Shown here piece by piece: positions 1 to 64,000 of a DNA stretch of 64,000 nucleotides (positions within the stretch are counted from its first letter, which is position 1; every line of letters begins with the position of its first letter). Below the pieces are notes generated by a model that worked only from the letters and a program-made list of their open reading frames with translations, searched no databases and was not told where the DNA came from. Location: positions 52,471,568 to 52,535,567 of the forward strand of contig CM034533.1 in NCBI GenBank assembly GCA_020002185.1, written 5' to 3'. The stretch is from Paraescarpia echinospica. Its lineage: Eukaryota > Annelida > Polychaeta > Sabellida > Siboglinidae. Made by a program: the position numbers and the translations under genes.

Positions 1-30
1 CACAAATTGTAAACGTCACCGCAAAAATGT

Positions 31-94
31 TTGTTTGTGTGAGTGTGTGTATGTGTGCGTGCGTGTGCGTGCGTGCGTGCGTGCGAGCGTGTAT
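31..94. repeat. GT/GCGT-rich microsatellite
   Basis: Imperfect gt, gtgc and gcgt units run without interruption. No coding signal is visible. Confidence 0.9.
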
Positions 95-486
95 AAACTA
101 TTATAAATACTTCGGTGATATGTATGTTTTATATATAATTTAGTTTTATCTAATTTTCTAAAAAACAATTTTTTTTATACTATTAAGACATGGTCATCTT
201 ACAAAATATGCTATCAAAGCACTATGTAGACCTTATCAGGGTATGAAGTGAGCGTTGACTGAATTGGAAAAGATCCAACGATGTGAAGACATCGGCCGCT
301 CAACTACCTGAATTTGGAGGCTCAACTACCTGGATTTTGGATCCAAACGTCCATGCATATACATTTGCGTGCGCGCCTGGGTAACACGCACAGACAAACG
401 GACACGCAGATACGCAGACACGCAGACATACAGTCACACAAACACACATACGCACATACACGCAGACAACACGATTCTCCTAATTG
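95..486. other. Non-coding stretch with CA-rich tract
   Basis: The first part is AT-rich. From about 363 to 472 there is a cacaga/cacgcaga-rich low-complexity tract. Short open frames here are by-products of the repeat. I see no gene. Confidence 0.6.
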
Positions 487-851
487 TAAACAAACGGCGT
501 ATACTGTATTATAAAGCTTTGCAGCTCAACATTTACAATACTGTGGTGATAATGACCACGCAAGGCGATGCAAGTGACATCTGGCGACCATGGCGGTAAT
601 GTTGCTAATGCTGCCGCCATCTGGAGCAATTGCTGCAACATTCACACTGAGTGAATTTTGATACTGTTCTCGTTGCCCATGACGCTCCAGCTCTACCGTC
701 TGAAACAATTGCACGTAATGACAAAACAACAAGACTCGTGATCGACTGATCATAAACGTAACTCATTTATCCGTGACCGTCTCGCAGGAAAGAATCAGCC
801 CAACAATATTATAAAGTTCGATAATATGACATTATAGTCCAGGATGTTACA
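487..851 (-). repeat. Candidate LTR of the gypsy fragment
   Basis: On the minus strand the integrase ORF is followed by a purine tract and then by TGTAACATCC, the expected start of a 3' LTR. A TTTACA near 487 could be its end, giving a TG..CA segment of about 365 bp. No second copy lies in the window, so the outer boundary is a guess. Confidence 0.3.
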
Positions 852-866
852 TCCCCCTTTTTTACT
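852..866 (-). other. Polypurine tract of the gypsy fragment
   Basis: On the minus strand a run of A then G (aaaaaaggggga) lies just upstream of TGTAAC. It has the same layout as aaaaagggaga before TGTCG in the complete gypsy element at 52474-52484. In LTR elements such a tract primes plus-strand DNA synthesis. Confidence 0.55.
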
Positions 867-1001
867 AAGTAACGAGAACATTAACTACAACTATGGATTA
901 TATATGGCGCATATTATTATAATTTAATATCGCAACTAATCTACTGTGGCACATATTTTACTAAGGTAATATGGCAACTCAATTAATTATTCAGTGTTAG
1001 G

Positions 1002-2183
1002 CTATAAGTCGAGCCTGTCGGGTTGTGTGATTGCTCGTCCCGACCTCGTTCGATAGGACAGTTGCGTCGCGTCGTCTGTTCTTCGTGCGCGTTCGTGTTG
1101 CTGACGTGATGTCGCCTGCTGCTGCGCCGGCTGAACTTGTGATGTGACGTCACCGCCTTCAGCTGTCGGAGTCTCGTCAGCGAAGTGTACTCGTCGCGGT
1201 GACCCCGTCGTTTGTAGTTGACGTCGGTTGCGCCGCAGGATGCGACCGTACTGCGCCTCGATGAGGTAGGAGCGCGGTTCGTCGCAGGTTGCCGTCACAG
1301 TGGCTGGCTGCCACCGGCCTGACACGTGGTCTTGCATGCGCACTTGCTGCCCTGTCGTGAGTGGAGGCAAGTCGTGTGCACGCGTGTCGTGATACGATTT
1401 CTGCGTGTCCTGACGCTCCTGTAGTCGTGTGTGTATCTCGTCTCGGTGCGTCAGGACGTTTCTCAGCTGAATCGGGAGGTCGCCTTTCATCTTGCGCGTG
1501 TAGAGTAGCTCGCCCGGTGATGGCAAATGATGGTCTATCGGCGTCGTTCTCAGGCAAAGCATCGCCTTGTGCGGATTGACTCCGCTCTCCCTGGCCTTGA
1601 GAAGAGTGCGTTTCACTGACTGAATATTACGCTCGACGAAACCATTCGACTGCGGGAAGTGAGGAGAGCTCGTTACATGCTCAAATCCCCATTCCTCTGC
1701 AAACTTTCGGTAGTTGATACAGTCGTAGTGCGGCCCGTTGTCGCTCATGACCTTCTCCGGGGCGCCGTGTTCCCAGAGGATGTCCGCCGTGGCCGTCACT
1801 ACTGCGTGGCTGGTACACGGTGTCGGCATCTTGCGTATAAACGGAAACTTTGAGTAGTAGTCGACGATGATCAAGTACTCGGAGTTGTTGTAGTGAAACA
1901 AATCGGTCCCTAGAATCTGCCACGGTCGTGTCGGCAGTACGTGTGGTAGCAGTGTTTCTCTGGGGTTTGTCCGTTGATGTGTCTGGCACACGTCGCATCT
2001 CTTGATGACCTCCTCGATGTCCTTGTTTATACCATCCCAGAAGACACTGCTTTTGGCTCTCAGTTTGCATTTCTCTACGCCCTGGTGTCCCGCGTGTAAT
2101 GTCTGCATCACATCGGCCCTCATACTGTCGGGTATCAGTGCGCGATCACCTTTCAGGGCTCGACCATAACGAGTTGGTCGCAA
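1002..2183 (-). pseudogene. Gypsy (Ty3)-type integrase, pol 3' fragment
   Basis: An open frame of about 393 codons covers the C-terminal end of a gypsy polyprotein. In order it shows the H2C2 zinc-binding module (HAGHQG and CDVC), the DDE core with GTDLF, SDNGPHY and GFVERN carrying the three acidic residues, then a basic C-terminal tail. Integrase inserts element cDNA into the genome. The protease, reverse transcriptase and RNase H parts are missing, and the frame is open only to a stop near 2202. No ATG is visible at its start, so this is a 5'-truncated fragment. The C-terminus (YRTRSGR..QP) resembles the end of the gypsy element at 50.6-52.3 kb, so the two belong to related but distinct families. 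It runs head-to-head into the TLR exon at about 2180. Confidence 0.9.
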
Positions 2184-2184
2184 C

Positions 2185-3830
2185 CCAATACAATATCTTC
2201 ACATATTCGCTGATGTTGCTGGAGTTGTACCTGAACAGTAACGATTGGAAAAACTTCAGCTTCCATCTATTCGAAACTTTGGATCAATTAGGGGTGCTCC
2301 ATTTGCAAGAAAACCGACTCGGTAACCTCGTCAAGTCAGACACTGGCGGCGTTCTCTTCAGCGGGAGCTGCATCTTGAGAACAACGGGCTGACGTCATTA
2401 CCGGGAAACATGCTCCGCTCAATCGGGTCGCTACAGAAACTATACTTACAGGAAAACTACATATCCAACTGGTGCGATGGGTTCTTCAACAACATGATGT
2501 CGATACGCATGGTGAATCTAACACGAAATAAAATCTCTCACATTAAACCGCCGTCCTTGAGCGGTCTGTCCGGCGATGCGACTGCGCTGTATCTGTCGGC
2601 GAATCCTTTCTCCTGCGGCTGCGACCTCATTTGGTTCCGCGACTGGCTGGACACGATGAACTCCAGCCGGATGTATATCTCAGATATCGACAAATGCACA
2701 TGCAGGTACTTGTTTGTTTGCGTGTGTATTTGATCACTTGTTTTATGCGTATCCTTTCTATGTTTTCTACGGCCTTCTTACCTTACAGCGTACAGACAGG
2801 CTGGTTTGCGAGATGCGCCGTAACTGTGCTTTGTGCGGTGTATTCTTGTGATCGTGCGTGCGTTGGAGCGCGTGTGTAGGGTATATGTCTGTAAGCATCC
2901 GTGCTTGCACGTGTATTTGCGTGTGTGCTGGCATGCCTGTGTTTGTGTGTGTCTGAATGTGGTAGTGCGCAAATGGGGTTATATTTTATGTAGATAGTAT
3001 GAAAAATATCATCAATGACATTTGAAAATGTTGCCTTCTGCCTGTCTTATGTCTTCAGCACATCTGTCTCTCTCGCCGGACGTCCATTGTTGGAGTTTCA
3101 CCCAGAGAATATCAAGGAACAGTGCTTCCCTCCACCGTGGCTATACATCATCGTCGGCGCCGTTGTCGGTAATGTGTTACTTGTTTTCCTTCTGGTCGGA
3201 CTCGTCTACGCCAAACGTTGGTCGTTGCGAATATGCAAGTACCGCTTCAAGCGGTGGCTGCGAAGCAGGAGAACGTCTGGCGTCACGCGAGAAGGTCACG
3301 AAAACTCAAACGAGTGGTTACGCTACGACGTGTTCATGTCGTACGGGCCAAGCGACGAGTTTCGAGAGTGGGTCACCAAAGTACTCTACCCCAGGCTAGC
3401 AAGTGTCGTTGACGAGGACCGCATCTTCTTCGAGGAGAAAGCGTTGCCCAATAGACCCCTCTACGGCGAATTGGCAGATGCTATCTACGCCAGTCGGAAG
3501 GCGATTCTAATTGTCACTGCCGATTATCTGGAGGACAGCCGAAGGGTAGACTATGAGGTGCCACTCATAATGGACCACGCGGCCTCGATGGGAGAGCTGA
3601 GGAATGGGTTGATACTGGTACTTTATGGCGAGAGCATGGGTGAACGACTGCCGAAGTGTCTTCGGCCGCTGCTCGGACACAGCGATCTGAGTTGGACAAA
3701 TAGCGAAACGGGTAGGGAGGCTTTCTGGCTACAACTACAGGATAGGCTAGACCTGCCGTCAGACAGATCTTATGTAAATCATCCACCCGACGTATTGCCG
3801 AACTTACCAGAGATTTTAAACTTTATGTAA
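2185..3830 (+). pseudogene. Toll-like receptor, 3' part, 5'-truncated and frameshifted
   Basis: Two exons are visible. Exon 1 (about 2185-2705) encodes the last leucine-rich repeats (ELYLNSNDW, LGVLHLQENRL, LRSIGSLQKLYLQENYI) and the start of the LRR C-terminal cap (NPFSCGCDL..W). Exon 2 (3059-3830) completes the cap, then gives a membrane segment (about 3138-3212) and a cytoplasmic TIR domain (about 3321-3765) with box 1 YDVFMSY and box 3 FW. The splice pair cag|gtactt at 2705/2706 and ttcag| at 3058/3059 joins in frame (phase 2) and restores the CxC..C cysteine pattern. TIR-domain receptors signal in innate immunity through adaptors such as MyD88. Three oddities stand out. The LRR frame shifts by one base near 2357-2362. 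The 5' end is lost at the gypsy junction. TIR box 2 reads EEKALPNRP instead of the usual RDxxPG. The frameshift could be an assembly error, but the missing 5' end cannot. Confidence 0.85.
2706..3058 (+). other. Intron of the TLR gene
   Basis: A GT..AG intron of 353 bp, rich in GT-type low-complexity sequence (about 2840-2970). Joining the flanking exons keeps the LRR cap reading frame. Confidence 0.75.
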
Positions 3831-4079
3831 TATACTCCAGACAGATCTTGAGCTTTATAATCATTGAAAATGATTGGGCGAGGTGGGTGGGAGTATCAAG
3901 ATGACGATGTGAAACGCTATGAAACAGTTTTTTAATTTACAGTAATTTGTACGGGATCATGCTCTACGTTCAAATTGCTCTATGTAAAATTAGATCGCCC
4001 TCGCATTAATACGGCCTCTTGTGGCTCGGCGTCCATGATCATATTTTTTAGTTTACAAATCTGGCAGTACATTTTTGTG
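3831..4079 (+). other. TLR 3' flank
   Basis: AT-rich sequence follows the TAA stop of the TIR exon, presumably 3' UTR and flank. I see no strong polyadenylation signal. Confidence 0.4.
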
Positions 4080-5010
4080 TTTTTCCAATGTGTTTAATTT
4101 GAGTGGCAGGCTGTGGACTCCATATATGAGGAATACCCGTGTTTTTTGTAAGGATTACCTTATTATAGGTTGTTTCTTTGACTTAGGGTTAACAAGTGTT
4201 TGTCCTAGGTACGTTTAATCATGCCAGGAACTGTATTGAAGATTTGTTTGACGATTTCCATGCTATGCCAGTAACGTGATTTGACCAGGTTAATTTGAAA
4301 TATAATTTTACTCCGAGATATGTGCGGCTGGAAACTGTAGAGGGTACTACGCCAAATAGTGAATATCATTGTATTTGGGGTTACATTTTGATTGTTACTG
4401 GAAGGTAGACACCACTAGATATGCTCACCTCCATTTTCCATTTGTCAGACCACGCTTGGAGTGGGACCTGGTCAGTTTGGAGAATTTCATGGTTGGCTTC
4501 AGAGGTCATTTGCGATATATTATGTTGTAATCTGCAAAGTAGGAAGAGGACAGGTCCTAGAAATAAGCCCTGTGGGACTCTAGCTTTAACATGTGTGATG
4601 TCTGACATGGCTTCATTAATTGAGACTCTGTTTGCGGTTGACGAATCATTATTTCATCCTGTTTTGTGTGTTTCCAGTTATTCCAGAAGAGACTAGTTTG
4701 TCAACATCGAACACGATTGCATCTATTTGTGTTTTGTTGTCCATAGCAGTCATCCAGTCATGGATTGTCTCGACTTGTTGAGATTCACAAGACAGGCCTG
4801 GTTGGAATCTGTGTTGAAAGTGGAGGAGGGTGTTGTATTTGCGCATGTGTGTCCATTAAGGATGTGTGTTAGAGATAGGGGTGTGCAGCTTACTGGGTCA
4901 GATTTGTGGCGTTTTTTTGTGGTGGAATTACTAACTCTTGGTACCAGTGGGAAACCACTATCTTGCGGTTGTGGGCAAACGAGACTCTGACTAAGGGAAG
5001 GAAAAACCAA
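4080..5010 (-). pseudogene. Decayed non-LTR reverse transcriptase fragment
   Basis: Reading the minus strand in shifting frames gives reverse-transcriptase blocks in the right order. They are a PVSCTPLSL-like block near 4900, FQHRFQPGLSCESQ..DW near 4800, IVFDVDK near 4700, VPQGLFLGPVLF near 4560 and WSDKWKMEV near 4430. These match the palm of Jockey/CR1-group LINE polymerases, which copy element RNA at a nicked target. Several stops and frameshifts make it dead. The clade is not resolved and both ends are approximate. Confidence 0.7.
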
Positions 5011-5039
5011 AAATTAAACCTACTGCGGAGGGCCAACAA

Positions 5040-7570
5040 TCCCCCCAGTTCAATAATTGTTACGGAAACTGTATGTGTGACTTCGCCAGCACATGTTGGA
5101 AACGGTTATGACGAGGCGACGCTCCATACACCTCAGGACATCAGATACATGGAAAGTATGACTCTGCGGGATCAAAGCCAATCGACGTTCGGAAGCCGAC
5201 AGCGTCGCTGATCAGACCAAAGGAAAGTGTAAATATAGGATGTTGGAACGTAAGAACGCTACATTCAATAGGTAAATCAGCACTAAATGCAAAAGAAATT
5301 GATAAATATAAAATCGATGTCATGGGCATTAGCGAATGCAGATGGACAGGACACGGGAAAGACAAGTTAAACACTGAAGAGAATGTTATTTTCTCTGGGA
5401 GAGAAGATAACCTACACAAACATGGAATGGCAATAATGGTGAGAAAGAAAGCAGAGCAAGCATTACTAGAGTGGAAACCTATCAGTGATAGGATTATGTA
5501 TGCTAGATTCTTTTTCAAGATATGTGAAACTATCAATCATACAAACAGATGCACCAACAAATGAAACAAGTGACGAAGAGAAAGACCAATTCTATGAACA
5601 GTTGCAGTCAGTTGTGGGCAATGTACATAAACATGACCTGGTCATAGTAATGGGGGAGGGGACTAAATGCCAAAGTTGGAGAAGACAATGAGGGCTATGA
5701 AGACATAATGGGAAGCCATGGAATTGGTGAAAGAAATTAAATTGGAGAAAGACTAATTGACTTCTGTGGATTAAACAACTATGTGGTAACCGAGGGCGAA
5801 CCAAAAACCAAATTGACCATGTGCTAGTGAGCAGGCAACACAGAACATCAGTTATGGACACTAGAGTGAAGAGGGAAGCAGACATTGCGAATGACCACCA
5901 GTTAGTGCGCTCGAAGATCAGGCTGAAGCTAAAGAGGAAGCAAAAGACCAGTGAGAACAGAAAGAAATTCGACACAATCAAGCAGCAACAACAACCAACC
6001 ATAAAAATACAATTCTCGTTGAAGCTACGGAACAGATATGATGTATTACAGGACTACGACGAAGCAGAAAATGACATTGTTGAGGGAAAATGGCAATAAT
6101 TCGAGATGGCCTACAAAGAAACAGCTGAAGAAGTACTGAGTTACAAAAAGAGAGAACAAAAACCATAGATCAGCAAAGGGTCATGGGAGCTGGTAGAAGA
6201 CAGGAAACGACTAAAGAACAACACAGAACAAGCAAAGACAGAAAGAATAAAACAGAACTACAAGGATAAGTATCAACAAAAAGACAAATACATAAATAAA
6301 AGCATGAAACAAGATAAAAGAAAATGGGTAGACAACCTGGCCGCAGAAGTAGAGAAAGCAGCCGGGAATGGAAGGATGGAAGAAGTGTCTGGAAACCTAA
6401 TATAACTAATATGAGTATAATAACTGAAGGACCATCCAGGTGGGCAAGATGGAAGGAGCATTTTGAAGAAGTCCTTAATAGACCTGTGCCTGATGACTCC
6501 CATGATATGATAATATATTGAATATTAGATCCGATCATAGATGAAATCGGCACAGGCTCTATAACAAAAACAGAAATTAGAGCAGCACTGAGGAAGCTAT
6601 AAAAAATGGGAAAGCCGAAGCAAAGATGACATTACAACAGATTTGTTGAAAGCAGATATGGCGACAACAGAGAATTGGCTTCTAAGCTTATTCAAAACAA
6701 TTTGGGAACATGAAAAAATAAACAAAACGTGGAAACAGGGACTGGTAGTTAAAATACCAAAGGAAGGTAACCTTACAGAGTGCGGAAATTGGAGAGGAAT
6801 TACTCTAACATCTGTCCCCAGTAAAGTGTTTGGAAGAGTAATAATAGACAGAATAAGAGATGGAGTTGACAACAAGTTGAGAGATGAACAAGCAGGTTTC
6901 AGAAGAGAACGAAGCACAGTTCATCCTTCGAAACATAATAGAACATATAGTGGAATGGCAAGCAACGCTATATGTAAATTGTGTAGACTTCGAAAAGGCA
7001 TTTGACTCCGTGCACCAAGAAATCATGGCGAGCTACGAAATCTCACAAGATAATCAGAATGGTCCAGATTTTGTACGAGGACAGTGAGTGTGCAGTGTTA
7101 GATAAAGGTGAACAATCTGAGTGGTTCAAGGTAAAAACTGGAGTTAAGCAAGGATACGTAATGTCCGGATTTCCTTTCTTTATGGTAATCAACTGGATAA
7201 TGAGGAAAACAACTGAAGAAAACAACACAGGGATACTTGTCAAAACTTGAAGATATTGCGCTTATGTCATCAAGTTACAGACACATGCAAGCAAAGGCAA
7301 TAAAGATGAATGCCTTTGCATCAAAAACTGGCCTAAAAATCAATAAAAAGAAAACTGAAGTACTGAGGATAAACAGCAAATATAATGACTGAATACAGAT
7401 TGATGACCAACAACTGAATGAAGTAGATATATATACATACCTGGGCACAAACGTCAGCAAGCAAGGAGGGGTGACGATATTATCAACAGAATACGAAAAG
7501 CAAGGACATCATTCATGAAACTCAAGCAGATATGGAGCTCAAATGTGTACACATGAAAAAACTAAACTCA
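5040..7570 (+). mobile_element. Decayed EN+RT non-LTR retrotransposon (RTE/RTEX-like)
   Basis: An apurinic-type endonuclease comes first: CWNVRTLHS near 5243 and MGISECRWTG near 5322. A reverse transcriptase follows: GNWRGITL near 6786, DEQAGFRRERS near 6884, VDFEKAFDSVHQ near 6985 and VKQGYVMSGF near 7144, with a YLGTNV..QGG block near 7437. The catalytic FADD-type block is eroded. The protein type is the one often mislabelled craniofacial development protein 2-like in invertebrate genomes. There are many stops and frameshifts. The 3' end stops where the tail of LINE copy A begins (7575), so copy A probably inserted here, although I do not find the rest of this element on the far side of copy A. 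The clade name is inference. Confidence 0.8.
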
Positions 7571-7574
7571 GATT

Positions 7575-7603
7575 AACAAGATTTAACAAGATTTAACAAG
7601 ATT
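7575..7603 (-). repeat. 3' tail of LINE copy A
   Basis: Three tandem units of aacaagattt (plus strand) end the element. Copy B ends in one unit of the same motif (about 41662-41675). CR1-group LINEs typically end in short tandem repeats rather than poly(A). Confidence 0.8.
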
Positions 7604-7679
7604 GCCATCCAGAGAATTAACTCTAGATGGCAGGTGGACAAGGAAGCCCTTTGGCTTATCGAGAGTCCAACCCTTTTAT

Positions 7680-10107
7680 CTACATATATCCAGCCCTTCT
7701 GAGGTATGTGTCGATTTTATTTTTAAACATATTCACACTACTAGCACCCACACAATCATCAGATAATCTGTTCCATTCATTCACCGTCCTTTGTGAAAAT
7801 GAGAACTTTCTCACGTCTAATCTACACTGCTCCTTTACTAATGTAACTTCATGTCCTCTAGTCTTTCTATCTTTCTTAACTGAAAAAAACATATTTCTAT
7901 CAATATTTTCATAACCATTCAATATTTTAAACACTTCTATCTGATCTCCTCTCAATCTCCTGGTCTCTAGTGTTGTTAAACCACATTCTTTTAGGCGTTT
8001 TTCATAACTAAGATCCCTCAGTTTTGGTATCATTTTAGTCGCTCTCCTCTGTACTCTTTCTAGCATATCTATGTCCTTCTTGCGGTATGGCCTCCACGCT
8101 TGTATACAATATTCTAAATGAGGCCTAACTATTGTTTTGTACAGCGGTATTATTAGTTCTTTTTCTTTATATGCTATATTTCGCCTAATCAATCCAAGGA
8201 TTTGATTTCCTTTTGAAGCTGCAATTCCACACTGCTCTGAAACCTTCATGTCAGCACTAATTGTCAGCCCTAAGTCTTTTTCTTTTACAGTAGTATTTAG
8301 TACAGTTCCCCCCATTGTATATTCTACATATTCGTTCCCATGTCCTGTGTGGAGGCATTTACATTTCCCAAAATTGAACAACATTTGCCACTTTTCAGAC
8401 CATTTGATCATCCTGTCAAGATCATCTTGTAAATGCTGTCTATCTCCATCACTTTTAATCCTTCTAAACACTTTTGTATCATCTGCAAATTTCAACACCT
8501 TGCTAGCTATATCATCGTCCAAATCGTTTATATATATTAAGAATAATATAGGTCCCAGTACTGATCCCTGTGGAACCCCACTCAAAACTGATTTCCAGTT
8601 TGAAGCCTCCCCATCAACATTTGTTCTACAATTTCCACTAGTAGTTTGGGTGGAATACCATCCACTCCAGGTGATTTATTTTCCTTCTCATAGCCCTAAT
8701 TTTCTTAGCTACCATTTCTGGGGTTACAATTAACTGTCTTAAATAGTCTGATTCTGCCCCCTTGAACTTAGCCTCTGGTACTGGCAGTGAACTAGTGTCT
8801 TCTCTGAACTAAAATACTCATTTAGGTCTTCAGCCATTAAGAATCCTTCTGATATTATATTTCCAGCACTATCTTCTAGAGGACCGACCTTATCCTGAAC
8901 TTTCTGTTTGCTTCGAACATACGCATAAAAAAACTCTTGCTGTCATGTTTTATATTACTAGCTAATTGTTGTTCATAGCTTCTCTTTGAATTTCTAATTT
9001 CAGCTGTAGCTTGGTTTAGTGCTTCTTTATAAATGTTGTAGTCTTCGTCATTGCCAGTACGTCTATAAGCCTTCCACATCATTTGTTTATACTTAATTTT
9101 TCTAATGGCTTCTTTCGATAAGTATTTCTTTCTGGTCCGTTTCCCTTGTTTTTGAAGGGAACAAATTTATCTACGATGCACTCTATTTCATTCTTTAAGA
9201 TATTCCAGCATTCTGTTGCTGTCTTATTCTTCAGTGTATTATTCCAGTCTATCTTTGCTAAATATTTCCTCATTTCCTTATATCTTCCTTTGTGGAAATT
9301 TCTCCTCAACTGCTTTTTATTATTTCTTTCTGATTTTACTTTGATGGTAAAATGTATCTGGTTGTGATCACTACTTCCCAGAGGCTCACATAATTTAACA
9401 TTGTCAACTAATTCATTCTGTGAGGACAAAACTAAGTCTAACACATTCTCTCCCCTGGTTGGTTCTAGCACATGTTGAGAAAGGAAACTATCTTGTACTA
9501 AAACTAAAAACTTGTGGTCCTCACTACCCATACCCTGTAGAGATTTCCATTTTATATGCCCATGGTTAAAATCCCCCATAATAACACAGTCCCGTTTGCT
9601 CACTTCCTTTATAGCGTTTTGTATTTTTTCATTCTCTTCTATGCTTATGTTTGGACTTCGATAAACTAATCCAACCGTTAACGTTGAGTTTCCTGTAACT
9701 ATGTTACACCAAACAGCTTCTTCGCAATCTGCTTCTCTGTCTAATTTTATTTCATAAGCCTGGATAGATTCTTTAATATATAAAATAACTCCACCTCCCC
9801 TTCTTCCTATTCTATCTTTCCTAAACATTACATATCCTGTCAGTCCCAATTCGGCATCTGATATATCGGTGGTTGCCCATGATTCGGTTATACCTATTAT
9901 GTGAGGGTCAATATCTTCTACCATAATGTTTAGTTCATTTCTTTTGTTTACTATACTCCTTGCATTTAAACAAACACATTTATACCCAGCTTCAGAACAG
10001 TTTTCCAGACTGTTCTTTGCTGAATTATTTTTGCTGCCTTTATCTATGCCTCCAGTTTCAGGCTTCTCTGCGAGTCCCCCCTGCGAATTTAGTTTAAATA
10101 GATGCAA
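7680..10107 (-). pseudogene. LINE copy A ORF2: endonuclease + reverse transcriptase, broken
   Basis: The first 342 codons (10107-9079) form an apurinic-type endonuclease with LNARSI, GITESW, YRSPN, MGDFNH and SSDHNQ, which include the expected catalytic Asn, Glu, Asp and His positions. A frameshift near 9130 and another near 8930 follow. A deletion near 8615 then joins the linker directly to the middle of the reverse transcriptase. The last 301 codons (8585-7680) keep GVPQGSVLGP, FADDTK and the thumb. ORF2 starts 19 nt before the ORF1 stop, in the -1 frame. The product would nick DNA and reverse-transcribe element RNA. This copy cannot do so. Confidence 0.9.
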
Positions 10108-11491
10108 CCTGTCCCACTGTCAACAGATCGCAGCAGATTCTCTGAGAATACTGCTGCCCCCTTTCCACTTAGATGGAGGCCATCTCTCATGTACATATCT
10201 TCTCTCCCAACAAAGTACCCCCATAAATCTAGGAATCCCACGCCCTCTTCCTCACACATCTGCTCAACTAGTGCGTTGATCGCCATCCTCTTACAGTTTC
10301 TGTATCTTGCCCCCCTTCCTCCCATTACTGGCAAAATTCCTGAGAGAATAACCTGTTCCACTCTTGTCTTCTTTAGCTTCCTCACTAGATGTCTGTACTT
10401 CTGAACTATACCAGTTGTTCCCTCCTTGTCTGCATTGTTTGTCCCAACGTGTACTAGTATAGACCCTCCCTTGCCATGCCCCAATACCTTCTCTACCCTT
10501 TCGGTCACATGCTCTATCCTAGCCCCCGGTAGACATACAACAACGTCCTTCCCCTCGCATATAGTCTTGTCTGTTTTTCTCAGAATTGAATCGCCCATAA
10601 ACACTCTCTCTTTTCTCCTTGCCCCCTCAATCACTGCCTCGGAGTAGCTCCTCCGGTTTGCATATGTCTGGTTGTTGTCTTTTCCTCTTGTCGTCTTCTC
10701 TCCTGTCACATTCTCTTCCATTCCCTTCTTTCCTGTCGCGTTTTCTCTTGTCCCCTTTCCTCCTGTCATCTTCTCTTCTAGCACATTTACTCTCACTTCC
10801 TTTCGTCCCTTCTTCTTTCCTCCCATCACATTTTCTTCTCTCCTCTCCCGTCCCTTTTCCCCGGCTACCTCCTTCACTACGGTCACTTTCTCCCCTGTCA
10901 CCTTCACGCCTGTCATGTTTTCTGTTTTTTGCTGAACACTCTGTCTTCTTCCATCAGTCTTCTGTCTCACAGTCTTACCAACTGCCTCTGTTGTATCTAC
11001 CTCTTCACCACCTGTATCGCTGTCGTGTCTCTCCTCGTTCTCTACAGTCTGACTACCTGCTGATCTATCCCCACTGGCCCGTTTTCTTTTCCTCTGCCGA
11101 ACACTTTTCCTCCGTCCCTCTGTTTTCTCAATGTCTTGTTCCTTCACACCGGTCACCTTCCTTCCTCTCAGTCTCCTTTCTTCAGTCTCCGTGTCACAAC
11201 TCTGCTCCTTCCGTGTTGTAGAATTCTCAACTCTCTCCGCGCCATCCCTCTCTGCTCCATCTATTTCTATGTTGAGTCTCGCCTCCATCTCCTTCACTAT
11301 ATCCGTCAACTTACACACCTCCTTCATCAGACATTCCACCCTCAAACACCCCATACACCGAAATGTGAATCCGTCATCTTTGGTCTCTGCCCATGATTTT
11401 GGACAGCCAGACAACGCAAAATCCACCCAGCTCTGGCAGTCGTTGCAAACTAGGTGCGTTTTGCCCTGAGTTGCCGCTTGCAAGGTGCCAT
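10089..11491 (-). pseudogene. LINE copy A ORF1: zinc-finger + SGNH esterase-like protein
   Basis: The ATG at 11491 opens MAPCKRQLRA, but one base is missing about 11 codons later compared with copy C. The remaining open frame of about 464 codons begins with a PHD-like Cys-rich finger (HLVCNDCQSW .. CMGC). A long, low-complexity charged linker follows, rich in V/T/G/E/K/R. The last part is an SGNH hydrolase-like domain with MGDSIL (nucleophile Ser), HVGTNN (Gly/Asn block) and DGLHLSG (Asp-x-x-His). Esterase-type ORF1 proteins are known in CR1-group LINEs, where they may bind RNA or lipids. The exact role is unproven. Confidence 0.85.
10092..10098 (-). promoter_or_regulatory. Candidate -1 frameshift site (TTTAAAC), copy A
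   Basis: On the minus strand the ORF1 codons TAT TTA AAC TAA contain T TTA AAC in the phase required for -1 slippage, immediately before the stop. Slipping would enter ORF2 (TTT AAA CTA). The same heptamer and phase occur in copy B at 38738-38744. No strong downstream pseudoknot is obvious by eye. Confidence 0.5.
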
Positions 11492-11528
11492 ATCAGAATT
11501 TATTTATGTTCAAAGTATTTTTTTATGT

Positions 11529-11691
11529 AGTCTTTGAAAAGACTTTTCTGTGTACAATTTACACCAGATTGTTTAAGTTATAGTTAGTTATATTTTTAAC
11601 ACACAGTGACACACCGTGCCTTACCTAGTTACGATGTCGATGACAATGTATTCAAGTTAGGCTTAGATACAAGGTAGTCTTTACAAAGACT
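11529..11691 (-). repeat. Paired hairpins in LINE copy A 5' UTR
   Basis: Two short palindromes of the form AGTCTTT-NN-AAAGACT lie at 11529-11544 and 11676-11691, each preceded on the element strand by GTACACAG. Copy C has both (62684-62699 and 62536-62551) and copy B has one (37713-37728). Confidence 0.7.
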
Positions 11692-12055
11692 GTTTCCTGT
11701 GTACTATTATACACTTTAAAAGATTGTTATTTCAGGTTTTAATTACTAATCTAACTACACAGATTATCTCAAATAACGCTATTCTATTGTCGTTCACGGT
11801 ACGCTAACTTCGCCAGTGACCTACTTTGTAAACAACGTTCCGATTACATTAACGTCCCCAATTATCGCTCGCAAATCGCCTACTTTTAATCTACCCTAGA
11901 TTACTCCCTCTAGCTAACTTTTAAAAAAAAATGTTGCTTAATATATATCTATAATTACGTTATGTATGCTATACGCTCAATAATATCACTTATCTTGATC
12001 AAATATCCTTATATTTTCGCAAGTTTGCTGCACCAAATTCAAATCAATTCACCAC

Positions 12056-12148
12056 CGGAAGTCCCCAAAATTTGTTGTCTTGATCTGGGTGTCGCTGAGC
12101 CGCAGCAACTCCGCAAGCTACAACCAGCAGGAACAGATACCGAACAGG
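12056..12148 (-). CDS. Possible exon with signal-peptide-like segment
   Basis: This 31-codon stretch on the minus strand is bounded by an AG acceptor (cgttaag|) and a GT donor (ccg|gtggtg), phase 0 at both ends. It encodes VRYLFLLVVACGVAAAQ followed by RHPDQDNKFWGLP, which looks like a signal peptide with its cleavage region. No start codon or partner exon was found. LINE copy A lies just downstream and could sit in the following intron. I do not recognise the protein. Confidence 0.3.
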
Positions 12149-12159
12149 CTTAACGAGAA

Positions 12160-12690
12160 ACGATCGATTAAGAAACTCGCTAGCCAACGAAATTACAAGA
12201 AACACGTTTAAATAATAAACACAATAATTATGACAAAGAATAAAACAACGTTTAAAAGTACTCAACCAATTCGATTGTCTTGCTCCTCGCGTTTCTTAGT
12301 AAGTTCACAAAAAACAGAGGAATCAGGTACTCCCCAATTATATCCTAGTTCGTTTATGCATACGTATTAGTTCGTTTTTATAAAAATTAATACAAAAACT
12401 GCGAACTCTTTCGTTTTTAGTAAAAAGCGGATCCGTTTTTTGGCTTCGATTTTAGCTGAGTATGGACATTGAACTCGGCGTGGAATCGCGTTCTTGTCTT
12501 ATCGTTATCGCGAATTATGGGCGATATTGACCTTTGACCCCCACCCTTTGGCGCTGTCGATGTTATGGAATTCCGAGTTTAGGCAACGAGTGGACGTCCA
12601 CGAACATACATGCCACCGACACGGCAAAATGGGCTAAATTAGACAGACAAAAACAGTACCCACGCATAACGCTGTATTTCTATTAGAGAA
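12160..12690. other. Non-coding flank
   Basis: AT-rich sequence with no convincing coding signal lies upstream of the exon candidate at 12696. Confidence 0.4.
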
Positions 12691-12695
12691 CGACT

Positions 12696-12836
12696 ATGGA
12701 AGAAACAAAGCAAACAGAAGGAGTTGGCGACAGTGCCAGTGGACTGTGGTCGTGGCGTGGGCCGTTGCCCGTGCCGTGGTGTCATTCACAATATCAACAG
12801 ACGAGATGCAGTGTTTGCAAAGGTTCTTCCAGACAG
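12696..12836 (+). CDS. Possible first coding exon of a small Cys-rich protein
   Basis: An ATG opens 47 codons ending at a good donor (gacag|gttagt), phase 0. The sequence includes WSWRGPLPVPWCHS and TRCSVCKGSSRQ. Two more exon candidates continue the frame. The first, at 13581-13638 (ttttcag| .. ttcag|gtaaac), encodes NLRCVDTTCRCMLQ. The second begins at about 15467 (ggtatag|) and encodes GRFGCTAKCQEAG before a stop. The joined product would be short, with paired cysteines (CxxC, CxxxxCxC, CxxxC), perhaps a zinc-binding protein. I do not recognise the family. Phase agreement across three exons is the main support. Confidence 0.35.
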
Positions 12837-13580
12837 GTTAGTAATTTCGATTTATTCAGCTATAATTACGTATATTTAGACGTATGGGTATATATATATT
12901 AATGTTGCTTGTACTAAATTTATTTGATTGTTTTCCTTTTAGTCATTGGCAAAGGCGGTATGGACGGCCTGGCTGGGCCCTGTTTACTATATACTAATAT
13001 CAGTTAACAGTACGACGTTATGCCTATGGCATATACTTATGTCAATGATAGTGACTATATTATGTCTATGTCGTATATGGTAGTAGGCTAGTAGCCTAAG
13101 TAGGCTTGGGAAAATAGTAATAGTGTAAATGCATTATAAATGATCCGTAACAATTATAATTATTGAACCAATATGTACATAATTTACTAACAACAGTAAT
13201 GTAATAGTAATTTAACAAATGTATTACTTTTATATTAAAAAAATACTATTATGGGACATTTTAAAATTTAATTTTAATTCAATTGTATGTAGTCTTGGTA
13301 TTTAATTATTTACAAGGAAAAGAATATTCCAGTAGTTTCACCAGGTTTTTTTATTGTCCCTTCTGTGAGTTTTTGTTATGTTAAAAAAACCAGCGTCCCT
13401 CAATATCATGGACATTAATGCCCATACCGTGTATATATTATATAGATAGCTCTTGGCCGTTGGCATTGGTTGCATTTGGCAGGTGGTCATTCATTGCATT
13501 GCAACTTTTGCAAGTACATTAAAATGATTATTGTTAGAAACAATCAGTGCTGACTATTAATACATGTACTATATTTTCAG

Positions 13581-13638
13581 AACTTGAGGTGTGTCGACAC
13601 CACATGCAGGTGTATGCTTCAAAGCTCTTCACCTTCAG
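13581..13638 (+). CDS. Possible second exon of the Cys-rich protein
   Basis: This 58-nt exon candidate is bounded by tattttcag| and |gtaaac. It enters in phase 0 and leaves in phase 1, matching the exon at 12696 and the acceptor near 15466. It contributes three cysteines (RCVDTTCRC). Confidence 0.3.
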
Positions 13639-13723
13639 GTAAACGAGTGTTATCAAATGTGGTTACTCTGTCACCAAACCTGTTATCAAAATTATAAATA
13701 CAAGCAATAAACATGTATGTCAT

Positions 13724-14019
13724 AGGCGGATCCAGGCTAGCCTGGAGACAGGTGCCCCCTTAGACCATAAGAATTTGGCGTGTCTGCAAATCTGTTATAA
13801 TGGGCCCACCCGACTGTGTCCTCCCAGACCGTTTGAAATGTGCTCCAGTTTAGATGATAATAATAAGCTGAAGTTATGGCGTCTTCCAATATCACCACTC
13901 CAGTGGAGCGGGTGATGTTATGGCAGCGTGGTAGCGACAACATTTAGACTACACCATTTGGTTTGGCCGCCAGTGGAGGTTTTTGTGCCTCCCATACTCG
14001 ATTTCTGGATCCACCCCTG
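13724..14019. mobile_element. hAT-like MITE (296 bp)
   Basis: The left end is aggcggatccag and the right end ctggatccacccctg, imperfect terminal inverted repeats of the caggggcggatccag type common in hAT elements. The flanks tatgtcat (13716-13723) and tatgtgat (14020-14027) match at 7 of 8 positions, fitting the 8-bp duplication that hAT elements make. There is no transposase inside. The left end seems to have lost about three bases. Confidence 0.55.
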
Positions 14020-14202
14020 TATGTGATAGTTTTGTTTGTCTGCATGATGATTTTGCAATAATGTGGTGTCCTCGTTAAATTGCATATTGTTGTTAGAAAT
14101 GCATGTGAATTAAAGTAAAGACAATGTAAAGTAAAAACATTTTATTGAAAGTATTTGATGAGATTGACTACAAAATAATGAAAAGTACAATACAACTACA
14201 GG

Positions 14203-14242
14203 TACATTATACACATCACTGCACTTGATGTGTATAATGTAA
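14203..14242. repeat. Short inverted repeat
   Basis: The arms acattatacacatca and tgatgtgtataatgt are separated by ctgcact, giving a perfect 15-bp stem. Confidence 0.7.
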
Positions 14243-14247
14243 TACTT

Positions 14248-14712
14248 TTTAATATCACATGCACATAAAATGCAAAACAACAATAGAAACAATAATTAGG
14301 AAGAGGTTGAAAAAATGTCAGGTATATATAAAAAACACAGATACTTTTATCAAGATTCTTTGTTTCAAAAAAACAACACTAGTACACGTGATGTCAAATG
14401 CTACTTGTAGTTTATTCATGCCTTGTATGTTTACAACTCACAAAATTAGTGACTAAACAATTATGTGTATTAACAACAATTTTTAATATCGCATGCCCAT
14501 AAAATGTAAACCAATGAGAACAAATAACTTAGGAAGATGTTTAGTTGAACAAATGAACTATTATGAATCATAATTGGTTTTTTTAACAAAGAATCATAAT
14601 TTATGGTTCTTTGTTAAAAAAACATCAATGATTAGAAAATTCGAAAATTTTGTAGTTTATGCAATGCTTGGTATGTATGTTTACAACTCGCAAATAATAG
14701 TGACTAGACTAG
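14248..14712. repeat. Diverged tandem duplication
   Basis: Segments at about 14248-14460 and 14485-14712 share aligned blocks in the same order. Examples are tttttaatatcacatgcac and tttttaatatcgcatgccc, then gtttacaactcacaaa and gtttacaactcgcaaa, then agtgacta. They diverge by indels. No coding potential is seen. Confidence 0.6.
14577..14623. repeat. 17-bp stem hairpin
   Basis: Perfect arms gtttttttaacaaagaa (14577-14593) and ttctttgttaaaaaaac (14607-14623) enclose a 13-nt loop. It lies inside the duplicated segment. Confidence 0.75.
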
Positions 14713-14759
14713 TCAGGGTCACCGCCATGTGACTGAGAATTACACGTACAATCACTACA

Positions 14760-17700
14760 TGCTACATTGCTCAGGTTTACTCAGTTGTATGAAGAGTACC
14801 GACAACAGACCGCAATATTTTGGTACGAATATTCTTCGCATATTAATTTCAGTGTGGCTGAATGCTTCCCACATAAGTTGAGATGGTGTTCGAATTAACA
14901 GGTCTGCCAGGGATTAAAGTTTAAAGCGCTTTGAGCAATCCCGAGGACTGGATACTACACCATATCAGTACAGGTGTATAATCATCATGCGAAGTGAAAA
15001 TGTAATGTAAATTATTTGTGAAAATATAAACCAGTGGTAAAAAAGAATAATTTAGAAATATGAAATGTGGCATGAAAAGTATAATAACAGTCCTCATGAT
15101 ACATAGAGAACTTAAACAAGTAAAATGCTGCTGTCAGTTTATCAACAGATTGTTGTTGCAAAATGTGAAAAGGCTTTCAATACCATTACTTCATCACAAA
15201 CTTGTGTTGTTGTACATAACAAGTACCTGATGTACGTTGCAAGAACTCAGCTGGCTGCCACTGACTATCAGCAACACAAAGACAATGAAACCCTACCACT
15301 GTAACAATGCTGGATAATTGATGTATTTTGTCATAGACACTGCTAAAAGTTAAAGTTGAATTGAATACAAATACCGTGTGTTACTGACTTTTGATAAATG
15401 TGTCATCACATATAAAATATAATACATGTCAGAGCCATGCTAATTGTCACTTTGTCTCCGGTATAGGTAGATTCGGATGTACAGCAAAATGTCAGGAGGC
15501 TGGTATGCAGTACCATCGAAGACAGTGAACACATACAGTGATGTCATCGATATCCAAACCGATGTAGTTCACCGAAGAATGCTCGACACTGAACCTGTCT
15601 CACGAGCTAGTCAGGCGTCACCATATTCGTATGTCGAGCAACCTGCATTCTACATTGGTTTTTAGTCAGTTAAGCTAACTGACTGGCCTGGAAGCCAGTG
15701 TAAACCCCATCGGCACTGGGGAATCTGTCACGGATGCAACACACGACACAATTGGGATCAATCGGTGGACATTCACATGACAAACCATTAATATGCTGCA
15801 TGGCTGTAGAATCTTATCCGAGATCCTGGACAAATACAGCTGCCCAGTATGCCATATTAACTTGGAGAACTAGTGATACTAAGCACACTAGTCCAATCTC
15901 CTGTAAAGAAAAACATATATTCAGTAAACAAAAACAGGTATTATTGTAGTGTTGGTAGTAAATAATTGTGGAATGTTCATTCTCATAATCACTAAATGTA
16001 AAATAATGTTTCATGTGTGACCTGCAGCATTTCACAAGAAAAACGGCAGCAAGAAATGTGCTACTACAGCTGCATCTATACATGTTGATATCTTAGGAAC
16101 AGTCAGTGTTTACCGGGGTTCAGACATTAGTAGAATGTGCTCTTTTTTAAAAAGGTGAAACATTTTAGCTATTTTTTCTTTATAAGGTGTTCATTGTCAT
16201 TACATGAATTAAACATTTTTCAATTTCATTACAGTGATGCCTGATCTTAGTCAATATTATAGACTGATTTGAATTCTGCTAATCAGTAAAGCATCAGTAA
16301 AGAGCATTTATATTTTTTGTTTTGTTTTCAGTATACAAATTCATGTCAGTGTCTGCCATGTGTAACTACTACACATATTCATGTTTGACATTTTAAGGTT
16401 CTGCCTGAAGTTGAATGGTCAAGGTGAATGTTGGAAATTACAAAATGAGGTGTTATTGTGATACTAACAGTACCCGCCAAGTATTCAAAGGTTCATAACA
16501 TGTATGTTTACCTTCTTCAAAAATGAACAATTTATTTTATAAACTTATTTCTGAGTCATCGCCGTATGCTAAATACTTTTAAAGGTGTATTAATATGTCT
16601 GTGGGTATAATATAAGTGCAGAAGTCGACTTAGTTTTCCACGTCCAAGATGTTATTATTAAAATGTGTATGAAAACAAATATATATATATGTAAATGTGC
16701 ACATTAAAAATTTTTGATAACTTATATGTGGTTGATTGTTATAAATTTGAAATTACCTGGATTGATCAAATGTGGGCCTCCCGCAGACTATGTATCCTCC
16801 CTGTGTCTGCCTGACCCAGGTGACCTCCTTAGCTCCTCTTCTGCCTCCTCTCATTCCCATTCTTGGGTTGCAGTGTGGCCTCTAGCGACATCATAATTCA
16901 AGTTACGTATTATGCATTCATATATTGCTGTGGTGAGAATATAGACACATATTGGTAAATACACAAGAATAGCTGGCATATATCAGTTGAAAGGTATCAC
17001 AGGATACCAATTACATAAACTATAGCCAGGCACCAAGGACTACAACGAAAACAAGTGCGAGCATTATCTTGTTTAATCCTTATATATGGTGTACTTTAGC
17101 CGTATTTATATTTTATGTATTTACACGTTTACATTTTTATATTTAATAAAATCATCATCACCATCATGGTCGCCAATATAACAAATCTCAATTATTTTGC
17201 ATAAACTACAATGCAAATCAACAACATTCTGCAGTAACAGTATCAAAATGTGAGTCACAAAACACTGTTTTAATAATTATGATCACCAATATAATACTTC
17301 CGTGTTTGACGTTCTGTTGCACGAAATTACGGATGCTCCCTGATTAAGTTACTTGCACGATCAACAGGGGCCTATTGCCAAACCAATGTTATTTGTCATT
17401 TCGCAGCCTCACGTCATCTATTCTCTACATGTATTGTCGCAATAACATAGTTTATTACCAAGATCCTACGTAACCAAATACAAATTACAATGCATATGAA
17501 ATATTCTGCTCGTTGACACAGCCTCTGACTGAATCTCTGGCTGATATTAAATATGGTCATATAATATGGACCTGGTGACTGGCTTAGACAGTCTTAGAAG
17601 TTAGAGTTAGACTACCTCGAGTCGAGTGTCGACGTTCGCAAGTTGCAATTCTCGTTGAATTAATACGCGGCTACGCGTTCTTGTTACTAAATGCGATAGT
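14760..17700. other. Non-coding stretch
   Basis: Mostly AT-rich with no long open frame. The only candidate is the weak third exon near 15467. A short (TA)n run occurs near 16680 and scattered caccatcat-type repeats near 17150. Confidence 0.5.
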
Positions 17701-17713
17701 GTAGTATACGTAC

Positions 17714-17741
17714 CTTCGTACAACCACTTTGGAATCTTCAT
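17714..17741 (-). CDS. Possible first coding exon (minus strand)
   Basis: On the minus strand aagATG opens MKIPKWLYE and ends at gaag|gtacgt, a strong donor, phase 1. The upstream sequence (17800-17880) is richer in CpG and has a CACGTG E-box, as a promoter might. No downstream exon was identified, so this is a weak call. Confidence 0.22.
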
Positions 17742-17829
17742 CTTGATACACCAAAGCACGTGTATGTTGTTATTGTTTTCGAATGCGTGGGATGCCGATC
17801 TCGCGTAAAGCACGTGACCGAAATGGCGC

Positions 17830-18200
17830 AGGAGGTCGACAGCGCAATTGGCTTTCGCCAGCTATACCCGGTGTAACGACAAATCTTGTTTTTTGACGAT
17901 TAAAAAACAAGTACGCATTTTTTATTAAACCGACTGTGCACACTAGTTAAACTATTCACACATTACACATCTGGACCTAAAAGAACCGGATTGGCGATGG
18001 GCAAACGAATTGGTTGAGGACCTTTAAACAAGTACAAATATATTTACGACAAGAGGTGTTGACATCATATATAAAATTGGAAATTATAACAATAATAATG
18101 TCACATGATTTGAAGGTATTGCGACATTTGGTGATCTGAGTCGAAACATTTACAGTACATGTGGCAATAGTTATATATTGTGTAAATCACTACAATAAAA
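17830..18200. other. Non-coding stretch
   Basis: AT-rich single-copy-looking sequence with no gene signal. Confidence 0.4.
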
Positions 18201-18207
18201 TACCTCT

Positions 18208-18470
18208 GTCTCTCTCACTCTCTCCCTCCTCCCTCCCTCCCTCCCTCTCCTCCATCCATCCCTCCCTCCCTCCCTCCCTCCCTCCTTCCATCCCTTACTC
18301 CCTCCCTCCCCTCTCTCTCTCTCTCTCTCTCTCTTCCTCTTCTTCCCTCATTCCCACCCTCCCCTCTTTCTCCCTCCTCTGTCTCCCCCCTCTTTCCCAC
18401 TCTCTCTTTCCTTCGTCTTACCCCACACCCTCCCTATCCCCTTCTCTTACTCCCTTCTGTGAGCCGTCAT
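18208..18470. repeat. Polypyrimidine CT/CCCT tract
   Basis: Nearly pure pyrimidine on the plus strand, with ccct, cctt and ct units. Such mirror-rich tracts can form triplex DNA. Open frames here are compositional artefacts. Confidence 0.95.
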
Positions 18471-18756
18471 AATCGAATAAGACAATCTGAGCCAGTGTGG
18501 TGGTGACGACCGCCGAGAGTACACTTCTATTACACAGTCACGTGCGATGAGGGTGCCGGATAGGCCAATTTGTGACAATTAGTAGGCCGGAACGCGCACA
18601 TCCCACACGTCTGTCAGCGCAGTAGTAGTCGACGTAGTTGCCGTCATCGTCTCTTCGCCAACGCCGTCGCTGTGATGTTACTGCGTCTTGGTGCAGGATG
18701 TCCACAGCCCCTTCTACGCTGCCGTTGTTCGGCTTCAGTTGCTGCGCTCCTCCTTC

Positions 18757-19090
18757 TCACCGAGAGTCCACGGTAAGGCTCGCCTCGACACTAGTCCCGC
18801 ATTTTGTTTCCAGTGTCTGTTTTCGTTTTTCCCTCATTTCTTGCATTGCTGTTTTGTTGTCGCCTTCGAAGTTCGAATCCGTTAACTTTCCACTTCGAGT
18901 GCATCCGCTCCCTTCTCTAACTGTACGCTCCACACGTCCAACCCACATTAGCCGACTCCTCACCAGCTTCTTCTTGAAACTTTCACGCCAACGTCCCCTC
19001 AGCTCCTCCGTTCTTCGCTTGTCTATCATCTTCACTCCGGTAATTCTTCTCACCCAGTTGTTTTCTTCAGTCACCGCCATTGTCTTTCTC
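18757..19090 (-). pseudogene. C-terminal scrap of a non-LTR reverse transcriptase
   Basis: An open frame on the minus strand contains WVRRITGVKMIDKRR, then LRGRWRESF and LVRSRLMWVGRVER. This is the conserved region after the polymerase thumb in RTE/RTEX-like LINEs (usually SRLRWxGHVxR). Nothing upstream or downstream completes it. It could come from the same type of element as the one at 5040-7570, which lacks this region. Confidence 0.65.
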
Positions 19091-20680
19091 GGTCATATAT
19101 GCCATTTTCTAATAGTAGTCGTTCTGAAAATGCGCCACATCCGTCCAGTAGGAGGATGTCCATCGTATATGATCTTCTGGTTCAATTTCCCAAACGGTCT
19201 TGTCCGTGTTGCATTCTTAATGTTCGCATTTATTAGTTTTTACGTATAAAACAATATAATGTACCTGCAGTCTTCGCGCCCGTGTCACGTACTCTCACCG
19301 TTCGTACTCGAGCTCTAATTGCAGCGTCTGTTCGTTTGTGAATGTCGTCCGCTGGCGGCGCTGCTGGTTCTCGCGACGGCGCCTGCACGACACTGCAAGC
19401 AGACGACATTTGACACACTCGAGGATCGGTCATTATTATACTTCTGTCGTGAGGGAGTCTACACGAATACCGTATCAGTACGTTTAAGGATTTATGTATC
19501 TTGAGAATAGTGGAAAAGGGCACATTTTCAGACCACGACCAGGGATGTGTAAGTTCACATTTCGCGAAGAAATGCGATCTCATACGTATGTAATGCAAAT
19601 TTGTAGGTTGCAAAATGTGTGCGCTCATTCTTTAACATGCGCTCGCGTTCCGGCAATTAAACACTCATGATGTCACCAATTTCACACATATAGACATATA
19701 GTGAGCCATGAATAGGGTAGAAATGCATTATTATTTGCATATAGAATGACCCGTTCGTTTCAAAGAATCGTGGTGTGAACGTTCTATAGTGGTAACACTG
19801 GTGGCCGGGGCGGTAGATCAGTGTTGTCATTGCCGTCATTTCATCCACTTTGTACGGATGTAACAACAATTATATGGCACTCCAACGGTGGTAATTACGC
19901 ATAATTACTGTGCAAGTGGATTTGTCGCGATAATCCACGCTGTGCAAGTACAGCTCTATACACAAGAGTGCAGAATTTGCTTTGCAGTCCACTTCCGCCG
20001 GATCAAACAACGGTCGACGCGGTGCAATTCGGGAATGTTGGGATCCACGTACTGACTCCAGATGTAAGATTTCATAACGACGTCGTTAGCTTCGTTCGTG
20101 TCTATTATCTACCATTCCTCTGGAATCTCAATCTCGTCAACTTGAACGCGTCCGACGGCTCGTTTCTTTGCATCGAGGTTCGTGAACAATCGTTCCTATC
20201 AGTCGCTGTGTGGTACATGTTTCGAAGTCGTATCCATTTATTGAGAAGCGACTACAAAATACGTCCAACTAGGTCGTACAACTGGTCGTCAGGGAATGCA
20301 ATATTGTTCGAACCATTGGCGGTGACGTCATTGTGACAGTTCCAGCTTGTGAAATTATTGTACTGCTATAAAAAAAAAGTGTGTTAGTTATTGTAATAGC
20401 ATCCGTTACTTGTAAAATTGTTCGACTCTTGATAAGCGAAACGTTTCCTTGTCACGTGCCGCCTGGAGCTTGTACCTTTGGATGGCAGTCTTGTAAAATC
20501 TTTAAGTATTTGTTGTTCTTCGCTCAAAGTAGAGCATACAGCCGAAAGACGCATCTCCAACACACTGTTGTTACTGGTTGGTTCATGTATCTCCAGGTGC
20601 GTTCAGGGTTCTTAGTCATTGGGATCTAACTTGTTGGCCAGTCAAACTGTGTTGACGCGTGGGATCTACGTTGATGGACA
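19091..20680. other. Non-coding stretch
   Basis: There are no convincing genes. Short open frames lack domain signatures or splice context. Confidence 0.45.
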
Positions 20681-20687
20681 CATTCGA

Positions 20688-20765
20688 CTCTACTCTACTC
20701 TATTCTACTCTATGGTATTCTACTCTACTATATATTCCACTTTATTCTATTCTACTCAAATCTAC
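20688..20765. repeat. TCTAC/TCTAT pentamer microsatellite
   Basis: Imperfect tctac, tctat and ttctac units run in tandem. Confidence 0.85.
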
Positions 20766-21001
20766 TTAGTACAGTGTATAGGTGCAGAAAAATGACGGAA
20801 TTGTGCACTTTTTGATAGAAGCAAGACACTGGGCACGTGTATTCTACATACCAACGGAACCATTTTGAAGACTGGAGGCACTCCAAATTCAATTTGTCCA
20901 TGTCTTAAATACCGCGTCATGTAGAGCTATAATTTTGGGATATGGGTATGTATATGTTTAGGGGTCATATAGACTTAAAAGTATAAATTTTGAACTTCTC
21001 C

Positions 21002-21221
21002 GACATTCACATCCGTCATTTTTAAAGATGGCGGCCGTCAATACAAATGTCAGGACATCTTAACAACTACGTCACGTGGAACTGCAATGTTTTTTATTAT
21101 TGCATATAAAAACTTACATTTTAACATCATATTAGTGATTCTAGTTTAAGGAGTTTATAAGATATAGAAATAATAGACTGTGATGGACGCCATCTTTAAC
21201 AATGGCGGACATATGAATGTC
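21002..21221. repeat. Imperfect inverted repeat, MITE-like
   Basis: The arm at 21002-21036 (gacattcacatccgtca..) and the arm at 21185-21221 (..tggcggacatatgaatgtc) are reverse complements over about 35 bp with a few mismatches. Both contain taaagatggcg. About 150 bp of AT-rich sequence lies between. No target duplication was identified. Confidence 0.55.
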
Positions 21222-21561
21222 AGTGAAGGTGAAATGTACCATTTTTGAAATCGTAACCCACCAAACTATTCAAAAAACATAAACACATGACACATGCAAA
21301 GCGTGGTGATATAAGTTAACCATGTTTCGAAACAGCATGTCCGCGGGACCGTTCGAAGCGTTTTACACTTCTATCCGTGGAACATCTGTTCGTTTGAAAT
21401 CACTCTCGACTTCTCTGGGAAACAGTCAGCCACGTCACATTCACTACGTCAAGATGACTCGATCATTTACTTCCATCACTGATACGGTCAATATAGCCCG
21501 GTATTCATTTATTCAGCTGAGTGATCCGAGGCAACGTGGAGTGAACTAAATTACCCACACT

Positions 21562-21635
21562 TTAAAAGTAAGAGGATTCGAACTCCGATAATCTTGAGCG
21601 GGAGTCCGACGTTCTAATTACTGCGATACCGCGCA
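21562..21635 (-). other. tRNA-like relic or tRNA-derived SINE head
   Basis: On the minus strand tatcgcagtaattaga resembles a Pol III A box and ggagttcgaatcc a B box (plus 21574-21586). The spacing is tRNA-like and an acceptor-like gcgcggta lies at the 5' end. The anticodon arm does not fold cleanly and the acceptor stem is not complementary, so this is not a functional tRNA. Confidence 0.45.
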
Positions 21636-21639
21636 TACA

Positions 21640-22200
21640 GTAATAATCATATCAACATCATCACCATAATAACACATTCCTGTAGCGGCTACATCCACTG
21701 GAACCTGAGCTCGGAGACGTTGTAAGATAGATGATCTAAGCTGCCTGGGAATATTTGGGAAAAACAGGCGACTTATACCATATGGGTAACAAGAAGCCTG
21801 TGTAATTGTCTAAGCAAATGTGCTTGTGGTCAAGATTTGGGTCAAGTACTTTTGATCAAGTACAGTTTAAAATTCATGTACATTTTGCCAAATATAAGAA
21901 CAGGTACTTTTAAACTTAAACTTGTCTAGTACAATTCAAAGTATAAATAAATTAGTTCAAGTACATTAATTATTAACAATAAGACAATATTTAGGTGTCA
22001 TTTATTAACTTCAATAAAATACTAACTAGTATCTTGTAGATGCAATCCAGGTGAGCATCCAATGTAGTTAATCACAGAAAAAAGAATACAGAATTATGAT
22101 TTTGTTTTTCTAAATAACCAAGTTACGCTCTTGTAATGTAGTTGATATTTTGGCTAGTACAATTAAACAAGAACTCTCGAGAATGTGTCATTTCAAAAAT
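21640..22200. other. Non-coding stretch with CAAGTAC-type motifs
   Basis: Repeated caagtac and gtacttg words occur from about 21840 to 21960. They reappear at 22370-22432, where cttaaatatgtatttaag forms a small palindrome. No gene is visible. Confidence 0.5.
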
Positions 22201-22208
22201 CCAAGTAC

Positions 22209-22380
22209 AGATGAACCTCACATTACGGTCACCTCTGTAAAGCAGCCTCCTCGCAATTACGGTCAATCAAAGATTAGCCCAAATCATTTATGTAGCATTT
22301 GTTTCGCTAATACGGTCACCTCGCCATTCAGGTCACTCCCGATGGCTGCCTTGATCGTACGGTTCACCGTACAAATTCAA
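22209..22380 (+). mobile_element. Possible pogo/Tigger-like MITE end
   Basis: It begins cagatgaacctcacattacg, similar to the cagtngaacctc termini of pogo-group elements, and holds four acggtca-like repeats. No matching right end or TA duplication was confirmed. Confidence 0.3.
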
Positions 22381-22529
22381 GTACAAATACTTAAATATGT
22401 ATTTAAGTACAAATTCAAGTACATGTACAAGCACGTGCCCCAACACCCGACGATAGTGAGACATGGGGTTCCTGGCTACTCACGTAGTCCTGAGAGCGCG
22501 GCAGTCAGCGGCAGGTCAATGAAGGGAGA

Positions 22530-22550
22530 CGGGAGGAATCCTCCCGTCGG
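22530..22550. repeat. GC-rich palindrome
   Basis: gacgggagga and tcctcccgtc flank a single a. It lies in a GC-rich island (about 22440-22720) unlike its AT-rich surroundings, without an identifiable gene. Confidence 0.55.
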
Positions 22551-22719
22551 AAAGACGGGCATCGTCAACGCGGGACTCGCTCTCACACGCCCGTGCAACA
22601 TCCCGACCGACTTAAGGGAGGGGGGTAGCGAACCCCACCCCTACTAGATCCCCAGAAGTCGGCGGCAGGTGGACTGTTGTACCCCGCAGTGAGGTGAACG
22701 CCGACAGTTGGTCGGACAG

Positions 22720-23330
22720 GTCGGAGGGACCCGACACACTCGATCTCTGTCCCGTGTCAGCGCCATCGGTGTCATCTTCTTTCAGGTAGCTAATGCGTTC
22801 ATTGGATTTCACCAGTTGTTGTCTTTCCTCCTCCGGTTCAGTGACAGAAGAACATCAGTTGGCGTCTACTTATGTACAAATATCCGTTGACGACATACCG
22901 TCAAATTAAAGTTTCTCAATATTGTATATCGACTGCATACAAATTTAGTTTTTCTTAACCCGTATATCGACTTGATATAACTGCTATATTTCAACCAAGC
23001 AGGAAACACGCTACACTTTTTCTAATAACAATTAGCGTTGTCGTGCCCGTGTATCTGGTTAAATAACTTTGATATGTTCACTGTATTAGGCGTCCGGCTG
23101 TGTTGGATGTTTCGTGCTTATATCTCATGTCCCATGCGTCCTTTGGCTGGTGTTCCATGGTTCTTACCACGCCAGAAGTCTCCCCGTTAAATATACAGGT
23201 ATTATTTAATTAATGTCAACGACGTGCTCGACCTCAGGTGAACGTTTTCAGCATGTTCGTTCTTTGGTCGATGTTGATATGTCATCAATTGTGATCTTGC
23301 AAAACAAGTGATTTTCCTCTTCATCGTTTT
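22720..23330. other. Non-coding stretch
   Basis: No coding signal recognised. Confidence 0.4.
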
Positions 23331-23338
23331 ACGCTAAG

Positions 23339-23593
23339 ATGTTTCTCAAAAGTAGCTTTGTAAATAAAACAAATTACGATGATCAACCTACGCCTGTTAG
23401 TAGGCTTATGTGGCAGTTCCTGTCCCAACTTGCTGCCCGACTAATTCCGAGGCTAACATGTTTACATGAATCTAATAAAGTTGCAAACTTTCTCGACGGC
23501 ACACAGTCAGGTAAGAAATCCAAAACGTCCTTATTGCGTCGTGCAGGACGTTTCTTGAATTGGGTTTCGTCGCGTGACGCAAAATCGTTGTGA
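23339..23593 (+). CDS. Hypothetical 84-codon ORF
   Basis: An ATG-initiated frame starting MFLKSSFVNKTNYDD, with a basic C-terminal half (GKKSKTSLLRRAGRF). No domain, signal peptide or membrane segment is evident. CCAAT-type sequences lie downstream rather than upstream. It may be chance. Confidence 0.2.
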   Translation: MFLKSSFVNKTNYDDQPTPVSRLMWQFLSQLAARLIPRLTCLHESNKVANFLDGTQSGKKSKTSLLRRAGRFLNWVSSRDAKSL

Positions 23594-24085
23594 ACGCATT
23601 CGTGGAAGTAATGTTATTTTCTTGTTGCAACGCGCAACGTAACCTCTTTATCCTGATTGGTCAACTGGACACCGCCAAGATAAAACAACTTCTTCAAAGG
23701 GACGTAAATCCCGGCCAGCCCACACTGGCCAATCAACGATTTGTACCGATTCGACGCGGCTTGTAATGATAATGACAACGAGGCTGGCGCGCGCCACTGA
23801 CACCTGCCCGCCGGAAGTTAATAATTGTCGCGGCGGAAATTGGCCAGCAACGTCCTAATTTGAGCATCCTTATCGCAATCTACTATTGTCGTGTATTTGC
23901 TAAAACATTGCGCTGATGGACAGGTGCGTTATCTTAACGCAGACAATGGATGTTGTGGATCAATACGTTGCATGTTAGGCGGCCATGAGTGTTGAACGTG
24001 AAACAAGTTGTTAATCCTCTCGTTATAAACGTATTTACTAACAGACATGCCACAGTGCACGGAATACCCTTATTTGATTGAATGA

Positions 24086-24280
24086 ATGAATGGATGGATG
24101 GATGGATGGATGGATGGATGGATGGATGGATGGATGGATGGATGGATGGATGGTTGGATGGATGGGTGGGTGGGTGCGTGGGTGCGTGGGTGGGTGGACG
24201 GACGGACGGACGGACGGACGGACGGACGGACGGATGGGTGGATGAGTGAATGAGTGAATTAATTAATTAATTAATTTCAA
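24086..24280. repeat. GGAT / GGGT / GGAC tetramer microsatellite, then TTAA tract
   Basis: Tandem tgga units grade into gggt, then cgga, then ttaattaa. The tract shows successive expansion of variant units. Confidence 0.95.
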
Positions 24281-24289
24281 CAACAATAA

Positions 24290-27105
24290 CAACATCACAT
24301 ATACAGTACATAATATTGATTAATATAATTTTGTTGAAAAAGGGTTAGGGTTATAAATGTTTACCCTTTGCAATGACTAGCTTATGAATACATAATAATT
24401 CTGAAAAAGACAAAGTGCAAAATAAGAAAAATTACTTTTAAATGCAACAACACAAAATTTCATGTAAGATCATAGTAGATGAAATCTACAAACTACTATT
24501 AAATAATTTTTACTTAACTGAATTACTTTAACGCATCTCATTTTGTTAACATTCAACTTAACATTCATGTTATTTATCTTGTTGATGTGACTATCTTACA
24601 GGAACTATTTAGGACTTTAACACACAATTATTTAGGACTTTAACAACAACAATTGTGTTGTATAATACTTTTTGAATTGGTGAACTTTCTTATAAGTAAT
24701 TAGTGAACTGTCAATTTAATACGGATGTTTTTCGGATTTGGGGAGCAATGTAGTATCCCGATTTAAAACGGAGTTGCTTCAAATTTAGAATTCGTGATAG
24801 CGAACCTATTTTCTTGCGATCTTCACACGTAATTATAACATCAAATGATATACTTATGGCGATCGAAAATAAAATACTTAGTTTTGGCAGATTCCCGACC
24901 CAACTTAGCGAATTCGGTTTGATATGAGTATATTTCATAGCCTTAGACCCTATAATAATTTCCGACGAAATCTAACTTGGTTTTGTTTTACGTAATACTA
25001 ATAGCCAGGTGGATAACTAACGAAACTCAATCGGTATAGAGGTATTGGGGGAGGTATCATGAGTTCGCACAGTCCAGAAAAACACCACCAAACCGCCTGT
25101 CCCCCTGAAATGTCCTCCTGAATTCTGAGCTATCCAACGTGACTACTCAAACCACGGCCGATACCCACCGGATTCAACCGATGTGGCCAAGACATGACCG
25201 ACCAGGCTGCTCAGTTCTGATGTCCACAATACACCAATACGTATTAATATATGTTCGGCACGTGGCACCACTCTATCAATTTATTTTCCGCGAGAGGAGT
25301 GGTAGGGACCAATCGACCCATGCACTCTTCTTCACATTTTTTTATTTCGCGGATTCATGCGATCACTTCTATATTTTGTTCAACGGTGTGTTGTTCCTAG
25401 AATGTGATTCCAGCCATTTACCCAAACACTACAATTCTCGACCGAGTCTACTCGGGTGTCCAGAATCATCCTCTCAAGTTTGGGGGGGGGGCAATAGTAT
25501 ATTAGAAGGAAGTTCGCTGATTCAGTCGTGCTTTGTCGGACTTGTTGGTCTTGCGAACCAATCGTACGCGTCTAACTTCAAAGAATAATTAGAATTAGCG
25601 GGCGTAGTAATTTGCAACAGGAAGTCTGCTATATTGAATGTATAAAAATGGGACATCGTTAAACATCAAAGGGTACTGCTGTTAACTCAACCCGACTCGG
25701 CCGCATCACCAAGAAAGCTTGCTTTGAAACTGGATGTTTTGTTTACTACTTGAACGTGCTCCGGGGTTGTACCTTGTTACGGGCTTACTAAACACAATTT
25801 GGCGGGCAGTATCAGCCAACCTTCAGCATATTTAGTATAGTTTTAAGAACATTATATTAATTAATAAATGAAAAACTCGTAACAGGCTGCCTCCTTTTAA
25901 CGTTGTACACAGTTTCAACGCTTAGTGGGTGCCACAGTCAAAGTGTGTACAATGCTTTCGGGATATGATTGACAACACGTTTCTTCTAGTATTAATTAAG
26001 AACATAATAATTATTAATAAATATTAAGAAATGAGGAACAGACATGGTCGCTTTAATGCTGTCTGCTCTGTTCGATTTAGCTCCACTTGTTCAAAGTTCA
26101 TGTTGCGATATGCGAACTTATTGAATACGAACTACTAGTTCGTTCGATAGTTGTGTTTGTTTGAAGAAAACATCGGGCATAACTAATAACATATTGTGTG
26201 CTCCGCTGAACTGAAAATCGGCGACTAAGCACAAACATAGATAGTAAAAAGGCGGGCAAAACGGACTAGTTATCCAAATAAGAGATAATGGTGCCACCGG
26301 GCAGAAATCCATACACGATATTTTCATCACTTTGCTGTTTGTCAAACGTAGCGATATTACAAGTGGTACGTCTTGTTTTATTATCTTTATTGAAAACTAG
26401 CATTAAATTACTGCGACAATACAAATTATGAAGAATAACATAAGTCCACGATCCAACGCCATAGCTAAGCCAGAGCTAAATAGTTAGCGCCAATGGTGTT
26501 GTATTTATTATTTATAAGTTCACCAAGTAGTTTCCTGATTACCTAAGTGAAAGTTGTACTTTTTTGTGTTTTTGTAACAGTAACGTTCGTTCTACGTTGC
26601 AGCGTTTTAGAATTAAAAGCGCACTATTTTGCGAACGCTTAAAACCTAGGACAGAAGTTCCCATGCCCATAAATGGCATACCGTTCGAAAGCTATTTACA
26701 GCACACAGTTCCCTAGCAGCAGTGCGCATGAATATGTTGGAAGAAAATTGAGTGCGCATTGAAAGTTAACAGGATTTTATTTGGAAGTTGGACGTTGGAT
26801 TTGAGTTGTTTATGTAGTTCGATTAATTATTAGTTTGGTTTGATGTTGCTGTAGTTTATATCTTTACATATTTCTTAACAGTTTAACGGGTTATCGAACC
26901 GGATTTCAATTTAATAATTATTTCTGTAAGCTAAAGCTAACAAACACAGCTACATTTGCTTCACTGGATTGTATATGGTAATAGCAGCAGATATTTTGTT
27001 ATACCAATATGAAGTTTTGTTTTCATGTGAATAATGTCTCGACTTTAAAACTGATTTTTCTCCTGAACTAATTTTTGATAGGTTTGTCAATGTGACTGGT
27101 TTTCC
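24290..27105. other. Long non-coding stretch
   Basis: Mostly AT-rich. The longest open frame (25139-25588) has no ATG start and no domain. I see no mobile-element signature. Confidence 0.45.
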
Positions 27106-27112
27106 TAGGCCA

Positions 27113-27278
<166 letters not shown>

Positions 27279-27299
27279 TGTTAGATGTTTGGTCATGAA

Positions 27300-28800
27300 A
27301 GAATTTAAGTTTTCTTTCAGTTCAAACAAGTTTATTTTCGTTTCTGCCCGTCTTCATCGACTTCCGGCTCTACCGGTGGTGCAACTGCGCCTTGGTCGGT
27401 CAACGCAATTTATGCGATGGCTGTTGACATAACGTCGATTCCAAGAAAGGCAGCAAAACCAATGACCCTTAGACGAATGGCTAGAGGGAAAGCAGTCATA
27501 ATAACGGGAAGTGCGTAAAAAAGGTCAGTTTGCCAATAACTCATGTTCAGTGTCGTCTGAGAGAAGAAACACATCGTCTGAGAAGATGACATCTACTTGA
27601 CGATTGGTACATCCTCGCGCGCCAGAGGTCGCTGCTGCTGATTACGTCAGTGCCAGCCAGCAGTTTTGCATGGCAAACAGCCCTGGCTTGCGAGGATGGG
27701 TTGGTACAAAGAAAGGAAAGGACTTGGCAAGGCGGAAGCGTCAAAGAAATGATGATGAAGAAAACAGATGCCTCAGACGACTGCACCCGGCAAGTAACTC
27801 TTATAAAACATATTTTGAATGTGGATTGTGCTCATCCCAATCTAGCTGTGTATTGTTACAAACTCATGTAGGGTGCAGCCTAACCACTGCCTGTTCGTAT
27901 CGTCTCACACGCCCGACGAGGAAGCAGCTCCGGTCGCAGCGAGCGAGATCCAGTCTGTTAGGGATAGAAAGCATCACGCTGTGGGTCCACGATAGGTTAC
28001 ACATTTACCCCCTGTGTGGAATATTACTTCCCCGGGCACAGCCAACAGTTAGAAAGGGCTAACGAGTGTTAGTGTTTCTTCCGAAAGACACATCCGACGG
28101 GGGGTGAACGAAATTGCCCAACATATATAGATATTTGTGTAGATCCGATCTTGCCCCACGGAAAATTTATTTTGCCGGGTTAGCTAGGGTGGACAAAATG
28201 GGAAGCGTCGGGAAAAACAATAATGATGGGTATTGCGCATGATTAAATTACACTGTCTTAAATTTAATACAACTTAATTTAATGGAAGAAAATGAATTAA
28301 ATAGACCAGCATTTGTGGACGCGTTAGAGCGTACATATAAACAAAGTCTCTATATCTATCATGAATCACGTACACAAGCGCAAGGACGCACACACGCGCG
28401 CGCGCACGTACATACACTAAATTCACGTAGGTAGAACGATCTCAGCCAATTCTGTCGGTGACTTTTTAAACTACGTATTCTTTAAAAACAAATATCCAAC
28501 AGCAGCCCTCCTCACGTCGACAGTGCGACACCACGGGAGACGTGCTGAGACATACTGAACCGTTGAATTTACGGCGAAAAATCTCTAACTGAACCCCTCC
28601 CCTCGTCCTATACCAAGATCCGAGACAGCGCGACGAGACAGCGCCACACGGGATGCGTGCTGAACCGCTGATGAATCTCCCGGATTTCAACAAAACAGTT
28701 GGCAGGTATACTTTATTATAAATGGCTTCCGAACACTTGCATTCTGGCCTCGAATTGTTTTTCTTTGAGGCAAAAACATGGCGTGAAGTGTAGAATAAGC
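27300..28800. other. Non-coding stretch
   Basis: There is no convincing gene. A CA/CG-rich patch occurs at about 28375-28412. Confidence 0.4.
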
Positions 28801-28802
28801 CT

Positions 28803-28805
<3 letters not shown>

Positions 28806-28874
<69 letters not shown>
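28806..28874. repeat. (CA)n microsatellite
   Basis: Uninterrupted CA dinucleotides, about 34 units. Confidence 0.97.
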
Positions 28875-28876
<2 letters not shown>

Positions 28877-28879
28877 TAT

Positions 28880-29870
28880 AAATATATCTTTGTAAAGAAA
28901 TAACTTACTTTATGTGAAAGGCGCGGTCCCGCTATTTTTTAATGTTGTACGTGCTAAAAGTAGATTGATGTCATGCAAATGTGACATGTTACTGCCTCAA
29001 TGCTGGCGAGTGCTATTACATTGTATTTAAAATTCTGAATCCATGCAGCCACTGCTGTGAGCTGATGAATATATCGTATTAGATGGTACAACGGAATATG
29101 TTTATGGTTACAAAATATATTCTTTACATAAAGTATAGATATGGCACATTTTCATTAGCATTACGATTTCCCAGCGTTGCAGTATAATGGTACATTTAGC
29201 CTCGGTATGACTAAAAGGCGCACGACCACTAACGACCACGCACGACCAAAATGTATGTAATGTTGGTAACCAAGCGAGCTGTTGGTGACACGTAGGAGGT
29301 ATGTGTGTGCAGCTCGCCTAATTTCAGATATGTTCTTCACATTGGAGTAACAAAATTCGAAACTTTAAAGGGGAAATGAAATGCAGCTGTTTCGTGCTAC
29401 ATAATTAAATATATATTATATAAGTATACATTAATGGTAACAGAAACGTTCTCATTTATAAGACACATCGAAAAAACGATTTTGTTCGATGCCTAAAACG
29501 TCGCCCTAGAGCACTGCGTATCGTTATCTTTGTTCCAAGCGAGTGATTTGATATACTCCTATCTAATTAATGTTACATTTCGGTTTTTTTTCGGTTTACT
29601 TCATTAGTAGACATTTCTGTGCGAAAACAAAGATATGGTGCCCTATTATACACGATAGGTGTTCTATAGGTCAACAAACAAGTTGTATACGTGTTCGAAA
29701 TAAAAAGGTGAAATTAAATGGCAACCATTTATAACCAATGAAAACACTGCTAACGTCGCACTTCCCGAACGAAGATTTTCGCTGCCAGAAGGGGGCGAGG
29801 CTTTCAAAGCAAAGGTCAGAATATTGGATGCACGCGCATACCGGTGTCCCGGGCCCCGATTCAGCCGTGC
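28880..29870. other. Non-coding stretch with ACGACCACGC motif
   Basis: At 29207-29252 gactaaaaggcgcacgaccac is followed by repeated acgaccacgc. A related sequence lies on the opposite strand at 61092-61160. No gene is visible. Confidence 0.45.
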
Positions 29871-29887
29871 CAGGATTCTTCAAAACG

Positions 29888-29945
29888 CATACTGCGCATG
29901 CGCGCGCAGGCGCAGTAGGCACTTTGATGAGATGTGACGTCACGT
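29888..29945. promoter_or_regulatory. Candidate CpG promoter (NRF1 and CRE-like sites)
   Basis: tgcgcatgcgcgcgcaggcgcag contains the NRF1 palindrome gcgcatgcgc, and tgacgtca (about 29936-29943) is a perfect CRE. The patch is GC-rich in AT-rich surroundings. A possible first exon on the minus strand (ATG with a donor cag|gtattt near 30130-30195) is nearby but not supported by further exons. Confidence 0.35.
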
Positions 29946-29959
29946 TTTTCACAGCCGTG

Positions 29960-31180
29960 CCAGAAGTAGGGAGGTCGGAAGAAATCACGCAAACGCGTTT
30001 GCATTGGGACGCAATGTTAAATCGCCTATGTTAAAAACATTGTAAGTCCCTTGATTTATAAAGACTAATCATATATTTTATATCAAAAGAAACATAAATA
30101 TTTCTTCTTTGTGATAAAAAATACCTGCTTTTGCGAACTCGTAATGTTTCATACAGATATTCGTGATGAAACAACGACACCCGCAGAAATTTCATTTCGT
30201 TGCGGGCGCAGCCATATTTAATCTCGCGGAAGGGTGGTGTTTTCATAAAATCATGTGCTCGCGTTATTACCCGCCTTGCTATGTTTGACGGTATGGTTTA
30301 AATCGCAAAATGATACTCTTTCTTTTGGCGTGTTTCTTGTACGAATTGAAATAAAATTAAGAAAAATATGATATGTTGAACATTGACCATATTTAGAGAC
30401 GATCTAAGGTATGAACAACTTGCGGAAACTCTGGCAAACTACATCTTTGCTATTTAGTAATGTATAAACGTAATATTAATGCAAATTTGGCGAAGATACA
30501 CCTTTGCCCATTTTTGCCCCAAGCTCGAACGTAGAGGTACCCCATGTCCGGCAACGAATTTCTTCTATTATCGCTCACATACCAGGCGTACATATTATTG
30601 CAATCTTTTATTCTGAAGTTGTGTTTTAGCCATGCATTTGTTATTCGTATTTACATATGCACAGATATGCTATCATATATTAAATGGTGGATGTTATATG
30701 AATATTTAAAGTTTATTTTCATGATGTAATCATGCAAAAATATATGACAATTAATAACAACAAATAAATGACAACCCCCTCCATAAATCAAACATCTGAT
30801 GTACTTCTAATTACACTGCATTGATCTTGCTGTAACTAACTACATGTATAAACATTGGCTTGGTGGTGGTTTTTTGGGTTGTTTTTTACTGTATCTTCCT
30901 AGAACTATTTGTATATGAATGTATAACGTGATTTAACTTTTCTTGGTGGTGGTACGGTGCAACATTTTGCTTCAGCGGTGATGGGTATGCATGCTTTTTC
31001 AACATTTTATTTTCGAATGCTGCAAGGACATTCTTTCTAAGCAATTAAATGCGGTGCTTTATGAATAAAACAAGGTGCGTCAAACAGGTTGTTGAAATCC
31101 GTTCTAAACGACTTAGAAACGCCACAGTTTCTCGCTGGATGTAAAGCACTTGGAATTATCAGGAGCTGATCACCTGCCCC
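29960..31180. other. Non-coding stretch
   Basis: AT-rich with no recognisable gene or element. Confidence 0.4.
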
Positions 31181-31183
31181 CTC

Positions 31184-31456
31184 TGATGCCTGATCGAAGA
31201 CAAGAGTGTTCACATCTTGGACATGAACACTCACTACCAGCAACTCGTGTCATTCTGCCAGGAGTCATGCAGAAACATCAATGAGTTAATGAGTGGGACG
31301 ACTACGCCTATCTTTGGAGACTCTACTCGCATCAAGAAGGACAAGGTGTTTGGAATGCTGACAACATTTTCTGATGTAGATGCAGATGTGGAAGTGATTC
31401 TTCATATCCTACTTCCAGCCATCGCTGTTCTCTGCAAACGGATCTTTGTAGATACA
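31184..31456 (+). CDS. Exon-like ORF, unrecognised
   Basis: After a stop at about 31181 an open frame runs into the hairpin at 31457. It encodes QQLVSFCQESCRNINELM, then GDSTRIKKDKVFGMLTTF and ILLPAIAVLCKRIFVD. Codon content looks protein-like, unlike the flanks. The last block is reminiscent of invertebrate transposon-associated proteins, but I cannot name the family. It lies on the same strand as the integrase-derived exons 0.8 kb downstream and might be an upstream part of that gene. No clear acceptor was found. Confidence 0.35.
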
Positions 31457-31549
31457 ACATTACATCAGATAATTCAAAGTTGCATAGCAATATGTATATA
31501 TATATATATTATATATTGCTATGCAACTTTGAATTATCTGATGTAATGT
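31457..31549. repeat. Perfect 37-bp-arm hairpin
   Basis: The arm at 31457-31493 is the exact reverse complement of the arm at 31513-31549. The 19-nt loop is pure TA/GTA sequence. It sits at the end of the exon-like ORF and at the edge of a (TA)n tract. Confidence 0.95.
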
Positions 31550-31614
31550 ATATATATATATATACGTATATATATATATGTATATATATGTATGTATATA
31601 TATATATATATATA
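31550..31614. repeat. (TA)n microsatellite
   Basis: TA units with GTA interruptions. A CA-rich patch follows at 31679-31712. Confidence 0.9.
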
Positions 31615-31719
31615 ATGTTGTACATGCATGCTTATTGTTGCGTGCAGTAGTTGGCTACCCTTTTCACTTTACTAAGTCCACACACACACGCACATATGCG
31701 GACACACACACAAACCTAC

Positions 31720-32290
31720 ATATGTTTACATAATTATATGGTACAAGGCCAAAGCAGAATGTTTACATCAATGCATGCAATATTTGGCTATGCTTATACT
31801 CTCACACACACTTTACTAACTTTGCATACATGACGTCCACATGATTTTGCTGGTATACCTGCCACTTCTAAAACATGACAGATTATGTAGATATCCACCT
31901 AATGGAAACCATTAAAGCATAACCTCCAACCTATGGGTAGCAGGCTTTCCAAGCTGGTTGAGTGTGGTGTATGACAATGAGCCATATATGCTGTGTACAC
32001 GTATATATGCTGGATGACGATTTGAAAGTGGGGGACCTGGGGATACTTTTGTAAGCTTTTCCGAAAGGCTGGTTGCTTAGTTAATTTATATAATTGTCCT
32101 TAACTTCACAAATTTTTATCACAGAGAGTTAAAACCGGTATGGCTGTCTATCTCTTAAATAGACCTTTCCAATGGTGTACCACATTTATCAATTATTGCA
32201 TTTTCACCGACCTCCCTACCAGAAGTATCCGCGGTCGTATAGTTTATGTGAATTAGTAGTTGTACGTCGATTTATTTAGTTCTGCGTATT
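31720..32290. other. Non-coding stretch
   Basis: No gene signal before the acceptor at 32296. Confidence 0.4.
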
Positions 32291-32474
32291 TTTTAGGAGG
32301 CATGGTGAGTATGGAGGAAAGAGACAACAAATACGTGATGTATATGACATGCTTGAAACATTATTTGGTGCATGGCACACATCGACCAGGACTCGGAGCA
32401 GGACTGGCAGGAGCCGACAAACGCATCAGGAATGCGATACACAAAGCGGTCAATAAATACGAAATAGACGGTGG

Positions 32475-34660
32475 GTAAAATGTTAGCGATCCAAAGAGTC
32501 ATAGTCCTAACTAGTAATCAACTGACGCAGTACAAGTAAACTTAGTCTTAATTTGTTTCTCATTAAATACAACAACACGTTTCCCGAAAGGACGACGCTA
32601 TTCGCACAGCTGCTCTGCGTATGATTATGCTGGTGAGAATAAAATTCGTACTGCCTAGTGATTTTATCGTGTCAACAAAAGCAGAACATACTTTCACAAG
32701 ATATCTATATTCAGCTCTCTATTCTCAAATTCTTTGAACGTCGTGCAAACAAACTCTTAGAAAAGTTGTTTTGAGTGAAGTAGGCCTATTTAGAGTCACT
32801 AAATAGTCCAAAACAGAAAGTTTCTCAAGAGAATATGAAGTTTCTCAACATATTATGAAGTTTAGGATTTAGTTACTATTTCACATGACATTTCTCTCAC
32901 TCAGAATGTTTTGATTTTACTAACTTATATTTCACTGTCTGTTGGAATTAGTGCTCAGAACTCTTGTTAATTTGTTTCCACATTATTTCTGACATCAGTC
33001 ACTAATGCTGTTTGACCACACCGGGCAATGCCTAGGCCAAGAGAGAGGTTACTATAGTCTTTCAAAGAGAATCAGCTTGCCTTTTGGAGTAATTGATTAA
33101 CTTTATAAAACAAAATTTTGTTTGTAAAATTGATAGTAGATGCTAATGTCTTGGTTTTAGTTGTTGGTTCGATCCTAACTGGTATTGCACTTTGTGCAAA
33201 ATTACCCCTGGCATGGGCTTATTGACCGAAACATTGCATCTCCTCTTGTAATTATATTGATGTTGAATTGGAAATGATCATAATGAGTCAAATCCCTTAT
33301 ATTAAAATAATGGCTTATTTTAGGGTATTTTAATAAACTTATGCTGGGCAAATTTTTTTAATAAAAGCATTGGGCAAGTTCCTGCAAGAGCACTTTCCCT
33401 AAAAATGAATGTACAGTGTATACATATCCATTGACTTAGATTATAAAATGATCTTCAATCCACCAAAACTTAAATAAGATAGGAAATGTCTACAAGTGTT
33501 AATGTAAAGCGTATATATAAAGAGCTGTTCTGGAATTTAAGTAAATAAATCTAAGTTTCAAAATCATATAACTAAATTGCAGGGTTAGTTTTCTGCCGAG
33601 CAGAAAGGTATTTCTGCCGTGCCCATGGCAGAAATAGGGTAGAAAGGGGGCTTTTCCCCGGGGTAGCATTTGCCCGTAGGGGCTTTTGTCCAACTACTTG
33701 CATTCATGTGTGAATTTTGTTGTGCCCATGCGTTAGTTATTGTAGCAGCACATTTGTACTTCCAGTGTATCATTGCAACATAACATACACACTGTGTTCC
33801 ACATTTGAATGTCATGCATGTAATATTTCCATGCAGTCCATTTGCATATATAATGTAAAACTTCAACAGCCGTTTTCTTCATTTTCACTTTTTGACCCCT
33901 ACCAGGTTCACTGCTCCATAACTTCGCCAATTTTTGTAGCAATCATAATTTTTGAAACCGTGTAAAGCACCCTACCCAACCTTTACAAGAATGTAAGAAA
34001 ACAATGTTACAATTGTTCTGACTTATCACTCATTTGGTCAGCCGGGGTCACATATAGACGTATTAGTCCACAGGACTTCAGGGCCACTTGGCCAATTTTT
34101 ACTCTTTCTCCTATCTCTGCTCCCTCAGTCCACGTACAGCCTAGTTTTATTACTAGCCTAGAAGTCGGCTGGTAATTATAATTAGTTATCACCTGGTCAT
34201 CTTGTGGTCAATGGAAAGTTTGGTTTTGAAGCACCTGACCACTGTTGTATCCAACTAACCAGGCTAGCTGCTAGAGCTTGCTATTGTTTCAGTGTTTGGG
34301 TGAGCTGATAAGACATGTTTGCTAGCTGTCTGTGTCTTAGTAACTTGTTGGGGCTGGCACCACAAGATGACACTGTAATGGTGTAAGAAGGAAATAGAAA
34401 TGTTGATATTGATAGCACAGGTAGAAAGTATTTCTGCCGCATGGTTTCTTCCATGAGGACAAAAACATGCCGACCCTGCTCAATTGTTATGCTAGAAACA
34501 AGTATCTTGAGCACTGAATTGGATGGTGCTTCAAATGAGAGGTAAACAATGGTCTAGTTAATTTACTTTCTTAAATAACGTTACAACTGTAAAATAATAG
34601 TAGTCTTGCTATAAGTACCGACATTTACAAATAATGCTTATGTGACTTAATAAATATTTG
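32475..34660 (+). other. Intron 1 of the integrase-derived gene
   Basis: A 2.2-kb GT..AG intron (32471-34663), AT-rich. A repeated word, gtatttctgccg, appears near 33608 (in a small palindrome with ggcagaaata) and again near 34427. No other gene is visible. Confidence 0.5.
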
Positions 34661-35662
34661 TAGATACTGGAGCATTGGTGTACAAACCACCCCACACCAA
34701 CATACGTCAGCGCATCATCATTGATGTGGATGAAAGGAGAAGAATCCTATGGCAGATGCACTCGGCACCACATGCTGGTCACAGTGGCATCAATGCCACT
34801 GTAGATAAGATCACCCAGCGCTTCTACTGGAAGGGTTTGAAAGATGATGTCAAGACATACGTAAGTGGCCTTCACATTGGCAGTACTACTTCATATATTG
34901 TTCCATTTATGAAGCAAACTGGTTGTTTTAATGTTACATGTTTAACAAACTAGATGTCTGATATTGTTTATATATAATCAGTTTTACCTATTGTGTGTTT
35001 TGCATTGAATTTCAGCACTCAAGCCATGAATTAACAATCAAACATTTAGATACACTATATTTGTCAGAAATTGATTTTTTTAAATCATTGTAATGAATTT
35101 GAATTGTTATAGCTTTTAGCTACAAAACATTATTTATTCTCACATAAGCATGTTGTATTTACTTTGTTATTTCTCATCTTTCAGATTGCCAGATGCGATG
35201 CATGTCAACGGTATAAGAAGCTCAAGACTGTGGCTCCAAAACTAACACCAATAAAGACTGTTGAACCAATGCATATGGTTGGGATGGACCTTATAGATAG
35301 ATAGTTTACCGAAATGTTTTTTACGTATACAAACATGTACATATAGTTGATATGGCAAAACTTGGATACATAATCTGTAAATTAATATTCTAATGCTGGG
35401 GTTATGTAAAGGTATCTCCTCCCAGGGGCTAAGGTCCCAGTCATACATTTCTGTGTTCATTCGCTTCCTTGGAACAATGATATCTGAACTACTGATTGGC
35501 GATGTATTAAAAACACAGACGGAGTTATTTAATTATAAATTTGCTGTTCCACTCATCAGAGAAACATGTAAACTGTACAGGGAACCTTAGCAATTCTCCA
35601 GATGGCACCACTGTGGATGAATTTAAAATCACAGTACTGCAATGGTGCTAACTGCTGGCCGC

Positions 35663-35947
35663 GGTTTGTTGCACCATGCATGGGTGTAAGCCTTGGTTTG
35701 TTGCACCATGCATGGGTGTAAGCCTTGGTTTGTTGTGCCATGCATGTGTGTAAGCCTTGGTTTGTTGCACAATGCATGGGTGTAAGCGTTGGTTTGTTGC
35801 GCCATGCACGGGTGTAAGCCTTGGTTTGTTGCGCCATGCATGGGTGTAAGCCTTGGTTTGTTGCGCCATGCATGGGTGTATGCCTTGGTTTGTTGCGCCA
35901 TGCATGGGTGTAAGCCTTGGTTTGTTGCGCCATGCATGGGTGTAAGC
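35663..35947. repeat. 32-bp minisatellite, about nine copies
   Basis: The unit begins ggtttgttgcgccatgcatg and ends ggtgtaagcctt. It repeats head-to-tail with a few substitutions and no spacers, inside intron 3 of the integrase-derived gene. The open frames it creates on the minus strand are artefacts. Confidence 0.95.
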
Positions 35948-36572
35948 TAGTGCAAAATTAATAATTGAATTGCTGTCAGTATTACTGTTAACTTGTGTTA
36001 TTTTGTCTGTAGGCCCATTACCAGAGACCCAAACTGGAATGAAATATGTTCTGATCCTGACGGACTACTTCACGAAATATGTGGAACTGTTTCCATTAAG
36101 ACAGAAGTCGGGTCTGTGTGTGGCACGTGGGCTGAAGAGTTACATCTACAGGCATGTAGTTTATTGAATGTTCAGTTTTATTTCAGCAAAATCAAATTGC
36201 TTCCCAGGAAAGTGTAACTTGTGGAAGTAATAATTATTTTTAATATAAAAGTAAAGCTAGATTAACTGGAATAAACTACATTGAAAAAGTAACACATTAT
36301 AGTCATTAAAATGTCACATCTTCTAACAACAAGGTGTTCCATAGGTTGTATGGAACATATGAGATTTTAATAATGCTTTGCATGTTGCCTTGGAGTGTGC
36401 AGATGAGCACCAGACAGACTGGGATGACTATCTTGAGGAGGTGGCATTTATTCTGCATATGCAGAGACAGACTTCTACAAAGTTCACGCCTTTCTTTCTG
36501 ATGTTTAACAGACACCCACGTCTGCCTATGGAGGTCAGTATATAGAAATATATATATATATATACACACATA

Positions 36573-36600
36573 CAGTGGAACCTCACTATTAAGCATATCC
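36573..36600 (+). mobile_element. Possible pogo-like terminus
   Basis: cagtggaacctcactatta follows a (TA)n and CA run in intron 5. It resembles pogo/Tigger terminal repeats. No partner end is seen. Confidence 0.25.
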
Positions 36601-36876
36601 TGCGATTTGAATTTATACTATATGTAATATTATGACTTTCCAGGTTCTGGCAAATGTTCACGTTGCCCAAGAGCGTCAAACCTACGCATCCACAAATCCA
36701 CTCCAAGTTGATGCAGGAGAGCACTGGGTGCTCCTTGTTGCCAACACTCATAGCCGTCAAGTGTGTGTCCTGGACTCGCTCAACTCAACGCGACTGTGGT
36801 TTTAATTCTGTCGGCTGTGATTTTTCACTTTGTGGTTTCACACTGACTGTTGGCAATAGTTTAGAGCATTGTCACC

Positions 36877-36882
36877 AATAAA
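36877..36882 (+). terminator. Possible polyadenylation signal
   Basis: An AATAAA hexamer lies about 70 bp after the stop at 36803-36805 of the integrase-derived gene. Confidence 0.35.
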
Positions 36883-37018
36883 AAAATTGACAGTTGTCAC
36901 AAAACTAAGTACGAAACACATGTTGGTAAAATTTTTAACATTTTCACATGACAGATTTGTCTATTCACGATGGATACTCAATAACAAATTGTGACAGTGA
37001 CGGCTCATAACTCGTAAC

Positions 37019-37180
37019 TGTCGTAGTATTACGCGCTTTAGTTTGACCTCATTATACTAGAGGTTAGAGTTCAGTTGTTCACGTGTTGGGCTTTGATTAA
37101 ACATCCATTCCTTCTAACGTGTCTTGTAGTAAACTGTCATGTAATGGCTATTATCAGTACATCCAAACAACACAACAACA
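37019..37180 (+). repeat. 5' LTR of gypsy element
   Basis: It starts TGTCGTAGTATTACGCG and ends CACAACAACA, and differs from the 3' LTR at three positions near its end. The LTR would carry promoter and polyadenylation signals for the element. Confidence 0.95.
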
Positions 37181-37200
37181 TGGTGGCAGCGACGAGATCA
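37181..37200 (+). other. Putative primer-binding site
   Basis: tggtggcagcgacgagat follows the 5' LTR directly. A TGG start is complementary to the CCA end of a tRNA. I could not assign the tRNA. Confidence 0.5.
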
Positions 37201-37712
37201 AACTAATGGCGGCGGTAACGTATTGACACTGAAATCGTGAACTTTGAATCAACTGATGAGTGAAAAATATGTCTTTATTCACCGTGCCTGAAATGTGTTC
37301 AAAAGAATCACGCGCAACATGAATGACGTCACTCGACAGCCGCGTCGGGATCAAAGGTCACGTCACATGCAAATGGATAGCTACGTGTAAACAACAGAGA
37401 CATTCAGCCTTCTGTAATTTTTGCCGGGACTCATAAAAGCGGTCTGGCTGGCTAGCAATTGAACACTGTTGCAGTCTGTTGTTATAGCTAGGCGTACTTG
37501 CTAGATATTTTGATTAGGTAGCATTGTTGTTAAAATTAAGCAAGGGCGATAGTCGGGCGGCATAACCTAAATAAATAAAGCAGCCTAAGTTAATGTAATT
37601 GATTGTATTTAAATTAGGTCACTACCGGTAATGTTAGCGTTCGTGTCAGGATAAATAGTTGGCTGTGTAATTGAAATTTGTAACCTAAAGTGTGCTGTAG
37701 TACACAGGAAAC

Positions 37713-37728
37713 AGTCTTTATAAAGACT
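37713..37728 (+). repeat. Hairpin in LINE copy B 5' UTR
   Basis: agtctttataaagact, a perfect palindrome preceded by gtacacagg, matches the paired hairpins of copies A and C. Confidence 0.7.
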
Positions 37729-37765
37729 AAGTTAGTTAAGTTATTAAATAAATTCTGATCGGGAT

Positions 37766-38747
37766 ATGGCGCCTTGCAAGCGGCAAGTCAAGGCAAAGCG
37801 TCACTTGGTGTGCGATCACTGCCACAGCTGGGTATATTTTGCATTGTCCGGGTGTGGAAAGTCATGGGCAGAAAACATGGAGGAAGGATTCACCTTTCAG
37901 TGCACTGGGTGTTGGAAGGTGGAGTGTTTGCAGAAGGAGATAGTTAGGTTGACAGATATTGTGATGGGAATGGAGATGGGAATTAGCAAGGAGGCAGGTC
38001 GAATGGAGAGAGACGACAGGGAGAGAGGTGAGATTACTACAAGACTGAAGGAGAATAGCAGTGGCAAGAAAACTGAGGAAAGGAGATTGAGAGGAGGGAA
38101 GGTGATTGGAGGGGAAGAAATTGGAAAATCGACAACAGAAAACGTGACAAGCGTGAAGGTGACAGGGAAGAAAGTGACCGTAGAGAAGGAGGGAGGGAAG
38201 ATGGGAAGGGAGAGGAGAGAGGAAAGAGAGGGTGTTTATGGGCGACTCCATTATGAGAAAGACGGACAAGGCACTGAGCGAGGGGAAGGACATCGTTGTT
38301 TGTTTACCGGGGGCTAGGATTGAACATGTAACTGACAGGGTAGAGAAGGTATTGGGACATGGCAAAGGGGGGTCTATACTGGTACATGTAGGAACAAATA
38401 ATGCAGACAGGGAGGGAACAACTGCGATAGTACAGAAGTATAGACAGTTAGTGAGGAAGCTAAAGAAGACGAGAGTTGAACAGGTTATTCTGTCAGGAAT
38501 TTTGCCAGTAATGGGAGGAAGGGGGGCAACGTATAGAAACTGTAAGAGGATGGCGATCAACGCACTAGTTGAGCAGATGTGTGACGAAGAAGGGGTGGGA
38601 TTCACAGATTTATGGGGATACTTTGTTGGGAGGGAAGATATGTACATGAGAGACGGCCTCCATTTTAGTGGAAAGGGTGCAGCAGTTTTCTCAGAGAACC
38701 TGCTGCGATCTGTTGACAGTGGGACAGGTTGTATATATTTAAACTAG
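37766..38747 (+). pseudogene. LINE copy B ORF1: zinc finger + SGNH domain, frameshifted
   Basis: The ATG at 37766 begins MAPCKRQVKAKRHLVC. The PHD-like finger is intact (CDHC .. CTGC). The charged linker is shorter than in copies A and C. A frameshift near 38225 separates it from the SGNH domain (MGDSIM, HVGTNN, DGLHFSG), which ends at the stop 38745-38747. As in copy A, the stop overlaps the start of ORF2 by 19 nt. Confidence 0.88.
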
Positions 38748-41570
38748 ATTCGCAGGGGGTACTCACAGAAAAGCCTGAAAATGGAGGCATAGATAAAGAC
38801 GGCACAAATAAATCAGCAAATAACAGTCTGGAAAACTCTTCTGAAGCTGGATATAAATGTGTTTGTTTAAATGCAAGGAGTATAGTAAACAAAAGAAATG
38901 AACTAAACATTATGGTAGAAGATATTGACCCTCATATAATAGGTATAACCGAATCCTGGACCACCACCGATATATCAGATGCTGAATTGGGACTGACAGG
39001 ATATGTAATGTTTAGAAAAGATAGAATAGGAAGAAAGGGAGGTGGAGTTATTTTATATATTAAAGAATCTATTCAGGCTTATGAAATAAAATTAGAAAGA
39101 GAAGCAGATTGCGAAGAAGCTATTTGGTGTAACATAGTTACAGGAAACTCAACGTTAACAGTTGGGTTAGTTTATCGAAGTCCAAACATAAGCATAGAAG
39201 AGAATGAAAAAATACAAAACGATATAAGGTAAGTAAGCAAACGGGACTGTATTATTATGGGGGATTTTAACCACAGGCATATACAATGGAAATCTCTACA
39301 AAGTATGGGGAGTGAGGACTACAAGTTTTTAGTTTTAGTTCAAGATACTTTCCTTTCTCAACATGTGCTAGAACCAACCAGGGGTGAGAATGTGTTAGAC
39401 ATAGTTTTGTCCTCACAGAATGAATTAGTTGACAATGTCAAGATATGTGAGCCACTGGGGAGTAGCGATCATAACCAGATACATTTTACCATCAAAGTAA
39501 AATCAGAAAGGAATAGTAAAAAGCAGTATAGGAGAAATTTCCACAAAGGAAGGTATAAGGACATGAGGAAATATTTAGCAAAGATAGACTGGAATAACAC
39601 ACTGAAAAATAAGACGGCAACAGAATGCTGGAATATATTAAAGAGTGAAATTAAGTGCATAGTCGATAAATTTGTACCCTTCAAAAAACAAGGAAAACGG
39701 TCCAAAACAAAACACTTATCGAAAGAAGCCATTAGAAAAATTAAGTATAAACAAATGATGTGGAAGTCATATAGATGTACTGGAAATGATGAAGACTACA
39801 ACATTTATAAAGAAGCACTTAATCAAGCTACAGCTGAAATTAGAAATTCAAAGAGAAGCTATGAAAAAAAATTAGCTAGTAATATAAAACATGACAGTAA
39901 GAGTTTTTATGCGTATATTCGAAGCAAACAGAAAGTTCAGGATAAGGTCGGTCCTCTAGAAGATAGTGCTGGAAATACAATATCAGAGGGATTCTTAATG
40001 GCAGAAGACCTGAATGAGTACTTTAGTTCAGTGTTTACCAGGGAAGATATTAGTTCACTGCCAGTACCAGAGGCTAAGTTCAAGGGGCAGATTCAGACTA
40101 TTTAGGACAATTAATTGTAACCCCGGAAATGGTAGGTAAGAAAATAAGGGCTATGAAGGATAATAAATCACCTGGAGTGGATGGTATTCCACCCAAACTA
40201 CTATTGGAAATTGTAGAACAAATTAGCATACCGCTTGCAACAGTTTTCAACTTGTCATTAGAAGAGGGAGTGGTTCCTTTAGAATGGAAAGAAGCAAACA
40301 TTATACCGTTATTCAAAAAAGGTTCGAGAAACAAGTCAGAGAACTATAGACCAGTGAGTTTAACATCAGTGACTTGTAAATTATTAGAAAGACTAATTAA
40401 AGATCACATGGTGGATTTTCTTGTTAAACAAAACTTGATTAACCCATCTCAACATGGTTTTTTTAAAGCGAGGTCATGCTTAACAAATGTGTTATGTTTT
40501 TTGGAAGACATCACTAAGTGGGTAGATGAGGGATCACCAGTAGATATCGTCTACTTAGATTTTCAAAAAGCTTTCGACAAAGTACCACATCAAAGATTAC
40601 TGCTTAAACTAAAGGCCAATGGCATAGGAAATGGTATAATAAACTGGATAGAACAATGGCTGATTGACAGAAGACAACGCGTAGTAGTTGATGGGGAGGC
40701 TTCAAACTGGAAATCGGTATTGAGTGGGGTACCACAGGGATCAGTATTAGGACCTATATTATTCTTAATATATATCAACGATTTGGATGATGAAATAACA
40801 AGCAAGGTGTTGAAATTTGCGGATGATACAAAAGTGTTTAGAAGGATTAAAAGTGATGGAGATAGACAGCATTTACAAGATGACCGTGACAGGTTGATCA
40901 AATGGTCTGAAAAGTGGCAAATGCTGTTCAATTTTGGGAAATGTAAATGCCTCCACACAGGACATGGGAACGAAGAGGTAGAATATACAATGGGGGGTAC
41001 TGTACTAAGTACTACTGTAAAAGAAAAGGACTTAGGGTTAACCATTAGTGCTGATATGAAGGTTTCAGAGCAGTGCGGAAATGCAGCTTCAAAGGGAAAT
41101 CAAATCCTTGGATTAATTAGGCGAAACATAACGTATAAGGAAAAAAAGCTAATAATACCGCTGTACAAAACAATAGTTAGGCCTCATTTAGAATATTGTA
41201 TTCAAGCGTGGAGGCCATATCGCAGGAAGGACATAGATATGCTAGAAAGAGTGCAGAGGAGAGCAACTAAAATGATACCAAAACTGAGGGATCTTAGTTA
41301 CGAAATACGCCTAAAAAATGCGGTTTAACAACACTGGAGACCATATTGAAGGGTTATGAAAATATTGATAGAAATATTTTTTTCTCAGTTAAGAAAGATA
41401 GAAGGACTAGAGGACATGAACTTACATTGGCAAAGGAGCAGAGTAGATTGGATATAAGAAAGTTTTCATTTTCACAAGGGACTGTAAATGAATGGAACAG
41501 ATTACCTGCTGATTGTGTGGGTGCTAGTAGCGTGAATATGTTTAAAAATAAAATCGACATACCTCAGACG
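38729..41570 (+). pseudogene. LINE copy B ORF2: endonuclease + reverse transcriptase, broken
   Basis: The endonuclease (38840-39480) has LNARSI, GITESW, YRSPN, MGDFNH and SSDHNQ. The reverse transcriptase (about 40129-41330) has NYRPVSL, HGFFKARS, LDFQKAFDKVPH, GVPQGSVLGP and FADDTK, then the thumb to about 41570. Breaks relative to copy A are an in-frame TAA at 39230-39232, a one-base loss in a G run near 40086, a one-base loss near 41312, and about 35 bp missing near 41342. Confidence 0.92.
38738..38744 (+). promoter_or_regulatory. Candidate -1 frameshift site (TTTAAAC), copy B
   Basis: The zero-frame codons are TAT TTA AAC TAG. The heptamer T TTA AAC abuts the ORF1 stop and ORF2 lies in the -1 frame, as in copy A, although the flanking bases differ (TAG versus TAA stop). 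Confidence 0.5.
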
Positions 41571-41811
41571 GGCGGGATACACATAGATAAAAGGGTCGGA
41601 CTCTCGATAAGCCAAAGGGCTTCCTTGTCCACCTGCCACCTAGAGTTAATTCTCTGGGTGGCAATCTTGTTAAATATAACCCATATTGCCATAGTTATAA
41701 CTCACCGGGGCTCATTAAAGCAGCCTGGCTGATAGTTTTAAGCTACACAATTTATAAGACACAGCTAACACGCTACTAGTAGGTGCGAATTGGCTAACAA
41801 CAACAGCGAAC

Positions 41812-44128
41812 ATGGATCACGTACCAAGAATGGATTGGTCAGTGGAAAATCAAGCAGAAACATTCAAGTTATTTAAACAACGACTTGAATTATACTTCAA
41901 AGCAAAGCGAATTGAGGAAGGAGAACAAGTAGTACACATTCTACAACAAGTCGGCGATGAAGGACTACGCCGATACAACTCTTGGAGCCTCACAGAAGAG
42001 GAAAGGAAAGATCCTACCAAGATATTCGCCAAATTCGTTGAACAACTTGAGCCGTGTGAGAACTATCGCATCAGCCGGTTACGACTTATGCACTACCGTT
42101 AAAGGCCAGAAGAAAACTTAGATTGTTTCATAAACAGATGCAAGTTGCTAGCTCTGAAATGCGAGTTTCAAGATAACGAATTGAATGAGCGACTCAATGA
42201 ACTGATCATAGCTGGTACGCCAATTTCTGATTACCAGAAGGAATTGCTTGGAAAAAACAAGAACTACACACTGGACGAAGCAATTCAGTTGGGACGAGCG
42301 TATGAAGCGAGTGCCTCCCACGTCTAGCAGATTCGTGACATGGGAACAGTGGCGACAACTGCGGTGCATAGCTTCAGACGTGGTGCAAACTCATCCGCCA
42401 AATGTCGCAACTGTGGTCAACAACACCCATTCAAACAGCGTGAAAGTTGTCCAGCGTTTGGAGTCAAGTGCAGAGCGTGCGGCAGAATGAACCACTGGGC
42501 GAAATGTTGTCTGACTAAGAAAAAACAGCATGCCAACAACATCACGCCACATCAGCGCGGACGTTCGAAATCCAGGAACAGGAACGAGCATCGGCAACGA
42601 CAACATTCGTATGCAAACGAGAAGTCAATTCATCAAATGCGTTCCAATGCACAGAACACTGACACACTTGAACAGTCATTTGATGCACTCAGTTTTCATG
42701 ATGTGAAGGTGTCAGCAATGTGTCTCGGACAATATAATCGCGACGAAGCCTATGCGCAGGTGCAAATTAAACTGAGCAATCGTCCTGGCATCCACAATTT
42801 GAGCCTGAAAGTGGACACAGGCGCACAAGGCAATACACTTCCACTGCGAACATTTCGACGCATGTATCCGGACAAGTTAAATGCTGAGGGGTTCCCCGTT
42901 GATAACATCGTCGCAGCAGCAAGAGGCGCACGATTGACGACGTACAATGGCACGTCCATCACATGCCATGGCGTGGTTAACATTTCATGCAGCTACAACA
43001 AGTCGGCATGGGGTGACACTCGGTTCTACATCGTTGATATAACCGGCCCTGCAGTGATTGGTCTTCAGTCGTGTGAAAAGTTGAAGCTGGTGACTCTACA
43101 TTGCACCATCAAGACGCACTCCTCAACAGAAGATAGACCTGCTACGGGACAATCAGCTGTCACGAGCACAGCCTCTATAAACAGCGTTGATGACATCACT
43201 AGAATGTATCCAGAACAGTTTGACAGAATCGGCTGTTTTCCTGGTGAAGTGAAGTTGGTGGTGGATCCCGCAGTTCCTCCTCGCGTGAATCCTCCAAGAA
43301 AGACACCAATTGCGCTAAAAGATGCTATCAAAAGCAGTCTTGACTCCATGGTGGAAAATGACGTCATACGCAAAGTGCACGAGAATGAGCCAACAGAGTG
43401 GGTCTCAAGCCTGGCATATGCAAAGAAAAAAGATGGGAGCCTAAGAATATGTTTGGACCTCAAGTTCTTGAATCAGGCACTGAAGAGACCGCACCACAAA
43501 ATTCCTACGTTGGAAGAACTTAATCACAAGTTCACAGGAGCAAGATATTTCTCCAAACTTGACGCCAAAGCCGGATACTGGGGTGTCCAGCTTCACAAGG
43601 AGTCTCAACTCCTCATTACGTTTCAATCTCCTTACGGTCGATATGCCTTCAAGCGACTTCCATTCGGCTTGTCTGCATCACAAGACATTTTTCAATCCAG
43701 GATGGACATGATTCTCGAGCAGTGTGATGGAGCATAGGGAATCGCTGACGACGTGGTGGTTTACGGTGCCACAGAAGATGAACATGACAGAAATCTTCAT
43801 CAACTCATGAACGTTGCGTCGAGGAACGGGCTTGTCTTCAATTCCAGCAAGTGCCTGATCAAGGAGAGCAGTGTCAGTTTCTTTGGCCTCATCTACGGCA
43901 TCGATGGCATCAAACCTGATCCGGACAGGATCCGCGATCTGCAAGACATACCACCACCTCGAGACAAGAAAGAGCTTCAGCAGTTTCTTGGACTCATGAC
44001 CTTCTTGAGCCCATTCATACCGAACTTGGCTGACAAGGCTTCAATGCTTCGAGATCTACTGAAAGAAGACAGCATGTTCATGTGGGAACCGCACCATCAA
44101 AGTTGCTTCTATGGTCTGAAACATCTTG
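41812..44128 (+). pseudogene. Gypsy gag-pol, 5' part (Gag, protease, RT)
   Basis: A single frame runs from the ATG at 41812, with Gag and Pol fused without a shift. Gag carries capsid-like sequence and two Cys knuckles (CRNC .. CP and CRACGRMNHWAKCC near 42469). The aspartic protease has DTGA at 42814. The reverse transcriptase spans about 43300-43990, with LDAKAGYWGVQL, RLPFGLSASQDIFQ and the catalytic IADD at 43741-43752 (usually YADD or FADD). In-frame stops occur at 42100-42102, 42325-42327 and 43735-43737, the last just before the catalytic motif. The frame is cut at 44128 by the palindromic insert. Confidence 0.93.
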
Positions 44129-45661
44129 AGTAGTAATAGAGGTTAAGTACCGCGCATGGTTTCCGTTTTTCCGTCGGAGCAGGAGCAAAAGTAGTTCCGG
44201 CTCCATGTTAAAGGATAGGGAAGTACCCGGATGTTGCTCCTTGCTCCAGCCAACGGAAAACGGAGAGATTATGCAAATGAGGGTATACCAGCAGCCTCTG
44301 CGCGGTCTGCGATTGACCAATCACGAGCGAGCTGGGCATTGTGGGCGTGGCTAATTATGCAAATGACCTTATATGGTCAATATGGGCGTGGCTAGTTATG
44401 CAAATGAGCTTGGAAAAGTATTTCCCATGTTAAACATAGAGAATTTTCACCCCATGTTAAAGCATAGGTCATTTTATCGCAAAGGTATCCGACCACTTTT
44501 CGAATTTTCTCCATGTTAAAGCATAGGGAATTTTTTCACATGTTAAAGCATAGGAGGTATTATCGTAAAGGTATCCGACGACTTTTTGAATAAAATAAAA
44601 TATACCAAACAGCATTTGAATATGTCACACACGAGATTGCTTGGCCCGTAGGCCGAGGCTCCGACAAGGGACCGAGCCCTTATTTGTTTGACTATAACAT
44701 GTCGAAAATGTGGTGTTATAATAAGGCGTAATGTGTAACAAAAGGGTTATAAATTCAACGGAGACCGTTTTGTCTGAAGTAATGTATACGAAATGTAGAC
44801 TACATATAGGACTATGTTATATCAGAACCTATAGCCTCGTTTTTTCGAACAGAGCGGACATCTTGAAATTATACGTTTGGTGTCTGTTACAAAACCGTAC
44901 TCGAGACGTGTCTGGACATGTTTGTTTGTTTTGTTGCGAGCACGCGCATCCTGTGTGACGTCACCAAACTGCTACGCACAGTAATTTTGTACCCGAGGTT
45001 GACTTGGTTAATCAGATAGTGCTTTGGTTAGCCACTGTTTTGAGCTTTCGTGCTTGAATATAATCCCATCATTTGATGTTATGATCATTGTCGTTATAGC
45101 GAGTGAAAAATTACCCTGTTAACTGGTATGAACCGGTATGAACTCGTAATGACTGCTCTGTGACTGTGTTGGAAGAACATCTCGATATTTGGCCCGTGAT
45201 AAAACATACGAGATACCAGTATTTGTTATACGAGATTTGTACTTACCAACCGTTGATATACTGTTTGTAAACTGTTTTGATGGTGTATTCCCTGTTCAAA
45301 TCTCATCTATTTAAATAAACACGCTATGCGCGATGCACAATGTCGACTCGGTGGCCTTGACACCAAAGATCCTATATCAATGCAAGACGGTGCAGTGCTC
45401 GCTTTCTACATTGTTCGAGGAAAGTGAAGCGTCATGTTAGAACAGTACAGTAATAACCTCCCAGATCAGATGTACCAGTATTTATATAGTTTACCGTATT
45501 AAGGGTCAAGTGTACAAATGTCCATTAGAACGTTTTTTTAAATCTTTTTTCGTACTATAGTATTTAAATTCGTGCTTCTTCGGTAAAACCTTCCAAACTT
45601 GCTTCTGTCGTAAAACAACTAACCTGGCATGGGAAACCGAAAACGAACTCATAGATTCAAC

Positions 45662-45850
45662 AGTTATGTTAACCACTTATGTCTATGTGTAGTTCAGTAC
45701 AGATACGGTAACCACTTATGTCTGTGTAGTTCAGTACAGTTATGTTAACCACTTATGTCTGTGTAGTTCAGTACAGTTATGTTAACCACTTATGTCTGTG
45801 TAGTTCAGTACAGTTATGTTAACCACTTATGTCTGTGTAGTTCAGTACAG
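45662..45850 (+). repeat. 37-bp tandem repeat, five copies (left arm)
   Basis: The unit is ttaaccacttatgtctgtg followed by tagttcagtacagttatg. The right arm has four copies (48886-49037). This accounts for most of the length difference between arms. Confidence 0.92.
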
Positions 45851-45865
45851 AGATGTTAATGTACT

Positions 45866-46290
45866 CAGACCAACTAGTGGTGCAAACGAAACACTATGCT
45901 TTGACCAACACACGGCACGAATCGAACTCAGACCAACTAGTTGGACAAACGAAACAGAAACTTAACCGATTACACTGCACTAATTGAACTCAGACCAACT
46001 AGTTGCGTAAACGAAACAGAAACTTAACCGATTACACTGCACGAATTGAACTCAGACCAACTAGTTGCGTAAACGAAACAGAAACTTAACCGATTACGCT
46101 CCACAAATTGAACTCAGACCAACTAGTTGTACAAACGAAACACTATGCTTTGACCAACACGTATCACGAATTGGACTTAGATCAACTAGTTGGACAAACG
46201 AAACACTATGCTTTGACCAACACGTGTCACGAAAACGAAACACTATGCTTTGACCAACATGTGTCACGAATTGAACTTAGATCAACTAGA
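45866..46290 (+). repeat. About 60-bp tandem repeat family in insert
   Basis: Units contain gaccaactagttg, caaacgaaac and cacgaattgaact, in long and short variants. Related units recur at 46810-47090 and 47260-47350, and inverted at 48440-48870. Confidence 0.85.
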
Positions 46291-46308
46291 CACATCACAC
46301 GAGACTAT

Positions 46309-46809
46309 GGTTGAGATATGTCACGAGACTTCGGATGACACGTCATACGAGAGTAGCAACGAGACACGAGACGAGACTATGTCACGAGACTACGGATGAC
46401 ACATCACACGAGACTACGGATGACACATCACACGATACTATGGCCGAGATATTTCACGAGACTTCGGATGACACATCATACGAGAGTACCGACGAGACTA
46501 TGACCGAGATATGTCACGAGACTACGGATGACACAGCATACGAGAGTACCGACGAGACAAGAGACGAGACTATGTTACGAGACTACAGATGACACATCAC
46601 ACGAGACTACGGATGACACATCACACGAGAGTACCGACGAGACAAGAGACGAGACTATGACCGATATATGTCACGAGACTTCGGATGACACGTCACACGA
46701 GAGTACCGACGAGACAAGACACGAGACTATGACCGAGATATGTCACGAGACTACGGATGACACATCACACGAGACTACGGATGACACATCACACGAGAGT
46801 ACCGACGAG
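46309..46809 (+). repeat. 24-bp satellite (HETTDDTS frame), left
   Basis: The unit cacgagactacggatgacac plus atca repeats with variants such as gagagtaccgacgagac. One frame stays open and would encode repeated HETTDDTS and HESTDETR. Related units recur at 47093-47262 and inverted at 47931-48430. The frame is kept by the multiple-of-three unit, so it need not be a gene. Confidence 0.85.
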
Positions 46810-47930
46810 ACACGAGTTGTACAAACGAATCACTATGCTTTGACCAACACGTGTCACGAATTGAACTTATACCAACTAATGGGACAAACGAAACACTATG
46901 CTTTGACCAACACGTGTCACGAATTGAACTTAGACCAACTAGTGGGACAAACGAAACACTAAACTTAGACCAACACGTCGCACGAACCAAACTATAGACA
47001 CGAGTTGCACAAATGTAACACTAGACTTAGCCCAACAGGTTGCACGAACCAAACTATAGACACGAGTTGCACAAACGTAACACTAGACTTAACCGAGATA
47101 TGTCACGAGACTACGGATGACACGAGACTACGGATGACACATCACACGAGAGTACCGACGAGACAAGAGACGAGACTATGACCGAGATATGTCACGAGAC
47201 TACGGATGACACATCACACGAGACTACGGATGACACATCACACGAGAGTACCGACGAGACACGAGTTGTACAAATGAAACACTATGCTTTGACCAACACG
47301 TGTCACGAATTGGACTTAGATCAACTAGTTGGACAAACGAAACACTAATCTTAACGTGTTATCGTATCAAACCCCTCCTTTTTTAGGAAAATAGACGTGT
47401 TATTGCGTCAAATCCCTCCTTTTTCAGGAAAATAGACGTGTTATTGCGTCAATTCCTTCCTTTTTCAGGAAAATAGACGTAAAATCGCGTCAATTCCTTC
47501 CTTTTTCAGGAAAATAGACGTGTTATCGCATCAAATCCCTCCTTTTTCAGGAAAATAGACGTTATCGCGTCAATTCCTTCCTTTTTCAGGAAAATAGACG
47601 TGTTATCGCGTCAATTCCTTCCTTTTTCAGGAAAATAGACGGGTTATCGCGTGAGATTTGCTTCAGAAGCAAAGCAAAGCAAATAGACGGGTTATCAAAG
47701 CAAGGCAAAGCAAATAGACAGGTTATCACCAAAGCAAATAGACGGGTTATCAAAGCAAAGCAAAGCAAATAGACAGGTTATCGTCAAAGGAAGCAAAGCA
47801 AAGCCACTCACTCACCCTTCGTGTCTGTTCACTCACTCACTCACTCACTCACTCACTCACCCTTCGTATCTGTTCACTCACTCACTCACTCACTCACCCT
47901 TCGTATCTGTTCACTCACTCACTCACTCGT
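46810..47930. repeat. Central spacer of the insert, all satellite
   Basis: In order it holds about 60-bp units, 24-bp units (47093-47262), a minisatellite of roughly 41 bp with aggaaaatagacgtgttatcg and ttccttcctttttc (47354-47650, about seven copies), units of caaagcaaagcaaatagacg (47660-47800), and (ACTC)n with cccttcgtatctgttc (47805-47935). No single-copy core is visible. Confidence 0.9.
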
Positions 47931-50560
47931 CGGTACTCTCGTGTGATGTGTCATCCGTAGTCTCGTGTGATGTGTCATCCGTAGTCTCGTGACATATCTC
48001 GGTCATAGTCTCGTGTCTTGTCTCGTCGGTACTCTCGTGTGACGTGTCATCCGAAGTATCTTGACATATATCGGTCATAGTCTCGTCTCTTGTCTCGTCG
48101 GTACTCTCGTGTGATGTGTCATCCGTAGTCTCGTGTGATGTGTCATCCATAGTCTCGTAACATAGTCTCGTCTCTTGTCTCGTCGGTACTCTCGTATGCT
48201 GTGTCATCCGTAGTCTCGTGACATATCTCGGTCATAGTCTCGTCGGTACTCTCGTATGATGTGTCATCCGAAGTCTCGTGAAATATCTCGGCCATAGTAT
48301 CGTGTGATGTGTCATCCGTAGTCTCGTGTGATGTGTCATCCGTAGTCTCGTGACATAGTCTCGTCTCGTGTCTCGTTGCTACTCTCGTATGACGTGTCAT
48401 CCGAAGTCTCGTGACATATCTCAACCATAGTCTCGTGTGATGTGTCTAGTTGATCTAAGTTCAATTCGTGACACATGTTGGTCAAAGCATAGTGTTTCGT
48501 TTTCGTGACACGTGTTGGTCAAAGCATAGTGTTTCGTTTGTCCAACTAGTTGATCTAAGTCCAATTCGTGATACGTGCTGGTCAAAGCATAGTGTTTCGT
48601 TTGTACAACTAGTTGGTCTGAGTTCAATTTGTGGAGCGTAATCGGTTAAGTTTCTGTTTCGTTTACGCAACTAGTTGGTCTGAGTTCAATTCGTGCAGTG
48701 TAATCGGTTAAGTTTCTGTTTCGTTTACGCAACTAGTTGGTCTGAGTTCAATTCGTGCAGTGTAATCGGTTAAGTTTCTGTTTCGTTTGTCCAACTAGTT
48801 GGTCTGAGTTCGATTCGTGCCGTGTGTTGGTCAAAGCATAGTGTTTCGTTTGCACCACTAGTTGGTCTGAGTACATTAACATCTCTGTACTGAACTACAC
48901 AGACATAAGTGGTTAACATAACTGTACTGAACTACACAGACATAAGTGGTTAACATAACTGTACTGAACTACACAGACATAAGTGGTTACCGTATCTGTA
49001 CTGAACTACACATAGACATAAGTGGTTAACATAACTGTTGAATCTATGAGTTCGTTTTCGGTTACCCATGCCAGGTTAGTTGTTTTACGACAGAAGCAAG
49101 TTTGGAAGGTTTTACCGAAGAAGCACGAATTTAAATATTATAGTACGAAAAAAGATTTTAAAAAACGTTCTAATGGACATTTGTACACTTGACCCTTAAT
49201 ACGGTAAACTATATAAATACTGGTACATCTTATCTGGGAGGTTATTACTGTACTGTTCTAACATGACGCTTCACTTTCCTCGAACAATGTAGAAAGCGAG
49301 CACTGCACCGTCTTGCATTGATATAGGATCTTTGGTGTCAAGGCCACCGAGTCGACATTGTGCATCGCGCATAGCGTGTTTATTTAAATAGATGAGATTT
49401 GAACAGGGAATACACCATCAAAACAGTTTACAAACAGTATATCAACGGTTGGTAAGTACAAATATCGTATAACAAATACTGGTATCTCGTATGTTTTATC
49501 ACGGGCCAAATATCGAGATGTTCTTCCAACACAGTCACAGAGCAGTCATTACGAGTTCATACCGGTTCATACCAGTTAACAGGGTAATTTTTCACTCGCT
49601 ATAACGACAATGATCATAACATCAAATGATGGGATTATATTCAAGCACGAAAGCTCAAAACAGTGGCTAACCAAAGCACTATCTGATTAACCAAGTCAAC
49701 CTCGGGTACAAAATTACTGTGCGTAGCAGTTTGATGACGTCACACAGGATGCGCGTGCTCGCAACAAAACAAACAAACATGTCCAGACACGTCTCGAGTA
49801 CGGTTTTGTAACAGACACCAAACGTATAATTTCAAGATGTCCGCTCTGTTCGAAAAAACGAGGCTATATGTTCTGATATAACATAGTCCTATATGTAGTC
49901 TACATTTCGTATACATTACTTCAGACAAAACGGTCTTCGTTGAATTTATAACCCTTTTGTTACACATTACGCCTTATTATAACACCACATTTTCGACATG
50001 TCATAGTCAAACAAATAAGGGCTCGGTCCCTTGGCGGAGCCTCGGCCTACGGGCCAAGCAATCTCGTGTGTGACATATTCAAATGCTGTTTGGTATATTT
50101 TATTTTATTCAAAAAGTCGTCGGATACCTTTACGATAATACCTCCTATGCTTTAACATGTGAAAAAATTCCCTATGCTTTAACATGGAGAAAATTCGAAA
50201 AGTGGTCGGATACCTTTGCGATAAAATGACCTATGCTTTAACATGGGGTGAAAATTCTCTATGTTTAACATGGGAAATACTTTTCCAAGCTCATTTGCAT
50301 AACTAGCCACGCCCACATTGCCCATATAAGGTCATTTGCATAATTAGCCATGCCCAGCTCGCTCGTGATTGGTCAATCGCAGACCGCGCAGAGGCTGCTG
50401 GTATACCCTCATTTGCATAATCTCTCCGTTTTCCGTTGGCTGGAGCAAGGAGCAACATCCCGGTACTTCCCTATCCTTTAACATGGAGCCGGAACTAGTT
50501 TTGCTCCTGCTCCGACGGAAAAACGGAAACCATGCGCGGTACTTAACCTCTATTACTACT
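47931..50560 (-). repeat. Right inverted arm of the palindromic insert
   Basis: About 2.63 kb, the reverse complement of the left arm. It ends at ctattactact|atcttg, where the target duplication begins. Differences from the left arm are scattered substitutions and small indels. Confidence 0.92.
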
Positions 50561-52328
50561 ATCTTGTCACCTCAAGGTTAATACATCAACGTGTCCAAAA
50601 CGCCCATACTTCAGACAGACGCTAATCTCCTTGGACTTGGCGCGGCGTTACTTCAAGAGAACGAGTCTGGTGTAATCCAACCGGTGGCATACGCATCGAA
50701 GAGTCTATCAAGCGCAGAGAAACGATATGCCTGCATTGAGCGAGAGTTGCTAGCCATTGTTTTTGGCACACAGCGGTTCCACACGTACCTATACGGACGC
50801 AAGTTCAAGGTCGTCACGGACCACAAGCCTCTCGTTGTGATCATCCAGAAAGGTCTTGTCAACTCTCCACCGCGACTACAAAGAATGCTCCTCAAACTGC
50901 AAGGGTATGACATGGAAGTTGAATACCAACCAGGAAAGGACATTGTCCTTGCGGACACACTCTCGCGTCTTCCAAGTACGCACAACACAGAAACGACCGA
51001 CCTTGATGTTCGTGTTGACTTCGTCAGATTCTCTGATGAACGCGTCCAAGAGCTGAGGAACAAGACGAAGGCTGATCCAGTTCTCCAAGCACTCTCCGAA
51101 ACGATCGTGACTGGATGGCCCGAAACAATAAAGGAGTTGCCAACTAGCATCCGTTCGTACTGGTCGTTCCGCAATGAACTCTCCGTGGAAGATGGTATCC
51201 TACTGAAAGGAACACGAGTCGTCATTCCTGAGAGCATGCAGACATTCATACTGGAGAAACTACACTACGGTCACCTCGGCAAAGAGAAGACGAGACTCAG
51301 AGCAAAAGACTCTGTGTATTGGATCAACATCAATCGTGACATTGAGACTACAGTCAAGTCGTGTGACATCTGTCAAGAACACCAACCAGCGCAGCAGCAC
51401 GAGACGCTACAGCCGCACGAAGTACCGAGTAACCTTGGGAAGTGGTTGGTACAGACATGTTGTTCTTCAACGACGCAGACTGGCTCATCATTGCGGACTA
51501 CTATTCAAAATTTCCCATCGTGCGCAAAATGCCGAAGCCATGTCGTTTCTGTCACAAAGCAGATCTTCAGCGAGACGCGTTCCTATGCGTGTCGTGTCGG
51601 ACAATGGCCCGCATTTCGCCAGTGCATGCTACACAGACCTGTCAAAGAAGATGGCATTCCAACACGTAACGTCTTCGCCGAGGTATCCACGCTCAAACGG
51701 CTTCATCGAACGCCAAATCCAAACCGTGAAGCATGTCATGAAGAAGGCGAGGCAAAGTGAGCAGGATCTCGACTTGGCGCTACTGTGTCTGCGAACAACG
51801 CCAATTGATAGCAAACTTCCAAGTCCAGCAGAGCTCCTCAATGGTCGCAAATTACAGTCAACTCTTCTGACGAAAATCGTTGACACACGCCAAGATCATG
51901 ACGATATGAGAAAGAGGCTACAAGAGCGACAGGACAAGATGACGTTTCAGCACGATCAACACGCAAGAGATCTCCCGCCTCTGCACAACGGTCAAGCAGT
52001 TCGCTTCCGTGATCAAGACGGCCGGTGGAGACCTGCGACGGTCCTTGACAAAACACCGAATCCAAGATCGTACATTCTCACGACACCGAGCACAAGCACT
52101 ATCCGAAGAAACAGAAATCAAATCCGAGACAACTCGACTCACCCGATCATCAGGAGAATATCGTTTGCCAGTCCGACTACAGTCCAGCCCGCTCCAGCTG
52201 TTGTGGATTCAACTACTCCCAAGAAGACTACAGACGGCTCGGCTGAGAACATTGTTCAAAATAATACAACTGGACCATATGTGACCCGCTCTGGTCGTCA
52301 TATTAAGCAGCCTCAGCGCTATGCATGA
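50561..52328 (+). pseudogene. Gypsy pol, 3' part (RNase H, integrase)
   Basis: This continues the frame cut at 44128 after the duplicated atcttg, with an in-frame TAA at 50579-50581. RNase H spans about 50591-50980 (TDANLLGLGAALLQ, EKRYACIERELLAI, VVTDHKPL). Integrase follows with the zinc module (HYGHLG .. CDICQ, 51265-51380) and a DDE core (GTDMLFF, SDNGPHF, GFIERQ). The frame shifts near 51438 and again near 51545, breaking the core. The C-terminal tail (RPATV .. YVTRSGRHIKQP) ends at a TGA at 52326-52328. Confidence 0.93.
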
Positions 52329-52473
52329 ATAGATACAAAGACTGTAAGCAAGGCATACTGTATAGCTTATAGCAGAGTTAAATCTATTGCATGTTGTTAT
52401 TTTACAAGTTTACAGTTATTTCAGAGACTTTATAACAAGTTACTTTGAGTAAGTCATAATCTCTTCTTTTGTA

Positions 52474-52483
52474 AAAAGGGAGA
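52474..52483 (+). other. Polypurine tract of gypsy element
   Basis: aaaaagggaga lies directly before the 3' LTR start TGTCG, the expected plus-strand primer. Confidence 0.75.
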
Positions 52484-52645
52484 TGTCGTAGTATTACGCG
52501 CTTTAGTTTGACCTCATTATACTAGAGGTTAGAGTTCAGTTGTTCACGTGTTGGGCTTTGATTAAACATCCATTCCTTCTAACGTGTCTTGTAGTAAACT
52601 GTCATATAATGGCTGTTATCAGTGCATCCAAACAACACAACAACA
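52484..52645 (+). repeat. 3' LTR of gypsy element
   Basis: 162 bp, TGTCG..ACAACA, identical to the 5' LTR except at three sites. Confidence 0.95.
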
Positions 52646-53069
52646 GTTATGACCATCAGTATGAAGTGTCTCATTTTGGAATGGTGGGTTACATTTATGA
52701 ATTCAGCCAACGCACAGAGATAATGCATATTTCATAGGTATTGTTGTTTGGTATAGTTGGTCTTTGAGGTAAGAAAATGATACGTTGAGTGTGCGCATAG
52801 GTTAGTTTGTTAGTAGCCAGCAAGTTTGGCTATGAAGGTGCTTAAATGTTTATTTTATGAAGTTGTCGATGTATGGTATATTAATATATTGGCAGTGACT
52901 GAAAACAGTTCAATGCAGTCAGTTGAATGTGTTGCTAATAATACCAAATATCGGTTGGTTGGCTAGTTGTTTAGCCTAGATGACTTGTGGATTGGATTTG
53001 TTAAATTGTACACCACAGAACATGATATTGTACACAATAAACTCAGTTGTTATTGAATAAGAGGTGTAC
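52646..53069. other. Non-coding stretch after gypsy
   Basis: An open frame from the LTR runs to 52737 but shows no domain. The rest is AT-rich with no signal. Confidence 0.4.
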
Positions 53070-53670
53070 GTCTACAGTAGTTCCGAAATTAAGTAGAAAA
53101 CAGTTTATTTTGTATAACCAATCAGATTCGGAAGTAATGACAGCCACATGTGTTGTTCCACAAGGATCTATGCTAGGTCCAGTTCTGTTCATGTTATATT
53201 AAAACAACATTGTTAAAACAATAAATATGTTATTTACAGATGGCACAAATAGGTTTCACTTACACACAAATGTTACTAGGCTTATTGAAGAAGTAAATTC
53301 AGAACACAATATGATATCAGCATGGATTCATTGAAACAAAATATCACTTAACATAAATAAAACAAATTTATTATATTTACTCCTGAAAATAAGACGATGA
53401 TCATGACGTTACTTCAATAACATGTTTAGGAATTTACCTAGAGGAAACCGGTCATTACATATTGTAATTCATTTGTATGTGAACCAGTGGCACCCCTTGT
53501 AAGCGTTTTATATATATATATATAAATTAAAGCCACTTTTATCACACAATGTGCTGTGCCCTAATGTGTGCAAATAGTTATCCATCAAATAAAGGATAAA
53601 TAAACATAACATTTTTACATAAGAAGGCAATCAGAATAAGTAGGCCTACTATATTTTTATTTATTAAAGC
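53070..53670 (+). pseudogene. Non-LTR reverse transcriptase relic
   Basis: In shifting frames the plus strand reads VVPQGSMLGPVLFMLY near 53150, LFTDGTNRFH near 53232, ISAWIH .. NKISLNINKTN near 53316, LGIYLEE near 53427 and HKKAIRIS near 53619. These are successive blocks of a LINE polymerase, with TDG in place of ADD at the active site. It is heavily decayed and differs from the CR1-like copies in this window. Confidence 0.7.
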
Positions 53671-53679
53671 AAAAAATTA

Positions 53680-54120
53680 ATTGTGTTGATTAATTTACCA
53701 CCATTTCAAGAAGAAAGTATTTCGTATGCACAAATGAATAGCACGACACCGCGGCTGTGCATATAGACAGTGCCGTGCGCCACATATCACGATAGCCTCG
53801 ATACTAGTTATAGCCTCCATTACAGATCATGAACAACAAAAAGAGGGCTCTAAATCACACGATATGCTTGTGTGCATTAAAATAATCATGCAAGTTATTC
53901 CATTTTATTTTTAATATGTATACGAACAATTATACTGGAAAACATTTCGTATTACTAACGCAAACCACCTTAGTAACAACGCGGAATCCTGGCACGCACC
54001 TACTCTGGGCCCGCTACCGTCGCGGGCCGAAAGTAGGCGGTGAATCCTGGCATGTGTGAATGTTGACAAAGATGTCGAAGGATTATGGTAGCTCGACGAG
54101 TTATTTTAAAACTTCCGTAT
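53680..54120. other. Non-coding flank upstream of P2X7-like gene
   Basis: AT-rich, then a more GC-rich patch (53990-54060, with cccgctaccgtcgcgggcc) that may be promoter sequence. Confidence 0.4.
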
Positions 54121-54133
54121 CACTTTGGAGAAA

Positions 54134-55346
54134 ATGGATACGACAGATGAAGACTCTAGTTTGACTTGTCACTCGGAAATTACGGTTGGTACGGTTGACA
54201 CACACAAACGGCCTGTGCCATACGGGTTTCACCCAGTCACCAGTGTGCGATCCACGGTCCGATATGTCCGGCCCCGGGTCAGTTGTGGGAGTCGGACAGT
54301 GACAGTTGGTCTATCGACGACGAAGACGTTACGCGACTTAATAATTTCGCATGGTGTTTGTGTGGACACTGCGTGCCAATGTCGACGCACATCGAGTCGC
54401 TGTGCTGTAGGGAGATAGCTGCCGTACTGAACCGTATGAAAGACCGTACAGATGCCTGCATTACCGACTATATCTATGAGTGTGACGACTTCAAAACGGT
54501 TTGCATCAACGCCACGGGCAACAGGGTGGTGTTGGAACTTGGAAGTCGGTCTGTTGTCATTGTATGATTTTAGTGCAGATTCGTTGATTCGACCAATAGC
54601 TAGTAGGTAAGTACTATGTAGTTCAACAGATATCGAATAATTATTCTATTTCAAACTTAAATAGAGCAATTATACTTGTTCCCACCTCAAATGTTCAGGT
54701 TCGTTCTATCTTCGTAGAATACTATGTCTATGATTTTCATCAAACCATTTTTGATAATTTTTTTAATAAACACTTTTATTCTTGACAGGACGTGTGCATC
54801 CATTTTATACAGTTGTTTAATTCCCTATTTAAAAGTGTTCAAGCAACTTGCTTAAATTATATAAAAATGTAGACAAATTGCACACTACCATGCATGCACT
54901 AATAGATGTATAATCAGGACATTGTGCAATGTAGTATTGATACAAAAATATTTTAAGTGGAGTTTTTAATATAATAAAAATATTATTATATTATGTGTGT
55001 GTTATCAAGACCACATCATGAAATATGTAGTCTTACAATCATAATTATTACAGCCCTTCACAAACAAATGAACCAATTCACTGAATTCATGATGTGATAT
55101 TGATAAAACACACAGTTTTGCCAGTATAATAATAATTAGAAGATAACGGTTGTTTATTATCAACTAATGCAAATAAATTAACTTTCAGAACATATCGATT
55201 GATTCGATTAACTGCATATCGTCACTTCACGTTGTGGTTAAGGGGAGATTTGGAAAAGGCAACAGACGTGTTATACCAGCCTGCGCTGTATCCAGAAACG
55301 AATAGGGTTTATGAAAAAATTCAGCTATTGACATTGCACTATACAG
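54134..55346 (+). pseudogene. P2X7 ballast-domain-like protein, two exons, frameshifted
   Basis: Exon 1 is 54134-54606 (ATG to tag|gtaagt) and exon 2 is 55189-55346 (tttcag| to acag|gtgagt). They join in phase 2. Visible parts are an acidic N-terminus (MDTTDEDSS), a KRPVPYGFHP block, an acidic WESDSDSWSIDDED, then a Cys/His cluster WCLCGHCVPM .. CCREI, and in exon 2 LTAYRHFTLWLRG. This pattern matches the cytoplasmic ballast-like zinc-binding domain annotated as P2X purinoceptor 7-like in many invertebrates, where it usually occurs without the channel. Function there is unknown. The frame shifts near 54265 and shifts back near 54535, so the Cys cluster is read in a different frame from both ends. 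This suggests a pseudogene or two assembly indels. A final exon may begin near 55632 (tttcag|). Confidence 0.65.
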
Positions 55347-55349
55347 GTG

Positions 55350-56600
55350 AGTGTACATTGAAAATAAAACCCTGAACAAGTAAGATTAGATTGACCAAAA
55401 GGTAGAATGAATTACTCGGTGCCTTCTTATCCCATTTTTTGCAACAACAGTGTGAACTGTAGTGTCTTGCATGTCCCCGTTCATAATTTGATTTGTAATA
55501 CTGAAGTCAACATGAAATATATCAACAGTTTATTCACATGGAGAAACAATTCACAAATAAATAAGACTATATGGAAGACTGTGCCAATGCATTAGTCAAA
55601 TTCACACACCAGTTTTCAATGTTTCTTTCAGTTGATTCACTTCACACTGACATATTTTAATCTAACTGTATTACAATTTTGGTCTGTGTCAGTCCTGTGC
55701 TCATATAGTACATCAATAAGTAACACGTTTATTGGTGATATGGGCCATCATCATGATCATATATTGTGACTAATAAAATTAATACATAAATATTCCATTA
55801 CAGTTCCAGTTTTATACATTTGTGGGTTTCAACACTAGGAGTATCTGTCAAGAAAACAAGTACTTATTATTCAAGATGCAGATTCAAAACTTGTAGTACT
55901 AGTCTCAAAATCTATCAAGTGCCTCCAAATAGATTTATCTAGATTTGTGGCACTATGTAAGTGTTCTTATTATTATTACGTACTTTTTGAGATGTTATTT
56001 TGTGATAATGTCAAATATAATAATAACAATGAAGTATGAATATATATATATATAAAATTCTAGCTGAATCCTTTGCTGCTTCATTAGTTTGTAGTACACT
56101 TTAATAATACTGGCTAAACGTACAAATTAAACAAAATATATATATATATTGTTGTAAGATGGCACTTTACTTTTACTAAACTTGATGGCAACAGTCCAGT
56201 TTTAATGGCAATGGCCCTTATCATTTTTGTGACACACGTCTTAGAAGCCACATTAAACGTGTACAGTGAGTCATATGAACAAATACATGTACAGTTCAGT
56301 GTGATGTTTGAGAAATGGTGGTCTGTTAAAATAAACTCACTATAAGTAACATGTTTGGACTTCGTTAAACTATTTCAGTAAATTACATATACCCAAAGTT
56401 CCCTACCTCAAATAGTGTCTAATAAAACACATTGCATACCACAACAAGTGGATGTTCCTTACATTAGGAAGCCCTGTACAGTATTGAGAATCCACTTTGC
56501 CTAAAACTCTCTATTTCTGTTCTGATGTTCAAACAATGTTATTTAAGCATATAAATCTATTGGATGGCGTATCAATTTGGTGGCACTAAACCAAATTGAT
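55350..56600. other. Non-coding stretch
   Basis: AT-rich, with short (TA)n runs near 56040 and 56140. No gene apart from the possible last P2X7-like exon near 55632. Confidence 0.4.
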
Positions 56601-56610
56601 ATGGATAGAA

Positions 56611-59044
56611 CTAGTTTTCCGTAAAGCGGGTTCTTTGCTTTGCAACAGCCTCCTCTTTTCCTGGTTTTTCAGTGCCAGCATGCTCTGCTAGAGTTACCTC
56701 CTTACTCGATGTCGCAACTTGGAGCACACTTCGCAGCTTTGGGCCACTCGTGCAGCTAGCTACAATGCCCTCTAGAATTTATCCTCGGAAGCTATAGTCC
56801 TTTGACACCATCACTTTCTTCACTCCATACCCAGCGGACTTTGAATACTGCAGCTGATACCATAGCTTTTTGTCTGCTGTTTTCATCATTTCCCGCTGAT
56901 TGGACAAATGATAAATATAAGATAAGTATAACAATAGAAATATCTGAAGAATAACTGGCTATAGCTGTAACATGCACAAAGTAAACCAAACATCTTGCTT
57001 GTATGCTCTCCCTTGAAATCAAACAGCTAAAGTAATTTTCTAATCGGTTCCGAATTCTGCCATCCTTTTCAATTTCAACTTCCAGTGAATTCCAATTCCA
57101 CAATACATTCAAATATTTATTATTGAATCACATATATATATATAATTTATATATAATGATGTTTATATATTTATTATATTATATATGGGTAAGTTTATAT
57201 TTCAATAAGCAATTCCGAAGCATACCATTCCAATTCCATTTATATATAATTAAACAATTCAAGTAACAGTAAACAAATGTCCTCAATTATAATTATTTTA
57301 TCTGTTGTTTGCATGCATACTCTTGTGCAGTGAGATTGTATTTTTGAAACTATTCCTAACATTGTTTTGCTATTGAGTACAGGCAGGGATTTTCAGTCAT
57401 TTCAGTTTATTTCCTAATGCATTGCTGGATTTCTAAAGTGTGCAGCTTTGTCAAGCAACTGATACATTATTTTGTAACATAAAATGTTAACACTATTAAT
57501 ATCACAAACCTTACCTGTGTATTTGTGTTGTGGTCAATGGTGGCCAAGTGGAGACGGGCTATGATGCCTAGACGGCTGAGCTTCTCCCACTTGGGTGCAT
57601 ACTTGAGGAAGAAGGTGTGTAAGCTCTCCAGTTCACCAGTGTGAACACACTTCGTAACGCTCTCTATATCAAACAGTAGGCGACAATCCAGTATAACCTT
57701 CTGGACAGTGAAGGCTTCTGTACCTTCAGTGAGCCACGGTGTTGTTTTCACTTCTTGTTGTTTATACATTGCATGACTGCACTTCCGGTACAACTCTGCG
57801 CCCGCTGTCCATGAATGGGAATTCCTGATGTGATGGAGGAGCGAGATCCACATCTCCTTCATCAAGCGGGGGTCACCACCACAAGGTGATGCGCAATACC
57901 ACAGGTGGTTGGCAATTTCGCCTTTTGAAGGGACAACCTCAACTTTATTGGCAGACAACAACCTTTATTTCTTGGTAGTCCTCTAACAAAGTCTTTCTAA
58001 TGCTGGGATGTCTGTCAGTAGCAAGTGTGATGATCTTCACCCCATGGTCAGTCAGGTTGTCTAAGCAGCGTTTCAGGCCCTCCACTTCCATCCAGTAACT
58101 GTTCTTGACCTCTGTGACTTGAGCAGTTTCTTGAGCAATGATCAGTTGGCTATCAGTGTCCATGGTGAAGTAAATGCCAAATGTAGCGTTGTGTCCTGGA
58201 TTGTCATATCTTGCATCGCCTGATGCGACCACGCCCTGTCCGGCCAGAGCTGACATGGTGGCCTCTGAATGGCATGTCCACATGTCCTCTATCTCTGGCA
58301 GTATGTATGCCCGCTGTATGTTGTATTACTGGCGGGGTGACAAGGCGCATAGGTTCAGTAGGTTGACCAAATTGTACACAGTGAATGAATGTCCAGTCAA
58401 GAAGAGGATGCTTGGTGTCAACAAGTTACTCTTATAAATGTTACCAATCTTGGGTTGCGAGTGCCACATGAACGAGTGGCCATCAACACATTCTGTGGTC
58501 ACAACCACTACAAACCCAGTCACTGTGATGCTAGGCTTTGATACAAGTGGTTTATTGCAGTTTGGTGTTTTAGCAGGTGCAAAAAAGTGAAATGATGTTT
58601 TTTTCACAACTGACAAACTTTCTCTTTCCCATTAGTGTAAGAACCGCTTGAGTCATCACCAGTGATATCGCTGTCACCTGCTACAACATATTCTGCATCA
58701 CTTGCTTCAATGTTTCTCTTCTCACTGTTGCAGACAGAATCGTCTGAAGATGGCGATAGTGAGACTGGGACATCCGAAGGGTCGTCTACAGTGACAGAAC
58801 TGCCATGGTCACTGTCAGGGTCAGTCGGAGAAGGCGTGCTGGACTGCGATGGCAACTTTGCATACCCATGGTCATGGTGAATGTTCAATGGAACAACAAT
58901 ATTGTCTTTATTAACTACTGCATCGACAAAGTGTCGCACTGGCGACACGACCACTGGCTTCCATGTTTCGACACTACAAGTCGATTGCGTGGCAGCACTA
59001 CAAGTGACATTTGTACTACCATGAGGGACGATGTTATCTCGCAT
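56611..59044 (-). pseudogene. DDE-like transposase-family gene, two exons, broken
   Basis: On the minus strand exon A (59044-57515) opens with an ATG and an acidic Ser-rich N-terminus. Then come DGHSFMWHSQPK, YNIQRAYILPEIEDMW, SGDARYDNPGHNATFG, ATDRHPSIR, NHLWYCASP and TGELESLHTFFLKYAPKW. It ends DHNTNTQ at a strong donor (cag|gtaagg). Exon B (56895-56611) follows acceptor tcag| in phase 0 with KKLWYQLQYSK and VSKDYSF. I recognise these blocks from an unnamed protein family repeated in invertebrate and fish genomes. The GDxRxDSPG and TDRH motifs suggest an RNase H-fold transposase, which is inference. Breaks are a frameshift near 58600 in an A run, a TAA near 58324, a frameshift with missing sequence near 57960 where the third acidic motif would lie, and a TAA at 56779-56781. 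Confidence 0.65.
56896..57514 (-). other. Intron of the DDE-like gene
   Basis: A 619-bp intron with GT and AG ends on the minus strand, AT-rich with (TA)n near 57130. Confidence 0.6.
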
Positions 59045-59049
59045 GCTAA

Positions 59050-62000
59050 ATCCTTCGCTGGATCCTTTGAAGCTTGTGCTCGGTATTAGGCTCTATGGTT
59101 GTTTGGATACTTCCGTCATATATTATGAACAAAATGACACAATCTTGCAAATATTCATTAAAATTGGAGCACAAGTGCGATTTATAAGTGACTTTTTCAA
59201 CGTTTTCTTTTTAATGGATATATGTGTTATCATTAATTTTCATGATTAAAATGCATGTGCACTCAAATGTGTTTAACATTTGAGTTTTGTAAATAAAAAA
59301 TATATATTTATTAATCTTTGTGACTTTTTCCTGTGACGTTATTTCCTTTTTTTCTTGTTAGGCTTGCATTCAAAAGTCAATAAATTATATACAATGTCCT
59401 TGTTATTAAAAGCACACATTGGTGTTTGCAGTCATGCAATCTATATTAGGAAAACACTTGGTATGACAGCATGCTTGCTAAATTGTCACCTCAAAACTGG
59501 AGCATCAATTCGGGGTCCATTGTTACAAGCCAATATTTGAGACACATAAATTAGTATTAGGCCTCCTTTAGTTGACTGATGTGAACCTACTTTCTATGCC
59601 AATAACTAATTATATCAGATATGACTATAGTTTTTGTTGCATGCTATTGACTATCATAAAACAAGTATTTTTCAGGATTTAAATACTGGTAATGTCATTT
59701 ATTTAAATGCGGTTACATTTTATAGTATTTGAGCAGTCCAACTTCAATAATATTTGTATTTAACTATTTCTTTTAAATTAATACATTCCAATGGCAATGC
59801 CTACAATGCATGATTGACAGGGCTTGGTCCGGACTGTGACTAATGTTGACTAATACATGACGACATTATTTCGCAAAACGTTATACTGGCTGCGGTAGTT
59901 GGCATTTATTTTTGTAATTATTTTAAAGGTTATTTCCCCCACCAGCAACTATGTCGATAACAGACTCGTAGTCTAGTCGTTGCGGTATTCAGACGTAGCA
60001 ACACACCGGCACGAATTGCAGTAAACTAAATCGGCGGATTACAAGCAATTATATCATACTATTCATTCGTGTTTGTACTTTATTACATTAATATTTCATA
60101 TTACATTTCAATTTCGCATACGTCATATTTGTATATATGCAGACTTCGAAATAGAACTGTGGGACTATATTGTAGTCGTAATGATACCTGACGGAACTCG
60201 TGAGTGCCTAGTCACCTTGGCAACAACAAGCGCTGGTTTCGGCTTGTCATTTCCTGCGCGCCGCTTTACGCTCCAAATAAGGCAACAGTGTCGAGTTTCC
60301 AGGTCGATTTCGCTGACATTTACTTCATCGGTGCATAGTTATATGTAAACCTGTGGCTGTAACCAAGAATTATGTTTTGACGTCAATGTCTTTTTATGCT
60401 CGTCACTTTTGTATTTAGGCTTGCAATCGGCGTTCGAAAGTGACCACCGCAGACTTATGCCAATCTTGCCGCCGGCGAACACGCCAAATTCACCATCTGT
60501 AACTTGTTTTTTTCTATAGGAATCCTTCTGTGGAAGTATGTGAAAAGTTGCTTACTAACACTTATAGTATATCCAGCAGCCACACAGCGCATTAAATTGT
60601 TCTATTTTGATGTGTTTGTATGCGTTTCGTCGGTTTTTCTGAGAGCTATGCTGCGTCGCCTATCGAATTGCTGTATACAGCTTTGGGAGACATCTCGCCA
60701 ATCAAATCGGATGTACAACCACACGCCCCTGGAGCATGATGACGGCGTCCTGTGCCGATAATAGCTACGTTTGAAAAATTATTTAAAATATACCGTGGCG
60801 CTGTACTTGTCAAATCATGGTGACACGTACTGTAAATGGTATGTTCTTATGTTTGGGCTGTGGTTGTTCAAGCACTCCATTCCCCCTTTAATCATCGCTT
60901 GTGGCAACTTTACGGTTCCATTCGCCAGGTGGCGGTACTGTGCAAATACTAAATACTCGTCTGGAAGATCGGATAAAATGCCTATATTATGTAACTCCTG
61001 GGTGAAATACAGACTCAATTTTTTTAATAATGCACACACAAACCATATATATACCATCAACGGCCAAATTATCTACCAACATATTATATTACATGGTCGT
61101 GCGTGGTCATTCGTTAACTTCGTGGTCGTGCGTGGTCGTGCGCATTTTAGTCAAACCCTTTAGCCTAAGTAAAGTGGGTTAGCCATGCCTTCGTGGCTTG
61201 ATGTCACAAGACTTCACATTGAGGTAACGAATCCCAAACTGATTGTTTTATACTTTTAGAGTTTTTTCTTTGTGACTTGCCTTTTGTTGTACAAATGCCT
61301 CGTTGCTAACGAAGAAACAACTCAACTAAGGCAACACTTCATTAACCGTTGATATATATATCAGGTAGGCGTCGTTAGGTTTGTTCCATCGCGCTAGTTC
61401 CAGGTCGACCCTTTTCTGAATTCATGTTTTCTAATTATGTAGGTCCAATTATTATGGTTTTTATAAATAAATATAATTATTATAATTTGTTCTACTATCC
61501 CATGACGTTGATCACATCACACCACATCATTCGAGGTACACAAAGGCACATATTATTACGAAATATGTTTATGGCAGTTTTTAGCGGCCCATATAACGTT
61601 CCGAGCTGAGCGATAACGGAGGCTCGTACTGCCATTTGTAGCGTTATTTAACTCATTTTGCTCTTGGAGGTGTAAGGTGCCACACGATTTGAACTGGAGA
61701 GTTACTTGAAATGCAATTTTTGATAAAACAAATTAAGATATTGTAGAAAGATTTCGACGGGTCGTTGTAGTACATTTCTTGGTATGCCATTAATAGCATT
61801 ATCATGAATCATGATTATGAGCTCATCATGGACATGTGTAGGCCTACTTATCATTTTGTTTTTGAGAATTTGGATTTTGGTTGATGTTTAAAAGAATTCG
61901 TTTTTTAAATGTTTAATAGTCTTGACAGTCTAGTCATTTCACAATCAATTTTGATAAAATTCTACCTACACATATTTAAGAAATGTGAGTAGGTGTCAAA

Positions 62001-62255
62001 AATAATTTGCCATACTTCTTAGACACGTTGCACCAGTGTGTTAGTACTATCACCGTATTGACGGAAGTCATAGATGTATGTGAAACAAATTACAACACAT
62101 GACTGTTCAAGAAAACCATGCCAAATTATTGGATTTATAACACACAAATAAACAATGATCTGTTCATGCAATTTCGTGCAGTTGTCACTAGCATTACAAC
62201 AATACTGTATGTATGTATGTTATGTTGAATAAAATTCAATTAAAACAATGCCATG
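59050..62255. other. Non-coding stretch
   Basis: No convincing genes. Repeated tggtcgtgcgtggtc words at 61092-61160 relate to the inverted motif at 29207. Tandem tgta units occur near 62206. The rest is AT-rich. Confidence 0.45.
61092..61160 (-). repeat. Dispersed ACGACCACGC repeat, second copy
   Basis: The minus strand reads gactaaaatgcgcacgaccac and then repeats acgaccacg. It matches the start of 29207-29252 on the plus strand. Confidence 0.6.
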
Positions 62256-62262
62256 CTTGCAG

Positions 62263-62445
62263 GTGTAGAGATCAACACAAGCAAGCATGGGAGACATCAG
62301 TCTGGTGTGGCACAAAGCGCTGACGACAGGCTTGGAGAAGTTACGAAGTGACAGCATGCTGTGTGATACGACCATTGCAACAAGTGACGGCCAATCACTG
62401 GCTACCCACGCCTGTGTTCTTGCTGCTGCCAGTCCGCTGTTACAG
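62263..62445 (+). CDS. BTB/POZ-domain protein, first coding exon
   Basis: The acceptor cttgcag| at 62262 and donor tacag|gtaaat at 62445/62446 bound the exon. ATG 62287 opens exactly 53 codons (phase 0). LRSDSMLCDTTIATSDGQSL, THACVLAAASPLLQ match the start of a BTB/POZ fold (LCDVxLxxxGxxFxxHxxVLAAxSPxFx). BTB domains dimerise and often recruit cullin-3 ligases or act in zinc-finger transcription factors. The downstream partner domain (Kelch, zinc finger or other) lies beyond the window. LINE copy C lies in the next intron in the same orientation. Confidence 0.75.
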
Positions 62446-62506
62446 GTAAATCTAATGCAGCATTTGTTCTATGGTTTAAAAAATGAGTTGAACACTGCTT
62501 GTTAAT

Positions 62507-64000
62507 TTTAAAGTGTATAATAGTACACAGGAAACAGTCTTTGTAAAGACTACCTTGTATCTAAGCCTAACTTGAATACATTGTCATCGACATCGTAACT
62601 AGGTAAGGCACAGTGTGTCACTGTGTGTTAACAAATATAACTAACTATAACCTAAACAATCTGGTGTAAATTGTACACAGAAAAGTCTTTTCAAAGACTA
62701 CATAAAACTACTTTGAACATAAATAAATTCTGATATGGCACCTTGCAAGCAGCAACTCAGGGCAAAACGACACCTAGTTTGCAACGACTGCCAGAGCTGG
62801 GTGGATTTTGCATTGTCTGGCTGTCCAAAATCATGGGCAGAGACCAAAGATGACGGATTCACATTTCGGTGTATGGGGTGTTTGAGGGTGGAATGTCTGA
62901 TGAAGGAGGTGTGTAAGTTGACGGATATAGTGAAGGAGATGGAGGCGAGACTCAACATAGAAATAGATGGAGCAGAGAGGGATGACGCGGAGAGAGTTGA
63001 GAATTCTACAACACAGAAGGAGCAGAGTTGTGACACGGAGACTGAAGAAAGGAGACTGAGAGGAAGGAAGGTGACCGGTGTGAAGGAACAAGACATTGAG
63101 AAAACAGAGGGACGGAGGAAAAGTGTTCGGCAGAGGAAAAGAAAACGGGCCAGTGGGGATAGATCAGCAGGTAGTCAGACTGTAGAGAACGAGGAGAGAC
63201 ACGACAGCGATACAGGTGGTGAAGAGGTAGATACCACAGAGGCAGTTGGTAAGACTGTGAGACAGAAGACTGATGGAAGAAGACAGAGTGTTCAGCAAAA
63301 AACAGAAAACATGACAGGCGTGAAGGTGACAGGGGAGAAAGTGACCGTAGTGAAGGAGGTAGCCGGGGAAAAGGGACGGGAGAGGAGAGAAGAAAATGTG
63401 ATGGGAGGAAAGAAGAAGGGACGAAAGGAAGTGAGAGTAAATGTGCTAGAAGAGAAGATGACAGGAGGAAAGGGACAAGAGAAAACGCGACAGGAAAGAA
63501 GGGAATGGAAGAGAATGTGACAGGAGAGAAGACGACAAGAGGAAAAGACAACAACCAGACATATGCAAACCGGAGGAGCTACTCCGAGGCAGTGATTGAG
63601 GGGGCAAGGAGAAAAGAGAGAGTGTTTATGGGCGATTCAATTCTGAGAAAAACAGACAAGACTATATGCGAGGGGAAGGACGTTGTTGTATGTCTACCGG
63701 GGGCTAGGATAGAGCATGTGACCGAAAGGGTAGAGAAGGTATTGGGGCATGGCAAGGGAGGGTCTATACTAGTACACGTTGGGACAAACAATGCAGACAA
63801 GGAGGGAACAACTGGTATAGTTCAGAAGTACAGACATCTAGTGAGGAAGCTAAAGAAGACAAGAGTGGAACAGGTTATTCTCTCAGGAATTTTGCCAGTA
63901 ATGGGAGGAAGGGGGGCAAGATACAGAAACTGTAAGAGGATGGCGATCAACGCACTAGTTGAGCAGATGTGTGAGGAAGAGGGCGTGGGATTCATAGATT
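62507..64000 (+). mobile_element. CR1-like LINE, copy C (runs off the window)
   Basis: From about 62507 the sequence follows copy A's 5' UTR almost base for base, including hairpins at 62536-62551 and 62684-62699, then ORF1. It starts later in the 5' UTR than copy A, so it is slightly 5'-truncated. It sits 60 bp after the donor of the BTB exon. Confidence 0.93.
62735..64000 (+). pseudogene. LINE copy C ORF1, one frameshift, incomplete at window end
   Basis: The ATG at 62735 opens MAPCKQQLRAKRHLVC with an intact PHD-like finger and linker to about 63470. There a run of G is one base shorter than in copy A and shifts the frame. After that the SGNH domain (MGDSIL near 63626, HVGTNN near 63776) continues in another frame to the window edge. 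Copies A and C are broken at different places. Confidence 0.88.

Follow-up and report, generated by a model that had tools for sequence, protein, structure and literature searches.

A palindromic element in the annelid Paraescarpia echinospica lies inserted in a Gypsy retrotransposon and combines AGTAGT ends, a 6-bp target-site duplication and two near-identical 2.6-kb arms with the absence of any gene recognisable by Pfam. We consider it probable that this is a non-autonomous, gene-less transposon with a Polinton/Maverick end signature, most likely inserted by a Polinton-type integrase acting in trans. A non-autonomous, satellite-bearing Polinton derivative had been one of the options raised in the initial annotation of this DNA, and it stands as the best reading in that the duplication and the end motif fit, although the genes that define Polintons are missing. 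Because they are, we do not file the element as a Polinton proper; its end signature instead suggests that it is probably a stripped-down passenger of the Polinton machinery. Coordinates throughout refer to the window, i.e., the whole stretch of 64,000 nucleotides analyzed (Table 1).

The termini carry most of this argument. An ATCTTG duplication and an end that is the exact reverse complement of the start had both been proposed initially, and both are borne out: the duplication is perfect (6/6 bp) on the two element flanks, and the outermost 62 bp at each end are perfect reverse complements. Exact occurrences of the 11-bp end AGTAGTAATAG are found only at the two element ends. Two random 6-mers from the window would match by chance with a probability of 0.00037, and of the 123 AGTAGT..ACTACT pairs that the window contains at spacings of 100-25,000 bp, this element is the only one bracketed by a 6-bp duplication. 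Maverick ends are described as either (AGT)2//(ACT)2 or (AG)3//(CT)3, the former being the commonest motif in vertebrate Mavericks, whose intact copies have 6-bp duplications, and the ends of inverted-repeat Maverick candidates were placed by motif together with a perfect 6-bp duplication (PMC8097293). The same duplication length is given for Polintons in PMC10045372. With a 6-bp duplication plus (AGT)2//(ACT)2, the match to Polinton-type termini is more specific than the initial annotation had claimed (PMC8097293).

The arms were initially described as nearly identical and about 2.6 kb long, in line with their pairwise alignment, which gives 99.24% identity over 2635 aligned bases with 20 substitutions and two indels of 9 and 37 bp, the latter equal in size to a single 37-bp satellite unit. 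A repeat finder recovers the same inverted pairs (I1, 1481 nt; I2, 1087 nt; I3, 211 nt; each 99%). Differences occur along the entire arm (0-4 in each 200-bp bin): 14 substitutions fall within the outermost 1522 aligned bases, and the satellite portion accounts for the other 6. To call the arms inverted termini is apt insofar as a terminal repeat is present, but they are not solely that, each comprising ~1.5 kb of pre-array sequence plus three satellite arrays. In the tandem-repeat portion (~1.1 kb), one 37-bp unit and 6 substitutions are all that separates the two arms, whereas identity between units of the left-arm arrays ranges from 69 to 100% (comparison of four 37-bp and four 62-bp units), which argues that each arm was copied or homogenized as one block. 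The subterminal cluster of short motifs has a mirror image in the right arm that lacks one GGGCGTGGCTA, and ATGCAAAT is rare outside the element. At its inner end, the left arm terminates where the last 24-bp unit runs out; the match between the arms stops at GACGAG of a 24-mer unit, and the opposite side enters a GAGTGAGTGAG repeat. The spacer between the arms consists mostly of tandem repeats, as the proposed satellite center implied.

Table 1. Features of the palindromic element and of the surrounding Gypsy retrotransposon (positions in the window).
Feature	Position	Strand	Length	Details
Surrounding Gypsy element	37019..52645	+		LTR pair; RT, RNase H and integrase domains
Gypsy LTRs	37019-37180 and 52484-52645		162 bp	3 differences between them
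LINE-like insertion in the same Gypsy element	about 37.7-41.7 kb
Whole palindromic element	44129-50560		6432 bp	inside Gypsy retrotransposon
Target-site duplication, left copy	44123..44128	+		ATCTTG
Target-site duplication, right copy	50561..50566	+		ATCTTG
Left end motif	44129..44134	+		AGTAGT, equal to Maverick (AGT)2
Right end motif	50555..50560	-		reads ACTACT on + strand
Left arm	44129..46809	+	2681 bp	pairwise alignment
Right arm	47926..50560	-	2635 bp	pairwise alignment
Subterminal cluster	44269..44407	+		three TTATGCAAATGA (44269, 44355, 44396), two GGGCGTGGCTA (44343, 44384), one CC(A/T)6GG (44367)
86-bp direct repeat, left arm	44421..44591	+		two copies
86-bp direct repeat, right arm	50107..50277	-		two copies
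37-bp satellite array, left arm	45660..45859	+		5.4 copies
37-bp satellite array, right arm	48876..49038	-		4.4 copies
62-bp satellite array, left arm	45863..46205	+		5.5 copies
62-bp satellite array, right arm	48521..48872	-		5.6 copies
24-bp satellite array, left arm	46383..46802	+		17.5 copies
24-bp satellite array, right arm	47933..48352	-		17.5 copies
Asymmetric spacer between arms	46810..47925	+	1116 bp	largely tandem repeats
Spacer, further 63-bp units	46808-47091
Spacer, further 24-bp units	47117-47261
Spacer, 41-bp array	47354-47652
Spacer, 31-bp array	47667-47782
Spacer, CACT-rich array	47805-47928

The element had been noted as lacking genes, and a Pfam scan of all 50 stop-to-stop frames of at least 50 aa that overlap it gives no match that reaches a curated cut-off. 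One frame, at 43738-44133, belongs to the reverse transcriptase of the flanking Gypsy element (E 1.4e-5; 25.3 bits, cut-off 29.6). Among the other 49, the best sub-cut-off match is an Axin motif over a 7-residue stretch of a satellite frame (E 0.0012; 19.1 bits versus 23), and we treat the scattered matches of this kind in satellite frames as chance in repetitive sequence. No pPolB, rve integrase, ATPase, protease or capsid gene is recognizable in these frames by Pfam. Neither Rfam at gathering thresholds nor ARAGORN with the bacterial code reports RNA genes in the window, and a search at E 1e-3 with low-complexity filtering, a setting that simple satellites could escape, reveals no further pieces of the element elsewhere in the window. 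Searches of a viral contig collection yielded no matches for the terminal 23-mer or for two subterminal motifs; a 16-mer of the subterminal repeat matches six viral contigs, with a single occurrence each in the stretch examined, and these matches are likewise treated as chance. The terminal 23-mer also has no match in prokaryote genome contigs, as expected for prokaryotes. These collections yielded neither another copy of the element nor a relative with genes nor an empty allele.

On either side of the palindrome lie separate portions of a single Gypsy element, both in the same orientation. The split Gypsy pol had been offered as an exact empty-site reference, a role it cannot fill, since joining the flanks does not bring their reading frames into agreement. 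The LTRs (3/162) and the arms (20/2635) show no significant difference in divergence (Fisher p = 0.14), and the nesting is therefore the only age order that we claim. Among the best 120 of 441 protein relatives of this Gypsy element, the closest matches show 71-75% identity; the eight with a named source organism, at 43-64% identity, comprise four from molluscs, one each from a sea cucumber, a sea urchin and a gorgonian coral, and a metagenome record labelled bacterium.

Several other origins were weighed against these features. Some libraries are known to yield long, near-perfect palindromes as artefacts, but a chimeric or hairpin read is scarcely credible as the source of a structure with a 6-bp duplication at its exact ends, co-oriented flanks from distinct portions of a single Gypsy element, arms that differ by 20 substitutions and 2 indels, and an asymmetric spacer. 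The latter feature, together with arms that end within a satellite array, could also result from local rearrangement of an ordinary Polinton that, once inserted, lost its genes and turned into a palindrome in place, through inverted duplication or conversion of one of its ends. We consider this quite unlikely: the end motif is intact at both ends and both target-site copies are perfect, so any such rearrangement must have spared both outer ends.

Duplications of 6 bp are not unique to Polintons, being also the usual length in IS3EU and GingerRoot, while LTR elements and retroviruses generate 3-6 bp (PMC10045372). Derivation from IS3EU or GingerRoot is nevertheless very improbable, as complete IS3EU families are described with TA..TA ends and GingerRoot mostly with TA..TA and occasionally TG..CA, against AGT..ACT here (PMC10045372). 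A more serious alternative, which we regard as unlikely, is a foldback element from a different cut-and-paste superfamily, either of Galileo/FB/Tetris type or undescribed, whose AGTAGT ends and 6-bp duplication would be coincidental. Such foldbacks share the architecture, in which long inverted arms combine an outer domain with tandem repeats and enclose a gene-less middle (PMC4079207, PMC3573991), and to this extent the new foldback class suggested in the initial annotation is apt. The duplications fit less well: in the only foldbacks compared, both from papers, they measure 8-10 bp in Tetris (PMC4079207) and 7 bp in Galileo (PMC3573991), versus 6 bp here. By simple reckoning, moreover, a random 6-bp end would equal either common Maverick motif in only ~2/4096 cases.

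For the preferred reading, a gene-less passenger of the Polinton machinery, a Polinton-type (retroviral-like, rve) integrase supplied in trans would recognize the element ends and join them to staggered target DNA, giving rise to the 6-bp duplication; from the end signature, we infer that the integrase that acted was of this type. AGTAGT ends might also allow the pPolB of a full Polinton to copy the element by protein priming. That the palindrome breaks off inside the 24-bp array suggests a snap-back template switch during such copying: synthesis may have begun at one end, switched template in the 24-bp satellite array and returned along the complementary strand, a possibility that we put forward tentatively from one junction in one copy. 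Both element ends would then derive from one parent end, with leftover satellite as the spacer. The more complete proposition, i.e., a snap-back (copy-back) defective Polinton genome that switched template in a satellite array, took both ends from one parent end and was integrated in trans, we regard as doubtful.

Foldback elements are mostly tied to cut-and-paste superfamilies. Galileo is one such case (PMC3573991). A foldback with Polinton ends, if correctly identified, would link the foldback shape to self-synthesizing, virus-like transposons, suggest that Polinton machinery can move gene-less passengers in trans, retain a trace of how protein-primed Polinton genomes rearrange, and represent a vehicle for the spread of satellite arrays. 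Snap-back copying, if it occurred, would make the element a transposon counterpart of viral panhandle defective genomes and provide a route from Polintons to foldback elements that spreads satellites.

A literature search, with Repbase and most subscription papers outside its scope (these may hold non-autonomous Polinton entries), found no palindromic gene-less Polinton; 'non-autonomous Polinton/Maverick' and its variants matched only via 'Polinton-derived'. Nothing closer is described in the available portions of PMC2836005, PMC6431247, PMC4028283, PMC8268682, PMC12368964 and PMC12910113, although Tlr elements were once proposed as a non-autonomous Polinton derivative (PMC4028283).

The element resembles Polintons/Mavericks in its AGTAGT//ACTACT ends, a motif described from vertebrate Mavericks (PMC8097293), in its 6-bp target-site duplication (PMC8097293, PMC10045372) and in having terminal inverted repeats, but these span 2.6 kb compared to 46-1447 bp in intact vertebrate copies (PMC8097293), in agreement with the initial remark that the arms are unusually long. 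It departs from them in size (6.4 kb versus 12.7-24.6 kb for intact vertebrate Mavericks; PMC8097293), in the missing Polinton genes and in the satellites inside its arms. Polinton-like viruses of cryptophytes share long inverted repeats (100 bp to 8 kb in the authors' filter) and the 6-bp duplications typical of their rve integrase, but measure 14-40 kb, carry capsid genes and have protist hosts (PMC12220804). Tetris of Drosophila virilis, for which its authors found no mobilizing transposase, has inverted arms of up to 1,735 bp with an outer domain and tandem repeats, a gene-less middle and transposon-borne satellite arrays, and differs in its 8-10 bp duplications and single, ~220-bp repeat type (PMC4079207). 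Galileo, unlike the element, has a P-superfamily transposase and 7-bp duplications, but it shares very long, internally repetitive inverted repeats, and the first copies discovered consisted solely of them (PMC3573991).

The palindromic element interrupts the pol of a Gypsy element, with the reverse transcriptase to its left and RNase H and integrase to its right. It spans 6432 bp, starts with AGTAGTAATAG and carries the exact reverse complement of AGTAGTAATAG at its other end. The initial annotation had claimed a 6-bp duplication and exactly reverse-complementary ends, and both are confirmed: ATCTTG occurs on either side, and complementarity is perfect over the outermost 62 bp. Two random 6-mers drawn from the window match with a probability of 0.00037, and among all 123 AGTAGT..ACTACT pairs lying 100–25,000 bp apart in the window, only the element has a 6-bp duplication. 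The 11-bp end sequence matches exactly only at the two ends; allowing one mismatch adds 2 window sites, with 1.23 matches expected in all.

Features of the element and its surroundings in the window
Feature	Position (strand)	Details
Palindromic element	44129-50560	
Target-site duplication	44123-44128 and 50561-50566	ATCTTG, brackets element
Left arm	44129-46809	2681 bp
Right arm	47926-50560	2635 bp
Outer part	each arm	about 1.5 kb, precedes long satellite arrays
Direct repeat	outer part of each arm	86 bp, two copies
Subterminal cluster	44269-44407	three TTATGCAAATGA, two GGGCGTGGCTA, one CC(A/T)6GG box
Satellite arrays	inward of outer part, each arm	37-, 62- and 24-bp units
Asymmetric spacer	46810-47925	further 63- and 24-bp units; 41-bp, 31-bp and CACT-rich arrays
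Open frame	46504-46962 (+)	24-bp satellite and spacer start
GGTAAGT	49451-49457 (+), 45241-45247 (-)	outward-facing
Gypsy LTRs	37019-37180 and 52484-52645	162 bp, 3 differences
LINE-like insertion in this Gypsy	about 37.7-41.7 kb	
LINE-like copies, related (three)	7591-11721 (-), 37745-41675 (+), 62506-64000 (+)	
TIR-domain protein	3003-3830 (+)	single frame
Gypsy-like integrase frame	1002-2198 (-)	second in window
Tandem array	35663-35947	32-bp unit, 8.9 copies, 94% matches

Aligning the left half to the reverse complement of the right gave arms that are 99.24% identical (20 mismatches in 2635 aligned bases), with indels of 9 bp at about 44339 and of 37 bp within the 37-bp array. An independent repeat search recovered these same inverted pairs, and the near-identical arms of about 2.6 kb described earlier are borne out. 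Each arm has three copies of ATGCAAAT, a motif chosen for counting after having been noticed, within its first 310 bp; the 57,568 bases that do not belong to the element have eight. The motifs of the subterminal cluster resemble sites bound by POU, Sp/KLF and SRF-type factors. By eye, the GGTAAGT of both arms resembles a splice donor.

A Pfam scan covered all 50 stop-to-stop frames of at least 50 aa that overlap the element. The reverse transcriptase of the flanking Gypsy accounts for one of them; none of the other 49 reached a cut-off (best E 0.0012) and no Polinton gene was recognised, in agreement with the reported absence of genes. Across the 24-bp satellite and into the start of the spacer, one frame stays open for 152 codons as a Thr/Glu/Asp/His-rich repeat, for which Pfam gave no match below E 0.2; it may be accidental, because the length of the unit is divisible by three.

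When the Gypsy flanks are joined over one duplication copy, the left frame carries on for some codons and the frames of the two sides disagree; this Gypsy copy is therefore itself degenerate, and the exact empty-site reference expected from the split pol is not obtained. Four Gypsy relatives inspected by eye read through the insertion region in a single frame. Outside the Gypsy LTRs there is no obvious matching short duplication (GTAAC left, GTTAT right). Two of the three LINE-like copies are 99% identical over 1.5 kb, which suggests recent activity. A domain scan detected an endonuclease and a GDSL-lipase-like domain in the first and second copies, and a reverse transcriptase domain in the second (it covered the second copy and, in the first, frames other than its reverse transcriptase frame). 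The TIR-domain protein, perhaps of Toll-like receptor kind, has a transmembrane-like stretch by eye and is 62-74% identical to eight relatives.

Differences between the arms are spread evenly (0-4 per 200-bp bin); the outer part accounts for 14 of them and the satellite part for 6. Arm against arm, the satellite arrays are one 37-bp unit and 6 substitutions apart, though the units compared inside the arrays of the left arm (four of 37 bp and four of 62 bp) are 69-100% alike. It follows that the arms were copied one from the other, or homogenised, as a single block and did not come together through separate satellite amplifications. The arm match breaks off at GACGAG, inside a 24-mer unit, and from there the right side goes on into a GAGTGAGTGAG repeat; this junction is a plausible site of a template switch via short homology. 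Protein-primed replication begins at one end and proceeds inward; should copying then switch to the complementary strand, it would lead back to the starting end, and the product would carry one end in two copies. Products of this kind are known for defective virus genomes generally. Alternatively, the palindrome may have formed by rearrangement in place, after insertion.

The element, known from a single copy, has Polinton-type ends, and a Polinton integrase acting in trans probably mobilised it. Since it has Polinton-type ends yet no recognised Polinton gene, which sets it apart from Polintons proper, we describe it by its ends and do not class it as one. The available parts of the literature searched, which lies outside Repbase and most subscription journals, showed no palindromic gene-less Polinton. 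In vertebrate Mavericks, according to PMC8097293, (AGT)2//(ACT)2 is the commonest end motif, intact copies have 6-bp duplications, and the ends of inverted-repeat candidates were placed by motif and perfect duplication jointly. The element matches both exactly, which supports the proposed Polinton-type termini; the motif was described from vertebrates and may not be that of the host's Polintons. IS3EU and GingerRoot transposons share the duplication length but differ in their ends, TA..TA or occasionally TG..CA according to PMC10045372. The foldback shape is also that of Tetris and Galileo, but their duplications are 8-10 bp and 7 bp, respectively.
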